Assembly: GCF_003226255.1 (NCBI RefSeq)
Contig: NZ_QJST01000004.1
Coordinates: 1 to 64,000, forward strand
Source: Idiomarina fontislapidosi
Lineage (GTDB): Bacteria; Pseudomonadota; Gammaproteobacteria; Enterobacterales; Alteromonadaceae
Direction: 5' to 3'
DNA: 64,000 nucleotides
Below, in pieces: positions 1-64,000 of this stretch. The notes below the pieces were generated by a model. It made no database searches. It worked only from the letters and a program-made list of their open reading frames with translations, and was not told where the DNA came from. A program made the translations under genes and the position numbers. Every line of letters begins with the position of its first letter. The first letter of the stretch is position 1.

Positions 1-62
1 TGACACTGTCTCAGCTAACCATCCACTTTGAAGGTCGACTGGATGGCCACATAGATTTATGA
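1..62 (+). CDS. 3' end of an upstream gene (possible AbiEi-like antitoxin), cut by the window edge
   Basis: An open frame enters from the left edge and stops at a TGA at 60-62. Only 19 residues remain, ending in GHIDL. The stop overlaps an ATG at 59-61 in the ATGA arrangement usual for translationally coupled gene pairs, and the next gene is an AbiEii-like toxin remnant. By position this could be the end of the matching AbiEi antitoxin. That is inference only: the visible piece is too short to recognise. Confidence 0.35.
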   Translation, partial: TLSQLTIHFEGRLDGHIDL

Positions 63-524
63 AAACTTGGCTGACACAGAATATTGAACACTCTCATCGA
101 AACCGCCGAGGGCATTTCAAATTTTTCAGCAATTCTCGTAGATGATGACTACTACTCATACTTAAAAGAGTGTGTGATCGCTATCGAGACGGTTAATACA
201 GTCCATCATATGTGCCTGATCGTACTAAAGGCTAAAGCATGGATCGGCAACAAAGAGTTATTAACTCAAGGGAAGATTAAGAAAGGTGATGTACATAAAC
301 ATCCTTTTGACATCTGTCGACTAATAGCTCTTTATGACGAAGAAGAAGATGACGTCCAGCAAGTTGCACGATCTATCTATGATGACTTGATGACTGTCTC
401 AGAAATTTTCAAATCAGAAGACGAACAGGTGATTCTAGATGCAAACCTAGGTGGACAAGAGTTACCAGCTTCGTATGATGATACTGCAAGTATTCTACCT
501 CAAATTTTTTCGGTAAAAGAGTAA
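59..524 (+). pseudogene. Remnant of an AbiEii-type nucleotidyltransferase toxin
   Basis: The readable part (TTG at 84, or any codon after the in-frame TGA at 72-74, to a TAA at 522-524) encodes about 146 residues. It looks like the C-terminal half of AbiEii/AbiGii nucleotidyltransferase toxins: a SAILVDDDYY segment, then LKAKAW, then a KKGDVHKHPFDICRL segment matching the family's 'KAKAW...DIKKH..DV.RL' pattern (recalled, not searched). The nucleotidyltransferase core (GS...D.D motif) is missing. A plausible original start is the ATG at 59, coupled to the upstream stop, but it lies in a different frame and closes after 28 codons. This suggests an internal deletion plus frameshift soon after the start. 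AbiEii normally needs the N-terminal half for NTP transfer, so the product should be inactive. Alternative: a small intact protein of unknown function starting at TTG 84, which lacks a clear ribosome-binding site. Confidence 0.55.
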
Positions 525-689
525 AATAAATTCGCGGAACCGCCGGAGGCTGGGTGAAATAGAACGGTGAATTTGGCGACCTAATTTAAAGACGCTATGC
601 TCCATCACATAGCTGGCAGGTGGTATGTAAAAATACGGGTCTGTGCACCATCATCGCAAGTGACCTCTCCCCCAAAAATGACTAAGCCA

Positions 690-721
690 AAAACAAAAAA
701 AGTCCGCTATTACGCGGACTT
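690..721 (-). terminator. Rho-independent terminator of guaA
   Basis: An 8-bp perfect stem (700-707 with 714-721) closes a 6-nt loop. On the minus strand it is followed by a T-rich tract, seen as A-rich 690-700 on the plus strand. It lies about 50 bp past the guaA stop. The 165 bp between this and the toxin remnant (525-689) show no gene. Confidence 0.85.
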
Positions 722-768
722 AAGTATGATTTAGTGCTTGTTAATGCCAGACCTTTCTTAAAGGAGCA

Positions 769-2346
769 TTATTCCCACTCAATAGTGGCAGGCGGTTTAC
801 CCGAAATATCGTAGGTAACACGCGAAATACCGTCGACTTCATTGATGATACGATTCGACACTTTTTCCAATAATTCGTACGGTAAATGCGCCCAACGTGC
901 TGTCATAAAGTCGATGGTCTCAACTGCGCGAAGTGAAACAACCCAGTCATATTTGCGCTGATCGCCCATGACACCCACCGAGCGCACGGGTAAGAACACC
1001 GCAAATGCTTGGCTAACTTTGTGATACCAATCCGCTTTATGTAGCTCATCAATAAAAATCGCATCGGCGCGACGCAACAGGTCACAGTACTCTTTCTTAA
1101 TCTCGCCCAATACGCGCACACCCAAACCCGGCCCTGGGAACGGATGACGATAAAGCATGTTATAAGGCAGACCGAGTTCTAGACCAATTTTGCGCACTTC
1201 GTCTTTAAACAACTCGCGCAATGGCTCCACCAAACCAAGTTTCATGTCCTCCGGTAAACCGCCTACGTTGTGATGCGATTTAATGACATGTGCTTTACCC
1301 GTTTTTGACCCGGCCGATTCAATCACATCGGGGTAAATGGTGCCTTGCGCCAGCCAGTCGACTTCGGTCAACTGAGACGCTTGCTCGTCGAATATCTCGA
1401 TAAAGGTATTACCGATTATTTTACGCTTTTTCTCTGGGTCTGCTTCGCCTTTAAGGGCATTTAAAAAGCGTTGCTCTGCAGCGACTGGAATGATGTTTAA
1501 ACCAAAGTGATCACCAAACATTTCCATCACTTGTTCGGCTTCATTTAAACGCAATAAACCATTATCAACAAACACGCAGGTGAGCTGGGAGCCAATCGCG
1601 CGGTGCAGTAGCATCGCTGTAACTGATGAGTCGACACCACCACTTAAGCCTAAGATAACTTTGTCGGTACCGACTTGTTCACGAATACGTTCAATTGCAT
1701 CTTCGATGATTTGCGCGGGCGTCCATTGCTTTTCGCAACCACAGATACCGCTCACGAAATGTTCGAGCATGCGCATGCCTTGGCGCGTATGAGTCACCTC
1801 CGGGTGAAACTGAACGCCATAAAAGCGGCGTGATTCATCAGCCATCGCTGCATATGGGCAGTACGAGGTTGTTGCAACAGTATGGAAACCCTCTGGAATG
1901 GCTTCGACTTTATCACCATGGCTCATCCAAACATCCAACAGTGGCTTGCCGTCTTCGCTGACCGCATCTTCAATGGCTTCAAACAGTGGACTTTCTGTCA
2001 CTAGCTCGATTTGTGCGTAACCAAATTCACGCTCTAATGAGCCTTGCACTGAACCACCCAATTGATGAGCCATGGTTTGCATGCCATAACACACGCCCAA
2101 AACAGGTACGCCTGCGTTAAACACATAGTCTGGCGCGCGCGGAGAGCCGGCTTCAGTCACGCTCTCGGGTCCACCCGAAAGGATGATGCCTTTAGGATTG
2201 AAATCTTTAATGTCTTGCTCGTCGACATCCCATGCCCACAGCTCACAGTAAACGCCAATTTCACGGATACGGCGCGCAATTAGTTGGGTATATTGAGAAC
2301 CGAAGTCTAAAATCAAAATTCGGTGGTCGTGGATATCTCTGCTCAT
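769..2346 (-). CDS. guaA: GMP synthase (glutamine-hydrolysing)
   Basis: Converts XMP, ATP and glutamine to GMP in the cytosol, the last step of de novo GMP synthesis. The 525-residue length equals that of the E. coli enzyme. The N-terminal class I glutamine amidotransferase domain has the nucleophile Cys86 in GVCYGMQ and the His/Glu pair in QFHPEVTH. The ATP-pyrophosphatase domain has the P-loop [10 protein letters not shown] near residue 235. The C-terminal dimerisation domain ends in PPATIEWE, the conserved GuaA terminus. The ATG start gives the family N-terminus. It lies downstream of guaB in the same direction, but a strong hairpin separates the two, so guaA probably depends on read-through or its own weak promoter. 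Confidence 0.98.
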
Positions 2347-2370
2347 TGTTGGGTCCCAGTAACAGATAAA

Positions 2371-2404
2371 ACTAAAAGTAAAAGAGCCGCCTTAGCGGCG
2401 GCTC
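2371..2404 (-). terminator. Hairpin with T-tract between guaB and guaA
   Basis: A perfect 8-bp GC-rich stem (2384-2391 with 2397-2404) is followed on the minus strand by a T-rich run (2371-2383). It begins about 12 bp after the guaB stop and ends before the guaA start at 2346. It looks like a full intrinsic terminator inside what is usually a guaBA operon, so the two genes may be unequally expressed. Confidence 0.8.
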
Positions 2405-2415
2405 ACAAATCGGTA

Positions 2416-3939
<1,524 letters not shown>

Positions 3940-3952
3940 TTATTTTAGCAAC

Positions 3953-5272
3953 TTATTCTGAGCACTTTCTCACGTTAAATTCGCCACCCGCTACTTTAAC
4001 GTTGAGTTTTTGCTCAGGCTGGGTCTGTTCAGGCTGAGTAATAACGTGCCCTGCTTCATCTCGCACAATCGCGTAACCTCTGTCTAAGGTATTGAGTGGA
4101 CTGACTAGGTTTAATGCATGCAGCAATGCACGTTGGCGCTGCCGTTGCTGTTTAAGCCACGCTTCGGCAACCAAGGGAATGCGTTGCTGGATGTGTGTAA
4201 GCTTTTGCTGGGCACGACTGATTTCACGCTGTGGATGAACCTGCTGCAAACGTTGCGCAAGATGCTCACGACGTTGCTGACAATGGGTTAGACTCCGCTG
4301 TTGTGCGCGATACACACGAACTAATAACTCGTCTAAGCGCTGACTTTGCTGCTGCAACTGGCGCTGCGGATGTTGCTGGTTAAGGCGAATGTGTAATTGC
4401 TGTAATAAGCTGCGCTGGCGTTCTATACGACGTTGCTGCACGGTGGCTAAACGGCGTTGCAATTGCGCTAAGCGACTCACTTGAATGCTGCGATCTTGAG
4501 TGACCTGCTCGGCCGCAGCCGATGGTGTCGGTGCCCGTAAATCCGCAATAAAATCACAAATCGTAAAATCAACTTCGTGTCCGACCGCACTGATAACCGG
4601 CATCGGTGCGTTAAGCAATAAACGACTAACGTGCTCATCGTTAAAGCACCACAGATCCTCTAACGAACCACCTCCACGCGTTACAATAAGAACGTCAACT
4701 TCGTTACGCTGAAACGCAGTCTGTAATGCGTTTTTGATTTGCGGTATTGCAGCGTCCCCTTGTACAGCGGTTGGGTATATAATCACTTCAACACTGGGGT
4801 CACGTCGTTTCATAACCGCTAAGACGTCCTGGATGGCGGCGCCCGTCGGTGAGGTAACCACGCCCACTCGACGAATATGATCGGGTAAGGGCCTTTTGCG
4901 CTCTTGAGCAAATAGGCCCTCGGCGGCTAGCTTGACTTTAAGCTGCTCGTACTGCTGTTGCAGTAAACCGATACCTGCTTCTTCCATATGCTCAATAATG
5001 AGCTGATAGTCGCCACGCGGCTCGTACACTGTCACACGACCACGCACCAAAACCTGCACACCATTTTGTGGGCGTACTTTGGCGCGCTGATTATTACCAC
5101 GAAACATGGCACAGCGAATTTGTGCGCGTTCATCCTTTAAGGTGAGGTACCAGTGGCCCGAACTCGGCGCGGCAAAGTTAGACACTTCACCCATCAACCA
5201 AACATGACCAAAGCCCTGCTCTATCGCCTTACGGATATCGCTATTGAGTTGTGTGACGGAATATATCGACAT
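3953..5272 (-). CDS. xseA: Exodeoxyribonuclease VII large subunit
   Basis: Catalytic subunit of exonuclease VII, which degrades single-stranded DNA from both ends to short oligonucleotides together with XseB (not in this window). The start MSIYSVTQLN matches the family. An upstream TTG adds six residues with no support. The N-terminal OB fold (WLMGEVSNF...SSGHWYLTLKD) spans about residues 1-95, followed by the catalytic region (GVVTSPTGAAIQDV, TRGGGSLEDLWCFN, PTPSAAAE). A long Gln/Arg-rich coiled coil covers about 260-390, and the C-terminal element DRGYAIV closes it. The length of 439 is close to the E. coli 456. The upstream region is shared with the divergent metX promoter. Confidence 0.96.
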   Translation of the reverse strand: MSIYSVTQLNSDIRKAIEQGFGHVWLMGEVSNFAAPSSGHWYLTLKDERAQIRCAMFRGNNQRAKVRPQNGVQVLVRGRVTVYEPRGDYQLIIEHMEEAGIGLLQQQYEQLKVKLAAEGLFAQERKRPLPDHIRRVGVVTSPTGAAIQDVLAVMKRRDPSVEVIIYPTAVQGDAAIPQIKNALQTAFQRNEVDVLIVTRGGGSLEDLWCFNDEHVSRLLLNAPMPVISAVGHEVDFTICDFIADLRAPTPSAAAEQVTQDRSIQVSRLAQLQRRLATVQQRRIERQRSLLQQLHIRLNQQHPQRQLQQQSQRLDELLVRVYRAQQRSLTHCQQRREHLAQRLQQVHPQREISRAQQKLTHIQQRIPLVAEAWLKQQRQRQRALLHALNLVSPLNTLDRGYAIVRDEAGHVITQPEQTQPEQKLNVKVAGGEFNVRKCSE

Positions 5273-5318
5273 GAAGGAATCATAGCACAACCTATGGACA
5301 TGCCTCTATATTGCATTT

Positions 5319-5350
5319 AGACGTCTAAACATCTTGACGGTTAAACGTAG
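5319..5350 (+). promoter_or_regulatory. Tandem MetJ operator (four met boxes) at the metXY promoter
   Basis: Four contiguous 8-bp units run from 5319 to 5350. The first is a perfect met box, AGACGTCT; the next match it at 6, 5 and 5 of 8 positions (AAACATCT, TGACGGTT, AAACGTAG). Tandem met boxes are the known binding mode of the methionine repressor MetJ with S-adenosylmethionine. A candidate -35 (TTGACG, 5334-5339) lies inside the array, with a possible -10 (TAAATT) at 5358-5363. Binding would therefore block RNA polymerase at metX. The site sits in the metX-xseA divergent gap. Confidence 0.8.
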
Positions 5351-5395
5351 GTATTGCTAAATTGTGGTCATTAGTTCATTAGCGTTGAGGTCATC

Positions 5396-6346
5396 ATGGT
5401 TTTCCCGGTAGGACGCTCCTTTTATACACAAACATCTTATGGACGAGTGAAAGGGTTTCGCTTTGGTAATTTTGATGCCGATGCTGCACATACCCTTATC
5501 GTACAAGGCGGTATTAGCGCCAGCGGCCAGCTTTGGCGATTAGATGGTCAGGGTTGGTGGCAATCATTGCACCCGCTGTTTGCACCGCACCCAGAACTAC
5601 AAGTCATCAGTTTGGACTATTTGGGCGGTGTGGGAGGATCCGACACGCCAGAAGAGCCTATTTCTCTGTCGCAACACGCTGAGGCGTATGCTAGCGTATT
5701 GCGTTCACTCGGTCTAACACAACCAGGCGCCTGGGTGGGTGGCTCATTTGGCGGCGTGTTAGGTTTACAGCTCGTTCAAGACGGCTTAATTAAACCCGAT
5801 GCACTTGTGGTCATTGGCGCAGCTCACCAACCTTCGGTGCAGTCAGCGGCACTCCGTTTATTTCAACAGGCGTTATTGCAACAAGCTGACTGCAGCCAGC
5901 AGGGCGTTGTGTTAGCGCGCGCGTTGGCGATGCTCACCTACCGCAGCGCGGATGAGTTTGAACAGCGTTTTAATGATGGCGATGAAGCCTTTAGCTACTT
6001 ACTGGCACAAGGTGAAAAACTACTCAAGCGCCATGGTAAACACGCACAGAGTTTGTTTACTCACCTAACACCTATTCTAAATGAATACCGTATCGACCCA
6101 TTACGCATCACCGTGCCCGTGCAATTGATTGGTTTTGAATCCGATATTATTGCGCCACCGCGCTTGATGCACCAACTCGAACAGCGCTTACCTAACTGTC
6201 AGGGACTTGCGTTGATTGATACACCCTATGGTCACGACGGCTTTATTAAGAACGTAGCCGACTACGCCGCCGTTGTGCGCCATTTTTTGCCCCAACTACA
6301 GACAACACGAAGCGCTAACGCGCCTTCGACCGAGGATATTTTATGA
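5396..6346 (+). CDS. metX: Homoserine O-acyltransferase of the MetX family (alpha/beta hydrolase)
   Basis: Probably activates homoserine with acetyl-CoA or succinyl-CoA in methionine synthesis. The 316-residue alpha/beta-hydrolase fold carries the nucleophile elbow GGSFGG (Ser117), the acid in FESDIIAPP (Asp250) and the His in YGHDGF (His280), which resembles the MetX ending. The segment ARALAMLTYRS near 175 is a MetX hallmark. It is shorter than classical MetX (about 370-380 residues), like the compact gammaproteobacterial forms. Whether it uses acetyl- or succinyl-CoA cannot be told from motifs seen here. GAGG lies 5 bp before the ATG, a MetJ operator lies upstream, and the stop overlaps metY in ATGA. 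Confidence 0.85.
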   Translation: MVFPVGRSFYTQTSYGRVKGFRFGNFDADAAHTLIVQGGISASGQLWRLDGQGWWQSLHPLFAPHPELQVISLDYLGGVGGSDTPEEPISLSQHAEAYASVLRSLGLTQPGAWVGGSFGGVLGLQLVQDGLIKPDALVVIGAAHQPSVQSAALRLFQQALLQQADCSQQGVVLARALAMLTYRSADEFEQRFNDGDEAFSYLLAQGEKLLKRHGKHAQSLFTHLTPILNEYRIDPLRITVPVQLIGFESDIIAPPRLMHQLEQRLPNCQGLALIDTPYGHDGFIKNVADYAAVVRHFLPQLQTTRSANAPSTEDIL

Positions 6347-7617
6347 AAGACGAAACCTTAGCGATTCATCATGGTTACACTACGGACGCGACCACTAAGG
6401 CCGTGGCGACACCGATCTATCAGTCGGTTGCATTTGAGTTTGATAATGCACAACACGGTGCAGATCTATTTGACTTAACCGTACCGGGTAACATTTACTC
6501 GCGCATCATGAACCCGACCAACGATGTGCTTGAGCAGCGCGTTGCTGAATTAGAACATGGCATCGCAGCGCTGGCTGTTGCATCGGGTATGGCCGCAATT
6601 GAATACGCACTGATCACGCTAGCGAGCCAGGGCGACAATATTGTCACTACGCCACAGCTCTATGGTGGGACTTATACTCTGTTCCGTCATATGTTGCCGT
6701 CGTTTGGCATTGACGTGCGCTTTGCCGAAAATGATACGGCTGAAGCCGTTGCCGCACTGATTGATGACAACACGAAAGCGGTCTATTGCGAAACGATTGG
6801 TAACCCCGCGGGTAATGTGGCGGATCTAGAAGGTCTCGCACAAGCGGCACATGCTGTAGGCGTGCCGCTTGTGGTAGATAATACGGTGGCTTCACCGGTG
6901 TTGTGCAAACCTATCGACTTTGGTGCCGATATTGTCGTGCACTCGTTAACGAAGTATATCGGTGGCCACGGTACCTCGGTAGGCGGGCTGATTGTTGACT
7001 CGGGTCGTTTCGACTGGGTTAAACATAAAGATCGCTTCCCGCAATTTAGTCAGCCAGAGCCTGCGTATCACGGCATTGTTTACAGTGAGGCATTTGAGGC
7101 TGCTGCATTTATTGCTCGCGTGCGGACCGTTGCGTTACGTAACACGGGAGCGGCTATCTCACCATTTAACGCGTTTTTAATTTTGCAGGGACTCGAGACG
7201 CTGCCACTCCGTATCGAACGTCATTGCGAAAACGCACTTAAAGTCGCTGAGTATTTGCGCGACCATCCTCAGGTTGAATGGGTTCGTTTTGCAGGCTTTG
7301 ACGACGATGCATACTACCAACGCGTACAGAAATATATCAGCGGTGGTATTCCAGCTTCTCTGCTTACCTTTGGTATCAAAGGTGGCTTTGAGGCGGGCGT
7401 GCGCTTTTATGACGCATTAGCGCTATTCAAACGTTTAGTGAATATTGGCGATGCTAAGAGTTTAGCTTGCCACCCCGCCTCAACGACTCACCGACAGCTC
7501 AATGAGCAAGAACAAGCGGCGGTTGGTGTCACACCTGAGGCGATTCGTTTATGTGTGGGTATCGAGCATATCGACGACATTATTGCGGATATCGAACAAG
7601 CACTACAGCAAGCATAA
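6343..7617 (+). CDS. metY: O-acetylhomoserine sulfhydrylase / O-acylhomoserine (thiol)-lyase
   Basis: A PLP enzyme of the Cys/Met metabolism family that makes homocysteine from O-acylhomoserine and sulfide. The 424 residues include an insertion region typical of MetY and absent from cystathionine gamma-synthase. Visible sites are YSRIMNPT (substrate and PLP contacts), ASGMAAIEYAL, VVDNTVASP and the PLP lysine Lys204 in HSLTKYIGGHG. The C-terminal SLACHPASTTH motif is conserved in the family. It is translationally coupled to metX, which supports direct sulfhydrylation and co-repression by MetJ. Reverse trans-sulfuration activity is less likely. Confidence 0.92.
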   Translation: MKDETLAIHHGYTTDATTKAVATPIYQSVAFEFDNAQHGADLFDLTVPGNIYSRIMNPTNDVLEQRVAELEHGIAALAVASGMAAIEYALITLASQGDNIVTTPQLYGGTYTLFRHMLPSFGIDVRFAENDTAEAVAALIDDNTKAVYCETIGNPAGNVADLEGLAQAAHAVGVPLVVDNTVASPVLCKPIDFGADIVVHSLTKYIGGHGTSVGGLIVDSGRFDWVKHKDRFPQFSQPEPAYHGIVYSEAFEAAAFIARVRTVALRNTGAAISPFNAFLILQGLETLPLRIERHCENALKVAEYLRDHPQVEWVRFAGFDDDAYYQRVQKYISGGIPASLLTFGIKGGFEAGVRFYDALALFKRLVNIGDAKSLACHPASTTHRQLNEQEQAAVGVTPEAIRLCVGIEHIDDIIADIEQALQQA

Positions 7618-7645
7618 AAAAACGGGGCCTCGCCCCGTTTCTTAT
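7611..7645. terminator. Bidirectional terminator between metY and mscS
   Basis: An 8-bp perfect GC-rich stem (7621-7628 with 7632-7639) with a 3-nt loop is flanked by A's on the left and T's on the right. It can serve metY on the plus strand and mscS on the minus strand, whose stop is at 7647. Confidence 0.88.
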
Positions 7646-7646
7646 T

Positions 7647-8471
7647 TTATTCTTTATCTTGCTTTTGGATATGTACATCCATCTGAGGGAACGGAATACC
7701 AATACCCTCTTCATCTAAGCGATCCTTGATCTTCTCGAGCAGATCCCAGCGCGTTGGCCAAACATCTTCGGTTTTGGTCCATGGACGTACGTTAAAGTCG
7801 ACCGAAGAGCTGTTAAGTGCTGTCACTGTCACTACTGGGGCTGGCTCTTGCAAAATACGTTCATCGTTCTTTAACACATCCATTAATACGGCTTTGGTCT
7901 TTTGCAAGTTTGCGCTGTAGCTTACCCCAATGACCAAATCGATACGCCGAATAGATTCGCGGTTGTAGTTGGTAATGGCGCTGCCGATTACTTGCGAGTT
8001 TGGCAAATAGACCACTTTGTTATCGGGGGTTTTCAAAATCGTCTGAAAGATATTAATTTCTTCTACCGTACCTGCGGTATTGGCAGCCTCAACGTATTCG
8101 CCCGAGCGAATGGGGCGGAACATAATCAGTAGTACACCTGATGCAATGTTTGACAATGAACCCTGCAATGCCAGACCAATGGCAAGACCGGCAGCACCTA
8201 ATATCGCAATAAAGGAGGTTGTCTCGACCCCTACCTGATTGAGCGCGACCATCAATGCGGCGATAAAAATTAATGACTTAACGATGGCGGTCAAGAAGCT
8301 GATTACCGCGTTATCGACTTGGCGCTTTTGCATGCCTTTGCGCATAATTGACGCGATAACACGCGTTGCGATTGAAGCCACAAATAGAATAATAATGGCG
8401 ACGATGACTTTGATCGAGTATTCGATCAGCATGTCTTGGTTGTTATTAATCCAATCAATGATTGCTTGCAT
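7647..8471 (-). CDS. mscS: Small-conductance mechanosensitive channel (MscS type)
   Basis: Inner-membrane channel that opens under membrane tension and releases solutes on hypo-osmotic shock. The 274 residues are close to the E. coli MscS size. Three transmembrane helices occupy about residues 18-36, 60-82 and 88-125. The pore helix TM3 has the Gly/Ala-packed motif AAGLAIGLALQGSLSNIASG. The cytoplasmic vestibule follows, including PNSQVIGSAITNY. The chosen ATG has AAGGA 7 bp upstream; the preceding TTG is not needed. It is transcribed alone. Confidence 0.96.
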   Translation of the reverse strand: MQAIIDWINNNQDMLIEYSIKVIVAIIILFVASIATRVIASIMRKGMQKRQVDNAVISFLTAIVKSLIFIAALMVALNQVGVETTSFIAILGAAGLAIGLALQGSLSNIASGVLLIMFRPIRSGEYVEAANTAGTVEEINIFQTILKTPDNKVVYLPNSQVIGSAITNYNRESIRRIDLVIGVSYSANLQKTKAVLMDVLKNDERILQEPAPVVTVTALNSSSVDFNVRPWTKTEDVWPTRWDLLEKIKDRLDEEGIGIPFPQMDVHIQKQDKE

Positions 8472-8576
8472 CAAAGTATCCTTTTATTAGCAAATATACG
8501 GTTATATATAGCATCTTATTTTTTGAAGATGTGTTCAGATTAACGGTAATTTTTTAAGTCGGCAAGTCGGTTCGCT

Positions 8577-9314
8577 TTAAATTGAGAAGCGATAACGCCC
8601 CTGATTATCGGGACGACCTAAGTAACTCAGCATTTTAGCGAGTCCTTCGGGCGTTCGTGGATTAGGCTGCACCGTACCGTTCACACGGATTGAGTTGGGA
8701 CTTACTGTCCCTTCAAAATTTAAACCTAAACTGTTTTCACCCGCCATCGATAGCGCAACGGCACCCGACTGTGCACAACCAAGATTGAGTGGGAAGTCGC
8801 CGAGTTGCTCCCAACGGTGATTAACTAACACACGGATATTGGAGCCCGCAGCGTTTCCCTCTAGAGAGGTACACGCATGGGCACCCGAGAGATCATCTAA
8901 CGTGTAATTTTCTAATGCAATGCGCCACTGACCTTCCGTTTTAAGCGGCATATTAAAATTAACCAGTTGCATCAACGGCGCCAGCTCTCCTGTCGCTCTC
9001 AGGTTAGTCAATTTAATCGAATTGACTGATGCGCTGCCAGAGGCTTGCGCGGCTAGCGGGTTGCCCTTACTTGGTACCGTGAGCGAAAACCCAAGTTGAC
9101 CGGTGATGAGTTGGCTTGGTGACAGTGACCAACTGACATTTTGAAATGCCGTTTGGTTGATAACCGCATAACCCACCCGACCTTGCCACAGCGTACCGGA
9201 CACTTGCTCGATATAAATACCCGCAGGCATCGGAAACCAATGCACCACCGCCGCAGGTATATAGGCAACCAATGCGATTAAATAAACGGGGATCAGCCAC
9301 AACCACTTCTTCAT
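8577..9314 (-). CDS. gspN: Type II secretion system protein N
   Basis: Bitopic inner-membrane accessory protein of the type II secretion system. The 245 residues comprise one N-terminal helix (about 3-26, WLWLIPVYLIALVAYIPAAVVHW) and a periplasmic beta-rich domain beginning with an EQVSGTLWQGR segment typical of GspN/AsmA-like folds. It is the last gene of the gsp operon and overlaps gspM by 4 bp. GspN is dispensable in some systems; its exact function is not settled. Confidence 0.93.
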   Translation of the reverse strand: MKKWLWLIPVYLIALVAYIPAAVVHWFPMPAGIYIEQVSGTLWQGRVGYAVINQTAFQNVSWSLSPSQLITGQLGFSLTVPSKGNPLAAQASGSASVNSIKLTNLRATGELAPLMQLVNFNMPLKTEGQWRIALENYTLDDLSGAHACTSLEGNAAGSNIRVLVNHRWEQLGDFPLNLGCAQSGAVALSMAGENSLGLNFEGTVSPNSIRVNGTVQPNPRTPEGLAKMLSYLGRPDNQGRYRFSI

Positions 9315-9841
9315 GATTTCTCCGTTACCAACACTTGTCGAACACGCACTTTGCCGGGTTCATCTAAACGCGCTAGATCAAGTGTAGAGACCTGCAATTG
9401 ATACGTTTGTTCAAGTGCATACAACCAGCTCATGGCTTGCTGATAAGAGGTTTCATCTACACTGACCACTAAGCCGTTGTTCTGCGGCTGCATGCGGGCA
9501 ATTTGAATTTTGTTATTGGCCGCAGCCTCGTTCACTCGTTGTGACAACGAGCCACTGACTTCTGATTGGGCTTGCGTTGCCGATAAGGCTTGATAGCGCG
9601 CCACCTGTTCGCGCAACCAGAGTAACTGTTGCTGTTGGCCCTCAACGCGACGCTCAGCAAGTTGTTGGGCGTGATAAGTTGGCTGCCAAATGGCAAAGTA
9701 AATCAATGCCACAACCAGCACAGCACCAAGCCCTTTTAGTAAGTTTTGCTCGCGCGGCGCCAGTTGGCTCCAGCGCTGATGTGCGTTCTGTGCTACCGGT
9801 GTTTGCGCAAGTTTTTGCATTAACGGTGTGAAGCGGCTCAT
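9311..9841 (-). CDS. gspM: Type II secretion system protein M
   Basis: Inner-membrane assembly-platform protein that pairs with GspL. The 176 residues have a cytoplasmic N-terminus (LAPREQNLLKG), a single transmembrane helix at about 36-51, a coiled-coil stretch rich in Gln, and a periplasmic ferredoxin-like domain ending in VRQVLVTEK. It overlaps gspL and gspN by 4 bp each, indicating coupled translation. Confidence 0.95.
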   Translation of the reverse strand: MSRFTPLMQKLAQTPVAQNAHQRWSQLAPREQNLLKGLGAVLVVALIYFAIWQPTYHAQQLAERRVEGQQQQLLWLREQVARYQALSATQAQSEVSGSLSQRVNEAAANNKIQIARMQPQNNGLVVSVDETSYQQAMSWLYALEQTYQLQVSTLDLARLDEPGKVRVRQVLVTEKS

Positions 9842-11055
9842 GAACGGCCTCCTTGGTACGCAATAGTTAAGGTGCCAGCGACACCGTCTCCGCGATTATT
9901 CAGCGCTCCTTGTTGCACCTCAAAACCCAATTGTTGGGCTTGATTTTGGAACGCCTCAAACTGTGAGAAGTTCTGTGCGACAGCCTGCACACGTAACGCG
10001 CCGTCTTGATAACGCAACAACTCTAAACTCAGTTGCGGTTGTTGCTGAAATGCAGGCGCTAACTGGTCAAGCATCGCTAACGCCGAGGGCATGGCTTGAT
10101 CATCGATGCCTAAGGCTTGTAATTGCTGACGCATTTGCGCACGCAAGTTCACAATACGGGTTTGGTTTGGAAACGTATCGCGATACAGCGCTTCGGCTTG
10201 CTGCTGAAGCTGTTCCGCTTGATGGTTCAAGTAGCCCGTTTTAACCCAGCTACTGGCTAGGGTGATAGCTAGCGCAATGCCCGCCGCCCATGCCAATGGT
10301 TGCCAGCGCACTTTCAATGTTCGTTTTGTGCGCTTTGGTGCATAACGCTGACCACGAATATCTAAACTGACCGCTTGCTTGGCAAATGCCGCCATGGGTA
10401 ATTCACTATTGGCAAATTCGAGTGTCCATGTATTTTCGCTCAGTGCGATATCCGAATAGGCAACCAAGTGCTTAACTTGCGGGTACTCACCCTGCTTGAG
10501 TTCAACCACAGCATCCGCTAATGCCTGTTCCACCGCGATGCCATCCCAACGAGCCATGCGAACTAGCACATCGTCGGCAATTTGCACCCCCGTCCACTGT
10601 GTCTCATTGTCCGGTTCTGGCAACATTAAGTAGTCGACAGCCCACTCGTCAGCTTCGATGTTGGCTTCGTTAAGCCACTGCTGCCATTGTTGCATCTCAC
10701 GGTGGCGTATCACGGCAACAGGGATTTGTCCCTCTTTGATACCGCTCTCCGACCAAGCAAAGTGCAAGCTATCAATATCATCCGCAAGCTCATCTTCGAG
10801 CGCATAGGGAATTAATTTATCCAGGTGACGCTTGCCACTATTGGGAATAGTGACTTTACGCATAGAGATTGCCTGCCCTGGGCATAACAGCGTTACCTGA
10901 CAGCGTTTGGCTTGCTCTGCAAGCTGCGCAAGCTCAGCCGGTTCATTGAGCTCACCGCTGGCAATGACCTCCGCCTCAGAAGGGTGCCAAATTAGCCAAC
11001 TTATCCGCGGTACGGCATCAGAAGCCGGTAACCTTATTAGTAAGCGTTCTTGCAT
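9838..11055 (-). CDS. gspL: Type II secretion system protein L
   Basis: Links the cytoplasmic ATPase GspE to the inner-membrane platform. The 405 residues include an actin-like cytoplasmic domain (about 1-250), a transmembrane helix near 255-275 (LAWAAGIALAITLASSW) and a periplasmic ferredoxin-like domain. The start MQERLLIRLP was chosen because it directly follows the gspK stop with one base between and has GGAG at a suitable distance. An upstream TTG/ATG-type extension would overlap gspK without homology. Confidence 0.95.
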   Translation of the reverse strand: MQERLLIRLPASDAVPRISWLIWHPSEAEVIASGELNEPAELAQLAEQAKRCQVTLLCPGQAISMRKVTIPNSGKRHLDKLIPYALEDELADDIDSLHFAWSESGIKEGQIPVAVIRHREMQQWQQWLNEANIEADEWAVDYLMLPEPDNETQWTGVQIADDVLVRMARWDGIAVEQALADAVVELKQGEYPQVKHLVAYSDIALSENTWTLEFANSELPMAAFAKQAVSLDIRGQRYAPKRTKRTLKVRWQPLAWAAGIALAITLASSWVKTGYLNHQAEQLQQQAEALYRDTFPNQTRIVNLRAQMRQQLQALGIDDQAMPSALAMLDQLAPAFQQQPQLSLELLRYQDGALRVQAVAQNFSQFEAFQNQAQQLGFEVQQGALNNRGDGVAGTLTIAYQGGRS

Positions 11056-11056
11056 A

Positions 11057-12025
11057 TTAATCTTCTCCCATGGCTCGATAAACCACACGTGCTTGACCGG
11101 GTGTCACGTGTAGCACCGAGCGAGCGGTGGTCTCTAATGAGCCCCATTGTATATAAGCTTGTAGTAAAAAGTATTCGCTACTGACCGCAAGCTCGTCTAA
11201 CGAGCCGGTTTCGCCATCTTGGGCGCCTGTCAGTAGGCTATCTTGCAGCAGTGTCTCACGGCTTTCGTAACCATTCTCGGGCCGTGCCTGAATCAGCTGT
11301 TTGGCACTCTCTAAGGTTAGCTTACCTTGCGTCACTGCGACCAGCAAAACTGCGCTGTCTTCGTCTAACGTGTTCACATTAATGAGCAGCTCAGCATTGC
11401 CTGGCACTACGCATACAAAGGGCTTTATGCGTTGCACGATCTCTGCCGTAAAGCCTTTAATCATGCGCAATTCGCTAACATCAAACAGTAACCCATTCGC
11501 TGTTTGGTACGGGTGTGGTAACGCTTCGTAATCCGGATCTTCGGCACCACTTTGTGTCAGCTCGCTATCGGCATCGAGCCAATCGATCAAGGCGCCTGCT
11601 AGACTTTCAGCTTGAAACGCATCGACTTCTAGGCTGACTAACAATTGTTGAAACTGCTGACGGCGTTTTTCTAGACTCAGTCCCTGCTGCTCGGTACCCG
11701 CTAGACTGTTAAGGTTAAAACAACTGCGTAAATCGTTTACTTGTGCAGCGATCTGACCACCTTGCACGGGAAAAGGTCCCGCGCGTTGCGCCCAGTTTTG
11801 ATTGGCATGGACGATGCCATCACTTAATTCGATTTCTTGCTGCAGCACTTCTTTTAGCACCGCTTCTCCGCTCAACCACATCCAGTAGCTCTGTTCAGAC
11901 TGCTCAAAGCTTGCTGTACGTGTCACTTGCCGCTGTAACTGCGTCCCCAGATTGGTCGCAATCACCGCTACGATTGCCATCACCAGAAGTACCGTAATGA
12001 GCGCGACGCCTTGTTGCTTACGCAT
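11057..12025 (-). CDS. gspK: Type II secretion minor pseudopilin K
   Basis: Large minor pseudopilin thought to cap the pseudopilus tip. The prepilin peptidase site lies in RKQQG|VALITVLL. As usual for GspK, the conserved Glu at mature position 5 is absent. The 322 residues include a helical insertion domain, and a Cys pair (SCFNLN and FVCVVPG) probably forms a disulfide. The start at 12025 (ATG-CGT-AAG) gives the correct short leader and overlaps gspJ by 8 bp with a G-rich ribosome site. A longer N-terminal reading is not credible. Confidence 0.95.
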   Translation of the reverse strand: MRKQQGVALITVLLVMAIVAVIATNLGTQLQRQVTRTASFEQSEQSYWMWLSGEAVLKEVLQQEIELSDGIVHANQNWAQRAGPFPVQGGQIAAQVNDLRSCFNLNSLAGTEQQGLSLEKRRQQFQQLLVSLEVDAFQAESLAGALIDWLDADSELTQSGAEDPDYEALPHPYQTANGLLFDVSELRMIKGFTAEIVQRIKPFVCVVPGNAELLINVNTLDEDSAVLLVAVTQGKLTLESAKQLIQARPENGYESRETLLQDSLLTGAQDGETGSLDELAVSSEYFLLQAYIQWGSLETTARSVLHVTPGQARVVYRAMGED

Positions 12026-12686
12026 TGTCGCCCCCCTCTTTGGCAACGACTTGGGTAGGCTCGACACCAGTTAAAAAGCGGCGTCTTATTTCACCATATG
12101 CGTCGCTGGTAATGGTTAATTCAAGTGCGGCTGGAAAATCATCCGAGGTTTCCCATCGATTACGCCAACCGGCTTCGATTCCTTGGTTAGCTTGCGCTTG
12201 CTGGGTTGAACGAAAGAAACGTACTTGAAAGGACTTTACACCCTCGAGTAAATCTTGCACTACGGGTTCACCGCTGCGGTCATTCACATAAGGGTAGGTG
12301 AGTCGCTGTAATACATTGTTTTGTACACGATAAATAACAGGCTGTAATTCACTGCGTGGCAGCATTAAACCTGGATTATCATAACCGCTACGGACAAACC
12401 CAAGCACGCCGCTTTGCGATTCAATAATGCGTTCGTCATTGGTAATCAGTTGCTGTGCCACCTCTAGCCCATCGGGACGAGTGGGCTTGGGTACGGCTTG
12501 GCGCATATCCTGTTGGATCAATAACCAGGTAAACTGTAACTGCTCAATGCGCTCCGAAGATTCCTCAGATAACGACTTGGTGCGCGACATTTGATCCAAC
12601 ACGGTGTAGCTGGCGAGTCCAATGAGCGTGAAGATAATCATGGTAACCATGATTTCTACTAGCGTGAATCCTTTTTCAGAGCGCAT
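12018..12686 (-). CDS. gspJ: Type II secretion minor pseudopilin J
   Basis: Minor pseudopilin of the GspI-J-K tip complex. The short leader MRSEKG is followed by FTLVEIMVTMIIF with the conserved Glu5, then a globular domain containing the family's VQDLLEGVKSFQVRFF segment. It is 222 residues long. It overlaps gspI upstream by 11 bp and gspK downstream by 8 bp. Confidence 0.96.
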   Translation of the reverse strand: MRSEKGFTLVEIMVTMIIFTLIGLASYTVLDQMSRTKSLSEESSERIEQLQFTWLLIQQDMRQAVPKPTRPDGLEVAQQLITNDERIIESQSGVLGFVRSGYDNPGLMLPRSELQPVIYRVQNNVLQRLTYPYVNDRSGEPVVQDLLEGVKSFQVRFFRSTQQAQANQGIEAGWRNRWETSDDFPAALELTITSDAYGEIRRRFLTGVEPTQVVAKEGGDNA

Positions 12687-13080
12687 TGTCGGCTCCTTCG
12701 GTCTGCGCAGCGTTTGGACGGCGAATATACTGTGTTAGCCGCGCCCACTGATAGTCTTGCTCACCTTGTGTGACTTCGATCGTGACGGCCACCACGTTGG
12801 GTGTTACGGTCTCAACGACTTGCTGCCGCCATTGCCATTCGACGCCGCCTTGGCGCTCGCTACCACGTTGGTTATCTTTAATCGGCCAGGTGGTTGCCAG
12901 ATTCAATTCGGTCAGTCGATTAGCAGCAACGTACTGTGCAAATGTGCGTTGTTGGATTGTGCTTAAGCTATTGAGATGACCGCTGGCGGCAGACACCGCC
13001 GCCAGCGCCGCCATCGCGAATATTGCAATAGCGACCATGACTTCGATAAGCGTGAAACCGCGATTATTCTGTATCATCAT
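12676..13080 (-). CDS. gspI: Type II secretion minor pseudopilin I
   Basis: Minor pseudopilin that helps nucleate the pseudopilus tip. The leader MMIQNNRG is cleaved before FTLIEVMVAIAIF with Glu5. The compact 134-residue size is typical of GspI. The motif VAANRLTELNL followed by a WQWRQQV strand is a family feature. It overlaps gspH by 17 bp. Confidence 0.95.
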   Translation of the reverse strand: MMIQNNRGFTLIEVMVAIAIFAMAALAAVSAASGHLNSLSTIQQRTFAQYVAANRLTELNLATTWPIKDNQRGSERQGGVEWQWRQQVVETVTPNVVAVTIEVTQGEQDYQWARLTQYIRRPNAAQTEGADNAL

Positions 13081-13642
13081 TATCTGCTATGCGTGTCGTC
13101 CAAGCGCTATCGGCAATTAACCAAGCGCTCGGTTCAGCGTCAAATGGCGCCGCAAACTGAATCGAAAACTGCGACAGTTCTCCTGTCGGTAGGATTAACA
13201 GTTGCGGAATAGGTTGTTCTTCGTCTTCATTATCGTCTGATGGTGAGAAAAGCGTGTCTTCGAGCTGCTTCTCTTGTGCGATAAACGGCGGCTCATCGAT
13301 GCGCCACTCAAGGCTGAGGTTGTCACGGTAATCTTGTGCTGCCAGGCCTTTTTCTGTCACTGCCTGCCAACGCCAGCCCTCCTCGGTTTGCTGCCACCTT
13401 AAGAACTGATAACCCTCGGCTTGTAATAATAAACCCAATGGACGCTGCTCGATCATCGCGCGTTCGCGCGCCCACTGAAGCTGAGCTTTAAGCGTGGCTG
13501 CCGCGGTCTGTGGCGTTGTCTCATCACGGGTCATACTCGGCACCGTGAACACAACTGATGCGGCGATCAAACCGACGATCGCCATCACCACTAGAATCTC
13601 AACAAGGGTAAACCCTGATTGCTTGCACGCCGATGAGCGCAT
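13064..13642 (-). CDS. gspH: Type II secretion minor pseudopilin H
   Basis: Minor pseudopilin connecting the major pilin to the tip complex. The leader ends at KQSG before FTLVEILVVMAIVG with Glu5. The 192 residues include an acidic loop near 135-145 (SPSDDNEDEEQ), which is longer than average. It lies three bases after gspG and overlaps gspI. Confidence 0.94.
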   Translation of the reverse strand: MRSSACKQSGFTLVEILVVMAIVGLIAASVVFTVPSMTRDETTPQTAAATLKAQLQWARERAMIEQRPLGLLLQAEGYQFLRWQQTEEGWRWQAVTEKGLAAQDYRDNLSLEWRIDEPPFIAQEKQLEDTLFSPSDDNEDEEQPIPQLLILPTGELSQFSIQFAAPFDAEPSAWLIADSAWTTRIADNDDTE

Positions 13643-13645
13643 TGC

Positions 13646-14083
13646 TTAATTTGATTCGTTTTCTTGTCCGATCATCCAGTTACCAAAGTCGTCATCAGTA
13701 CCTGGTTGTTGATCGGGACCGGGCGAGAAAATGTCGACATCGTCGTACTCGCCTGGGTTAAGTAACATGTAATCATTACCGTACGGGTCTTGCGGTAAAC
13801 GTTGAATATAACCACCACTGCGATAATTACGTGGCTGAGGATCAACATTTGGACGCTCAACTAACGCCTCTAAGCCCTGTTCTGTTGTTGGAAACATGCC
13901 GTTATCCAAGTGATACTGCGCCAACGCATTTTCAAGCGAGACTAAATCCGCCGTCACTTTTTGTTGGTTTGCTTGCTCTTGGCTACCTAAGACGTTAGGC
14001 AAAATCATCGTTGCAAGAATACCAATGATGGCGATAACCACCATAATTTCGACCAATGAAAAACCTTGATTTTTACGCATCAT
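13646..14083 (-). CDS. gspG: Type II secretion major pseudopilin G
   Basis: Main subunit of the pseudopilus that pushes substrates through the secretin. The leader MMRKNQG precedes FSLVEIMVVIAIIGILA with Glu5. The globular domain has the family's FPTTEQGLEAL segment, RLPQDPYGNDY, and an acidic calcium-binding loop (DVDIFSPGPDQQPGTDDDFGNW). The length of 145 is standard. Confidence 0.98.
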   Translation of the reverse strand: MMRKNQGFSLVEIMVVIAIIGILATMILPNVLGSQEQANQQKVTADLVSLENALAQYHLDNGMFPTTEQGLEALVERPNVDPQPRNYRSGGYIQRLPQDPYGNDYMLLNPGEYDDVDIFSPGPDQQPGTDDDFGNWMIGQENESN

Positions 14084-14085
14084 AT

Positions 14086-15312
14086 TTAAAACCCTATACT
14101 CTGGTTCAACTGCAAAATTGGCTGAATAATTGACAATACAATAAAGAACACAATACCGGCCATGGATACAATCAGCACCGGCTCAAATACTTTGAGTGAT
14201 ATTTGTACCAATGATTCAAATTCGCGATCCTGGTTATCTGCGGTGCGTCGCAACATTTGCTGTAGCTCACCGGATTTTTCACCGGCTGCTATCATGTGTA
14301 GCATCATCGGAGGAAATAAACCTGTTTCTTGCAATGCTGCTCGCAACGACGCCCCTTCTCGCACACGGGTGGCGGCTTCGTCGACGGCCTCTCGAATAGC
14401 CCGATTACCGATAACCGTCGCGGTAATTTTAAGGCCCTCTAACAGCGGTACAGCCGAGGACGTTAATATGCTCAATGTACGAGCAAAGCGTGCGGTACTC
14501 ACACCACGAATCACTCGCCCTAGTAGTGGTAGCTTTAATAGTCGTTTGTGATACTTGAGTTCATGCTCGGGTTTCTTTAACCACTGCTTAAAGGCGAGCA
14601 CAAGTACGACAAGACCCGCAAGGATGAATAATCCCCAATTCTGCAAAAACTCCGACAGACCGATCATAAATTGCGTGGTGGGCGGTAAGGTCTGACCCAG
14701 TGTCGAGAAATTGTGCACAATTTGCGGCACGATAGACACCAGCAGAAATATCACGATACTTATCGCGACCAATGTCAACATTACGGGATAAACCAAAGCT
14801 TGCGTCAACTGACTCTTCATATGCTGACGTTGTTCAGTATAGTCTGCTAGCTCATCCAGTACTTGGTCGAGATGACCCGATTTTTCACCCGCCGCAACCA
14901 TTGCAGTGTAAAGCGAATCAAACACGCCTGGATATTCAGCCATGGCTTCCGCTAAACCATATCCCTCGACCACTTTACTGCGCACTGCCATCAGTAGTTG
15001 CTTCATGCGCGGCTTTTCGCTTTGATCGGCAACTGCGAGTAAACACTGTTCAATAGGGAGCGCCGAATTGACCAAGGTGGATAGCTGACGCGTTATCAGC
15101 GCCAGATCTTGTGCTTTGACACGGCGTACTCGACGCCAGCGATTCTGCTTTTGACCTTTCTTCTGCTCTTGGTCGGCCGCCGGCATGACGTCCATTGGGA
15201 TGAGCCCTTGGTCGCGCAATTGCTGGCGAACTTGGCGAATCGTATCGGCCTCGATGATGCCCTTCTTTTTACGCCCATCTGCCGCCAGCGCATGATACTC
15301 AAAAGCCGCCAC
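14086..15312 (-). CDS. gspF: Type II secretion inner-membrane platform protein F
   Basis: Polytopic platform protein contacting GspE and GspL. The 408 residues contain two GspF domains (about 70-195 and 275-395), each with the G-E-K-SG-x-L signature (VAAGEKSGHLDQVLDEL; IAAGEKSGELQQMLRRT). Transmembrane segments lie near 170-195, 220-240 and 375-400. It sits tightly between gspE and gspG. Confidence 0.97.
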   Translation of the reverse strand: MAAFEYHALAADGRKKKGIIEADTIRQVRQQLRDQGLIPMDVMPAADQEQKKGQKQNRWRRVRRVKAQDLALITRQLSTLVNSALPIEQCLLAVADQSEKPRMKQLLMAVRSKVVEGYGLAEAMAEYPGVFDSLYTAMVAAGEKSGHLDQVLDELADYTEQRQHMKSQLTQALVYPVMLTLVAISIVIFLLVSIVPQIVHNFSTLGQTLPPTTQFMIGLSEFLQNWGLFILAGLVVLVLAFKQWLKKPEHELKYHKRLLKLPLLGRVIRGVSTARFARTLSILTSSAVPLLEGLKITATVIGNRAIREAVDEAATRVREGASLRAALQETGLFPPMMLHMIAAGEKSGELQQMLRRTADNQDREFESLVQISLKVFEPVLIVSMAGIVFFIVLSIIQPILQLNQSIGF

Positions 15313-15315
15313 AGA

Positions 15316-16797
15316 TTACTCCTCGCGCGTTACGCGCAATACTTCCTCAAGGGTGGTGACGCCATGACGCACTTTCGCCAAGCCATCGCTGCGAATACTC
15401 GGCGTATTCTTGCGCACATAGCGCTCGATAGATTGCTCACCATGCCCATTATGAATTAATTCGCGAACATGCTCATCAACCAAGATAAGCTCGTGAATCC
15501 CAGTTCGGCCTCGATATCCCGATTGATTACAGTGTTCACAACCTTGCGCACGATAAATAGTGAAGTCACTGTCCATCACACCTAGCAACGCACGTTCTTT
15601 CTCGTCCGCTTGGTGCGGCTGCTTACAGTCTGGACACAAAGTACGCACGAGACGCTGTGATAGCACCGCAAGTAAGCTCGATGACAACAAGAATGGCTCA
15701 ACGCCCATATCCTCGAGTCGTGTAATGGCACCTGCTGCGGTGTTGGTGTGCAAAGTTGATAGCACTAAGTGACCGGTCAGTGACGCTTGTACAGCGATTT
15801 GTGCGGTTTCAATATCACGGATCTCACCGACCATGACCACATCGGGATCCTGACGCAGTATGGCTCTTAATCCGCGCGCGAACGTCATATCAACGCGCGG
15901 GTTGACCTGAGTTTGACCGATGCCATCGATAGCATATTCGATCGGGTCTTCCACCGTCAGAATATTACGGTCTTTAGAATTAATCTCGGTTAGTCCGGCA
16001 TAAAGCGTGGTCGACTTACCCGAACCCGTTGGGCCGGTTACCAAAATAATACCGTGCGGCTTATGAATCAGCTCGGCAAACACTTTGCGGTTCGCCTCAG
16101 TCATGCCCAGTTGTTCAAGATTAAGGCGCGCATTGTTTTTGTCTAACAAACGCAGTACTACGCGCTCGCCATGGTTTGATGGCATGGTCGAAACCCGAAC
16201 ATCCACTGCGCGTCCGGCAATCAGTAGCGATATACGACCATCCTGAGGTACGCGTTTTTCGGCGATATCAAGCTGCGCCATGACTTTAATACGCGACACT
16301 AATAGTGACGACAGTTTTCGGTTGGGCGTGAGTACTTCGCGCAACACACCATCGATACGAAAGCGAATCGTTAATTGCTTTTCGTAGGTCTCGATGTGAA
16401 TATCGGACGCACCTTCTTTGATGGCTTCGCTCAACATTGCGTTGATGAGTTTAATGATGGGCGCGTCGTCTTCACTCTCTAGAAGATCTTCGGTTTGCGG
16501 TAATTCGTCAGCTAATGAAAACAGATCGGATTCATTGCCGATATCTTCCATCAGCTGCTTCGCTTCCGATGAGTCGCGTTGATACGCTTGTGTCAGCAAG
16601 CGCTCAAATGCCTCAGCATCATGCCGTTGCAAGGTGAATACCTGACCTAAGCGTCGACGTACTTCAAGTAATGTCTCCGCTGAAGCGCCGTCACGATGGT
16701 GCACGATGGGCGGCTCGCCATCTTCGACTACCACCCCAAAACGCTTGGCAAAGCTAAACGGCAAACGCTTTGTTGCAATATTACTGGCATCAGTCAT
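15316..16797 (-). CDS. gspE: Type II secretion ATPase E
   Basis: Cytoplasmic hexameric ATPase that powers pseudopilus assembly. It is 493 residues long, with Walker [10 protein letters not shown] at 255-263 and Walker B with the Asp box in [14 protein letters not shown]. The His box is [15 protein letters not shown] tetracysteine zinc site is formed by CPDC and CEHC near 395-430. The N1E domain precedes the ASDIHIE segment. It overlaps gspD by 8 bp. Confidence 0.98.
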
Positions 16798-18883
16798 CTT
16801 GCTGCTCTTTCAACTCTTCTTTTATCGCACCTTTTTCGTTGAGGTATTCCTCAAAACTAGGCGGCAAGGTCAAATCGCTGTTCCAATCGTTCATGACAGG
16901 CGTATTTTTATCCGGCATCAGTGCTACGCCACGTGAGCGTCGGTCAAGCTGCAACGCACGCATGTAGTTATATTTTTGCTTACTGATATCAGACAGCTTG
17001 CTACCGTCACGCACAATGGTAGGGCGGATAAAGACCATCAAGTTACGCTTTTGCGTAGAGGTCGAGGTTGAACTAAACAAACGACCCAAAAACGGGATAT
17101 CACCCAGAATTGGAATCTTAGATACCGACTCTTGCACGTCTTCATCGATCAAGCCACCGAGCACGATAGTCTCGCCATCTTCTGCCATTACGGTGGTCTT
17201 AAGTTCACGCTTATTGACGATGACATCGACTGAAGTCGCGCCACTCAGGCTCGATACCTCTTGCTCGATGACCATTTGCACCGCGTTACCCTCGTTGATC
17301 TGTGGCGTCACTTTGAGTTTGATACCAATCTCTTGGCGGTCAACCGTTTGGAATGGGCTGTCATTATCGTTACCTAAGGTCGAACCGGTAATGGTCGGCA
17401 CTTCCTGACCGACGAGGAAGCTGGCTTCTTCATTGTCGACCGTAACGATACTCGGCGTTGCCAAGATATTTGAATTGGTGTCTTGCGAAATCGCTTGCAC
17501 CACCGCGGCCCAGTCATCTTTGATGGTGCCGAACATCATGCCATTTACGCTGCCCAACAAGTTGGCAAGTAGATCTAAATTACCGCGCTCTTCTGGGTTG
17601 GTCGTTGTCACCGTTTGACCGTTGTCGTTTACCGTCGTCACCGAGTTACCTTCACGCGGACGCGCCTGATAAGCGGCTGCGGCTAAGCTACCGATAGGTA
17701 CTTGGTTGCCGGTATTGTATTGAACTAAACCACCGTCTTCACTGATCCACTGAATACCAAAGTCGACGTTATCGCCTTCGAGGACTTCGACAATAATTGC
17801 TTCGACTTGCACTTGAGCACGACGGATATCGAGATCTCGGATAACGTTTTCAAGTGCCGCCAACATGTCAGGCTCGGCGGTAATCACCACAGTGTTAGTG
17901 GATTCATGCGCACTGATACTGATGCTGTTATCTGAACGGCTTCGAATTGAGTTCTGCCCAGTCTGCTTAGCCTCTTCTGCTTTAATCGACTGACTAACGT
18001 TCTGCAATACTTCGACCATTTCTTCAGCGCGGGCATATTTAAGATAGTAAACGCGGGTGTTGCCCTCGGTTTTGAGGTCTTGGTCAAGTTGTTTAATCAA
18101 TTTCACAACTCGCGAACGTGCGCGAGGTTCACCGCTGACGATAACGCTGTTACTGCGCTCATCGGCGACAATTTTAGGAATCAGTAGTGCGGGTGTGCCG
18201 TCGGCATTGGCTTTCTCAAACAAGTTTTGCGCAATACCTACCAATTCTCGTGCCGACGCATACTGTAGTTCAACAATATCGACATCTTGGTCGCCGGCTT
18301 TGTCTACGCGTTCAATAATTTGCACTAAACGTGAAATCGTCTCGGCACGCCCCGTCATCATAATGACATTGGATGGATCGTAGCTAACGACCATACCGCC
18401 ACCGGTTTGGTCATTTAACTGACGCAGCAAAGGTGCGAGTTCACGTACAGACACATTTTCGACCGGTACCACGCGGGTGATCATGGTGTCACCCTGCTCT
18501 TTTTGCTCACCCGCGACAACAGGCAGTGGCGCATGCTGTGCGTCTTTATCACGGATGACTTTGATGACACCTGAGTCCATTTGCACGGCAGCAAAACCGT
18601 ACACTTCAAGCACGTTTAAAAAGAACTGGTAATACTGCTCTTGCGTCATGACGTCATAACTACGTACGTCGATGGTACCCCGCACATTCGGGTCGATAAT
18701 GATGGTCTTGCCTAGGTTGCGACCCACCACTTGAATGAACTCAGTGATATCGGTGTTTTTAAAGCTCGCGGCATATTCTTGTGCGATAGACGGAGCTGGC
18801 ATCGTCATTGATACCGAACCCACCGCAATGGCCAGCGCGCTCAACCATGTTTTTGGACCAAAACGAGTAACTGTCATAATCAT
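16790..18883 (-). CDS. gspD: Type II secretion outer-membrane secretin D
   Basis: Forms the outer-membrane channel. It is 697 residues long, with a Sec signal peptide ending near SIAQ-EYA, an N0 domain ([21 protein letters not shown]) and N1-N3 domains up to about 370. The secretin barrel contains the gate motif [11 protein letters not shown] and the C-terminal secretin signature ([14 protein letters not shown]-like, here [16 protein letters not shown]). The S-domain tail ([12 protein letters not shown]) would be the pilotin contact; no pilotin GspS is visible here. The start overlaps the gspC stop as TAATG. A second ATG two codons on is equally possible. Confidence 0.97.
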
Positions 18884-19764
18884 TATTCCTGCTGGTTAGG
18901 AAGCTGCAGACTCAGCTCGATACGCTCACCATTACGGAGCACCGTCACTGTCGCTTCGGTCGCTTCTTGTAATTGGCTGCTCAGCTGCGAGGCTTGTTGC
19001 ATATCGGTCAAGTCATAGCCGTTAATCGCGATGGCTAGATCACCTTCCTGAAAGCCTGCTTGATAAAATATATCCGCCTGATTGCCTGGCGAGAGGCGAT
19101 AGCCTTGTAAGCTGCCTTGTTCTAAAACCGGTGCAATCGACACGTAATCTAATAGCTGACCTGGATCACGTTGCACGCGTTGCAACGCATCCGATGTATT
19201 GCCAGTAGGCTCAGGCTCACTCGCCTCAGCGCTCTCGACCACCAACGATAATGCGGGACGATCTTCACCAATATCTTCTAACTGCAGTGTTTCGAGACGT
19301 CCACCGTTATCTAAAATCACACGGTCGGCAAGAATTTGCTCGACGGTCACACGACTACGACCGATTGTATCACCCACGATATAGGTGGATTGTTTACCGG
19401 CTTGTTCGATAATTGCTGCGGAGCGCTCAGGGCGCGAACTTGCTGACACGCCTACTAAGCGGACATTAAGTGCGGTTTTTGGAGCATTGGCATAACTATT
19501 ACCACGGCTTTGCGTGCCCGCTTGTTGACGGCCAAAAATAGAGAGTTGCTGTAGCTTGGCGAGATCGACACTTTGATTGTCGCCACTTTGTGAACGCACA
19601 TCTACGTTAGGACGCTGTTGCGTTGCTGGGGGAGGCGTCATAAACCACCAAGTCGCTTGCGCCGCAACGATAACGACCCATATCCATAAAAGCACCGTAA
19701 CTACTGTTACGGAACGGGATATCCACTGATTCGCGTTCTGGGTTGATGGCATTAGGCTTATCAA
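18883..19764 (-). CDS. gspC: Type II secretion inner-membrane protein C
   Basis: Bitopic protein that joins the platform to the secretin and helps select substrates. The N-terminal helix lies at about 19-42 (VVTVLLWIWVVIVAAQATWW). A homology-region domain (about 70-150) contacts GspD N0. The C-terminal PDZ domain is at about 205-285 (QEGDLAIAINGYDLTD). It is 293 residues from the first ATG; an internal ATG at residue 5 is also possible. It is the first gene of the gsp operon, so the operon promoter should lie just upstream. Confidence 0.95.
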   Translation of the reverse strand: MISLMPSTQNANQWISRSVTVVTVLLWIWVVIVAAQATWWFMTPPPATQQRPNVDVRSQSGDNQSVDLAKLQQLSIFGRQQAGTQSRGNSYANAPKTALNVRLVGVSASSRPERSAAIIEQAGKQSTYIVGDTIGRSRVTVEQILADRVILDNGGRLETLQLEDIGEDRPALSLVVESAEASEPEPTGNTSDALQRVQRDPGQLLDYVSIAPVLEQGSLQGYRLSPGNQADIFYQAGFQEGDLAIAINGYDLTDMQQASQLSSQLQEATEATVTVLRNGERIELSLQLPNQQE

Positions 19765-19898
19765 TTTAATTCACTTTTATCGTTGTTGTTTTACCGAAGC
19801 AATGCGCTACATCCGTGTAGGAATTTGATACAATACACGCAACTTGATGGCTAGCGCTAGTGTCGCATCGTCGAATTATAGGATTTTGATGTTTTGGC

Positions 19899-19927
19899 AT
19901 TGTAGCGTAGGCACGAGTAGTCAACAA
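19899..19927 (-). promoter_or_regulatory. Possible promoter of the gsp operon
   Basis: On the minus strand a -10 hexamer TACAAT (19899-19904) lies 17 bp from a weak -35 TTGTTG (19922-19927), about 135 bp before gspC. The long leader and poor -35 make this tentative. The rest of the 203-bp gspC-hslR gap shows no gene I can support. Confidence 0.35.
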
Positions 19928-19967
19928 TCGATTAACACTAATTTTATAATATTTTCGTGACGATTTT

Positions 19968-20363
19968 ATGACACAAGACAGCAGTGTAAGGCTCGACAAA
20001 TGGCTCTGGGCAGCGCGGTTTTACAAGACGCGAGCGCTTGCTAGGCAAATGGTGCAGTCTGGTAAGGTCCATGTGGCTGGAAAACGCAGTAAGCCTTCCA
20101 AGCTCGTGCAAATAGGTGATCGCATCACCTTACGACAAGGCTTTGACAGCAAAGAGGTCGAGGTGTTGGGACTGAGCGAGCAACGCCGGGGGGCGCCAGA
20201 GGCACAAATGCTCTATCAAGAAACTGAAACCAGTATAGAGAAGCGCGAGCAGAACGCTGAAGCGCGCAAATTGAATGCGCTTTACAACCCACACCCCGAC
20301 AAGCGCCCAGACAAAAAACAACGTCGGCAACTGATTAAAATGAAAGATGGTGGTAACACATGA
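19968..20363 (+). CDS. hslR: Heat-shock protein 15 (S4-domain 50S recycling factor)
   Basis: Binds 50S subunits carrying a stalled nascent chain-tRNA, aiding ribosome recycling after heat shock. The 131 residues begin with the S4 RNA-binding fold (VRLDKWLWAARFYKTRALARQMVQSGKVHV), followed by a basic tail ending KKQRRQLIKMKDG. It is directly coupled to hslO by a 4-bp overlap, the same pair as in E. coli. Confidence 0.96.
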   Translation: MTQDSSVRLDKWLWAARFYKTRALARQMVQSGKVHVAGKRSKPSKLVQIGDRITLRQGFDSKEVEVLGLSEQRRGAPEAQMLYQETETSIEKREQNAEARKLNALYNPHPDKRPDKKQRRQLIKMKDGGNT

Positions 20364-21196
20364 CAACTCAGCTTGATTATCCAACGGATTTACTGACGCG
20401 CTACAGCTTTGCTGAGCAGGACGTGCGCGGCGAAATGGTGCAACTGACCAGTAGCTACCAGAGCTTAATTAAAGGACATCAGTATCATCCGGCGGTACAA
20501 CAGTTGCTTGGTGAAATGATGGCGGCCGTCTCGTTGTTGACGGCTACGCTCAAGTTTGAGGGGCATATTGCAGTTCAACTACAAGGTGACGGTCCCGTTA
20601 ACTTCGTTGCAGTGAATGGTAACCATTTATTGCAATTGCGCGGTATTGCCCGTGTGCGTGCCGAAATTGGTGAAACGGATTTACGAAGCCTGATTGGCCG
20701 CGGGCAACTTATTATTACATTGACACCCCACGACGGCGAGCGTTATCAAGGCGTTGTAAGTGCTGATGCCAACTCCTTGCAAGAAGTTATTCAAAATTAC
20801 TTTGAACAGTCTGAGCAGTTAGCGACGCGCGTGTGGTTACATGCCGACGGCGAACATGCTGCGGGGATGTTTTTGCAACGTATGCCAGCGTCCGGCAAGG
20901 ATATGGCAGGTTTCGAACATTTAGCAACCTTAACTGATACGATAACCGCGCAAGAGTTATTTACGTTGCCCGCCGAACAGCTGCTGCACCGCTTGTATCA
21001 CGAAGAAACGGTGCATATGTACCCAACGCAACCTGTTTCCTTTGTTTGTGGCTGTTCTAAAGATCGTACACTTGAAGCCTTAGCGACAGTGCCGGTTGAT
21101 GAAATTAAGCAAATTTTAGAACAAGATGGGGAGATCGTAATGACCTGTGATTACTGTCTCACCGAGTATGTCTTCAAAGAGGACGACTTCGCGTAA
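20360..21196 (+). CDS. hslO: Redox-regulated holdase Hsp33
   Basis: Cytosolic chaperone switched on by oxidation and unfolding. The 278 residues comprise an N-terminal substrate domain and a C-terminal zinc redox switch formed by the CxC (VCGCSKDR) and CxxC (TCDYC) pairs near residues 228-230 and 261-264. All four cysteines are present, so it should be functional. A strong terminator follows. Confidence 0.98.
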   Translation: MTTQLDYPTDLLTRYSFAEQDVRGEMVQLTSSYQSLIKGHQYHPAVQQLLGEMMAAVSLLTATLKFEGHIAVQLQGDGPVNFVAVNGNHLLQLRGIARVRAEIGETDLRSLIGRGQLIITLTPHDGERYQGVVSADANSLQEVIQNYFEQSEQLATRVWLHADGEHAAGMFLQRMPASGKDMAGFEHLATLTDTITAQELFTLPAEQLLHRLYHEETVHMYPTQPVSFVCGCSKDRTLEALATVPVDEIKQILEQDGEIVMTCDYCLTEYVFKEDDFA

Positions 21197-21213
21197 CATT
21201 AAACTTCATACGC

Positions 21214-21247
21214 ATAAAAAAAGAGGTCCTTGGGACCTCTTTTTTTG
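21214..21247. terminator. Bidirectional terminator between hslO and der
   Basis: A 9-bp perfect stem (21221-21229 with 21233-21241) with a 3-nt loop has A's before and a run of T's after. It can terminate hslO on plus and der on minus. Confidence 0.9.
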
Positions 21248-21263
21248 ACTGACTTATTTGAGT

Positions 21264-22703
21264 TTACTTGCCCTTCTTAACAAACTTCATCAAGCGGCGA
21301 CGCTTACGCTGTTGCGATAAGGTAAGGTTGTTTTTTCTTCCTGCATACGGGTTTTTAGGTTCACGGAATTCGACCTTTATCGGTGTTCCCATGACCCCGA
21401 GTGCCTTGCGGAAATAGTTGGTCAAATAACGTTGATAAGCACCAGGTAAACGCGTGACTTGGTTTCCGTGAATGACTATCCGCGGTGGATTGTAACCCCC
21501 TGCGTGCGCATATTTCAGCTTAACTCGACGACCACCCACCAAAGGTGGTTGGTGCTCTTCTTGCGCCATTTCCATGATCTTGGTTAACTTCGACGTCGAT
21601 ACGCGTTGAGTCGCGCTCTTGTACGCTTCCTCTACCGATTCGAATAAGTGACCTACGCCGGTTCCATGCAACGCTGAGATAAAGTGCAAACGTGCAAAGT
21701 CCACAAAGCCTAAACGACGATCGAGCTCTCGTTTAATTTCGTCTTTATGGTCTTGCTGTAATCCGTCCCATTTATTGACCGCGATAACAATAGAGCGACC
21801 CGCATTGAGCGCAAAGCCAATCAGGTTAAGGTCTTGATCGCTGATGGTTTCACGCGCGTCAATCACCGCCAAGACGACGTTTGCGTCTTCGATTGCCTGC
21901 AACGTTTTTACCACAGAATATTTTTCAATGGCTTCATCAATACGCCCCCGGCGACGCACACCCGCGGTGTCGATCAGGACATATTCACGCCCATCACGCT
22001 CCATCGGAATGTAAACTGAATCTCGCGTCGTACCGGGCATATCGAAGACCACCACGCGATCCTCACCCAAGATACGATTGGTCAGCGTTGACTTACCGAC
22101 ATTCGGTCGACCAACGATCGCCAGTTTAAGAGGCAACGCATCATAATCAATCTCGTCATGCTCAAGATCCTCGCTGTCGTGCTCATCGGGCACGATAACA
22201 TCAGGATACTCATCCGCCAGAGGTTTGAAGCACGAATCGAGCAAATGTTCGACACCACGACCATGCGCAGCAGCAATACCGTAGAGGTTACCCAGAGCTA
22301 ATGAATAAAAGTCGGCAATGGCGGAATCCGCATCAATACCATCGATTTTATTCGCAACCAGATACACTTTCTTTTTTTGCTTACGCAGATGCGTCGCAAT
22401 GGCTTGGTCACCGACCGTGACACCATCACGTGCGTCGACCAAGAATAAGACAACGTCAGCCTCTTCAATCGCCTGCAGCGACTGTTTGGCCATCACCTCG
22501 TCGATGCCCTCTTCGTCACCGTGTATACCGCCGGTATCGACAACAATAAACTGATAACCGTCATAATTGGCTTGGCCATACTTACGATCACGGGTCAAAC
22601 CCGGGAAGTCTGCTACGAGCGCATCCCGAGTTCGAGTTAAACGATTAAATAATGTAGATTTGCCTACATTGGGTCGGCCCACTAAGGCCACGACAGGTAA
22701 CAT
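21264..22703 (-). CDS. der: Ribosome biogenesis GTPase Der (EngA)
   Basis: Essential GTPase for 50S subunit maturation. Two tandem G domains each have GRPNVGKST (near residues 8 and 191) with matching DxxG and NKxD motifs (VANKIDG; AVNKWDG). The C-terminal KH-like domain ends in the basic [16 protein letters not shown]. The start MLPVVALVG was chosen from homology; 15 extra residues before it lack support. The length of 479 is near the usual 490. It is last in the hisS-yfgM-bamB-der block. Confidence 0.98.
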
Positions 22704-22716
22704 GTATGAGTATTTC

Positions 22717-23958
22717 CTAATTAACCTCGATGGCGTATAAGTCACCATCGCGTGTTTGTACGTACAGCGTGTTGCCGTCTACTACTGGCTGAGCGTAGAT
22801 ACCATCTCCACCGAGTTCCATACGGCCGATAATTTCGCCAGAGCTTGGCGAGAGCCAATGCAGATAACCTTCAAAATCGCCTAATACCAAACGGTTGCTC
22901 ACCATCGTTGGACCTGTTAGCGCGCGACCAAACAGTTCGTTATTACTCCACTGTTCAATGCCGCCGCGTAAATCAAGACCAAAGACATGGCTGTTGGCAT
23001 CTGTTAAGTAAATTGAGGCACCGTCAATGTGCAAGTTTTCGTAGGCGCTGTAGTCACGTTTCCAGCGCACTTCACCTGAACGTAGTTCAAGTGCTGCGAG
23101 CTCACCGTTGTAGGCAATCATGTAGATCACGCCACCAACAATCACTGGATTCGAATCGATATCTGCAAGCGCTTCTAGTTCGGTCGCGCCTGATGGGTCA
23201 CCAACCGCTTGGCTCCATGCTTGCTGACCATTGGTACCGATAAGTACCGAGGCACGTCCAGATGAGTCACCTAACACGACACCACCACTGACGATACTCG
23301 GTGCTGACGCACCGCGCAGTGTCAAGGTAGGCGTTTGATATTCGTACACCCAATTTTGCTCACCGGTATCGGCAGACAGACTAAGTACCTTGCCACCGAC
23401 GGTATGCACAACAACCATACCTTCGCCTACGGCGGGGTCCGAAGTCACTTCGTTACCGACTTCAACGTGCCATACCAATTCACCTGTTTCGGTATCGATA
23501 GCAATCACGTCGCCGTTTTCAGTGCCTAAAAACAACTTGTTGTACTGCGCAACCAAACCACCCGAAATACGCGCAGGGAAAGGTGATGAAAACAAGCCGC
23601 TAAACCAACCCTCGTCTACACCCTCGTTGATCTCAATCAGATCGTGTAAATCAACTTGCCACAGCGTTTCACCGGTTTCTTTATCGAGTGCTTTAACCAT
23701 ACCTTGACGGTCGGCCGCAAAAACCTTGCCATAGGCAACCGTCGGATTCAGACGAGAAAAGTATTCACCAACACCATCGCCTACTGAACGTTCCCACTTA
23801 ATCCGTGTGTCAACCTGCTGACTCACAGGCTGTAATGGGGCAACGGTAATTTCTTCGTCTTCATCACCGAAAAGCGAGCACGCCGACAATGACAGCCCTG
23901 CTAGAGCAATCACGCTGGTGCGCCATAAAGATTTCATCGCTGTTTTAGACTGCATCAT
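22717..23958 (-). CDS. bamB: Outer-membrane assembly lipoprotein BamB
   Basis: Beta-propeller lipoprotein of the BAM complex that inserts outer-membrane proteins. It is 413 residues from the first ATG, which overlaps the yfgM stop in ATGATG. An ATG eight codons in (MKSLWRT) gives a shorter signal peptide. The lipobox is LSAC near residue 27. PQQ-like repeats follow (for example [30 protein letters not shown]). Its position between yfgM and der is the classical one. Confidence 0.97.
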
Positions 23959-24572
23959 GACTTCGCCAAGCTGTTGAGTTTAAGTTCGACTGCTGGAGAC
24001 AGTGTAGAACCATCGCTGTTTAGAGCGCTTTCGTAGGCTTCACGCGCTTTTGCTACGTCGCCTTGGGCGGCATATACATCGCCTTTGATTTCATTGGCGA
24101 ACGCTGAGTAAGCTTTTGGTAGCTCAACGTTCAGCACGTCTAACGCCGATTGGTATTGCGCTTGTGCTGAAAGCACACGAGCAAGGCGCACGCGCGCAAT
24201 CGCAGCTAAATTATCGTCGGCACCGCTTTCAATGATCGATTGGAATGAAGTGACTGCCGTTGCCAAATCGCCCTCTTCGGCCGCAACACGACCGAGTTGC
24301 AACGCGGCTAAGTAGCCGTATTGCGAATCTGGGTTCGACTTAATGAAATTCTGAGCATTCGTGATTGCGCCTTCTTCGCCCGCATTCAACTGGCTCACTA
24401 CGGCTTCATAACCACGCGAAGCTGCGTTTTGCGCTTCGATAGTGGCTTTATCGTAATAACGCCAGCCAAAGAACAGACCTAAGCCAATAATCGCACCAGC
24501 GATAATGCCTTTACCGTGTTCCGCCCAAAACTCTTTAATTCGTTCTACTTGTTGTTCTTCTGTTTGATCCAC
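23955..24572 (-). CDS. yfgM: Periplasmic-chaperone-network TPR protein YfgM
   Basis: Bitopic inner-membrane protein, known in E. coli to associate with PpiD near the Sec translocon. The 205 residues have a cytoplasmic N-terminus (EEQQVERIKEFWAEHGK), one transmembrane helix at about 22-41 (IIAGAIIGLGLFFGWRYY) and a periplasmic TPR region (for example KGDVYAAQGDVAKAREAYESAL). It overlaps bamB by 4 bp. Confidence 0.94.
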   Translation of the reverse strand: MDQTEEQQVERIKEFWAEHGKGIIAGAIIGLGLFFGWRYYDKATIEAQNAASRGYEAVVSQLNAGEEGAITNAQNFIKSNPDSQYGYLAALQLGRVAAEEGDLATAVTSFQSIIESGADDNLAAIARVRLARVLSAQAQYQSALDVLNVELPKAYSAFANEIKGDVYAAQGDVAKAREAYESALNSDGSTLSPAVELKLNSLAKS

Positions 24573-24581
24573 AGGACACCC

Positions 24582-25859
24582 CTATTCTTGTGTCAATGGT
24601 TTGAGCGCGACGATGAGTTCGCTCCAACCAAGTGTTTGTTGGTCATCAGTCGTACGCAAGGGTTTGACAGTCAACTGATTATTTTCTAATTCGTTATCAC
24701 CTAAAATCAATGCCACTTCGGCACCTGACTTATCGGCTTTCTTGATTTGCTTCTTCATTGCACCACCGCCGCTGTGAACGATGATACGCAGGTCTGGCAG
24801 CTCATTTCTCAGCTTTTCGGCAACAGCTTGCGCGTTAAGTTCCGCAGCTTCACCTAAAGGCATTAAATACGCATCGACTGCGCGACGCGGCGCCAGTTTA
24901 TTCTGCTCCTGTAATAACAGGACCAAACGCTCCATGCCCATTGCGAAGCCAACCGCAGGGGTTGCTTTACCGCCTAGTTGCTCAACCAAGCCGTCGTAGC
25001 GTCCGCCCGCGCACACCGTGCCTTGCGCACCTAAGGCGGTCGTCACCCATTCGAACACGGTACGATTGTAGTAATCAAGACCACGCACGAGCCTTTCGTT
25101 AAAGACATACTGAATACCCGCCGCATCAAGACGTGCCGTCAATTCTTCAAAATGTTGCTTAGACGCTTCATCCCAGTAGTCCGACAACTTAGGCGCTTGC
25201 GCTAACAATTGCTGGGTGTTGGCATCCTTCGAATCCAAGATACGCAGTGGGTTCGTGTCCAGACGACGTTGACTGTCTTCATCGAGCTCACTCTTGTACT
25301 GATCAAGATACTCGCGTAATGCCTCACGGTAACGCGCACGCGCCTCGTTTGAGCCTAGCGAATTAAGTTGTAGCTCGACTTGATCGGCGATGCCAAATGC
25401 CTGCCATAAGCGTGCGGACAACAAAATAACCTCAGCATCCGCATCGGCACCCTCAAGACCAAAGGTCTCGATACCGAACTGGTGAAACTGGCGGTAACGC
25501 CCTTTTTGCGGTCGTTCATAACGAAACATGGGGCCGATATACCAAAGACGCTGAATCTGGTTATACAATAAACCGTGTTGATTACCAGCGCGCACACAGC
25601 TCGCCGTGCCCTCTGGACGCAACGTAACGCTTTCGCCATTGCGATCATCGAAGGTGTACATCTCTTTTTCGACGATATCGGTTACTTCACCAATTGAACG
25701 CTTAAACAGTGCGGTGCTTTCGAGCACCGGCATGCGTATTTCTTGGTAGCCATAGCTGGCGGCAACTTGACGGATCATTGCCTCGACCTGTTGCCAAGCA
25801 GCTGTTTGCTCTGGTAACAGGTCGTTCATTCCTCGAATTGCTTGGATGGTCTTTGCCAC
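24582..25859 (-). CDS. hisS: Histidine--tRNA ligase
   Basis: Class II synthetase charging tRNA-His. The second of two nearby GTG codons was chosen because it gives [13 protein letters not shown], as in E. coli, and has GGAAG 7 bp upstream. Motif 1 is near 45, motif 2 is [17 protein letters not shown] and motif 3 lies in [11 protein letters not shown]. The histidine-A signature is [15 protein letters not shown]. The length of 425 is standard. The anticodon-binding domain occupies the last about 100 residues. Confidence 0.98.
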
Positions 25860-25925
25860 GGTCACTCTTCCGTTTAGCCTACAAAATAAGCGCGTATTAT
25901 AGAGTCTTTAGGGCGGCGGGTAAAA

Positions 25926-27044
25926 TCAGTTGTCGATTTCTTTTACATCAATGCGGTGCTTTTTGACATATTCCACGCGCTCACGGATTTGAGCTTCGAG
26001 CTGATCGACGAGATCATTGTTATCTAATCGTAACTTCTGGCGCTCGCCGCCAATATATAATCCGCTTTTACTCTTGGCACCTGCGAGTCCTACTTCTGAG
26101 ATAAGCGCTTCGCCTGGTCCATTAACGACACAGCCAATCACCGATACATCCATAGGCTCAGTAATGTCTTCTAGACGTTGCTCAAGCGCATTCACCGTAG
26201 AAATGACATCGAACTCTTGGCGTGAGCAGCTCGGGCATGCGATAAAGTTGATACCACGAGAACGAATACGCAACGATTTGAGAATATCAAAGCCGACTTT
26301 AATTTCTTCGACCGGGTCGGCTGCGAGTGACACACGTAGGGTGTCACCGATGCCCTCGGCTAATAACATGCCCAAACCAATTGACGATTTCACTGAACCA
26401 CTGCGTAACCCGCCCGCTTCGGTAATACCTAGGTGCAGCGGCTGCTCAATTTGCTTGGCAAGTAAGCGATACGACTCGACCGCTAAGAACACGTCTGACG
26501 CTTTGACGCTCACTTTAAAATCTTGGAAGTCGAGACGATCAAGGATATCGACGTGACGCATTGCCGACTCAACGAGTGCTGCAGGTGTCGGCTCGCCGTA
26601 CTTCTCTTGAATTTCACGCTCGAGTGAACCGCCGTTTACGCCTATTCGAATAGGAATGTTGTTATCGCGCGCCGCATCCACGACTGCGCGAATCCGATCC
26701 TCTCGGCCAATATTACCTGGATTAATACGGAGACAATCCACACCGTATTCGGCCACTTTCAGCGCAATGCGATAATCGAAATGAATATCGGCAACCAAGG
26801 GCACTGGGCTTTGCTGTTTAATCAGCTTAAAAGCTTCCGCGGCATCCATCGTTGGTACAGAAACCCGCACGATATCTGCTCCTGCAGCGGCGATACGGTT
26901 GATTTGGTCAACCGTCGCCTGTACATCCGTGGTTTCAGTATTGGTCATCGACTGAACGGCAATGGGCGCATTGTCTCCAATCGGCACATTACCCACATAG
27001 ATCCGACGGGAAGGTCTGCGCTTAATTGGATTTTCGTGCATCAT
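25926..27044 (-). CDS. ispG: (E)-4-hydroxy-3-methylbut-2-enyl-diphosphate synthase
   Basis: 4Fe-4S enzyme of the non-mevalonate isoprenoid pathway that converts MEcPP to HMBPP. The 372 residues comprise an N-terminal TIM barrel starting with [11 protein letters not shown] and a C-terminal cluster domain. Three ligand cysteines lie in CPSC (first and second) and [11 protein letters not shown], with the conserved Glu ligand shortly after. Two adjacent ATGs are possible starts. It stands between rodZ and hisS. Confidence 0.98.
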
Positions 27045-27064
27045 AACGGCTTACACTCAGTCTC

Positions 27065-28186
27065 TTAATTGCTTGAAGGGATAGTTAATCGTGCCACACG
27101 ATCTTGGCGATATTGTGACAAGTCTAACGTATTACCAGCATAGGTTATAGTCACCGCCGCCGGTTTGCATATCGTCGCCGAAAACGGTGCGCTGCCCGGC
27201 ACAGGCATACGGTAGCCCTGCGCTTTGGTGCCAATCGCTTGAACTTCACCGTCGGCATCTTCAATTTTTACCCAACACTCTTCGCTAAACTCGATAACCA
27301 AAGCGGTTTCGGGTTCAACATTCACGGCATCCTCAGTATCGTCTTCAGGGGGCGCTTCCACCACGGGTGTCTCACCCGCCTCTTCGTCTGCAGGCGCATC
27401 GGTTGGCTCAGAAGGTGTGTCGGATTCGCTTTGCGTTGCCGGGTCGTCGTTCGATACAGACTCTGGAATCTCTGAAACCGGTTGCTCAATTGTCTCTTCA
27501 GCCACTTCATCTTGCTGCGCAGGGTCATTCACGCTCAGCGAGGTACTCGCATCGGCTGCACTGACTTCGGATTCAAGCACCGGCTGTTCTTCTGCTACCG
27601 ACGAGCGTTGATTCTCCGATTGACGCAGGGTGGGCGTGTCTGCCTCAGTTTGTTCTGGGTTCACATCCGATTGCTCGGTGACCGCCTGCTCTACGTCGTT
27701 ACTTAATTTAGAAAAACTTAAATCGCTGTCTTGCCACCACCAAATGACCAAGGCGATCACCACGACCACCACCAACCAGGTGATCATCATTAGCCGGTTA
27801 TCGCTCTCTTGGTGTTTCACGCGACGTGAAAAACTTTGCATCGGCGTGCTTTCGGGCTCTGTAATATTGAGTGATTTGTACGCTTCATCAATTTGATTCT
27901 GGTCCACGCCGAGCAGTTTGGCATAAGCTCGCAAATACCCTTTAACGAAGGTCGTGGTTGAAAACGTCGCGTAATCATCTGCTTCGATGAGCTCTATCAC
28001 TTGCAGTCGCAAGCGCAAGCGATCAGCTGCCTCGCGTGCCGTCATCGACTTGGCTTCACGTGCTTGTTTGAGTAAATGCCCTGGACCTGCGGTTGGGCGA
28101 CTCGGCTGCTCTGGCGACGACATTAGTTGTTCGTTATTTTGGTCCGCGCTTGAGCTATTATTTGCAGATGAATTATCGGCAGTCAT
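27065..28186 (-). CDS. rodZ: Cytoskeletal membrane protein RodZ
   Basis: Links MreB to the elongasome and helps set rod shape. The 373 residues begin with a cytoplasmic helix-turn-helix of the HTH_25 type at about 33-100 (LLKQAREAKSMTAREAADRL...GYLRAYAKLL). A basic juxtamembrane stretch is followed by a transmembrane helix near 134-152. A long acidic, Ser/Thr/Pro/Glu-rich periplasmic linker leads to the C-terminal DUF4115 beta domain (ECWVKIEDADGEV). Its position just upstream of ispG is conserved. Confidence 0.95.
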   Translation of the reverse strand: MTADNSSANNSSSADQNNEQLMSSPEQPSRPTAGPGHLLKQAREAKSMTAREAADRLRLRLQVIELIEADDYATFSTTTFVKGYLRAYAKLLGVDQNQIDEAYKSLNITEPESTPMQSFSRRVKHQESDNRLMMITWLVVVVVIALVIWWWQDSDLSFSKLSNDVEQAVTEQSDVNPEQTEADTPTLRQSENQRSSVAEEQPVLESEVSAADASTSLSVNDPAQQDEVAEETIEQPVSEIPESVSNDDPATQSESDTPSEPTDAPADEEAGETPVVEAPPEDDTEDAVNVEPETALVIEFSEECWVKIEDADGEVQAIGTKAQGYRMPVPGSAPFSATICKPAAVTITYAGNTLDLSQYRQDRVARLTIPSSN

Positions 28187-28234
28187 GATCTTTGGGTCAT
28201 TCCCTAGTTTAACTAAAGTTAAGCGAATTGCATT

Positions 28235-28645
28235 TTAGCGATGTTGTGCACACCTATTTTGCTTGCCTGATTGCGCACCCAAGCGTTTAGCTTTAGCAAA
28301 TGCTTGGCGAGCCGCTTCCTGCTGGCCTGATAAACATAGTGCGACCGCATAATTGTTGTGCAGAACTCCGCTCATAGGTTGCCATGATAATGCTTCTTGG
28401 TAAAGTAGCAACGCAGAATTGACACGTTCTTTACTTAAATACCAGTGTCCAAGTGCTAATACGGTATCAATGCGGCGCGGCGCTATGAGAAATGCTTGTT
28501 TTAAATGACGCTCGGCATGATCGAGTTGTTGATGCTTTATATATGCCATGCCGGCCCGCAAGTGGGCATCCGCCGATGCATTGGACGCTGTTGATGAACA
28601 GCCTGTTAAAACCAAACTGATACTTACTGTCACTAAGCCACGCAC
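28235..28645 (-). CDS. Short PilF/PilW-like TPR lipoprotein
   Basis: By position (between rlmN and rodZ) and sequence this is the type IV pilus pilotin-type protein PilF/PilW, which helps secretin assembly at the outer membrane. The GTG start has AGGGAG 7 bp upstream. The signal peptide ends at the lipobox LTGC (Cys near 16). About three TPR units follow (AGMAYIKHQQLDHAERHLKQAF; LALGHWYLSKERVNSALLLYQEAL; NNYAVALCLSGQQEAARQAFAKA). At 136 residues it is about half the usual 250, and it ends before the C-terminal TPRs. The next gene starts 48 bp on, so no lost remainder is visible. Confidence 0.8.
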   Translation of the reverse strand: MRGLVTVSISLVLTGCSSTASNASADAHLRAGMAYIKHQQLDHAERHLKQAFLIAPRRIDTVLALGHWYLSKERVNSALLLYQEALSWQPMSGVLHNNYAVALCLSGQQEAARQAFAKAKRLGAQSGKQNRCAQHR

Positions 28646-28687
28646 TAGAGCACTCCCTTTTGAGGGACTCGAGTGCGTCGCTATTAA

Positions 28688-29824
28688 TTAGCTCGATTTG
28701 ACTGCAATTGAATCGCCACCGCGCTGCGCTTGCTGACGCTTTAGAATCCGCTTGGTACGGTCAATTACATCACCGACGAGCTGGCCACAGGCAGCATCAA
28801 TATCATCGCCTCGAGTCTTACGAACCATAACGGTAAAACCATAGTCCATTAATACTTTAGCGAAACGGTCGATCCGTGAATTACTCGAACGACCATACTC
28901 AGAACCTGGGAATGGATTAAATGGAATCAGGTTGATCTTGCTCGGCGTATCTTTGAGCGTACGGGCCAATTCATGTGCTTGATCCATCGAGTCGTTAACG
29001 TGGTCGAGCATGACGTACTCGACGGTCACTTTATGTTGAGCTTTTGATTGCTCAACATACTTACGGCTCGATTCTAAAAACTGTTGGATGTTGTACTTTT
29101 TGTTGATAGGTACGATTTCATTACGCAGCTCATCATTAGGCGCATGCAATGAAATTGCGAGCATCACATCGATTTGCTCACGTAATTTATCAAGTGCCGG
29201 TACTACACCTGAGGTGCTTAAGGTGACACGGCGTTTTGACAAACCAAAACCATAGTCGTCCATCATGAGGTCCATTGCAGGTACCACATTATTTAAGTTA
29301 AGCAGGGGTTCGCCCATGCCCATCATGACGACGTTTGTTACAGGCTTAATACCTGTTTTCGCGTAAGCTCCCAGTAGCTGATTAACACGCCACACTTGGC
29401 CGATGATTTCCGCTACGTTGAGGTTACGGTTGAAACCTTGTTGTCCCGTTGAACAGAAGGTGCATTCCAGCGCACAGCCGACTTGCGAGGATACGCATAA
29501 GGTTGCGCGATCGCGTTCTGGGATCCAAACGGTTTCAACGTCTTGACCATCAAACAAAGTCATTACGAATTTAATCGTGCCATCGCTTGATTGCTGTTGT
29601 TCGCGAATTTCTGGCGCGCGAATTTCAGCACATTGTTTGAGCTTTTCGCGTAACCCTTTGTTGAGATTGGTCATCTCATCAAAGTCGTCGACACAAAAGT
29701 GATAGAGCCATTTCATGACCTGGTCAGCTCGGAATGGTTTTTCGCCCATGTCTTTGAAGAAGGCTTTCATTCCATCGCGGTTCAGGTTTAAAAGATTCAC
29801 TTTTTTATCGATAGCGTTGGTCAT
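28688..29824 (-). CDS. rlmN: Dual-specificity 23S rRNA/tRNA adenine C2-methyltransferase
   Basis: Radical-SAM enzyme that methylates A2503 of 23S rRNA and A37 of some tRNAs. The radical-SAM cluster motif CALECTFC is near residue 120, and the second catalytic Cys lies in DIDAACGQL near 350. The start [16 protein letters not shown] has CAGGAA at good spacing and matches the family. A longer reading to 29875 runs through the ndk terminator and is rejected. The length of 378 is normal. Confidence 0.97.
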
Positions 29825-29839
29825 AAGTTTCCTGTATCT

Positions 29840-29870
29840 AAAAAGTACCGTGCGCCAAATGGCGCACGGT
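29840..29870 (-). terminator. Terminator after ndk, placed in the rlmN leader
   Basis: A perfect 10-bp GC-rich stem (29847-29856 with 29861-29870) is followed on the minus strand by a short T-tract. It ends only about 16 bp before the rlmN ATG. It should stop ndk transcripts, leaving rlmN to start from read-through or a promoter overlapping the hairpin. Confidence 0.75.
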
Positions 29871-29910
29871 GTCATTCGCTAAACGAACAATCGCGTGCCA
29901 ACGGCACGGA

Positions 29911-30342
29911 TTAACGAGTGCGTGGGCAGATCTCTTCGTCGCTGAAGAAGTATGCGATTTCGCGTGCCGCTGTTTCAGGCGCGTCAGAACCGTGTACTGC
30001 GTTTTCATCGATAGTTTCAGCATAGTCTGCACGCAAAGTTCCTGCCAATGCATCTGCTGGATTCGTTGCGCCCATGATTTCACGGTTTTTCAGGATAGCT
30101 TCTTCGCCTTCCAATACTTGTACTACGATTGGACCTGAAGTCATGAACTCAACCAATGCGCCAAAGAAAGGACGCTCGCTGTGCTCAGCATAAAAGCCTT
30201 CAGCTTGTTCTTTGCTCAAGTGCATCATTTTTGACGCTACGATACGCAGACCTGCGCTTTCGAAACGAGTGTAGATTGCGCCGATTAAGTTTTTCGCAAC
30301 CGCGTCGGGCTTAATAATTGATAAAGTGCGCTCTAAAGCCAT
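29911..30342 (-). CDS. ndk: Nucleoside diphosphate kinase
   Basis: Balances NTP and dNTP pools by phosphate transfer through a phospho-histidine. At 143 residues it is the usual size. It begins [12 protein letters not shown] and has the catalytic His in [12 protein letters not shown] near residue 117. It heads the conserved ndk-rlmN-pilF-rodZ-ispG run. Confidence 0.98.
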
Positions 30343-30506
30343 CTTTTTTACTCCAAAATGGGTATTTAACCAGAGGTGAAAATTTCCGCGCGAATTATAC
30401 GTTAGATCTCGGAAAAAATCGAATATCTATTGATTGTTTTTTAACTCGAACTCAGCTAGTATCGAGAAACATTTAGCCTTATAGACGTCCAAAAGGAGTC
30501 CGTCAT

Positions 30507-31055
30507 ATGTCGAATACGACCCCGTTCCAAAAAGCTACCTTAGGCGGTGGATGTTTTTGGTGTATTGAATCTGCATTTAACCAACTTAAAGGCATCGAGT
30601 CGGCACAGTCGGGTTATACCGGCGGCACAACCGAGAACCCAACTTACAAGCAAGTCTGTAATGGTGATACCGGTCACGCCGAAGTTGTACAGCTCACCTT
30701 TGACCCAGAAGTGATTAGTTATCGACAGATCCTCGAGATCTTCTTTACCTTGCACGATCCAACGCAAGTGAATCGCCAGGGTAACGATATCGGCACGCAA
30801 TACCGCACCTCTATTTTTTATCATGACGATGAACAACAGAAAGTTGCGTTAGAACTGATTGATGAACTCGAAAACGATGCGGTGTTCGACGATGCGATTG
30901 TGACTGAGGTTGCGCCACTCGACACGTTTTACAGTGCCGAGGATTACCATGACGACTATTTCAATCGCAATCCGGAAAACCCGTATTGCCAAGCGGTCAT
31001 TTCACCTAAGCTAGCAAAGTTTCGTAAAACCTTCGCCGAATTACTGCGCAGCTAG
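30507..31055 (+). CDS. msrA: Peptide-methionine (S)-S-oxide reductase
   Basis: Repairs oxidised methionine (S-sulfoxide) in proteins. The catalytic motif GGGCFWC puts the nucleophile at Cys16. Substrate-binding residues lie in the YTGG and HDPTQ segments. The ribosome site AAGGAG precedes the ATG. It is 182 residues long. The 3' end overlaps convergently with iscS by 15 bp. Confidence 0.96.
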
Positions 31056-32192
31056 TACACGATACGTGTTAAGCACGTGCTCCGCGGCATCCTCCATGTT
31101 TTGCATGGTGGTGTCGCGACCTACACTAAAACGTAACGATGCATGTGCTAACTCATCTGACAGCCCAATTGCCCGTAAAACATATGACGGTTCAACGCTC
31201 GCCGACGTACAAGCGGATCCCGATGAAATAGCTAAGTCCTTTAACGACATAAGCAATAATTCACCTTCGACATTAGCAAAGCTGAGGTTCATGATGTTTG
31301 GCACGCGCTGCGACGCATGACCGTTGAGCTTAATGCCTGGTTCGGCAAGTAACTTATCAAGAAACAGCTGACTTAAGTCGCGGTAATGCGCTTGGTCATC
31401 CTCTAAGCGCTGACTGGCTAATTGAGCCGCTTCACCTAGACCCACGATTTGATGTGTCGCTAAGGTACCAGAGCGCATGCCTCGCTCATGCCCACCGCCA
31501 TGCATCTCAGCGTCGAGCTGTACTTTAGGTTTGCGGCGTACGTACAAGGCCCCGATACCTTTAGGACCGTACATTTTATGGGCCGATATCGATAACAAAT
31601 CGACGCCCAATTGCTCGACATCCACAGGCAACTTACCCACACTTTGTGCTGCATCGACATGCAGTAGCACGTTGTGGGCACGACAACATTCGCTGATAGC
31701 TTTAATGTCTTGAACGACACCGAGTTCGTTGTTTACATGCATCACACTCACAAGCACAGTATCTTCTCGCAGCGCTTGTTTAAGTGCTTGAATATCGACG
31801 AGCCCCTTGTTATCAACCGATAAAAAGGTGACATCAAACCCCTCACGCTCCAGCTGCAACGCCGGGTCGATGACCGCTTTGTGTTCCGTCGCTACGGTAA
31901 TTAGATGCTTACCTTTATTGCGCGATTGATGCATGACGCCCTTCAGGGCTAGATTATCTGATTCGGTCGCGCCCGAGGTAAATACAATTTCACGGGCATC
32001 CGCGTTGATCAGGTCAGCCACTTGATGGCGCGCAATATCCACAGCCTCCTCGGCCTGCCAACCTAGCCGGTGCGATCGCGACGCGGGATTAGCAAAAATG
32101 CCATCCGCGGTTAAATACTTCATCATGACATCAGCGACAGACTTATCCACGGGCGTGGTTGCCGCATAATCTAGGTAGATTGGCTGTTTCAA
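31041..32192 (-). CDS. iscS: IscS-type cysteine desulfurase lacking the usual C-terminal tail
   Basis: A PLP enzyme that removes sulfur from cysteine for Fe-S clusters and tRNA thiolation. It is highly similar to E. coli IscS up to about residue 380. It has [11 protein letters not shown], the PLP lysine in [10 protein letters not shown] (about 206), [14 protein letters not shown], and the catalytic Cys loop [14 protein letters not shown] (about 327). At 383 residues it is about 20 shorter than E. coli IscS (404), whose end (the EWAHH region) helps bind IscU. The stop falls inside the convergent overlap with msrA. It follows iscR by 15 bp, and no iscU, iscA, hscBA or fdx follows. Confidence 0.93.
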
Positions 32193-32207
32193 AACAACTC
32201 TCCGATG

Positions 32208-32675
32208 TTACAGCACATTAAGCTCTATTTTCTGGCTCCGGTCACCCGCTTGACGGTGTCCAATCTGCGCCACTTCCTTGGTTGCCATTAACTCGGCCAG
32301 CGTAATACCATCCAGAAACTGAGCAATACGATCGCTCAATCCTTCCCACAGCGAATGGGTCAGGCATTGCTCGCCATTATGGCAGTTGCCTTTACCCTGG
32401 CATTTGGTCGCATCAATCGACTCATCCACGGCGTCGATCACCGCGCCGACCGATATCGCATCGGCGTCCCGACCCAGACGGTATCCGCCACCGGGACCGC
32501 GCACACTGTGCACCAGCCCGCGCTTGCGCAAACGAGCAAACAGCTGCTCGAGGTAGGACAAGGAAATACCTTGGCGATCTGAGATATCAGCCAGGGGCAC
32601 GGGTGCTTGCTTAGCAAACATCGCGACGTCGAGCATCGCTGTCACTGCATAGCGACCTTTTGAAGTCAGACGCAT
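32208..32675 (-). CDS. iscR: Fe-S cluster-sensing regulator IscR
   Basis: An Rrf2-family regulator that represses isc genes when it carries a [2Fe-2S] cluster. The N-terminal winged helix starts [16 protein letters not shown]. The cluster ligands are all present: three cysteines in [14 protein letters not shown] and the following His in LTHSLW. The 155-residue start was chosen at the ATG preceded by a G-rich ribosome site; an extra TTG codon is ignored. It lies upstream of iscS, with its own operator at 32726-32750. Confidence 0.97.
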
Positions 32676-32725
32676 CAATCTCCCCCTTTAGTAACTCAGC
32701 GTTATGGTACTCCTCATTAGTGTAC

Positions 32726-32750
32726 TTTTCCGACTAAATTAGTCAAGTAT
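32726..32750 (-). promoter_or_regulatory. Type 1 IscR operator and iscR promoter
   Basis: Read on the minus strand, the site carries the half-sites GACT and AGTC separated by five bases within ATACTTGACTAATTTAGTC, close to the type 1 IscR consensus (ATASYYGACTRwwwYAGTCRRSTAT). It overlaps a candidate -35 (TTGACT); a -10-like TACACT follows at 16 bp. This is the expected layout for autorepression of iscRS. Confidence 0.8.
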
Positions 32751-32751
32751 T

Positions 32752-33477
32752 CTACGAATCCGAATTCTTCGTCTGTTTATCCACTGAAGCCAGTATTCCA
32801 CGCAGAATGTTGAGTTCGTTTTCTTCAGGTCGTGCACGATTAAACAAGCGACGTAACTTGGTCATTACTTGGCCAGGATGTTGACGAATAATAAACCCCG
32901 TATCAGTCAAGGTTGATTCTAAGTGTTGATAGAATTGCTCGAGCGCTTCGACTCGGGGATACTCTTGCTGTACTTTCGGCGTTTCGTCTTGCTCAAGAAA
33001 CTGCATACGCACTTCGTAACACACAGTTTGGACCGCCATCGCTAAGTTAAGCGAGCCATAATCGGGATTCGTCGGAATGTGCAAATGGAAATGGCTTTGT
33101 TGCAACTCTTCATTGGTCAAGCCACTGTTTTCGCGGCCAAATACGATAGCCACAGGGTACTTTGGCGCTTCACTTAAGACCTGTCCCGCCGCTTGACGTG
33201 GACCCCGTAATGGCCAGTCCAGTGTGCGGTTGCGTGCGCTCGTCGCGAGCACTAAACCACAATCATCAATTGCCTGGTCAAGCCTATCGACGATACGTGC
33301 ATTCGCTAAGATATCGGTAGCGCCAGCGGCTAACGCCGATGCATGGCTATCCGGTTCAGACACCGGGTCGACTAATACCAAGTCGCTGAATCCCATGGTT
33401 TTCATCGCCCGTGCAACGGAACCGATGTTGCCAGTATGTGAGGTATTCACCAGTACAATTCGAACGTTATCGAGCAT
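32752..33477 (-). CDS. trmJ: tRNA (cytidine/uridine-2'-O-)-methyltransferase TrmJ
   Basis: A SPOUT methyltransferase that modifies position 32 of several tRNAs. The start [19 protein letters not shown] matches the family; nine residues upstream are dispensable. Knot motifs are [15 protein letters not shown] and [17 protein letters not shown]. The 241 residues end in a helical C-terminal domain. It is followed by iscR in the same direction, as in E. coli. Confidence 0.96.
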
Positions 33478-33590
33478 GACAGTGCCTTTATCTAATTTTA
33501 CCAAGTGTAGAAAAGTTGCGCATTCTACCTCAACACTGGTAATATGCGCGACCTTAAAATTCGTTCTTTCACAGCACAGGTAATTTGAAA

Positions 33591-34388
33591 ATGCATCCGA
33601 TGTTAAACATTGCGGTGCGCGCAGCGCGTGCAGCCGGTAAAATTTTGCTTAAAGAATTCGATCAGGGTCAACCTATCGATGCCACCGCCAAGGGCCCAAA
33701 TGACTGGGTATCTGAAATGGATCAGGCGGCCGAGCAAGCGATCATCAACACCATCAAAAAGGCATACCCTGAGCATGGTATTATCGCAGAAGAAAGCGGC
33801 ACACAAGCGGGCAAAGATAACGATTTTCAGTGGGTCATCGATCCGTTGGATGGCACAACAAATTACCTGCGCGGTGTTCCTCACTTTTGTATTTCAATCG
33901 CTGTTGTCCATAAAGGCACGGTTCAACAAGGCGTTGTCTACGATCCGGTACGCGAAGAACTGTTCACTGCATCACGCGGTGCAGGCGCGCAGCTTAATGG
34001 CCGTCGCCTACGTCTATCGCCGTTGACTGAACTGAACGGCGCACTGCTGGCAACAGGCTTCCCATTTAAAGCAAAACACCGCTATGACGAGTACCAAGCG
34101 ATGTTTGGTCGCTTATTTGAACGCTGTGCAGACATGCGTCGTGCCGGCGCTGCTGCTTTGGATCTCGCATACGTCGCCGCGGGTCGCTACGATGGCTTTT
34201 TCGAGCTGGGCTTGAAGCCGTGGGACTTAATGGCTGGCGACTTACTTATCCGTGAAGCGGGTGGCATCGTCACCGACTTCGACGGTGGTCATAACTACGT
34301 ACAAAGCGGTCACATTGTTGCAGGCGCACCCAAGGTGTTAAAGCAAATGCTCGCTCAGCTGCGTAAAAAGCCAGAAAGCAACGACTAA
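33591..34388 (+). CDS. suhB: Inositol-1-monophosphatase SuhB
   Basis: A Mg2+/Li+-sensitive phosphatase that also joins the rRNA antitermination complex in E. coli. The start [16 protein letters not shown] is the family N-terminus. Metal sites are [16 protein letters not shown] and [15 protein letters not shown]. It is 265 residues long, divergent from trmJ, and ends in a perfect terminator. Confidence 0.97.
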
Positions 34389-34407
34389 ACGCTGATGTGA
34401 GAACAAC

Positions 34408-34437
34408 AAAGGCCGGCAAATTTGCCGGCCTTTTTGT
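34408..34437 (+). terminator. Terminator of suhB
   Basis: A 26-bp near-continuous palindrome (34408-34433) with GC-rich arms continues into a T-tract. It also borders the end of the small minus-strand gene at 34440 and may serve both. Confidence 0.92.
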
Positions 34438-34439
34438 TA

Positions 34440-34613
34440 TTATCTGAGCTCGATTTCTTCTAGATCGATATCAAACGATGAATCGATATCTGTCAGCTCT
34501 TCGCGTAAGCGATACTTTTCTTTGAGTTGTTCTATCTCGCGCCATTTGCGCTTAGTTGTGCGTCCTTTCGATGATTTCTCAGTGACTTTCTGAAGCTCTT
34601 CTGAATGGTCCAT
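34440..34613 (-). CDS. DUF3545 family small protein
   Basis: This 57-residue gene fills most of the suhB-ung gap. It begins MDHSEELQKVTEK and ends in IDLEEIELR. A basic middle (KGRTTKRKWREIEQLKEKYRLREEL) that should form an amphipathic helix is followed by an acidic tail. This matches my recollection of DUF3545, a family of about 60 residues in Alteromonadales and Vibrionales with unknown function. The ATG has GAGAGG 5 bp upstream, a strong ribosome site. The 183 bp from here to ung show nothing else. Confidence 0.82.
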   Translation of the reverse strand: MDHSEELQKVTEKSSKGRTTKRKWREIEQLKEKYRLREELTDIDSSFDIDLEEIELR

Positions 34614-34796
34614 GATTACCTCTCAGTATCATTATAATTCTTAATTAGCGCACAAAACAAACTGATCAACAATTTGTTCACATATGATTAAATATCACAC
34701 CTTGGGCAAGAATAAAAGCTATTTGTTTCAAATATGTTAATCACCGATGAACCTTGCATGACATAAATCATGATATAGTCATTTGTAATCAAGGCG

Positions 34797-35468
34797 TTAG
34801 AGATTAATACCCAGTGCCCACTGAATCGGTGTGCGTCCATGTGTCGTTAAATACTGATTGGCTTGAATAAAATGACGCGCCTCGAAAAAACCGCGATGAG
34901 CAGACAGCGGCGAGGGATGTGGTGCTGTTAAAATGCAGTGCTTTTCTTGTGGGATCAGTGCTGCTTTTTTATGTGCATGGGCTCCCCATAACATAAACAC
35001 GATGTTTTCGTATTCGGTGGCTAAGCGTTCGATCACCGTATCCGTATAGGTTTCCCATCCCCACTTTGCGTGACTATGCGCCTGCCCTTGTGCCACCGTT
35101 AATACGGTATTTAACAGCAACACGCCCTGCTCGGCCCAAGCGGTTAAATCACCGTGTGTTGGCGGCTGTGCTTCGGGGTAGTCTTGCATAATCGCTTTGA
35201 GAATATTGCGCAACGATGGGGGGAGCTTAACGCCCTCGGGTACCGAAAAGCTCAAACCATGGGCTTGCCCTGGTCCGTGGTATGGGTCTTGGCCAAGAAT
35301 AACGACTTTCACGTCCTCGGGCGCGGTGAGCTTAAGCGCGTTAAAGACATCAGATTCGGGGGGAAACACCACTTCTGCTTGCCGCGCGTGTTCGACCCGC
35401 TGCATCAGTTTAATAAAGTACTCTTTTTGTTTTTCCTCGGCGAGGAGTGGCTGCCATGCTTTTGCCAT
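34797..35468 (-). CDS. ung: Uracil-DNA glycosylase
   Basis: Removes uracil from DNA. The water-activating loop is GQDPYHGPGQAHGLSFSV, with Asp near 62 and the His loop HPSPLSAHRGF near 187. The 223-residue length is standard. It appears to be transcribed alone. Confidence 0.98.
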   Translation of the reverse strand: MAKAWQPLLAEEKQKEYFIKLMQRVEHARQAEVVFPPESDVFNALKLTAPEDVKVVILGQDPYHGPGQAHGLSFSVPEGVKLPPSLRNILKAIMQDYPEAQPPTHGDLTAWAEQGVLLLNTVLTVAQGQAHSHAKWGWETYTDTVIERLATEYENIVFMLWGAHAHKKAALIPQEKHCILTAPHPSPLSAHRGFFEARHFIQANQYLTTHGRTPIQWALGINL

Positions 35469-35528
35469 GATACGACCTTAGTTGCTCATTCACTTTGTCC
35501 TATAATGCCACTCTATAGCCCGCTATTA

Positions 35529-35558
35529 AACAAAAGGCCGACTTAACTGTCGGCCTTT
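35529..35558 (-). terminator. Terminator of the S9 peptidase gene
   Basis: A 10-bp perfect stem (35533-35542 with 35549-35558) and 6-nt loop are followed on the minus strand by TTTTGTTT. It starts 10 bp after the peptidase stop. Confidence 0.85.
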
Positions 35559-35567
35559 GCTGTGCTG

Positions 35568-37598
35568 CTACTCTTGCGTTGCTGGTTGATGTTTTTCGAA
35601 CCAATACAAAATATAAGCGACTTTACTCATCAAATTACTTGGCCGCGCATAAATGCTGTGACCCGAGTTTTGAATACGCACCATCGCCGTCTCAACACCG
35701 GCCAGTTTCAATGCCTGATAGTACTGCTCAGTTTCTGACATTGGCGTGCGGTAATCTTGCTCACCGGTCAATAGCATCGTCGGTGTTGTAACATTGCCAA
35801 CATAGCTAATGGGAGAGTGCTTCATGTAATGTTCGAGGTTTTCCCACGGTAGGCCTGGGAACCAATACTGATAGAAGTAGTTATACATATCTGCAGTGAG
35901 TACAAAACTGTACCAATTGATCACTGGCTTAGCGACTACTGCGGCGCGGAACCGATCCGTATGTCCAACAATCCACGCGGTCAATACACCGCCACCACTG
36001 CCACCCGTTACGTACAGCTGGTCTTCGTCAATAAAGCCTTTATCGATAACGGCATCCACACCATCCATCAAGTCGTCGTAATCGTGACTGGGATAATTCT
36101 GGTGAATTTCGTTAGCAAAGTCATCTCCGTAACTGGTTGAGCCACGCGGGTTGGTATAAAGCACTACATATCCGGCCGCCGCGTAAAGTTGAACTTCGGC
36201 TGAGAAGCGGGGACCGTAATTAGTATGAGGGCCACCGTGAATTTCCAAAATTAACGGATAGTCTTTGTTCTTATCAAAGTTGGGTGGGTACGCGATCCAA
36301 CCCTGTAAGTCGCGACCATCGACGGATGACTGATAGTTAATCTCCTCGACCTGCGCCAGCTGCTTATGCCCTAGCGCATCCTCGTTCAATTGTGTGACTT
36401 GCTGCGTTTCACCGTCGTCCCACCAAGCGAGATCGGCTGGACGTAAGGGATTAGAAAGGGTGTACAGCACTTGGTCATCGGCAGCCACAGAAAAATCACC
36501 GCCGCCATAAGGACGGCTATACGACAAACCACCGACTCGATCCGTTAATTGTTCATAGTCGCCATCGAGGTCGGTACGCGCAAGCTGGCCAATACCGTGG
36601 TCATCATAGGTAAAGTAGATACCTTCACCGTCTGTGTCCCATGCAAAGCCAGTGATACTGCGGTCTAAATCGGCGGTTAATAGGCGTGACTGACTGCCAT
36701 CGCTCGACATCACATAGAGACGCGAGATCTGCGAGCTCATACCATTATCATCATTACCCGTAAACGCCAGCCAATCGCCGTCAGGTGAGCGTTTAGGCGC
36801 GCCGTCAGGACCATTACGATCGGTCAACGTGCGCACTTCACCGGTATCCACCTGAACCGCATAAATCTCACTGTTCATGGGTTGACGGAACGCATCACTG
36901 CGGCGGTTAGCCGAGAAGTAAATCTGTTTACCATCAGCTGACCACTCGAGCGAACCACCGTTATTGAATTCATCGTGAGTAATTTGGCGCGCGGTTCCAC
37001 CCTCGGCACTGACCACGTAAATCTGTTGATAACCATCGCTGACATAACCGCCACCGTCATACCGGTAGTTGTCTTTATCGACAAACTGCGGTGGTGCCGT
37101 CCACTCGGCACCTTCCGGCTTACCTGGCAGAGACACAGGTGCTGCTGATTCAACCGGCGTAAACTGGGTAAATGCAAGGTACTGACCATTAGGTGACCAA
37201 CTCAACGCACTCGGCGCCTGAGTTAATTCACTAATGACCGCGTGCTTGCCCGTGTCGGTCCAGTAAATCGAAATTTGCGGGCTGCCTGAAGCATCGGAAA
37301 TAAATGCAAGTCGTTTGCCATCGGGCGACCATACTGGGTTCCACTCGTGCGCGGAGTCACCTGTCAGTGGACGCATGTCGCCATTGGGCTTTACCGTCCA
37401 TAAACGCCCCGTCTTTTGGTCATGCTTAATGTCCATCGACTGACGAACAAACACACCATAATCACCGCTGGGGTGTAATGTAGGCGACGCAGCGTACTCG
37501 AGATCGAATACGTTCTCTAACTGCAATGTGCGATCGGTTTGTGCCAGGGCACTGGTCGACAACGTTGCCGCTATCGCACCTATTAGCCACTTTTTCAT
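35568..37598 (-). CDS. Secreted S9 family prolyl oligopeptidase-type peptidase
   Basis: An exported serine peptidase, probably an acylaminoacyl- or dipeptidyl-peptidase. The start MKKWLIGAIAA has GGAGAG upstream and gives a clean signal peptide cut after ALAQ; 26 residues of upstream frame are rejected. A beta-propeller of PD40/WD-like repeats (about 45-400; repeated WSPDGKRLAF-like blades) precedes the alpha/beta-hydrolase domain. Catalytic Ser is in VTGGSGGGVLTAW, Asp in TGEQDYRTPMSE and His in NSGHSIYARPSN. At 676 residues it is typical of the S9C subfamily. Its substrate is unknown. Confidence 0.9.
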   Translation of the reverse strand: MKKWLIGAIAATLSTSALAQTDRTLQLENVFDLEYAASPTLHPSGDYGVFVRQSMDIKHDQKTGRLWTVKPNGDMRPLTGDSAHEWNPVWSPDGKRLAFISDASGSPQISIYWTDTGKHAVISELTQAPSALSWSPNGQYLAFTQFTPVESAAPVSLPGKPEGAEWTAPPQFVDKDNYRYDGGGYVSDGYQQIYVVSAEGGTARQITHDEFNNGGSLEWSADGKQIYFSANRRSDAFRQPMNSEIYAVQVDTGEVRTLTDRNGPDGAPKRSPDGDWLAFTGNDDNGMSSQISRLYVMSSDGSQSRLLTADLDRSITGFAWDTDGEGIYFTYDDHGIGQLARTDLDGDYEQLTDRVGGLSYSRPYGGGDFSVAADDQVLYTLSNPLRPADLAWWDDGETQQVTQLNEDALGHKQLAQVEEINYQSSVDGRDLQGWIAYPPNFDKNKDYPLILEIHGGPHTNYGPRFSAEVQLYAAAGYVVLYTNPRGSTSYGDDFANEIHQNYPSHDYDDLMDGVDAVIDKGFIDEDQLYVTGGSGGGVLTAWIVGHTDRFRAAVVAKPVINWYSFVLTADMYNYFYQYWFPGLPWENLEHYMKHSPISYVGNVTTPTMLLTGEQDYRTPMSETEQYYQALKLAGVETAMVRIQNSGHSIYARPSNLMSKVAYILYWFEKHQPATQE

Positions 37599-37623
37599 TA
37601 TCGTTCTCTCCGTGTTGCCTGCA

Positions 37624-37656
37624 AATAAAAAAAACCGCCTCATAAGAGACGGTTTT
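37624..37656 (-). terminator. Terminator of the DUF1302 gene, in the S9 peptidase leader
   Basis: An 11-bp stem (one G-U pair) with a 4-nt loop is followed on the minus strand by eight T's. It lies 60-95 bp past the DUF1302 stop and ends only 26 bp before the S9 peptidase ATG, so it also sits in that gene's leader. Confidence 0.8.
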
Positions 37657-37719
37657 ATCGTTAGCGACTCGAACATGCAAGTTAAATAAGCATGTTTATC
37701 GTACGGCCTGTCGCAGTCA

Positions 37720-39558
37720 TTAGAATGCGTATGAGAAACTCACTGACGCATAATCGCGGTCTGTGGTCGCATCAAAGTCGCCGCCAGAGTACTGGGTGTA
37801 GCCTAAGGTCACTTTGTACGTTGATAAGTAATCAGCGGTTAAATTAAGGCCGACTGATTTACGATCTTCGATAAAGTTGCTGTTAGGTGAGTAACCATCA
37901 ACGTCGTGGTTAAACTGAACCACTGGCGTTAAGCTCCAGCCATTCCAAACACTCAAGTATTCCCATTGAAGACGGGTACGGTAGCCCCATGAGTTCTCTG
38001 TAACAAACCCATCGCAGTTACCGGCTGCCGCTGGACCGACTTCGCTTGGTAGTAAACATTTACCGAACAGAGGTAAGCGACCATAGCGTTGCTCTTCTAA
38101 TCCAGGTAAGTCGTGCACCTGATTCATCGCAACCTCACCGACAAAGGTCATACGGTCAGCGCCCATGAAACGGTCGACAAAACGTACAAAACTGGCTTGC
38201 GCTTGGCTCACATCAAAGCGGTCGTAACCGTTGGCTAAGCCACCAAGCTCGGTACTTTCTACGCGATCAGCGAAGGTACTTGGTACATTGGGACGTAAAC
38301 CTGCAGTCAGGATCTCGGTGGTGTTGATCTGTACCGGCATATCTTTACGGAAGCTGTACTCACCCGCTACTGACCAAAGACCCAAGTTGGTGCTGAAGCT
38401 AGCGCCATAAAGCTCTGTGTCTTCTGGGTATTCAATGACCAAACGAGGGCCATCAATCGGGTAGCCGTTTGGTGTTGCGTAGGTGTAAGCTGGATTTTGG
38501 CGGTCCGCGGCGTCCATAAACTGCTCAGGATCAACGGTCCAATTATACGCCGAAATAATAGGCGTATTATTGTGCAAATTCATGAAATAGAAGCCAAACT
38601 CAGTATCCAGATCGATTGAGTAATAACGCAGGTTCATACCCCATTGACCGCTGTCCGAAGCTTCAATACGCGGGTTGCTGCCAATGTAAGCGCCTGACTC
38701 TACTGATTCGCGGTCGCTTAAATAGCTGTCTGGGTCGCCAGGCACCAATTGTGGGTTAAGGGTCACTTTACCACAACCTGGGCCGCCAATAATGTCGACG
38801 CTTGAGAAGTACGTACCACAACCATCGAGCTTGGTGTTATCCCACTCATACTGATAGAACGCGGCTAAACTCAAGCTATCGGTCAAGCCCACATTCAGGC
38901 TGACCATACCCACAGGTAACAGCGCCTCTTTGATTTCTGCGCCGGGACGACGTGCCGCGTTAACATCAAGTGGGTTAATGTCGTTGATACCATTAAATAC
39001 GAACGTACTTTCACCCCAACTCAATACTTGGCGACCTATACGCAAGCTGGTTGGCATATCGCCGATATCGAAGTTAGCAAACACGAACGCATCGAGTAAT
39101 TCGACACCACTCCCTTGTGAGTAGTCATCGAATACATCGTCATTGAGTTTGGTATCAGGGTAATAGTTATTACCTGGGTGACCGTGTGCCATATTCTCTT
39201 CAGAAATGACAAAGTCGTACCAGTAATTAAAACGAATAAATGCGCCGTAGTCTCCGCCGTCGATACTTAAATCGTGTACGCCTTTGAATACAGAACTAAC
39301 CAAGTCACCTTTATCAAAGTTAAGGTTACCATCGTCGCCGACACTTGATCCCGCCGTGCCGCCTTCGCGGTTACCCGGGTGGATCAAACTCAGCGACGGG
39401 TCTTCCATGCGCCATGCTGCACCATATGAAAGAATCGAGGTAAAGCTAACGTCAAAATCGCCAACTTCAAAGTCCGCGGCTTGCGCAGGCAAAGCGAATG
39501 CCAGCGCAATGGCTGACGCGAGAGGTAATTTTTTTAACATAGTTGTTCTTCTTTTCAT
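37720..39558 (-). CDS. DUF1302 family outer-membrane protein
   Basis: A predicted outer-membrane beta-barrel of unknown substrate; family members are often linked to lipid or sterol metabolism and to DUF1329 partners. The signal peptide ends at LPAQAADFEV, the DUF1302 opening. Alternating amphipathic strands include SLRIGRQVLSWGESTFVFNGINDINPLDV, the best-conserved family block. The last residues VSFSYAF form a C-terminal aromatic outer-membrane signal. The first ATG has AGGTGG 6 bp upstream and was preferred over an ATG six codons on. No DUF1329 gene is adjacent. Confidence 0.85.
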   Translation of the reverse strand: MKRRTTMLKKLPLASAIALAFALPAQAADFEVGDFDVSFTSILSYGAAWRMEDPSLSLIHPGNREGGTAGSSVGDDGNLNFDKGDLVSSVFKGVHDLSIDGGDYGAFIRFNYWYDFVISEENMAHGHPGNNYYPDTKLNDDVFDDYSQGSGVELLDAFVFANFDIGDMPTSLRIGRQVLSWGESTFVFNGINDINPLDVNAARRPGAEIKEALLPVGMVSLNVGLTDSLSLAAFYQYEWDNTKLDGCGTYFSSVDIIGGPGCGKVTLNPQLVPGDPDSYLSDRESVESGAYIGSNPRIEASDSGQWGMNLRYYSIDLDTEFGFYFMNLHNNTPIISAYNWTVDPEQFMDAADRQNPAYTYATPNGYPIDGPRLVIEYPEDTELYGASFSTNLGLWSVAGEYSFRKDMPVQINTTEILTAGLRPNVPSTFADRVESTELGGLANGYDRFDVSQAQASFVRFVDRFMGADRMTFVGEVAMNQVHDLPGLEEQRYGRLPLFGKCLLPSEVGPAAAGNCDGFVTENSWGYRTRLQWEYLSVWNGWSLTPVVQFNHDVDGYSPNSNFIEDRKSVGLNLTADYLSTYKVTLGYTQYSGGDFDATTDRDYASVSFSYAF

Positions 39559-39660
39559 TGTGATCCACCTAATGTTTTTGACTTTTACGGCGGTGATGAT
39601 TGAATCATGTCCGATGAGTTAAAAATATGCAAGTACATCAGGTCGAAAAGTATCGAAATT

Positions 39661-39699
39661 GACACGGTCGATTGTTAAAAACCAGTGATCGACCGTGTC
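39661..39699 (-). terminator. Long inverted repeat after etfA, possible terminator
   Basis: A perfect 12-bp stem (39661-39672 with 39688-39699) encloses a 15-nt loop, 18 bp beyond the etfA stop. On the minus strand only AATTTC follows, so the T-tract is weak. It may be a terminator, an mRNA-stabilising hairpin or a protein site. Confidence 0.5.
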
Positions 39700-39716
39700 G
39701 TTAAAGGCGGGATTGC

Positions 39717-40646
39717 TTAGAGTTTTTCGTTTAACTCAGGTAAAACTTCAAATAAATCGGCTACCAGACCGTAGTCAGCGACCTGGAAGATAGGTGCTTC
39801 TTCGTCTTTGTTGATAGCAACGATGACTTTTGAATCTTTCATACCCGCTAAATGCTGGATCGCACCGCTGATACCAACCGCGATGTAGAGCTGTGGTGCA
39901 ACGATTTTACCGGTTTGACCCACTTGCATGTCGTTAGGTACAAAGCCCGCATCAACAGCCGCACGCGATGCGCCGACTGCCGCGCCGAGTTTGTCAGCGA
40001 TATCTTCGATCAACTTAAAGTTTTCACCGTTCTGCATACCACGACCACCTGAGATAACAATCTCGGCCGCAGTCAACTCAGGGCGCTCTGATTCCGCCAG
40101 CTGTTCGCCAACGAATTCCGACTTATCGTTGTCAAATACCGCATCAATTGCTTCAACTGAACCTGAACCACCCTCGCCGGCAACTGCATCAAACGCAGTC
40201 GCGCGCACCGTGATGACTTTAATAGCATCTTCGGCTTGCACGGTCGCGATCGCGTTGCCTGCGTAGATCGGACGCTTAAATGTGTCGGCTGACTCAACCG
40301 CAATAATGTCAGAGATTTGCGCCACATCGAGCAATGCCGCCACGCGAGGCATAAAGTTTTTGCCCGTTGTTGTTGCCGGCGCCAGCACGTGGCTGTAGTC
40401 CTTACCTAAGTCAGCGACTAACTTGCTCACATTTTCAGCCAACTGATGCTCATATACCGCATTGTCGGCGAGTAATACTTTGCTAACGCCTTCGGCTTTT
40501 GCCAGCTCGTCGGCGACTGCCGCGCAGTCTTTACCCGCGACCAATACCACGATATCGCCGCCGATCGCCTTTGCTGCCGCTAAAGTTTTCAGCGTGGCAG
40601 GATTAACGGCGTTATTGTCGTGTTCTGCAACTACTAAAATACTCAT
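39717..40646 (-). CDS. etfA: Electron transfer flavoprotein alpha subunit
   Basis: With EtfB it carries electrons from acyl-CoA dehydrogenases to the ETF-quinone oxidoreductase. The 309 residues comprise an N-terminal domain, then the FAD-binding C-terminal domain with [50 protein letters not shown] and [16 protein letters not shown]. It overlaps etfB by 4 bp. No EtfQO gene lies nearby. Confidence 0.97.
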
Positions 40647-41392
40647 AGGACTTTCGCCTCATTCTTCAGTTTATCGACAAGCTCATCTACGTCTGCCACT
40701 TTTACGCCAGCGCTGCGTTCAGCTGGAGATTCAACCTTGAGCAACTTAACCGTGCGCTTCACTGCGACACCTAAGTCATCGGTCGATACGGTTTCAAGCG
40801 GTTTACGCTTTGCTTTCATGATGTTCGGTAATGAAGCGTAACGAGGTTCGTTCAAACGCAGGTCGGTTGTCACGACGGCTGGCAATGCCAACTTAACCGT
40901 TTGCAAACCACCGTCGACTTCACGTGTCACTGAAACATGACCATCAGTTACTTCGACTTTTGAAGCGAATGTGCCCTGCGGCATGTCGGTCAGCGCTGCA
41001 AGCATTTGACCGGTTTGGTTGTTGTCTGAATCGATCGATTGTTTACCTAGAATCACCATGTCCGGTTCTTCACGCTCAACAACACCTTTAAGGATTTTTG
41101 CCGCTGAAAGTGAATCCGGCATGTCGTCGGTTTCAACTTGAATAGCGCGGTCTGCACCCAAGGCTAATGCAGTACGCAATTGCTCCTGCACCGCTTTAGG
41201 ACCAATGGACACCACCACAACCTCATCAGCAGTGCCCGCTTCTTTTAAGCGCACTGCTTCTTCGACTGCGATCTCACAGAACGGGTTGAGCGCCATTTTG
41301 ACGTTAGCCAAATCGACGTCTGACTGATCTGGCTTCACACGTACTTTGACGTTGTAGTCAATGACGCGCTTCACCGCGACAAGTATTTTCAT
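40643..41392 (-). CDS. etfB: Electron transfer flavoprotein beta subunit
   Basis: Partner of EtfA, binding AMP. The 249 residues begin [19 protein letters not shown] and carry the ETF-beta signature around [26 protein letters not shown]. It is first in the etfB-etfA operon, which has a 137-bp upstream gap shared with the divergent sufE-like gene. Confidence 0.97.
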
Positions 41393-41529
41393 GTCACTTT
41401 CCTTTTGTTGGAACTGATCTAAATTACCTGGATTTATATTTTGTTAACTTCGCTATTATCCTAGACTGGAGGCTATCTCACAAGTTATGCGACAATAACA
41501 GAAATTTGTTGTAATCAGGAGTTTACACA

Positions 41530-41919
41530 GTGATACAGCCTTCACGCAAACCCATGGGTTGGGAAAGACGTTATCGTGAGCTTATCGAACTTGCTAAAAC
41601 GATGCCAGCATTCCCTGAGCCGTATCGGGATGAAGCCCACGAGGTAGCGGGTTGTGAAGCAACTGTTTGGCTTTATTTAGACTGCCAAGACACTCAGCAT
41701 ATTACCGTGCGTTTTGATAGTGTCTCGCGCATTGTGAAAGGATTGCTCGCGCTGATTCAAGCCGAGCTTGATGGTCATAGTGCGGCGACGGTAGCACACT
41801 TTGACATTGATGAATTATTCGCCAGCTATGGTCTTACGCAACAGCTCACGCCGTCGCGTACCAATGGTTTATATAATGTCAGTAAAGTGCTTAAGCAGCG
41901 CGTCGCTCAATACGCTTGA
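41530..41919 (+). CDS. SufE/CsdE-type sulfur acceptor protein
   Basis: Small sulfur carrier that takes persulfide from a group II desulfurase (SufS/CsdA). The acceptor Cys lies in EVAGCEATVWL near residue 50, and the fold segment KGLLALIQAELDG follows. GTG start with CAGGAG 8 bp upstream; 129 residues. Because it lies tail to tail with tcdA (csdL), CsdE is the more likely identity. CsdA itself is not adjacent. The 3' ends overlap by 29 bp. Confidence 0.88.
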   Translation: MIQPSRKPMGWERRYRELIELAKTMPAFPEPYRDEAHEVAGCEATVWLYLDCQDTQHITVRFDSVSRIVKGLLALIQAELDGHSAATVAHFDIDELFASYGLTQQLTPSRTNGLYNVSKVLKQRVAQYA

Positions 41920-42700
41920 GTAACGTCGAAACAGCAAACATGGCAAAACTGCAGGTGACCACCATCGCGGCGCCAAAGCCCGAGCTGCAATTCATTTGCA
42001 TGCTACCGCTACCCGGCTTTTGTAACGTCACCTCACCTTCGTGCTCGCCTGCGATCCAAGGGTAGCGCAACTGCTCCTCAGAATAGATACAGTCGACGCC
42101 CCACTTGCGTTTAGGGTTTTTCGAAAAGTTAAAATCACGACGCAATTTAGAGCGTACTTTAGCAAGCAGTGGGTCTTGTTTTGCCTTTGCCAAATCAGCG
42201 ACCCGAATTTGAGTCGGGTCGATTTGACCACCTGCACCACCGCACACGACTAAGGGGATTTTATTACGTTTGCAATACGCGACCAGCGCCGCCTTGGTAT
42301 TCACGCTATCAATGGCATCCAAGACCGCTGTGACACCCGTTAAGTGGGTCGCAAAGTTATCTTCGAGCAGAAAGTCATCGACAATATTGACTCTGCACGC
42401 CGGGTTAATCGCACTCACACGTTCGGCTAATACTTGGGTTTTAAGTTGGCCAATCGTGTTAAAGTCGGCGGGAAGTTGACGATTAATATTGGTCACACAC
42501 ACATCATCCAGATCGATCAATGTCAGTTCGCCGATACCACTGCGAGCCAGCGCTTCAACGGCCCACGAACCCACCCCACCGAGTCCGGCAATGGCAATGT
42601 GTTGGTTACGAAATGTATTCAGTGCTTTGCGTCCGTAAACGCGTTCAACGCCGCCTTGGGCTTGGTCATTCGGCTCGGGTTGCTTGCTCGCTGACGTCAT
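41891..42700 (-). CDS. tcdA: tRNA threonylcarbamoyladenosine dehydratase TcdA (CsdL)
   Basis: An E1-like enzyme that uses ATP to cyclise t6A37 of tRNA to ct6A; in E. coli it works with CsdE/CsdA. The Rossmann/ATP motif is IAGLGGVGSWAVEALARSG, with TLIDLDDVCVTNINRQ after it and CSSGFGAAMVVT near the membrane-facing C-terminus. It is 269 residues long. The start overlaps the PAS gene by 35 bp. Confidence 0.95.
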   Translation of the reverse strand: MTSASKQPEPNDQAQGGVERVYGRKALNTFRNQHIAIAGLGGVGSWAVEALARSGIGELTLIDLDDVCVTNINRQLPADFNTIGQLKTQVLAERVSAINPACRVNIVDDFLLEDNFATHLTGVTAVLDAIDSVNTKAALVAYCKRNKIPLVVCGGAGGQIDPTQIRVADLAKAKQDPLLAKVRSKLRRDFNFSKNPKRKWGVDCIYSEEQLRYPWIAGEHEGEVTLQKPGSGSMQMNCSSGFGAAMVVTCSFAMFAVSTLLKRIERRAA

Positions 42701-43085
42701 AGAGTATCAGTCCTACCTGAAAGATCTCACCACGCGTATCATGCAGTGGCATAAGGGTAATGTTTTGTTGCATCCACTGTTGCTGGCCGCTCAATGGGCG
42801 ACTGTGTCGAAAACGGAAAACGTAAGGGCGCTGCTCCCAAGTAATAAACACTCGGGCATCGAGGTTCCATACACGCTCGACTTTTTGACGAAACCAGTGC
42901 TCGTCAATTTCGGGACAACATTCAAATAGGATTTTATCACGAACTTGGCTAGGGCGCAGTCCGCTGTGGTTGGTCATGAACTCATTCCACATTTGTATGC
43001 GGTAGTCGCGATCCAATACAACAATACCCATATCAATGGCGCCTAGCAGGCTTAATTTGGCGTGTAGTTCATCCATCTCACTCAT
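42666..43085 (-). CDS. Single PAS-domain protein
   Basis: A 139-residue protein that is almost entirely one PAS domain (about 12-130: GAIDMGIVVLDRDYRIQMWNEFMTNHSGL...). It has no output domain. The start MSEMDELH has AGGAGG 4 bp upstream; a longer frame is rejected. It follows the REC-CheC regulator by 11 bp and so is probably its partner sensor or adaptor. The 3' end overlaps tcdA by 35 bp. Ligand unknown. Confidence 0.82.
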   Translation of the reverse strand: MSEMDELHAKLSLLGAIDMGIVVLDRDYRIQMWNEFMTNHSGLRPSQVRDKILFECCPEIDEHWFRQKVERVWNLDARVFITWEQRPYVFRFRHSRPLSGQQQWMQQNITLMPLHDTRGEIFQVGLILYDVSEQATRAE

Positions 43086-43096
43086 ACTGCCTCCTG

Positions 43097-44101
43097 TTAT
43101 TCTGCATACCAATGAGCGACCTGCTGGTCGAGGCGTAGTACCGCATCTTCGGGTAATAAGATGAGGAGATCGAAACCAATACGATGTTTCGGTAACTGAT
43201 AGCCAATCTCTATTGCTAACACCTTTTGCCAACGTTGCTGAGGTTGGTTGAGTAAGTCAGCTAACGCTTTATGCTGTCCTAGTAAGACTGGCTGTGATGC
43301 CGTAAATTCGACATGCAATTGATGACCTAACCCATTCAAACACGCCGAGGTGATAATTGAGGCAATGTCCATTAACGCTTCAATACGCTGTTGTTGCTCA
43401 TTGCCCGACAGTTGCTCACCCAGCAGTCGGCGCACATCATCAACCGATGTATCAGTGAGTAAAGTCAACGCCTCTCCTAGAATGCCAGAGCCTGCGAAGC
43501 CTTGGCTAACCGCTGATACGCGTTCCGCATGATCGATTGATTGCAACGCCATGTGCAACTCTGATGGCGCAATCCAATTGACATTGGGAACAGGCAACTC
43601 AATAAACTGATTTAATACGCGTGCAATATGGTCGCCCGCTTGGCCCATGGCAACATTAGCAACCTCTCGATAGACATCGAGCGCGTTCGCCGTAACCTCG
43701 ACCTCACTGGCTTCTTGCAGGTGACCACTACTTGGCTGATACAAACCAAACTGCTGCAAATATTGAGCGATCTCAGCGGTTTTGAAAGGTTTTTTTACAA
43801 ATGCGAGCGCACCGAGTCGCATCACGCGCTGATAGGCTTCTGGCTGAATATCACCAGAAATCACAATCACCACACAATCGCGCTCATGTTGGGCGAGGTG
43901 CTCAAGTACCTGATAGCCATCCATCACCGGCATATTCAGATCGAGCAGCAGAAGTTGCGCCTCGCCATTATCAATGCGTTGCAACGCCTGCTCGCCGTGT
44001 TCCGCCTGATACACGGTTGCATCCCAATCCTTGGGTAAACTTTTTAATAGTTGTCTACGCGCCATCCTTGAGTCATCACACAGGGTCACTTTCAAGGTCA
44101 T
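43097..44101 (-). CDS. Response regulator with C-terminal CheC-type phosphatase domain
   Basis: Residues 1-120 form a receiver with phospho-acceptor Asp54 (LLLDLNMPVMDG), acidic DD at 9-10 and Lys in VKKPF near 103. Residues about 140-330 resemble CheC/CheX: the first active site D142-x3-E146-x2-N149 is intact. The pseudo-symmetric second copy (IEALMDIASIITSACLNGLG) has Asp and Ser in place of Glu and Asn, so it is probably inactive. Such fusions may dephosphorylate CheY-type receivers. It pairs with the PAS gene downstream; thyA lies 18 bp upstream. Confidence 0.85.
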   Translation of the reverse strand: MTLKVTLCDDSRMARRQLLKSLPKDWDATVYQAEHGEQALQRIDNGEAQLLLLDLNMPVMDGYQVLEHLAQHERDCVVIVISGDIQPEAYQRVMRLGALAFVKKPFKTAEIAQYLQQFGLYQPSSGHLQEASEVEVTANALDVYREVANVAMGQAGDHIARVLNQFIELPVPNVNWIAPSELHMALQSIDHAERVSAVSQGFAGSGILGEALTLLTDTSVDDVRRLLGEQLSGNEQQQRIEALMDIASIITSACLNGLGHQLHVEFTASQPVLLGQHKALADLLNQPQQRWQKVLAIEIGYQLPKHRIGFDLLILLPEDAVLRLDQQVAHWYAE

Positions 44102-44119
44102 GGGACTAGCCTTAATTGA

Positions 44120-44971
44120 TTAGACTGCAAAAGGATACTTAATGGGTGGATGATACTGATAACCCTCAATAGAAAAGTCATCCTTTGTCACCCACGTTTC
44201 GATATCGTGCAACGTTTTAATCTCAGGGTTAATGTGCAACTGCGGCGATGGATATGGCTCGCGCTTTAGCTGCACATCGCGCATCAACTCAAGCTGGTTC
44301 TCATAGATGTGTGCATTGACGATCTTATGAAACACTTTGCCCGGTTGATGTCCCGTAATACGCGCCATCAGCGCCAGCAACACAAAGCACTGAATTTGGT
44401 TGAAATTGAGTCCCAACGGCACATCGCAACTACGCTGATAAGAGGTTAAATACAGTTTGCCACCGAGTAACGAGAAAGTATGTGTGTGCATACATGGGCG
44501 TAAACATCCCATCTCAAGCTCACCCGGGTTATAAAACGTAACGATCTCACCTCGGTCATCAACGCCATTGGTTAAATCATCGACAACTTTTTGTAACTGG
44601 TCAAATTGGCTACCATCGGGACGTTGCCAAGCGCGCCCTTGTACGCCGTAGACGCGCCCCATATCATCTTCACCCTTACGGTGAGGATTAGCGAGCCAAC
44701 TCGGGTTTTCGTTCGCATTGGCGTTCCATGTATTGCAGCCAATATCACGAAATTGCGCAGCGCTGTCATAACCACGCAAATAGCCCAGTAGCTCCGCAAT
44801 CGCGGCTTTATAGTAACTTTTGCGGGTGGTGATGATAGGAAACTGATTGTGCTCTACATCGTACTCGAGATCGGCATTGATCACCGTGAGGCAATTAATA
44901 CCGGTGCGCTCGTTATGAACCCACTCGCCTTCGTCAATGATACGCTGACACAGCTGAAGATATTGTTTCAT
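44120..44971 (-). CDS. thyA: Thymidylate synthase
   Basis: Methylates dUMP to dTMP with methylenetetrahydrofolate. The nucleophile Cys lies in [10 protein letters not shown], with [15 protein letters not shown] following and a C-terminus of [11 protein letters not shown]. At 283 residues it is slightly longer than E. coli (264), in a surface region near 85-110. It follows lgt, as in many gammaproteobacteria. Confidence 0.98.
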
Positions 44972-44978
44972 TGTCGCC

Positions 44979-45776
44979 CTATGCTTTGGTGCTCTGCTTT
45001 TGCCCGTAAACTAATAACCCAATGCCTAAGATAATCATCGGAATCGTTAGCCACTGCCCCATCGACATGCCAAGTGATAGGAGTCCTAAATGTGCATCGG
45101 GCTCACGGAAAAATTCGATGGTAAAGCGCGCCACGCCGTAACCTAATAAAAATAGTCCACTGATAGCGCCGGTGCCACGAGGCTTACGTTGGAACCACCA
45201 GATCAATGCAAATAAGACTAAGCCCTCGAGTACCGCTTCGTACAGTTGCGATGGGTGACGCGGAACGGGTCCGCCCGATGGGAAAATCATCGCCCAAGGG
45301 ACATCAGTGGCTCGACCCCATAACTCTCCATTAATAAAGTTACCCATGCGTCCAAAGAACAGACCCATTGGCACTAACGGGGCAATCATATCGCCGACAG
45401 CAAGAAATCTGCGCTGAGTGAGATGCGCATAAATATACATGGCCGCAATAACACCGAGCAGACCGCCATGGAACGACATGCCGCCTTCCCAGACACGGAA
45501 TAAGTAGACAGGGTCGGCAATGAACAGGTCGAAATGATAAAAAATGACATAACCTATGCGACCGCCAATCAGCACACCTAAGAAGCACCAAAAGATCAGG
45601 TCTGAAAATTTGTCGCGCGTCCAGTCCGGTGAACGTTCGGCTTGTCGACCGCCCCACCATGACGCGAACGCAAAGCCGAGCAAGTACATCACGCCATACC
45701 AATGTATAGCGAGTGGACCAATGCTAAACAACACAGGATCGATATTGGGAAACTGCATGTATTCGTTCAGTGGCAC
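44979..45776 (-). CDS. lgt: Phosphatidylglycerol--prolipoprotein diacylglyceryl transferase
   Basis: Inner-membrane enzyme that adds the diacylglyceryl group to lipobox cysteines. Seven transmembrane helices; the Lgt signature is [14 protein letters not shown]. Other conserved blocks are [23 protein letters not shown] and [17 protein letters not shown] with AAGGAG 6 bp upstream was chosen; the TTG two codons earlier abuts the ribosome site. It is 265 residues long. It supplies a function BamB and the PilF-like protein both need. Confidence 0.97.
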
Positions 45777-45786
45777 GAACAACTCC

Positions 45787-46581
45787 TTAGAAAAATATCA
45801 GTTTTATAGCCACGACAATTAAGAAAATCGCAAATATACGTCGTAATAGTTTAACGGGCAGACTATGCGCCAACTTTGCCCCGATTGGCGCACACAGCAC
45901 CGACGCAATCGAAATCGTCAGCCACGCGGGTACATGAATAATACCCAAAGCTCCGTGAGCGACACCCGAACTGTAGCCTTTAACAATAAAGATAAATACG
46001 GCGCTGCAACCGATGATAAAGCTACCCAGCGACGAGATCGCGATGGCTTGCCGCACAGAAAGTCCGCAGCGTTGCAGGAATGGCACTGTTAATGCGCCAC
46101 CGCCAATCCCAACTAGGCCCGATATCACACCAATGATAGTCGACCCCAAACTCAGCCAGCGCTGCTTGATGCGCCCGACCTGTGCTTTTTGAGCGGCAGG
46201 TGGCATTGCCATGCGTATAGCTAGCACGACTAACACGGTTGAGAAGAATACTTTCAGCCAATGTGGATCAATGGCTGTCACAAGGAAGGCACCCACCATG
46301 GCGCCTATAGATAATCCGGGTAACACACGTACGACCCAAAACCGCTCTTGTAGTCCCGAGCGGTAGTGACTATATGCGGCGCTGGCAGTTGTCATACAAA
46401 TGGTGGCTAGGCTGGTTGCAATCGCTGTGGGCATTACCAAACTCGGTTCAATTCCCAGCTTTGGTGCAAGGTATACGATCAGCGGCACAATCACCAAGCC
46501 GCCACCGATACCCAATAAGCCCGCCAATGTCCCGGCAAATACGCCGCCGACTAAACACCAGATAATCAGCGTCAGATCCAT
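45787..46581 (-). CDS. TSUP family transporter (TauE/SafE)
   Basis: Inner-membrane carrier of the sulfite/sulfonate exporter superfamily. The 264 residues comprise about eight helices in two repeats, each opening with the G-x-GGG motif (AGLLGIGGGLVIVPL; SGLVGIGGGALTVPF). The substrate is uncertain. It sits between ptsP and lgt with 3-10 bp gaps, so it belongs to the rppH-thyA operon. Confidence 0.93.
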   Translation of the reverse strand: MDLTLIIWCLVGGVFAGTLAGLLGIGGGLVIVPLIVYLAPKLGIEPSLVMPTAIATSLATICMTTASAAYSHYRSGLQERFWVVRVLPGLSIGAMVGAFLVTAIDPHWLKVFFSTVLVVLAIRMAMPPAAQKAQVGRIKQRWLSLGSTIIGVISGLVGIGGGALTVPFLQRCGLSVRQAIAISSLGSFIIGCSAVFIFIVKGYSSGVAHGALGIIHVPAWLTISIASVLCAPIGAKLAHSLPVKLLRRIFAIFLIVVAIKLIFF

Positions 46582-46584
46582 GGC

Positions 46585-48858
46585 TTACTTCCCTGCCCGC
46601 ACAAACCCACCAAGGCCCATGCTTTCCATCTTCTCGGCGATCATGCTTCTGACTTGCTCTGGACGGCGTGCTTGTAAAGCCTTGGCAAGCATGACTTGCA
46701 AAGTACTCGAACGGACATTGCGGAGGATCCAACGTACACGATCAACGTTATAGCTGTTCATACTGAGCTGTCGATAACCCATCGCCACTAACAGTAAGGC
46801 ACCGCCAGGATCGCCGGCGAGTTCCCCACACACACTGACTGGTTTACCTAATTCTTCGCATCGCCGTGCGATTTCATCCAAGCTCGCCAGCACCGCTGGG
46901 TGATACGCATCGTACAAGCTGGCTACACGACGGTTATTACGGTCAACGGCAAGTAGGTACTGAGTTAAATCGTTGCTACCCACCGAGAAAAAATCCACTT
47001 TACTGGCAAGCATGGGTAACTGATAGATGGCCGCGGGCACTTCAATCATGACCCCTAACTGAGGCTGAAATAAATTCACGCCAACCGCGCAACCTTGTTC
47101 TTCTGCCACCTCAAAGTAGGCTTGTTTGAGCAACCGTGCCGCTTCCTCGACTTCACTGACACTGGTAATCATCGGCAATAAGATACGTAAATTACTGCGA
47201 CCGATACTCGCGCGCAGCATCGCACGTATCTGCACGAGGAAAATTTCGGGGTGGTCAAGGGTCAATCGGATTCCGCGCCAACCAAGAAACGGATTATCTT
47301 CTTGTAACTTTAAGTACGGTAAGGGCTTATCTCCGCCCACATCCAAAGTCCGCATAATGACGGGTTGGTCAGGGAAGTAATCTAATACTTCCTTGTACAT
47401 CTCGACTTGCTCGTCTTCTGTCGGCAGTTGCTCGCGCATCATAAACGGGATTTCTGAGCGATAGAGACCCACCCCATCAATATTCAGTTGGCGCAGATAA
47501 TCTTGGTGTATATCCAGCCCCAAGTTTAGGTGCAGACTTACACGTTGTCCGTCTTGGGTCTGTGCTGGCAAATGCGCATGCTCAGCGACGATGGACTTAA
47601 GTTCTTCTTCCTCGTCGGCTAGGTGTTGATACTGCTCTCGCACTTGCGGCGGTGGGTTGATATACACTTCGCCAGTGTAGCCGTCGACGATCAATACTTT
47701 TTCAGAGAAATAGTGCAGCTCGATATCATCGACACCGAGTACCGCAGGAATACCCATACTCCGCGCCATAATCGCAGCATGAGAGTTACTCGAGCCGCGC
47801 AGCGAGATAATCCCAGCAATTTTTGCACGGGGGAGCTCTGCGAGCATCGATGCGGTGACTTCGTCGGCGACCAAAATGCCTTGTTCGGGAAATTCTCGGC
47901 GTTTGCGTTGTCGTTGCTGAAGGTGCATCAGCACCCGCTGACCGATATCTCTCACATCGGTTGCCCGCTCGCGCAAGTAGGAGTCTTCTAACGCTTCGAA
48001 TTGGTCAACGAACTCCTCGACCACGTGTTTTAAAGCCGTTTGTGCTCGCCAACCCTTAGCAATCATCTCCTCGACCGCATTACCTAAACTCGCCGCATCT
48101 AACATGCCCTGATAGACATCAAAAATCGCTAAAGTGTCGTCTGGCACTTGCCCATACATGCGTTCAGCAAGCTGCTTTAACTCAGCACGGGTGCGCGCAA
48201 CGGCTTGACGAAACTTGCGCACTTCATGCAGAGGGCGATCGGTTTTTTGCGGAGAGACTTCTTTTAAACTCACTTCAGGACGCGCTACATAGGTTTCCCC
48301 TATCGCGACCCCTGGCGATCCTGGGAGCGCCTGAATACTGTGTACCCAAGGTGAGTGCTCATTGGTTAGTAGCCCTTTCGTGTTGGCATGCGCGATGACA
48401 ACCGATAGCTGGGCAGCAAGTGTAACAACAAAGGCTTCTTCTTCGCGGGTGAAGTGACGTGCTTCACTTTGATGCACCACCAGAATACCGAGCACTTTCC
48501 GGCGATGAATAATCGGCGCCGCCAATAAAGCCCGATACTGCGACTCGTTGGTATCAGAAAGAGCCTTGTTTGCCGGGTGGTTACTGATGTCAGCAATGTT
48601 CAACGGTTCTTCCCGTTGCGCAGCTAAGGAAATGATGCCATCACCAAAATCTACACGAATAGCCTCACCCGATGCATCGGCTAAGCCGTCACTCGCCGCC
48701 ATCACATACTGATGAGCTTGTGCATCTGCGAGGAACACACTGCAGCTGTCGGTCTCAAGCGCAGCACGCACTTGAGACACCATCGTACGAAGCGCCAGCT
48801 GAAAATCAGCCGCTTTATTTACACTCTCGACGATTCGCTGCAGGGTGACCAGCATCAT
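46585..48858 (-). CDS. ptsP: Nitrogen phosphotransferase system enzyme I (EI-Ntr)
   Basis: Autophosphorylates from PEP and passes phosphate to NPr in the nitrogen PTS. The 757 residues have an N-terminal GAF domain (about 5-155), a phospho-histidine domain with the active His in RGSSNSHAAIMARSMGIPA (about 345-360), and the PEP-binding barrel with the catalytic Cys in VSVCGELAGDPGG near 700. The start overlaps the rppH stop in TAATGATG; the second ATG is also possible. Confidence 0.97.
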   Translation of the reverse strand: MMLVTLQRIVESVNKAADFQLALRTMVSQVRAALETDSCSVFLADAQAHQYVMAASDGLADASGEAIRVDFGDGIISLAAQREEPLNIADISNHPANKALSDTNESQYRALLAAPIIHRRKVLGILVVHQSEARHFTREEEAFVVTLAAQLSVVIAHANTKGLLTNEHSPWVHSIQALPGSPGVAIGETYVARPEVSLKEVSPQKTDRPLHEVRKFRQAVARTRAELKQLAERMYGQVPDDTLAIFDVYQGMLDAASLGNAVEEMIAKGWRAQTALKHVVEEFVDQFEALEDSYLRERATDVRDIGQRVLMHLQQRQRKRREFPEQGILVADEVTASMLAELPRAKIAGIISLRGSSNSHAAIMARSMGIPAVLGVDDIELHYFSEKVLIVDGYTGEVYINPPPQVREQYQHLADEEEELKSIVAEHAHLPAQTQDGQRVSLHLNLGLDIHQDYLRQLNIDGVGLYRSEIPFMMREQLPTEDEQVEMYKEVLDYFPDQPVIMRTLDVGGDKPLPYLKLQEDNPFLGWRGIRLTLDHPEIFLVQIRAMLRASIGRSNLRILLPMITSVSEVEEAARLLKQAYFEVAEEQGCAVGVNLFQPQLGVMIEVPAAIYQLPMLASKVDFFSVGSNDLTQYLLAVDRNNRRVASLYDAYHPAVLASLDEIARRCEELGKPVSVCGELAGDPGGALLLVAMGYRQLSMNSYNVDRVRWILRNVRSSTLQVMLAKALQARRPEQVRSMIAEKMESMGLGGFVRAGK

Positions 48859-49397
48859 TAACGCTTCCGTCTATTAGAACGGCCATGTCGCGCATGGCGG
48901 TTCGAGGCTTTGGGGGTGTTCAAACTGGGCATTGCATACGCAGCGAACTCTCTCATTACGCGACGATATACATCACGTTTGAACGATACGACCTGGCGCA
49001 CTGGGTACCAAAAGCTCACCCATCGCCAACCATCAAATTCCGGGTGTCCGGACTGTAGAACGTCGACATCTTCTTCACGACACTTAAGCTTTAACAGAAA
49101 CCACTTTTGTTTCTGTCCAACACACATGGGCCGTTGTTCCCGCCGAATTAACCGTTTAGGTAAACGGTAGCGGAACCAGTGACGGCTGGTGTACAGAATT
49201 TCTACCTGCTCTGGCTTTAGACCGACTTCTTCCCAAAGTTCTCGGTACATTGCCTGTTCAGGGGTCTCACCATCATCGATACCGCCCTGCGGAAATTGCC
49301 AGCTATGCTGGTTGATGCGGCGAGCCCAAAATACCTGCCCATGCCCGTTACAGATGACGATTCCTACGTTTGCACGGAATCCTTCAGCATCTATCAC
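48858..49397 (-). CDS. rppH: RNA pyrophosphohydrolase
   Basis: Removes pyrophosphate from 5'-triphosphate mRNA to start decay. A GTG start at 49397 was chosen: it yields the family N-terminus (M)[14 protein letters not shown] and has GAGG 8 bp upstream. The frame continues 22 residues further but without homology. The Nudix box [22 protein letters not shown] is complete. The 179 residues end in a basic tail ([13 protein letters not shown]). It heads the rppH-ptsP-TSUP-lgt-thyA operon. Confidence 0.95.
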
Positions 49398-49463
49398 GCG
49401 AGCATCCTCAATTATTCTTTGATAAAGTGATTCTTCCATAAAGGGCGACTCGGAGCAAATCAA

Positions 49464-50144
49464 ATGCGTTTCCCAGTATCGGCACCAACATCAATTGAGA
49501 CGTTGCTGCAGCGCGCACATCAACTCACTGGACAATCCTTCGCACAGCTTGCTGAGGATGCGGGCTTAGTGATGCCGAACGACCTTAAAAGAGACAAAGG
49601 TTGGGTGGGTATGATGCTCGAGCAGTATCTTGGCGCCAGCGCGGGCTCCAAACCCTTACAGGACTTCCCGGAGCTGGGTGTTGAGCTTAAAACGTTACCC
49701 GTCGATGAATTTGGTCAGCCGCTGGAAACAACATTTGTGTGCGTCGCCCCCTTAGTCAACACTTCAGGGTTGAACTGGTTGAACAGTAATGTACGTAATA
49801 AGTTAAGCTGTGTACTGTGGTTACCCATTGATGGTCGCCGCGCCGTGCCTTTAGGGCAACGTGTGGTGGGTCAGCCGTTTTTATGGCGCCCGACCGCCGA
49901 ACAGGATCAAGCGCTACAGCGTGATTGGGAGGAGCACATGGATCGTATTTCACTCGGTGAGGTCGAGGCGATCACGGCTCGCCAAGGGGAGTTTTTACAA
50001 ATCCGTCCCAAAGCGGCTGACGGTCGCGCACTAACCGATGCGGTGGGGCCCGATGGTCAAATTATCCAAGTGCGTCCGCGCGGTTTTTACCTAAAGAAAA
50101 CCTTTACGCGCGCCATACTAGAGCAGGTGTTTAATGCAGTTTAA
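49464..50144 (+). CDS. mutH: DNA mismatch repair endonuclease MutH
   Basis: Nicks the unmethylated strand at hemimethylated GATC sites in methyl-directed repair. The catalytic D-x(6)-E-x-K appears in [13 protein letters not shown] near residues 68-77. [12 protein letters not shown] closes the fold. It is 226 residues long and divergent from rppH, as in many relatives. Its presence implies Dam methylation in this organism. Confidence 0.97.
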
Positions 50145-50820
50145 TGTGACTCCTCAAGCCAAACGTAATGCCATTAGTTTTTGTGCCATAGCGGTCGGGC
50201 TGATTGCATTACTGGTATTCATGCATCTTGTGCGTGACGACATTCCCGTGGGTATTTCGGTAGTGCTCGGCGCTGCCGCAGGTATTTTGTTACTGCTAGG
50301 TATTGGTAAGCTGATTGAACCGCCGGTCTCATTAGTGATTACCCCGGACACCATTCGCTACATTCACCGGAAAGGTGAGTGGCAACTTGACTGGGATAAT
50401 GTCGTTCGGTTTGATGTGCCGCGCGTACACCGAATGATGGACTTAGAGGATGCGCCGTTTTTAGGCTTTAGGGTCTACAACAACGATGCGGTCTTGCAGT
50501 CGATTTCACCTCGGTTAGCGTCGGCGATCTTATTTGAACAGCGTCAATTGATGACCATGGCGCTGCGCCACGAGCGCCCCGACCAAGCTGATTACAGCGA
50601 GTATTTTGATATTCCCGAGCAATTTGTCAGTTCAGAGGGGCGAGTATACAAAGGGCTGATCGCCGTATTTGGACGCCGAATGGAACAGATGCGAGAACTC
50701 TTAGGCTACGATCTTTATGTCAGCGCGAATGCACTCGACCGAGATATCTATGAGTTTCGTGGCCATCTACAACGGTTGCAAGCATCGCGTCAGGAGGCGA
50801 AGCAAGCACCGTCAGATTAG
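50134..50820 (+). CDS. DUF2982 family membrane protein
   Basis: A 228-residue protein with two N-terminal transmembrane helices (about 12-32 and 38-58), then a cytoplasmic domain with a PH-like look ([33 protein letters not shown]). It matches my memory of DUF2982, found in Shewanella, Vibrio and relatives; function unknown. It overlaps the mutH end by 11 bp, so it is co-translated. Its end overlaps the convergent EAL gene by 4 bp. Confidence 0.75.
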
Positions 50821-51563
50821 CGTTTTAAGCATTCAAAGTCGGGGATCGTGTAGGCTTCGATTTCTGGCTTTTGAAACAGATAACCTTGCATGAGCTCTAC
50901 GCCGTTGTATTTGAGGTAGTAGTATTCATCAATTGTCTCGATCCCTTCCGCGACCAATGTAATGCCCAACTCTTCGGCAGCGCGTTGCACGGCGGAGAAT
51001 AATGCTTTTTTAATGCGATCTTCATGAATGTTGCGGATAAGCTTCATATCAATTTTCAGCAAATCGGGCTGAAAGTCGGCTAACAAGTTGAGTCCCGCGT
51101 AGCCCTCGCCAAAGTCATCTATGGCGGTCAAGAACCCATGCTCACGATAGGTCTTGAAGACATCGACCAAGAGGCTGTGGTTTTCGACTTTCTCGTGCTC
51201 TGTTACTTCAAAAATAATGTTTTCCCGCGGCAGACCTGTCTTGCGCGCGGTTTTCAATGTTTGCGCCAAACACGTCTCAGGCTCATAAATCGCGTTCGGC
51301 ATAAAATTGATACTGACTTTTGACGGCAATTGAATACGCGCTGCTGTTTCTATTGCTGTCATACGGCAGGTTTGGTCAAACGTGTATTTATTTGAATCGT
51401 TAACACGCGACAATACTTCGCCAGCGCCCTCACCGTTGGCGCCACGTACAAGCGCTTCGAAGGCAAAGACATTTTTGTCATGCACATTTACAATAGGCTG
51501 AAAAGCCATTTTGATGTCAAAGCCCAGTTCGGACTGACAATCGCATGATGGGCAAGCCGCCAT
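50817..51563 (-). CDS. Stand-alone EAL phosphodiesterase, RimA-like
   Basis: A 248-residue EAL domain with nothing else attached. The catalytic residues look complete: EALVRG, the Asn in SINFMP, FEVTE, AIDDFGEGYAG, LKIDMKLIR and LVAEGIET. It should hydrolyse c-di-GMP. The N-terminus carries a tight Cys cluster (CPSCDC, residues 4-9) that may bind metal or sense redox. It is divergent from rimB-rimK. In Pseudomonas a small EAL protein, RimA, is encoded with RimB and RimK and tunes RimK, so RimA is the likely role. Confidence 0.85.
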   Translation of the reverse strand: MAACPSCDCQSELGFDIKMAFQPIVNVHDKNVFAFEALVRGANGEGAGEVLSRVNDSNKYTFDQTCRMTAIETAARIQLPSKVSINFMPNAIYEPETCLAQTLKTARKTGLPRENIIFEVTEHEKVENHSLLVDVFKTYREHGFLTAIDDFGEGYAGLNLLADFQPDLLKIDMKLIRNIHEDRIKKALFSAVQRAAEELGITLVAEGIETIDEYYYLKYNGVELMQGYLFQKPEIEAYTIPDFECLKR

Positions 51564-51721
51564 GTTAGATTCCTCGTATCAATTGTTTGTTGCGTGATCT
51601 AAGGTAACGCAAATGAGGCTGATTTTGATCAACATGCGATCAATGATTTAACCACAAAATTTTCTTGCCTTTATTTACAAATAGTGTAATTAAGCGCTGC
51701 GAATATCGAATGGAGATAGGA

Positions 51722-52144
51722 ATGGAAATTTTAGGTTGGAAGGAATGGGGTCGATTACCGGATATTGGAATTGATGCAATCCATATGAAAGTCGACACCG
51801 GTGCCAAAACATCGTGTTTGCACGCGTTTAAATTAGAGCCGTTTGAAAAAGACGGACAAGATTGGTTGCGTGTTTTAGTACACCCTCATCAAGACAGTCT
51901 TGATGAGCACGTATTCGAATCCCCAATTCACGACCAACGCGAAGTGACCGACTCGGGCGGCCACACAGAAGTTCGCTACGTTATTCGTACGCGATTACAA
52001 CTTGGCGCTTTTGATGGACCTATTGAACTCACTTTAACTAATCGCGACACCATGAAATTTCGTATGTTGTTAGGTCGACAAGCCATGCGAAAGCGTTTTA
52101 TGGTAAACCCTGAATTAGCTCATCAACTAGGAGAGCGCACATGA
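51722..52144 (+). CDS. rimB: Retropepsin-like protease RimB (DUF785-type)
   Basis: A 140-residue protein of the 'ATP-dependent zinc protease' family, whose fold is retropepsin-like; the active-site motif [12 protein letters not shown] lies near residue 20. In Pseudomonas, RimB trims RimK-made glutamate tails on ribosomal protein S6. The ATG was chosen for its GGAG 6 bp upstream and the [10 protein letters not shown] start. It overlaps rimK by 4 bp. Confidence 0.85.
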
Positions 52145-53046
52145 GAATCGCCATTCTATCCCGTAATTCTAAACTTTACTCCACTCGTCGCTTGGTAGAG
52201 GCGGCAAAAGCGCGGGGTCACGAAGTGGACGTGCTCAATCCTTTGAGCTGTTATATGAACATCAATGCGCGCGAATCCTCGATCCATAAGCATGGTGTAG
52301 AGTTGCCGGCTTACGACTGCGTCATCCCACGTATTGGAGCCTCAGTTACGTTCTATGGTACTGCGGTGTTACGTCAGTTCGAAATGATGGGTACCTACCC
52401 ATTGAATGAATCGGTTGCGATTTCGCGCAGTCGCGACAAGCTACGCTCGTTGCAGTTGCTTTCGCGCAAAGGTATTGGCTTGCCGACCACAGGATTTGCT
52501 AGCCAACCACAGGATATTCCTGACCTGATTGATATGGTCGGTGGTGCGCCTTTGGTCATTAAATTGCTCGAAGGCACTCAAGGGATTGGTGTGGTGCTTG
52601 CTGAAACTCGCCAAGCAGCAGAAAGTGTAATTGAAGCCTTCATGGGCTTGCAGTCCAACATTATGGTGCAAGAGTACATTCGTGAAGCAGGCGGAGCTGA
52701 CATCCGTTGTTTTGTCATCGGTGACAAGGTCATCGCGGCAATGAAGCGTCAAGCTAAAGAAGGTGAGTTTCGCTCTAACTTACACCGTGGCGGCAGTGCG
52801 TCATTAATTAAACTGACGCCTGCTGAACGCGCTACTGCAGTCAAAGCGGCTAAAACAATGGGTCTGAATGTTGCAGGTGTCGACTTGCTGCGTTCTAACC
52901 ATGGTCCGCTGGTGATGGAAGTTAACTCGTCACCCGGTCTTGAGGGGATCGAAGCTGCAACCGAAAAAGATGTTGCCAGCCAAATTATTGCCTTCATGGA
53001 AAAGAATGCCAAAGCCCATAAAACTCGTACTAAAGGGCGTGGCTGA
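52141..53046 (+). CDS. rimK: Ribosomal protein S6--L-glutamate ligase
   Basis: An ATP-grasp ligase that adds glutamates to the C-terminus of ribosomal protein S6. The 301 residues include an N-terminal preATP-grasp domain ([22 protein letters not shown]). ATP-binding blocks are [15 protein letters not shown] and [20 protein letters not shown]. The Mg-binding end is [14 protein letters not shown]. It is very close to E. coli RimK. It is coupled to rimB upstream and to the M14 gene downstream by 1-4 bp overlaps. Confidence 0.96.
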
Positions 53047-54071
53047 TGACTGCGAGAAAGCCGCGTATGGCGGTCTTTGAATTAGCCGGCTGTCGTGTTG
53101 AGCCAGGCAGCCACCAGCATGTGCGCCTGCCGGCTGCACGTTTATATAACGATGCTCCATTGGATTTACGTATTGACGTGTTTCACGGTGTTAAACCGGG
53201 ACCGGTACTGCTACTCAGTGCCGCGATCCATGGTGACGAGCTCAATGGTATTGAAATTTGTCGACAAATTATTCAGCGTATTAATCCGCTCGAGCTGGCA
53301 GGCACCTTAATCGTGGTGCCGATTGTGAACTTGTTTGGCTTTATTCAGCAATCACGTTACCTCCCCGATCGACGTGATCTGAACCGATGTTTTCCGGGCT
53401 CAGAACGCGGTGCGCTGGGGTCCCGTATTGCCCATCTGTTTAATGAAGAACTTGTTCAGAAGGCGTCGCATATTGTCGATTTACACACGGGGGCGATTCA
53501 TCGCAGTAACCTGCCGCAAATTCGCGTCGATATCGATAATGAGCAAGCGTTAGCGATGGCAAAAGCGTTCGGTTCACCGGTCATTTTGAACTCAAAAGAG
53601 CGCGATGGGTCATTGCGTGCGTTAGCCAATAGTTTGGGCATCCCGCTTATTTTATATGAGGCAGGCGAAGCTTTACGTTTTGACGATGCGTCGATTAATT
53701 CAGGGGTCGTGGGCGTCATTAATGTGCTCAAGCATCTAAAAATGCTAAAAGGTCGCCGCCAAGGTCGACGCATATCGCCGGTCATCTCGAGTCGCTCAAC
53801 TTGGGTGCGTGCCGAGAAAGACGGTCTTGTCTTGCGCAAAGTTGAATTGGGTCAAACCGTGCAACCTGAACAAGTACTTGCGCATGTGGCAAGTCCACAT
53901 GGTGATGATGTCGATGTCATTACCTCACCGGTGCCTGGAATTATTATTGGCTGTACCAATATTCCCGTCGCTAATGAGGGTGAAGCGTTGTTTAATATTG
54001 CGCAGTTTGAGTCAGATAGTTTAGAAGAAGCTACGGATATTATCGATTCGTTTACTGAGACTTATGAATGA
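53046..54071 (+). CDS. M14-type succinylglutamate desuccinylase/aspartoacylase family protein
   Basis: A 341-residue zinc hydrolase. Zinc ligands are His and Glu in AAIHGDELNG and the later His in DLHTG; a catalytic Glu is likely in ILYEAGEA. A C-terminal beta barrel-like region (VRAEKDGLVLRKVELGQTVQPEQVLAHV) resembles a biotinyl/lipoyl-type fold seen in relatives. In family members it cleaves an acyl-amino acid amide. Next to RimK it may remove or edit glutamyl groups; that is inference. The ATG overlaps the rimK TGA by one base. Confidence 0.86.
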   Translation: MTARKPRMAVFELAGCRVEPGSHQHVRLPAARLYNDAPLDLRIDVFHGVKPGPVLLLSAAIHGDELNGIEICRQIIQRINPLELAGTLIVVPIVNLFGFIQQSRYLPDRRDLNRCFPGSERGALGSRIAHLFNEELVQKASHIVDLHTGAIHRSNLPQIRVDIDNEQALAMAKAFGSPVILNSKERDGSLRALANSLGIPLILYEAGEALRFDDASINSGVVGVINVLKHLKMLKGRRQGRRISPVISSRSTWVRAEKDGLVLRKVELGQTVQPEQVLAHVASPHGDDVDVITSPVPGIIIGCTNIPVANEGEALFNIAQFESDSLEEATDIIDSFTETYE

Positions 54072-54411
54072 TTCCAATCCCGCATTAATTGATTTTGAGC
54101 AAGGTTTACGTCATTGCGATCAACAAATGCATACGTATCATGCGGTGCTACAAGCCTTTTGTGAGCAGTATGCTGATTCCGTCTTGTTTGATCACTCGGC
54201 ACCGGATCAAGCTATCATTCATGAGCTACATTCATTAAAAGGGTTGAGCGCTACGATTGGCGCTCAACCCTTAAGTACCGCCGCAGCCACCTTGTTCCAT
54301 AACTGGACAACTCTCGATAAATCGAAACGAACTAACCACTTAGTTGATCTACAAGTCCATATTAACGCGGTTATTAAACAGGTTAACCATTACTTAACAC
54401 AAAATTGTTGA
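54064..54411 (+). CDS. Histidine phosphotransfer (HPt) domain protein
   Basis: A 115-residue all-helical protein that is a single HPt domain. The phospho-accepting His56 is in HELHSLKGLSATIGAQ, matching the H-x-L-K-G-x-[SA] signature. It overlaps the end of the M14 gene by 8 bp, so it belongs to the rim operon. No kinase or receiver is adjacent except the regulators elsewhere in the window. A strong hairpin lies inside the gene, just after the active-site codons. Confidence 0.75.
   Translation: MNDSNPALIDFEQGLRHCDQQMHTYHAVLQAFCEQYADSVLFDHSAPDQAIIHELHSLKGLSATIGAQPLSTAAATLFHNWTTLDKSKRTNHLVDLQVHINAVIKQVNHYLTQNC
54239..54272 (+). repeat. Perfect inverted repeat inside the HPt gene
   Basis: Two 13-bp arms (54239-54251 and 54260-54272) pair perfectly around an 8-nt loop. 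The run begins in an A-rich and ends in a TTAAG context, so it could work as a weak terminator or an mRNA-stability element. It lies directly after the phospho-His codons. Confidence 0.8.
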
Positions 54412-54491
54412 ACAAATTTCGGGCAATGGTTCTTATTTTTCGTTATGATCGGTCGATATAACAATAACAATAGTTTTTCGAATAAAGTGTT

Positions 54492-56195
54492 ATGGCAGAG
54501 TCCGATAAGGCGATACAGTTTGAACGCTCCGGCGAAGACATTTACGTCAGCATTTCCAAATCGACTGACGGCATTACTGCTGGGAAAATTAAAACCGCAT
54601 TTGAAATGAGTCGCTTTGCTGATGCGGTGCCCGTAAACGATGACCCCTTCGCCTTAATCGCTACTAACTTTCTTCAATGGCAGAAGAGAGAAGACGTATC
54701 AAGCCAACGATACAATGAACGCGTCGCTACGGTTCAAGATGCTCAACTATTTATCGTCATCTCTGACGACCAAATGACTGCAACAGTGAGTTGCGATGCT
54801 GCTCGCGGTGGTGAACCCATTCATCGCCAAGATATCCTTGAAGCACTCAAAGCCGCGGGCGTCGTTGCAGGCATCAAACGCAAAATGGTCGACAAAATCA
54901 TTAACCATTCACTTAAAGTCGCGTCTGGCGGTCATTTTGAGGCAACTATTGCTCGGGGCGTTACCGCAAAAAATGGCAAAAATGCTTGGTTTGAGCGGCT
55001 GGTTGACGATGCACGTCAACGCGTATTGAGGCCCCAAGCGCGTGATGACGGTACGGTTGATATGCGCGATTTAGGGGAACAGGTAACGGTTCTCGAAGGC
55101 GAGCCACTGCTGCGAAAGCATCCGCCGACGCGAGGGCGACATGGCTGTACTGTGAAAGGTAACGTCATCGAAGCGTTCGACGGCGTTGATGCCGAGATGA
55201 TTGCTGGCGAGGGCACACGCCGCTCCGATGAGGACGACGCGGTGATCGTTGCAGATCGCACAGGGATGCCTTGGTTTACCCATAACTCTGCCAATGTTGA
55301 TGACATTTTGACGCTCAAGTCGGTTGATGTTGCAACTGGACACGTAAAGTTTAAGGGCAGTGTCATAGTCACCGGTAATGTCACTGAGGGCATGCATGTT
55401 GAGTGCACTGGTGACATCACGGTTGCCGGTTATGTCGACTCTGCACAGTTACGCGCAGGTGGTAGTATTACCGTACGTAAAGGTTGTATTGGTCGTATCT
55501 CGTCTGAGGACGAGCAACGCTTGCAAGCCGATGAGACCTATATCCCGCATTTGTCCTCAAAAATGGTCGCCGGCGCATCAATTTGGTGTGCCTACGCGCA
55601 ATATGCCTATTTGGAATGTAAACAGACACTGACCATTGACCGTCAGTTAACTCACTGCCATATTCGAACGGCTGGAGAGTCCTTCATTGGCGGAACCGAG
55701 AGCACGGCACGAGGTAAGATTATCGGAGGAACCTTCGAAACGTGTGCCGATGTCTCGGCAGGTCAGCTCGGGGCACGGGCAGGCACACTGACACGGTTTT
55801 TGCTTTCGGCGCCGGCCCCACAACTCAGTGATCAAAGCACCCTGACCCGGTTATATAAGCAATTACGCGCTATCACAGGCACACTCAAACGAATAAAGCT
55901 CGGTCTAGAGCGTTGTGATTCACTCGCTAATGACGAACAACAGAAGTCACTAAAGCAATCGTTACGCTCTGCGGCCAAAACAGAGCTCGCCGCTATGCAA
56001 GGGGTACAAAACGACCTAAAAGTGATGCGCGCTTCACTAAAAAACCATCCAACGCTAAGGATAGTTGCTGCAAAAGAGGTGTTTCCTGGTGTTCGGCTAG
56101 AATATAACGAGAAAAAACTCCGCATCAAGGAGCATCGGGGTGGTACACTATTACTATTAAAAGATCATGAACTTAGAATGGATATTTTACGATAA
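54492..56195 (+). CDS. FapA/DUF342 family protein
   Basis: A 567-residue protein of the DUF342/FapA family. It has a central beta-helix region rich in short repeats (VDVATGHVKFKGSVIVTGNVTEGMHVECTGDITVAGYVDSAQLRAGGSITVRKGCIG). A helical segment follows near 435-520, then a C-terminal beta end (GVRLEYNEKKLRI). Members are tied to flagellar or polysaccharide functions in some bacteria, but function is not settled. No flagellar genes are nearby. It follows the rim/HPt operon by 80 bp. Confidence 0.85.
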   Translation: MAESDKAIQFERSGEDIYVSISKSTDGITAGKIKTAFEMSRFADAVPVNDDPFALIATNFLQWQKREDVSSQRYNERVATVQDAQLFIVISDDQMTATVSCDAARGGEPIHRQDILEALKAAGVVAGIKRKMVDKIINHSLKVASGGHFEATIARGVTAKNGKNAWFERLVDDARQRVLRPQARDDGTVDMRDLGEQVTVLEGEPLLRKHPPTRGRHGCTVKGNVIEAFDGVDAEMIAGEGTRRSDEDDAVIVADRTGMPWFTHNSANVDDILTLKSVDVATGHVKFKGSVIVTGNVTEGMHVECTGDITVAGYVDSAQLRAGGSITVRKGCIGRISSEDEQRLQADETYIPHLSSKMVAGASIWCAYAQYAYLECKQTLTIDRQLTHCHIRTAGESFIGGTESTARGKIIGGTFETCADVSAGQLGARAGTLTRFLLSAPAPQLSDQSTLTRLYKQLRAITGTLKRIKLGLERCDSLANDEQQKSLKQSLRSAAKTELAAMQGVQNDLKVMRASLKNHPTLRIVAAKEVFPGVRLEYNEKKLRIKEHRGGTLLLLKDHELRMDILR

Positions 56196-56198
56196 ATT

Positions 56199-57218
56199 AT
56201 GGCCGTTCAATCGACCTCTGATGCTGTTGCAAGCCTACTGAATCGTCACAGTCATGCCAGTTGGCTATCATCCCCAATCGAAAAACGTCTTGTCGTACAT
56301 CCCGATGGTCACCAGTTGGCGCCGCTGTTCAACCATGCTTGGTGTTTGCATGTGGGTCATGCACAACACTATAAATACAGCTATACCGAAGCCCAGGCAC
56401 CGTCCCTGAACCATTTTGAACTGATTCTTTTAGTCGTAGCTAAAGAGCAAGCGCTGAACCAATGGTTATTGCAGCAACTTGCATTACAAGCACCAACCGC
56501 GCGTATCCTTATCGTTGGCGAAAAACGCGGTGGCGTCACAAGTTTGGTAAAAAAGCTCCCTAAAGGTTATGCCAAAGCGACTAAACTGGCGTCGGGTAAT
56601 CATTGTCAGCTGTTCGAAACACACGTGCTAGCGCAACCATCATCCGCCGATTTGACTGATGACTTGCCCGCCTTTAGTGTTGAGTGGAGAGGTATCAGTG
56701 CTACATTTACGACACTACCGGGCGTCTTCAGCCAAGGTCGCCTGGATGCAGGCACCGAATTATTGCTCGACCACCTTCCGGAAAACATGCAGGGTAAAGT
56801 GATGGATTTTGCCTGCGGAAGTGGCGTTATCGGTGCGATGGTTGCACGCAAGTTTAAAATTGAACTGGTCGCCTCAGATGTCAGCCCAATGGCAATTGAG
56901 AGCACACGCTGCAATTGGCAAAGCATCGGCGTCGAAGGCGACTTGCTGCTCGCCGACGGTTTACCCAGCTTAAGTGCCAGTGGTTTTCAATTTATTCTGA
57001 GTAACCCGCCATTTCATACGGGCTTGCGAACGGATTACGATATTGGAGAGCAGTTTATTCATCACGCTTACCAACAGCTTAGCCTCGGAGGCGAGCTAAT
57101 TATCGTTGCTAATCGCTTTTTACCTTGGCCAGAACATATTCAGAAGGTATTCGGCCACTGTCAAACAATTGCCGATGACGGCAAGTTTAAAGTGTTAAGA
57201 AGCAAACGTTTAAGTTGA
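56199..57218 (+). CDS. rsmC: 16S rRNA guanine(1207)-N2 methyltransferase
   Basis: Methylates G1207 of 16S rRNA in the 30S subunit. The 339 residues form an N-terminal pseudo-methyltransferase domain and a C-terminal active one, with the SAM motif VMDFACGSGVIGAM and the catalytic ILSNPPFHTG. Four bases separate it from the DUF342 gene. Confidence 0.95.
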   Translation: MAVQSTSDAVASLLNRHSHASWLSSPIEKRLVVHPDGHQLAPLFNHAWCLHVGHAQHYKYSYTEAQAPSLNHFELILLVVAKEQALNQWLLQQLALQAPTARILIVGEKRGGVTSLVKKLPKGYAKATKLASGNHCQLFETHVLAQPSSADLTDDLPAFSVEWRGISATFTTLPGVFSQGRLDAGTELLLDHLPENMQGKVMDFACGSGVIGAMVARKFKIELVASDVSPMAIESTRCNWQSIGVEGDLLLADGLPSLSASGFQFILSNPPFHTGLRTDYDIGEQFIHHAYQQLSLGGELIIVANRFLPWPEHIQKVFGHCQTIADDGKFKVLRSKRLS

Positions 57219-57324
57219 ATATACAATTCTTCGCGTTGAATTTGTTGAGATTTGGATGCACACTCATTAACCATTTGATAACATAGACTAAACAAGATAA
57301 CAAAGTCGTCTACGCGCCACCATA

Positions 57325-58944
57325 ATGCAGACCATTTCACTTAAAAGAGGCTTAATTTATATTGTACTGTTAATCACCGTCGTCGCTTTGGCAATCGGGT
57401 TCAGTATCAATCTATTCAGTCAAATGAGTCAGTACCGCCAAGCACTCCTGGATCGTAGCCAGTCCGATGCGCGTATGATTGCTGCTCATGCAGTTCAGAA
57501 CTTAGCATTCAGTGACAACACCGCCGAACAACGCCGACTTTCTACTTTAAGTAACAACCAATTTATTCAGCACGTCCATATTTATAAAATTGATAGTGTA
57601 AGTGGTGATTTGAGTTTCTTTTCAAGTTACAACAAAGAGGGCTTGGCCCCCATACCCGCTAAATTTGCTCAGATCGAACGTCTTTCATCGCCACGTCTAC
57701 AGGAAGAATACATCGAGGTTGCGCAAGCTATCCAACTTGACGGACAAGTCGTCGGTTATGTCTATTTGAGAGCGAGCAACAACGAGTTAAGATTGTTTAA
57801 ACTGCGTTCGTTCGCTGTCGCCTGCACTGTATTTGTCTTGACCTTATTAATCTGTACGCTTCTGACTCTGCGATTACGACGTATTCTGAGCCAACCTTTG
57901 GATCGAATCGTCGATATTGTCTCGCAGATTTCGCGCAATAAAGATTACGGATTGCGCCTACCCGAATCACGAGTGAATGAGTTTAACGAGCTCGGTAATG
58001 CCTTAAACATTATGCTCGAACGGGTACAGCATCATATTTTGCGTCAGCAAAAGGCGGAACGCGAAGCAAGCCAGCTCAATGCCGAGCTCGAGCAACAAGT
58101 GACCCAACGCACCAAAGCCCTGCGGGAGTCTAACCAAGAGTTGCTCACCACTCTGGAACAATTACATAAGTATCAGGGCCAGTTAGTGGAGTCTGAGAAA
58201 ATGGCATCGCTCGGGGATATGGTCGCCGGCGTCGCCCATGAAGTTAATACGCCAATTGGACTTTCAGTGACTGCATCAACATTACTGCAAGACAAGTTGG
58301 CGATCATGCGGGAGAAATTTGACGAAAAGCGGATTTCGACCAACGAGTTTGCGCGCTTTCTTGAGGATTGCGATGAAAACTTGTCAATTATCTATCGTAA
58401 CTTGAACCGCGCAGCTGACTTAGTCACAAGCTTCAAACAAGTTGCAGTCGACCAGTCTTCTGAGGTTGACCGCGCGATTGATATCGAGCAGTTCACTCGC
58501 GATATGTTGATTTCAGTTAAGCCAAGACGCCTCAATGCAGAGCACTTCCCAATTAATATTGAGTATGCGCCTGGACTGTGTATCGTGACAAAGCCAGGGC
58601 CACTCAACCAAATATTGATTAACTTGGTTACAAACTCCATGGTCCATGGATTTGATAATCGTGAGCAAGGACGGGTGGACATCTTGTTTGAGCGTCGCGA
58701 AAACGAACTGCAAATCACCTACCGCGACGATGGTCGTGGAGTCCCCAACGATATTGGGAAGAAAATTTTTGATCCTTTTGTAACAACCAAGCGCGGTTCT
58801 GGTGGAAGTGGCTTGGGACTTCACTTGGTTTACAATTTGGTTACTCAAGTATTGGGGGGCCAAATACACTTTTTCAGCGAACTTGATCACGGCGTCGAAT
58901 TTATTGTTCGTTTTCCGGTTAAATCGTGCGAAAATCAAACTTAA
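57325..58944 (+). CDS. CHASE8 sensor histidine kinase
   Basis: A membrane kinase of 539 residues. TM1 is at about 9-31, a periplasmic CHASE8-like domain at 32-160, TM2 at 162-184 (FAVACTVFVLTLLICTLLTL) and HAMP at 185-240. A coiled coil follows, then an H-box with His305 in AGVAHEVNTPIG. ATP motifs are N (NLVTNSMVHG), G1 (DDGRGVP) and G2 (GSGGSGLGLHLV). There is no receiver or HPt. It lies 113 bp before arcA, with an HPt gene just beyond, which fits a split relay; the partner is not proven. Confidence 0.87.
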   Translation: MQTISLKRGLIYIVLLITVVALAIGFSINLFSQMSQYRQALLDRSQSDARMIAAHAVQNLAFSDNTAEQRRLSTLSNNQFIQHVHIYKIDSVSGDLSFFSSYNKEGLAPIPAKFAQIERLSSPRLQEEYIEVAQAIQLDGQVVGYVYLRASNNELRLFKLRSFAVACTVFVLTLLICTLLTLRLRRILSQPLDRIVDIVSQISRNKDYGLRLPESRVNEFNELGNALNIMLERVQHHILRQQKAEREASQLNAELEQQVTQRTKALRESNQELLTTLEQLHKYQGQLVESEKMASLGDMVAGVAHEVNTPIGLSVTASTLLQDKLAIMREKFDEKRISTNEFARFLEDCDENLSIIYRNLNRAADLVTSFKQVAVDQSSEVDRAIDIEQFTRDMLISVKPRRLNAEHFPINIEYAPGLCIVTKPGPLNQILINLVTNSMVHGFDNREQGRVDILFERRENELQITYRDDGRGVPNDIGKKIFDPFVTTKRGSGGSGLGLHLVYNLVTQVLGGQIHFFSELDHGVEFIVRFPVKSCENQT

Positions 58945-59057
58945 TCTGGGTTTTTGTTGAAAAATTTTGAACAAAAGTCATAATGTGGCATTAATAGAAC
59001 TGTACTCAGTATTTTTCAATTCGTCACTCGAACTAATTGCTAGGAACGCACCGCTTT

Positions 59058-59780
59058 ATGAACGCCAGACTTTTAATTGTTGAAGATGAGGTGGTTACTC
59101 GCCAAACATTAACGCGACTCTTTCAGCAAGAAGGCTATGAAGTATTTGACGCTGCTGACGGCTTGCAGATGGAAAATATCATGCGCCAAGAGCGTATCGA
59201 TGTTGTCATTATGGATGTCAACTTACCCGGTAAAAACGGTTTAGAGCTCGCAGAGTCTTTACGTGAACGAGATAACATCGGTCTTATCTTCTTAACAGGA
59301 AGAGACAGCGAAGATGATCGCTTACTTGCACTCGAACTTGGCGCTGACGACTATCTGATTAAACCTTATAACCCGAAAGAACTGACTATTCGTGTGCGTA
59401 ATTTGTGTCGCCGCATTGAGTCGTCACGTTCGAGCAGCCCGGTCGATAACGATAGCGTGCAGTTCAACTTTCATGGTTGGCGCCTTAATAGCGATAGCCG
59501 CTGCTTATACTCTCCAGACAGTCAAATGTTTAGACTGCCTAAGAGTGAATACCGTGCGTTAGAATTATTTCTAACGAACCCGGGTCGCATTCTTGACCGT
59601 GAAACGTTAGTTAAACGTATGTTGGATCGTGAACTGCGTCCTAATGATCGTACTGTAGATGTTGCGATTCGCCGCATTCGTCGTCATTTCGAATCACATC
59701 CCGAGACACCGAACCTGATTACCACCATTCATGGTGAAGGTTACCGGTTTATTGGCGAGGTCGAGCAAGAGTCTCAGTGA
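59058..59780 (+). CDS. arcA: Response regulator ArcA
   Basis: An OmpR/PhoB-type regulator, very close to ArcA, which controls respiration and fermentation genes under oxygen limitation. The receiver has Asp53 (VIMDVNLPGKNGLELA), the switch LTGRDSEDDRLLALELGADDY and the Lys in IKPYNPKEL. The C-terminal winged helix ends GYRFIGEVEQ. The ATG (240 residues) was chosen; a TTG 7 codons earlier is unlikely. The 3' end overlaps hptA by 7 bp. Confidence 0.94.
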   Translation: MNARLLIVEDEVVTRQTLTRLFQQEGYEVFDAADGLQMENIMRQERIDVVIMDVNLPGKNGLELAESLRERDNIGLIFLTGRDSEDDRLLALELGADDYLIKPYNPKELTIRVRNLCRRIESSRSSSPVDNDSVQFNFHGWRLNSDSRCLYSPDSQMFRLPKSEYRALELFLTNPGRILDRETLVKRMLDRELRPNDRTVDVAIRRIRRHFESHPETPNLITTIHGEGYRFIGEVEQESQ

Positions 59781-60127
59781 GACTTTTGCTCTAGCCACAT
59801 ATCAATTTGCTGACGGTGTGGTGTTACGCTGTCAGCCCAATTCAATAGCCACTGTTCGGCTTGCGCCCAATTCCACTGATGTTTCTCGATATTTTCCATG
59901 TACACGGCGAGTGCCTTGAGACCGACTGAGCGACACGCTCCTTTAATTTTGTGTGCTTGTGAGCGCACTGCTTCTTCATCTTCACTATCAACCGCCGTTT
60001 GCAAAACACTGGCGTAATCTTTGATAACACTATCAAAGGTTTCGAGACTTAGCATTAATCCTTCTTTGCCTAATGATTCGTAATATTGCGTCAATAATTC
60101 AGTATCGAGTACATCAGAATTTGTCAT
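59774..60127 (-). CDS. hptA: ArcB-like HPt protein (HptA)
   Basis: A 117-residue stand-alone phosphotransfer protein. His59 is in SQAHKIKGACRSVGLKAL, and the AHKIKGA-x-x-SVGL pattern is the ArcB HPt signature. In Shewanella, which lacks a full-length ArcB, HptA relays phosphate from kinase ArcS to ArcA. Here the gene is convergent with arcA with a 7-bp overlap, which supports that role. No other function seems more likely. Confidence 0.85.
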   Translation of the reverse strand: MTNSDVLDTELLTQYYESLGKEGLMLSLETFDSVIKDYASVLQTAVDSEDEEAVRSQAHKIKGACRSVGLKALAVYMENIEKHQWNWAQAEQWLLNWADSVTPHRQQIDMWLEQKSH

Positions 60128-60315
60128 ATCTTATCCGTTCTGAATCTAAAACCTTATCCTGTGCGTAATCGTACATTGAGTCAACCGATACGTTTAATCG
60201 GTTTTATTTGATTAATTTTTAGCTTCGGGAATGAAATGATCCCCCTATCTAATATATACTAGCGGACTTGAAGTTTATGCTTGATAAATTGAAGAAAGAG
60301 CGGAGTTCCAAACGA

Positions 60316-61242
60316 ATGCCGAACAGTATGCCCGATGTAGCTAACCAAACACAGGCCCAAACCGAAGGGACCCTGGATTGGGTTGGCATGAGCAATATCG
60401 AAGTACCTATTATGGTTGCTGCGTCTGACGCGTCTGAGCGTCCCGTTGCTGCCCACGTTGAAGCTTTTGTTAACTTAAAAGATCCAAAAGCTAAAGGCAT
60501 TCACATGTCTCGCCTTTATCTTCTTTTGGATCAGCTATCAACTGAGGGTGAACTGAGCCACGCATCACTGAAAAAATTGTTGCACGATTTTATCGAGAGC
60601 CATCAAGACATCAGTGACCGCGCGTTCATCAAATTCGATTTTGATTATCACCTACGCCGTGAATCATTGATCAGTCGCAAGAAGGGCTGGAAAGCTTATC
60701 CAGTAAGCTTGACCGGTCGTTATGATGAAGGCCACTTAAACCTTGAACTGGCTGTTGATGTACCCTATTCATCAACCTGCCCATGCTCAGCAGCATTAGC
60801 GCGCCAACTGATTCAAGAGGCTTTTGACGAAAAATTTGCAGGTCAAGAGAGCGTAGATAAGGCGACCATTCACCAGTGGCTAGGTAGCACAGAGGGTATC
60901 GTTGCGACTCCCCACAGCCAACGCTCAACTGCACAAGTCAAAGTCGCGTTGAGTGATACTGTTGAAGAATTTCCGATTGTCGCTTTGGTGGATGCAATCG
61001 AAAATGCATTGAAAACACCGGTACAAGCTGCAGTAAAACGCGAAGACGAGCAAGAGTTCGCACGGCTCAATGGCCAGAACCTCATGTTCTGTGAGGACGC
61101 ATCACGTCGCCTACAGCATGCGTTGAACCAGATGCCTATCTTTGAGGATTTCTGGGTGCGCGTGAATCACTATGAGTCGTTACACGCTCATGATGCAGTC
61201 AGTGTGACCACAAAAGGCGTCAAAGGCGGCTACAGCTCCTAA
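60316..61242 (+). CDS. folE2: GTP cyclohydrolase FolE2 (type IB)
   Basis: Makes dihydroneopterin triphosphate, the first step of folate and queuosine synthesis, using a fold different from FolE and less dependent on zinc. The metal/active-site Cys lies in [12 protein letters not shown] and the His in [11 protein letters not shown]. The ATG at 60316 gives [11 protein letters not shown], near the usual N-terminus; an ATG at 60328 would also fit. Frame extends upstream to 60268 but there the candidate -10 (TATACT, 60255-60260) would leave almost no leader. It is 308 residues from 60316. Confidence 0.92.
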
Positions 61243-61264
61243 TCCGACGCTGTCTGTTGAAGTT

Positions 61265-61292
61265 AAAAAAGCTTGGCATCCGCCAAGCTTTT
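61265..61292 (+). terminator. Terminator of folE2
   Basis: A 13-bp A/T-capped stem with GCTTGGC/GCCAAGC core (61265-61277 with 61282-61294), a 4-nt loop and a T-tract. It ends folE2. Confidence 0.9.
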
Positions 61293-61363
61293 TTATTTTT
61301 GGCACGCTAGTTGCAATAAATATCTCAGCAAATCATCCGTCAAACTTTTGTTGAGGTGTCACG

Positions 61364-61951
61364 ATGGAAATCATCTTATTATTGTTTATTGGTGTGTTAA
61401 TCGCGGTCGCCGTTATCGCAAGCCGCATGTCTGAGAGTTATGTACCCTACCCTTATAAATTAAAGGACGTAACTTTTTGTTCGGCGCAAGAGGCACAGTT
61501 TCTTACATTACTTGATAAAGCGGTGAGTGACGATTTCAGAATTTTTACCAAGGTACGCTTAAGTGACATCGTCGCGGTAAAACGCGGTTTATCAAGAGCC
61601 GCTCAAAAGGATGCGCAAACGAAAGCGAGTCAGCGTATTCTTGATTACGTGCTGTGCGATATCGAGACCATGGAAATCAAAGCCGTGATTGAACTCGAAC
61701 CTGCGTCGCCGCAGCTCAATCAGCAAAAGCGTAACTTGTTTCTTAAGAACGCGTTAGCCGCCGCTGGTCTCCCGTTTTTACGCTTCAAAGCACAACCGGG
61801 TTATCGTGTCGCTGAGTTAAATCAATACATCCACGCCAAGATCCAACAAGCTGAGCATCTCAAAGCAGCGGTGCCGGGTGGCAATAAATCACAGTCTCAG
61901 CCAGCGACCAATAATGGTAAAAATGGCGAACAATCGCCTATTGCAGCTTAA
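61364..61951 (+). CDS. DUF2726 family membrane-anchored protein
   Basis: A 195-residue protein with an N-terminal transmembrane helix (about 3-20, ILLLFIGVLIAVAVIAS) and a DUF2726 domain at about 40-160. DUF2726 is thought to be related to restriction-nuclease-like folds; conserved pieces are FTKVRLSDIV, LDYVLCD, VIELE and KNALAAAGLPFLRF. The tail is Gln/Asn-rich and disordered. Function unknown. A short gap leads to the CobD-like gene. Confidence 0.82.
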   Translation: MEIILLLFIGVLIAVAVIASRMSESYVPYPYKLKDVTFCSAQEAQFLTLLDKAVSDDFRIFTKVRLSDIVAVKRGLSRAAQKDAQTKASQRILDYVLCDIETMEIKAVIELEPASPQLNQQKRNLFLKNALAAAGLPFLRFKAQPGYRVAELNQYIHAKIQQAEHLKAAVPGGNKSQSQPATNNGKNGEQSPIAA

Positions 61952-61975
61952 CCAATACTCTGTAAAACTGCGGGT

Positions 61976-62926
61976 ATGGACGCTCCATCTTTACAGTGGT
62001 TTTACCACCCTATTGCACTTGCGACATTAGCGCTCATTCTTGAGCGCTTTTTTTCGTTGCCGGAACATTGGCATCCACTGGCAATCTTTCGCCTATTTGC
62101 CAAATTTCTGACTGATAAAGTGTGCCACCCCGAGCATGGAAATACGCAACAGGCCATTGCCGGCTCGCTGCTGTTATTTTTGGTGTTACTGATTTGTCTG
62201 ACCCCTGTGGGGATTATTCAGATGAGTGCTGAACTGCATCAGCTCAGTGCGGTCATTTGGCTATGGTTCGCCATCAGGTACAAACGCACTTTTGACCTGA
62301 CAAAACTCGCCATTCGGGCACTTAATAAGGGGCAAAAACGTGCCGCGCGCGCAATTGTGAGTCGCTTTGTTGCCTTTGACTGTGAGCAATTAAGTCCATT
62401 AGGTCTTGCACAGGCGATTATCGAAGTGCGTTTACGCATATTATTTGTCGGTGTTCTCGCTCCATTACTGACATGGTATTTGCTGGGAGCCACAGCGGCA
62501 CTGGGCGTTCGTTTAATAATTGAGTGCTATTATTTATGGCCCACTGGGTCGCCACGTTATCGCTATTTTGGACGTTGTGCTGAGGTGTTGTATTACGTCG
62601 TCGAATCACTTGCCTTGCTTCCTTTGGCACTGGTTATGATGCCATTCACTTGGCTGTTTAATCACCGTAGTGCGGTTCCTATACGCCAGGGACGGGGTAT
62701 GTCACTTGGCGCTTTTGTTTGGCTCGATGTGATGAGTCAACTGTATCATGTGAGGCTTGGTGGACCGCAAAAATACCAACAACAACGTTATGCCCGCACC
62801 CGTTTCGAGGGGGTCCCAGCGGCTACAAAGTTACAACAAAAGCGCGATTTAACAGGCATTTGGCTCGACATCGTGGTTATCGTGCAGGTTTTTCTGTGTT
62901 TGCTTTTGTTCATTTATCGACCCTGA
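61976..62926 (+). CDS. CobD/CbiB-like membrane protein
   Basis: Resembles the adenosylcobinamide-phosphate synthase CobD/CbiB, an inner-membrane enzyme of cobalamin synthesis. The N-terminal LALILERFFSLPEHWHPL segment matches the family's opening 'L-x-D-x-x-x-x-P-x-x-x-HP'. Several transmembrane helices follow (about 58-78, 160-185, 210-235, 292-314). It is 316 residues long. No other cobalamin genes are nearby, so its substrate and role are uncertain. Confidence 0.7.
   Translation: MDAPSLQWFYHPIALATLALILERFFSLPEHWHPLAIFRLFAKFLTDKVCHPEHGNTQQAIAGSLLLFLVLLICLTPVGIIQMSAELHQLSAVIWLWFAIRYKRTFDLTKLAIRALNKGQKRAARAIVSRFVAFDCEQLSPLGLAQAIIEVRLRILFVGVLAPLLTWYLLGATAALGVRLIIECYYLWPTGSPRYRYFGRCAEVLYYVVESLALLPLALVMMPFTWLFNHRSAVPIRQGRGMSLGAFVWLDVMSQLYHVRLGGPQKYQQQRYARTRFEGVPAATKLQQKRDLTGIWLDIVVIVQVFLCLLLFIYRP
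62029..62055 (+). terminator. Terminator-like hairpin inside the CobD-like gene
   Basis: A perfect 8-bp stem (62029-62036 with 62041-62048), a 4-nt loop and then T's. It lies about 53 bp into the CobD-like coding sequence. It may terminate DUF2726 transcripts, so that the CobD-like gene is attenuated. Confidence 0.65.
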
Positions 62927-62975
62927 GGTTGAGTTCGTATATACTGTGCGCCCTAATAAGCAACCGAAAGTAATT

Positions 62976-63980
62976 ATGAAAACCATTGATGTAATTGGCA
63001 TCGGCAACGCACTCGTCGATCAGGAATTTGAAGTCACTGAAGACTTCCTTGCCAAACACCATTTGGAAAAAGGCATGATGGCACTCATCGAGGAAGATGA
63101 TCAGAATAAACTGATCGCTGAACTCAGCACGATGGGTGAGCTTAAGAAGCAGTGTGGGGGCGGCTCGGCTGCTAACTCTCTGGTCGCTTTCGCACAGTTT
63201 GGCGGCTCTGCTTTTTACTGCTGCAAAGTGGCAAATGACGAGGCCGGCGACTTTTATCAACGTGACTTAGAACACGTTGGCATTCAAACCAATCTAACTG
63301 ACCAAGACAACGATGGCACTACAGGACGTTGTTTAGTCATGGTTACTCCGGATGCAGAGCGCACCATGCGCACCCACTTGGGTATTACCGCTGACCTATC
63401 AGTCAACGAACTTCACCCAGATGCCATTGCTGCTGCAAAGTACCTTTACATCGAAGGCTATCTGATTACTTCTGAGATCGCTCGCAAGGCTATTGCTGAA
63501 GCCAAACGCATCGCGCGCGAAAATGACACGAAAATTGTCATGACTTGTTCAGATCCCGCGATGGTTAAGTATTTCCGCGATGGTATCGATGAGATACTGG
63601 ACGGTGGTGTTGACCTCATGTTCTGTAATAAAGAAGAAGCAGAACTTTTAACCGGCGAAACGGATCCACACGCAGCTGCTCAACGTTTATTAAACTGCGC
63701 CTCAACCGTTGCCATCACGCTCGGTAAAGAAGGTGCGTTGATTGCAGATGCTCAACGCCAAATTCATATTCCTGGCGTTCCCGTTAAAGCGATTGATACG
63801 AATGGCGCAGGTGACATGTTTGCCGGTGCAATGCTGTATGGCATTACTCAAGATATGACGCTTGAGCAAGCAGGTCGTCTTGCCAGTATGGCGGCGGCGG
63901 AGCTGGTTACAGAGTTTGGCGCACGCTTGAGCAAAGCGCGTCAGCAGCAATTATTGGAAAAACTGCTAAGCTACGCTTAA
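62976..63980 (+). CDS. PfkB-family kinase, adenosine kinase-like
   Basis: A ribokinase-family sugar/nucleoside kinase, 334 residues, annotated as adenosine kinase in relatives as I recall. The start MKTIDVIGIGNALVDQ was chosen; ten upstream residues lack support. Motifs are the GG-rich substrate site CGGGSAANSLVAFAQFG, FCNKEEAELLTG, and the catalytic DTNGAGDMFAGAMLYG with the Asp base. Its substrate cannot be fixed. The ribosome site is weak. The 20 bp after the stop show nothing. Confidence 0.85.
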   Translation: MKTIDVIGIGNALVDQEFEVTEDFLAKHHLEKGMMALIEEDDQNKLIAELSTMGELKKQCGGGSAANSLVAFAQFGGSAFYCCKVANDEAGDFYQRDLEHVGIQTNLTDQDNDGTTGRCLVMVTPDAERTMRTHLGITADLSVNELHPDAIAAAKYLYIEGYLITSEIARKAIAEAKRIARENDTKIVMTCSDPAMVKYFRDGIDEILDGGVDLMFCNKEEAELLTGETDPHAAAQRLLNCASTVAITLGKEGALIADAQRQIHIPGVPVKAIDTNGAGDMFAGAMLYGITQDMTLEQAGRLASMAAAELVTEFGARLSKARQQQLLEKLLSYA

Positions 63981-64000
63981 CACCCATTTTTTATGCAAAG

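Follow-up and report, generated by a model that had tools for sequence, protein, structure and literature searches.

An M14-family zinc hydrolase encoded directly behind the glutamate ligase gene rimK in Idiomarina fontislapidosi and other bacteria: a possible role in glutamate-chain turnover

In Idiomarina fontislapidosi, the genes rimB and rimK are followed by the genes of an M14 hydrolase and an HPt protein, and an EAL gene is located on their other side. This arrangement raises the question of which of these neighbors belong to RimB and RimK, and what they would contribute. The analyzed DNA, referred to here as the window, is a stretch of 64,000 nucleotides (assembly GCF_003226255.1, contig NZ_QJST01000004.1, positions 1-64,000 of the forward strand).

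Gene content of the locus

The five genes named in the first-pass annotation were all confirmed in the window by open reading frame and profile checks, as were the divergent position of a catalytic-looking EAL gene relative to rimB-rimK and the overlaps of 4, 1, and 8 bp between rimB and rimK, rimK and M14, and M14 and HPt, respectively. The gene of the stand-alone EAL phosphodiesterase (50817..51563, minus strand; 157 bits to Pfam EAL) is divergent from rimB and convergent with DUF2982-MutH. The product of rimB (51722..52144, plus strand, as are all genes that follow) is a retropepsin-like aspartic endopeptidase, whose motif VDTGAKTS includes the characteristic DTG; it scored 121 bits against the Pfam Zn_protease family (cut-off 27) and stayed below the cut-off of the NCBIfam RimB model (117 vs. 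200 bits). The mechanically predicted reading frame of rimB opens at TTG 51665, but the ATG at 51722, which has a GGAG upstream, agrees better with relatives, and with this likelier start the EAL-rimB intergenic region (51564..51721) measures approximately 158 bp. The ATP-grasp alpha-L-glutamate ligase gene rimK (52141..53046), which we take to be K05844, codes for a protein that passes the NCBIfam S6--L-glutamate ligase model PRK10446 with 497 bits (cut-off 331). It is followed by the gene of an AstE/AspA-family zinc hydrolase of the M14 fold (53046..54071), a putative oligoglutamate hydrolase or glutamyl carboxypeptidase. The HPt gene (54064..54411) lies between M14 and fapA (54492..56195), which codes for a FapA/DUF342 beta-solenoid protein and is kept as a neighbor across the genus. 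No Rfam match was found within positions 45000-60000 of the window, and scans for promoter and terminator consensus sequences yielded counts barely above those of shuffled sequence (12 vs. 10.2 and 12 vs. 8.9, respectively).

Of the 19 genomes of the genus, 18 retained the order rimB-rimK-M14-HPt, with M14 in pieces in two of these. In 17 of the 19, including one (G122) in which the middle of the EAL gene reads N, no more than 200 bp separated EAL from rimB. The arrangement in the genus is therefore above chance.

The M14 hydrolase and its linkage to rimK

In a survey of 119 genomes of the order, which as a sample are phylogenetically non-independent, 43 of 48 close M14 homologs were located directly 3' of rimK and always on the same strand, with gaps of -13 to 119 bp between the aligned ends, and none of the 22 weaker M14 paralogs adjoined rimK. 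These rimK-adjacent M14 genes occurred in eleven families of this one order. All 46 order genomes with M14 also contained rimK, whereas M14 was absent from 27 of the 73 rimK genomes, 10 of which carry RimB. Nine genomes contained rimK-M14 without a RimB match below 1e-20, a distribution in line with M14 being able to act on its own. Among named genomes, rimK adjoined M14 in 54 of 80 loci, in five arrangements, and RimB was encoded within the same cassette in 48 of these 54; the other 26 loci had no rimK match in flanks of up to 6 kb (for one of them, L241, the contig has no more than 205 bp ahead of M14). The rimB-rimK-M14 trio recurs with varied gene orders in alphaproteobacteria, planctomycetes, and one cyanobacterium, and is plasmid-borne in Phaeobacter and Acaryochloris. 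On the two haloarchaeal plasmids examined, M14 is divergent from a gene for a RimK-RimB hybrid. M14 is thus a true partner of RimK.

The M14 protein scored 167 bits against Pfam AstE_AspA_cat (PF24827; cut-off 25) and has the zinc ligands H-x2-E...H and the catalytic glutamate; H62, E65, H147, N113, R114, and E205 are invariant among 44 aligned sequences including that of the window. Its predicted structure (pLDDT 90.5) matched best, among solved folds, that of DoeB (6twm; TM about 0.8). Fold, zinc-ligand and DLNR motifs, and catalytic glutamate are shared with DoeB, AstE, and AspA (PF24827), but in contrast to these proteins M14 adjoins rimK and falls far below their curated cut-offs (94.5 vs. 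402.7 bits for DoeB, 28.1 vs. 305.65 for AstE, and 29.6 vs. 180 for aspartoacylase), so that it is not assigned to any of the three proper.

A resemblance in overall logic was found to the cyanophycin system (CphA1, cyanophycinase, CphZ), in which a chain is synthesized at the expense of ATP by CphA1, an ATP-grasp enzyme, cut by an endopeptidase, and its breakdown completed by CphZ, a dipeptide hydrolase of the M14 fold. However, polymer and endopeptidase differ, and the fold search gave TM values of 0.66-0.71 at only 13-14% identity between M14 and CphZ, which makes this an analogy and not a membership. The tubulin CCP enzymes are likewise M14-fold hydrolases that remove glutamates, but they belong to a different subfamily and are structurally distant (CCP5 ranked 48th in the fold search, with TM values of 0.48 and 0.37). 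RloABC of Pseudomonas aeruginosa, which has been tied to hypo-osmotic survival, also combines a retropepsin and an ATP-grasp protein in one operon, but RloA has a signal peptide and is partnered with an inactive transglutaminase, and the available part of the report mentions no M14 enzyme (PMC12239564).

The EAL and HPt genes as local neighbors

The EAL protein is apparently catalytic, as residues E36, N86, E119, D149, D150, K170, E206, and Q226, which we take to be the catalytic positions from the roles assigned in the EAL family, are invariant among eight aligned sequences including that of the window. It reached 328 bits against the RimA model, for which the cut-off is 430. Other genes separate EAL from rimB in four relatives (G123, G135, L185, L186), the interval containing an unknown gene and an MscS channel gene in G135, a member of the same genus, and in two of four named Aliidiomarina loci; one Aliidiomarina locus had no EAL match. 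None of the loci that encode RimA-like EAL proteins elsewhere, 14 in the order and 20 in the class, had rimBK at a distance of up to 1.5 kb; ten of these EAL proteins scored higher. The RimABK and RimBK systems of Pseudomonas, as far as described in the available parts of the respective reports (PMC4741518, PMC7343187, PMC11957791, PMC10092738), resemble the locus in the adjacency and overlap of rimB and rimK and in a RimK that fits the S6--glutamate ligase model. Unlike in RimABK, M14 follows directly behind rimK in Idiomarina, HPt is present in addition, the EAL gene is divergent, on the opposite strand, and below the RimA cut-off, and ribosomal protein S6 ends in SEAA. The first-pass view of the locus as an extended RimABK with EAL as its RimA is thus weak, and EAL as a proven RimA was rejected on the score, the opposite strand, and the lack of linkage elsewhere. 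The protein is better assigned to a broad subfamily that includes RimA, and its membership in a system with RimBK is unsupported outside Idiomarina and Aliidiomarina. On a Vibrio europaeus plasmid a diguanylate cyclase gene is located 28 bp before rimK, and genes with GGDEF domains were found among 2 of 91 immediate and 5 of 72 second neighbors of the cassette.

The HPt protein scored 27 bits against Pfam Hpt (cut-off 24.6), and His56, the phospho-acceptor according to the motif, is invariant in the 13 of 18 proteins that were aligned. HPt adjoins M14 only in Idiomarina; in the 15 other genomes of the order that have an HPt match, all matches lie inside open reading frames of at least 382 amino acids. 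Being genus-bound, HPt was rejected as a core part of the five-gene system proposed previously. The co-occurrence with rimBK by which that proposal was to stand or fall therefore held for M14 but not for HPt. At a distance of 3-6 kb, the DNA encodes a histidine kinase as well as an ArcA-like regulator with an HPt of its own. EAL and HPt are best described as local neighbors in Idiomarina and its kin, where they perhaps act as regulators, and not as core parts.

A putative glutamate-chain cycle and its alternatives

Our preferred interpretation, to which we give about even credence, is that RimB, RimK, and M14 form a three-enzyme cycle of glutamate chains. RimK would extend either the C-terminus of a protein or a free chain with alpha-linked glutamates, the endopeptidase RimB would cut chains of about five or more glutamates, and M14 would strip the short glutamyl remnant from the carboxyl end or hydrolyze released oligoglutamates to free glutamate. 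The cycle is supported by the intact catalytic residues, the adjacency of M14 and rimK, and the survival of the trio through reordering and between phyla; an enrichment of channel and magnesium transporter genes beside the trio is described below. Counted against it are that DoeB, which among solved structures with an established activity comes closest to M14, has a small N-acyl amino acid rather than chains as its substrate, as well as the rimK genomes lacking M14, the unlinked named loci, the phylogenetic non-independence of the samples, and the missing terminal glutamate of S6 in the genus. Because many bacteria encode M14 directly behind RimB and RimK, frequently with pressure channels and magnesium transporters close by, it is a good candidate for the missing remover of the last glutamates. 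RimB requires five or six contiguous glutamates (PMC11957791), and judging from sequence M14 most likely trims or recycles short glutamyl chains beyond the reach of RimB. The earlier idea that M14 is a second eraser or editor of glutamyl tails fits its fold, invariant catalytic residues, and position, but the tail of ribosomal S6 is a doubtful target in Idiomarina.

Every one of the 19 Idiomarina genomes encodes an S6 that ends in SEAA, with two alanines in place of a glutamate, and ribosome tailoring, previously put forward as the function of the locus, is therefore doubtful in Idiomarina. A terminal glutamate was missing from S6 in 9 of the 45 M14 genomes with an S6 match; it was present in the remaining 36, compared to 24 of 27 rimK genomes without M14, so that the two groups were not separated. 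A lysine at the penultimate position of S6 prevents modification (PMC4741518).

MscS, CorA, or MgtE genes flanked the cassette in 14 of 40 genomes, compared to none of the 113 control loci. Among named loci, they were found at 23 of the 54 linked and 1 of the 26 unlinked ones; in two genomes (G009, G017) an MscS gene is even inserted between M14 and rimB. Such a context would also fit a pool of free poly-alpha-glutamate that buffers the ionic or osmotic balance, in which RimK stores a polyanion and RimB and M14 release glutamate alongside MscS channels and magnesium transporters, with S6 not being the main target. RimK and RimB indeed produce free polyglutamate in vitro and in vivo, but its level in wild-type P. 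fluorescens is low (PMC11957791). A gene set including K05844 is commoner in brackish than in marine genomes (PMC10219603), whereas deletion of rimB in P. aeruginosa left growth in hypo-osmotic conditions unaltered (PMC12239564). As the window itself has no MscS, CorA, or MgtE gene beside the cassette, the channel context being derived from other genomes, and as a terminal glutamate of S6 was commoner with rimK (60 of 72 genomes) than without (24 of 44), which favors S6 as target, we consider the buffer possible but rather doubtful.

M14 could instead hydrolyze a small N-acyl amino acid and so provide RimK with glutamate or a different substrate; alternatively, the two enzymes could make and break an N-acyl-glutamate metabolite. 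The closest solved relatives, DoeB and proteins named after AstE and AspA, point in this direction, as does the synthesis of N-acetylaspartylglutamate by mammalian RimK-like enzymes; a small-molecule role would not, however, need the polyglutamate endopeptidase RimB, which is part of most linked cassettes, and this explanation is unlikely. A five-part system in which a RimA-like EAL protein senses c-di-GMP, HPt provides phosphorelay input, and M14 edits the glutamyl tails of S6 is quite improbable, because the adjacency of both genes in the genus, their intact active residues, and the cyclase and GGDEF genes near other cassettes are opposed by the restriction of HPt to Idiomarina, the unlinked or separated EAL genes, and the SEAA end of S6.

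The three-enzyme cycle may, as a tentative extension that we hold at well below even probability, be a mobile poly-alpha-glutamate cycle of bacteria and haloarchaea (the latter with hybrid and M14), which would serve ionic or osmotic homeostasis jointly with mechanosensitive channels and magnesium transporters. The cycle would then be closed by M14 as an exo-acting oligoglutamate hydrolase, and S6 glutamylation would be just one of several outputs and, in Idiomarina, probably not the principal one. The activities of RimK and RimB are established in the literature; the putative substrate and reaction of M14 and the presumed tie to ionic or osmotic conditions are inferred. Among the matches listed from the open-licence PMC literature, no description of the M14-rimK pair or of its channel neighbors was found. 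For the resetting of S6, the 2020 Pseudomonas model relies on a protease that it leaves unidentified (PMC7343187), for which M14 is now a named candidate, and M14 could fill the step at chains below about five glutamates, on which RimB is inactive (PMC11957791). The context of channels and magnesium transporters, together with an S6 without terminal glutamate in Idiomarina, suggests that RimK may have a wider job than ribosome tailoring.

The rimB-rimK-M14 cassette and its distribution

The five-gene locus described in the first-pass annotation as an extension of RimABK was confirmed. ORF and domain searches placed an EAL gene at 50817–51563 (minus strand), followed on the plus strand by rimB (probable start ATG 51722, end 52144), rimK (52141–53046), a gene for an M14 hydrolase of the AstE/AspA fold (53046–54071) and an HPt gene (54064–54411), with fapA and then rsmC located 3' of the latter. 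RimK passed the cut-off of its curated model, and the RimB and EAL proteins scored below those of the curated RimB and RimA models. Its M14 protein shares 98% identity with the counterpart in Idiomarina sp. MD25a.

Among 119 genomes of the order, the M14 subfamily (at least 45% identity) was found in 46, all of which encode rimK (73 rimK genomes in total). The expected neighbourhood co-occurrence was borne out for M14 and rimK: 43 of the 48 M14 hits, from 11 families, lie directly 3' of rimK on the same strand, with −13 to 119 bp between aligned ends (51 of 87 rimK rows scored by script, the others by eye). The five remaining hits are in G021, G064, G065, G089 and G114, genomes that carry rimK elsewhere. 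Weaker M14 hits (29–39% identity) were never located within 300 bp of rimK (0/22). A RimB match below 1e-20 was absent from nine M14 genomes, of which some carry weaker matches and one (G013) is 85% complete; conversely, 10 genomes with such a RimB match and rimK are without M14. Contig C19 of G064 contains, beside a rimB copy, a further M14 copy (18297–19436) that is shortened and carries a stop codon; this contig has no rimK match. In G120 (loci L178 and L179) and G125 (L177) M14 appears split into two pieces, with no N in the loci, reflecting either real damage or sequencing error.

Of at least 573 confirmed loci from named genomes, the best 80 were analyzed. M14 adjoins rimK in 54, including two from planctomycetes and one from a Rhodospirillales MAG, and no rimK match was present within the fetched flanks of the other 26. 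The order rimB-rimK-M14 predominates (46 of 54), followed by rimK-M14 (five, including L245 with rimB approximately 1 kb away and L205 where the contig ends) and single cases of rimB-M14-rimK, rimK-rimB-M14 and M14-rimK. M14 matches were obtained in 296 plasmid records, seven of which were examined: plasmids of Phaeobacter, Acaryochloris and Salinivibrio have rimB-rimK-M14, that of Vibrio europaeus has rimK-M14-rimB, and in two haloarchaeal plasmids an M14 gene of 34% identity is transcribed divergently from a gene whose product combines RimK and RimB domains (L436 3500–6023; L437 3537–6014), a hybrid described in PMC11957791 mainly for Flavobacteriales and Rhodobacterales. The M14 gene of a Pukyongiella plasmid (33% identity) is surrounded by transporter genes and no rim genes. 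Since the trio persists through reshuffled orders and across phyla, these data are strong evidence of a joint function of RimB, RimK and M14.

Channel and magnesium-transporter neighbours

Among 91 immediate neighbours of the cassette scanned (of 106 listed), MscS (n = 14), CorA (n = 8), SNF symporters (n = 6), M20 peptidases (n = 5), DUF2461 (n = 4) and MgtE (n = 3) recurred; among 72 second neighbours (of 103) CorA occurred twice, and MscS was not among the 25 families listed. MscS lies at most 450 bp away in 18 of the 54 linked named loci (nine Marinobacter, five Pseudoalteromonas, two Aliidiomarina, one Halovibrio and the Rhodospirillales MAG). Any of MscS, CorA and MgtE was present within 1.5 kb in 23/54 linked versus 1/26 unlinked named loci (Fisher 2e-4), and in 14 of the 40 linked order genomes whose cassette loci were available, from six families, versus none of 113 (1e-9) in a control set drawn from around S6, unlinked EAL and HPt genes; the significance is overstated by counting related genomes as independent, three of 60 S6 loci are duplicates and many are from Idiomarina, and the cassette loci comprise more bases per genome and fewer in total (276 kb vs 383 kb). 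Although built from the named loci, the profiles also detect an ordinary MscS-type channel gene of the window, located away from the cassette (7647–8474, minus strand). A weak match (6e-8) of 2416–3939 (minus strand) to the MgtE profile is perhaps due to a shared CBS domain only.

Gene order in one order genome (G009) is rimK-M14-MscS-rimB-MgtE-CorA. In the V. europaeus plasmid (L440, 1325–3977) a diguanylate cyclase gene directly precedes rimK-M14-rimB, and MgtE, CorA and MscS genes follow. A gene for a protein of approximately 270 amino acids is located directly 5' of MscS-rimB-rimK-M14 (L441 1713–2519; L185 3012–3806; L218 2867–3691) and was found in 12 named loci of Marinobacter, Halovibrio and Aliidiomarina and in one Idiomarina genome, but not in the window. 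Three such proteins had no Pfam match, and that of L441 had no NCBIfam match.

The flanking EAL and HPt genes

The EAL gene is a conserved neighbour within the genus, where it lies at most 200 bp from rimB in 17 of 19 genomes (including G122, whose EAL middle is unreadable), but not beyond its vicinity: RimA-like EAL genes outside Idiomarina and Aliidiomarina, ten of them scoring above the window protein in the RimA model, had no rimBK within 1.5 kb (0/14 order and 0/20 class loci). An IS110 element separates EAL and rimB in G123, and the 270-aa protein gene plus MscS does so in G135 and in two of four named Aliidiomarina loci; of the other two, one has EAL approximately 290 bp from rimB and one lacks an EAL match of at least 40%. 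As DUF2982 and MutH adjoin every rimB-near EAL gene in both genera, the adjacency in Idiomarina may stem from loss of this channel pair.

Likewise, the HPt gene is the 3' neighbour of M14 in 18 of the 19 Idiomarina genomes but in none of the four Aliidiomarina loci. It evolves fast, with His56 retained in all 13 aligned of the 18 sequences. In G122 (L443) M14 and rimK are 99% identical to the window, versus 46% for HPt and 66–75% for fapA, and this sharp change in divergence at the end of M14 suggests recombination. The window also encodes a CHASE8 histidine kinase (57325–58944, plus strand), an ArcA-like response regulator (59037–59780, plus strand; NCBIfam 337 bits, cut-off 334) and, convergent with the latter, a second stand-alone HPt protein close to the M14-adjacent one (59774–60127, minus strand; best model ArcB). 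The ribosome, c-di-GMP and phosphorelay roles proposed for the locus remain putative.

The M14 enzyme and a putative glutamate-chain cycle

Residues H62, E65, H147, N113, R114 and E205 are invariant in 44 aligned M14 sequences, including that of the window; by analogy to the aspartoacylase family we take them to be zinc ligands, substrate arginine and catalytic base. The predicted structure (pLDDT 90.5; residues 101–110 weak) matched DoeB (TM approximately 0.8, 25% identity) and 3cdx in fold searches and, at lower rank, CphZ (TM 0.66–0.71, 13–14% identity) and CCP5. M14-type enzymes of the cyanophycin pathway are reported to hydrolyse its dipeptides (PMC10206079), and the shared plan of a ligase, an endopeptidase and a finishing M14 enzyme suggests a corresponding mechanism for RimK, RimB and M14.

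RimK is described as adding Glu to S6 and making free poly-alpha-Glu, a synthesis stimulated by RimB, whose cleavage requires five or six contiguous Glu (PMC11957791). S6 tails of about four residues reportedly remain after RimB (PMC10092738, PMC7343187), and one model invokes an as-yet-unidentified protease that resets S6 (PMC7343187). In P. fluorescens, a penultimate Lys in S6 is reported to block its modification (PMC4741518). S6 was recovered in 116 of the 119 order genomes and ends in Glu in 36/45 M14 genomes, 24/27 rimK genomes without M14 and 24/44 genomes without rimK, the last group including very small genomes as well as one masked tail and three truncated where the sequence stretch ends. 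It ends in SEAA in all 19 Idiomarina genomes, including the one that the window belongs to. By these counts S6 may be a target in many hosts, and its usual terminal acidic residues are missing in Idiomarina.

The inference on M14 was the valuable element of the first-pass annotation: M14 is very probably a functional partner of RimK, and the chances that oligoglutamate is its substrate are about even. The best reading is a cycle in which RimK would add Glu, RimB would cut long chains and M14 would handle short glutamyl remnants, in an ionic or osmotic setting.
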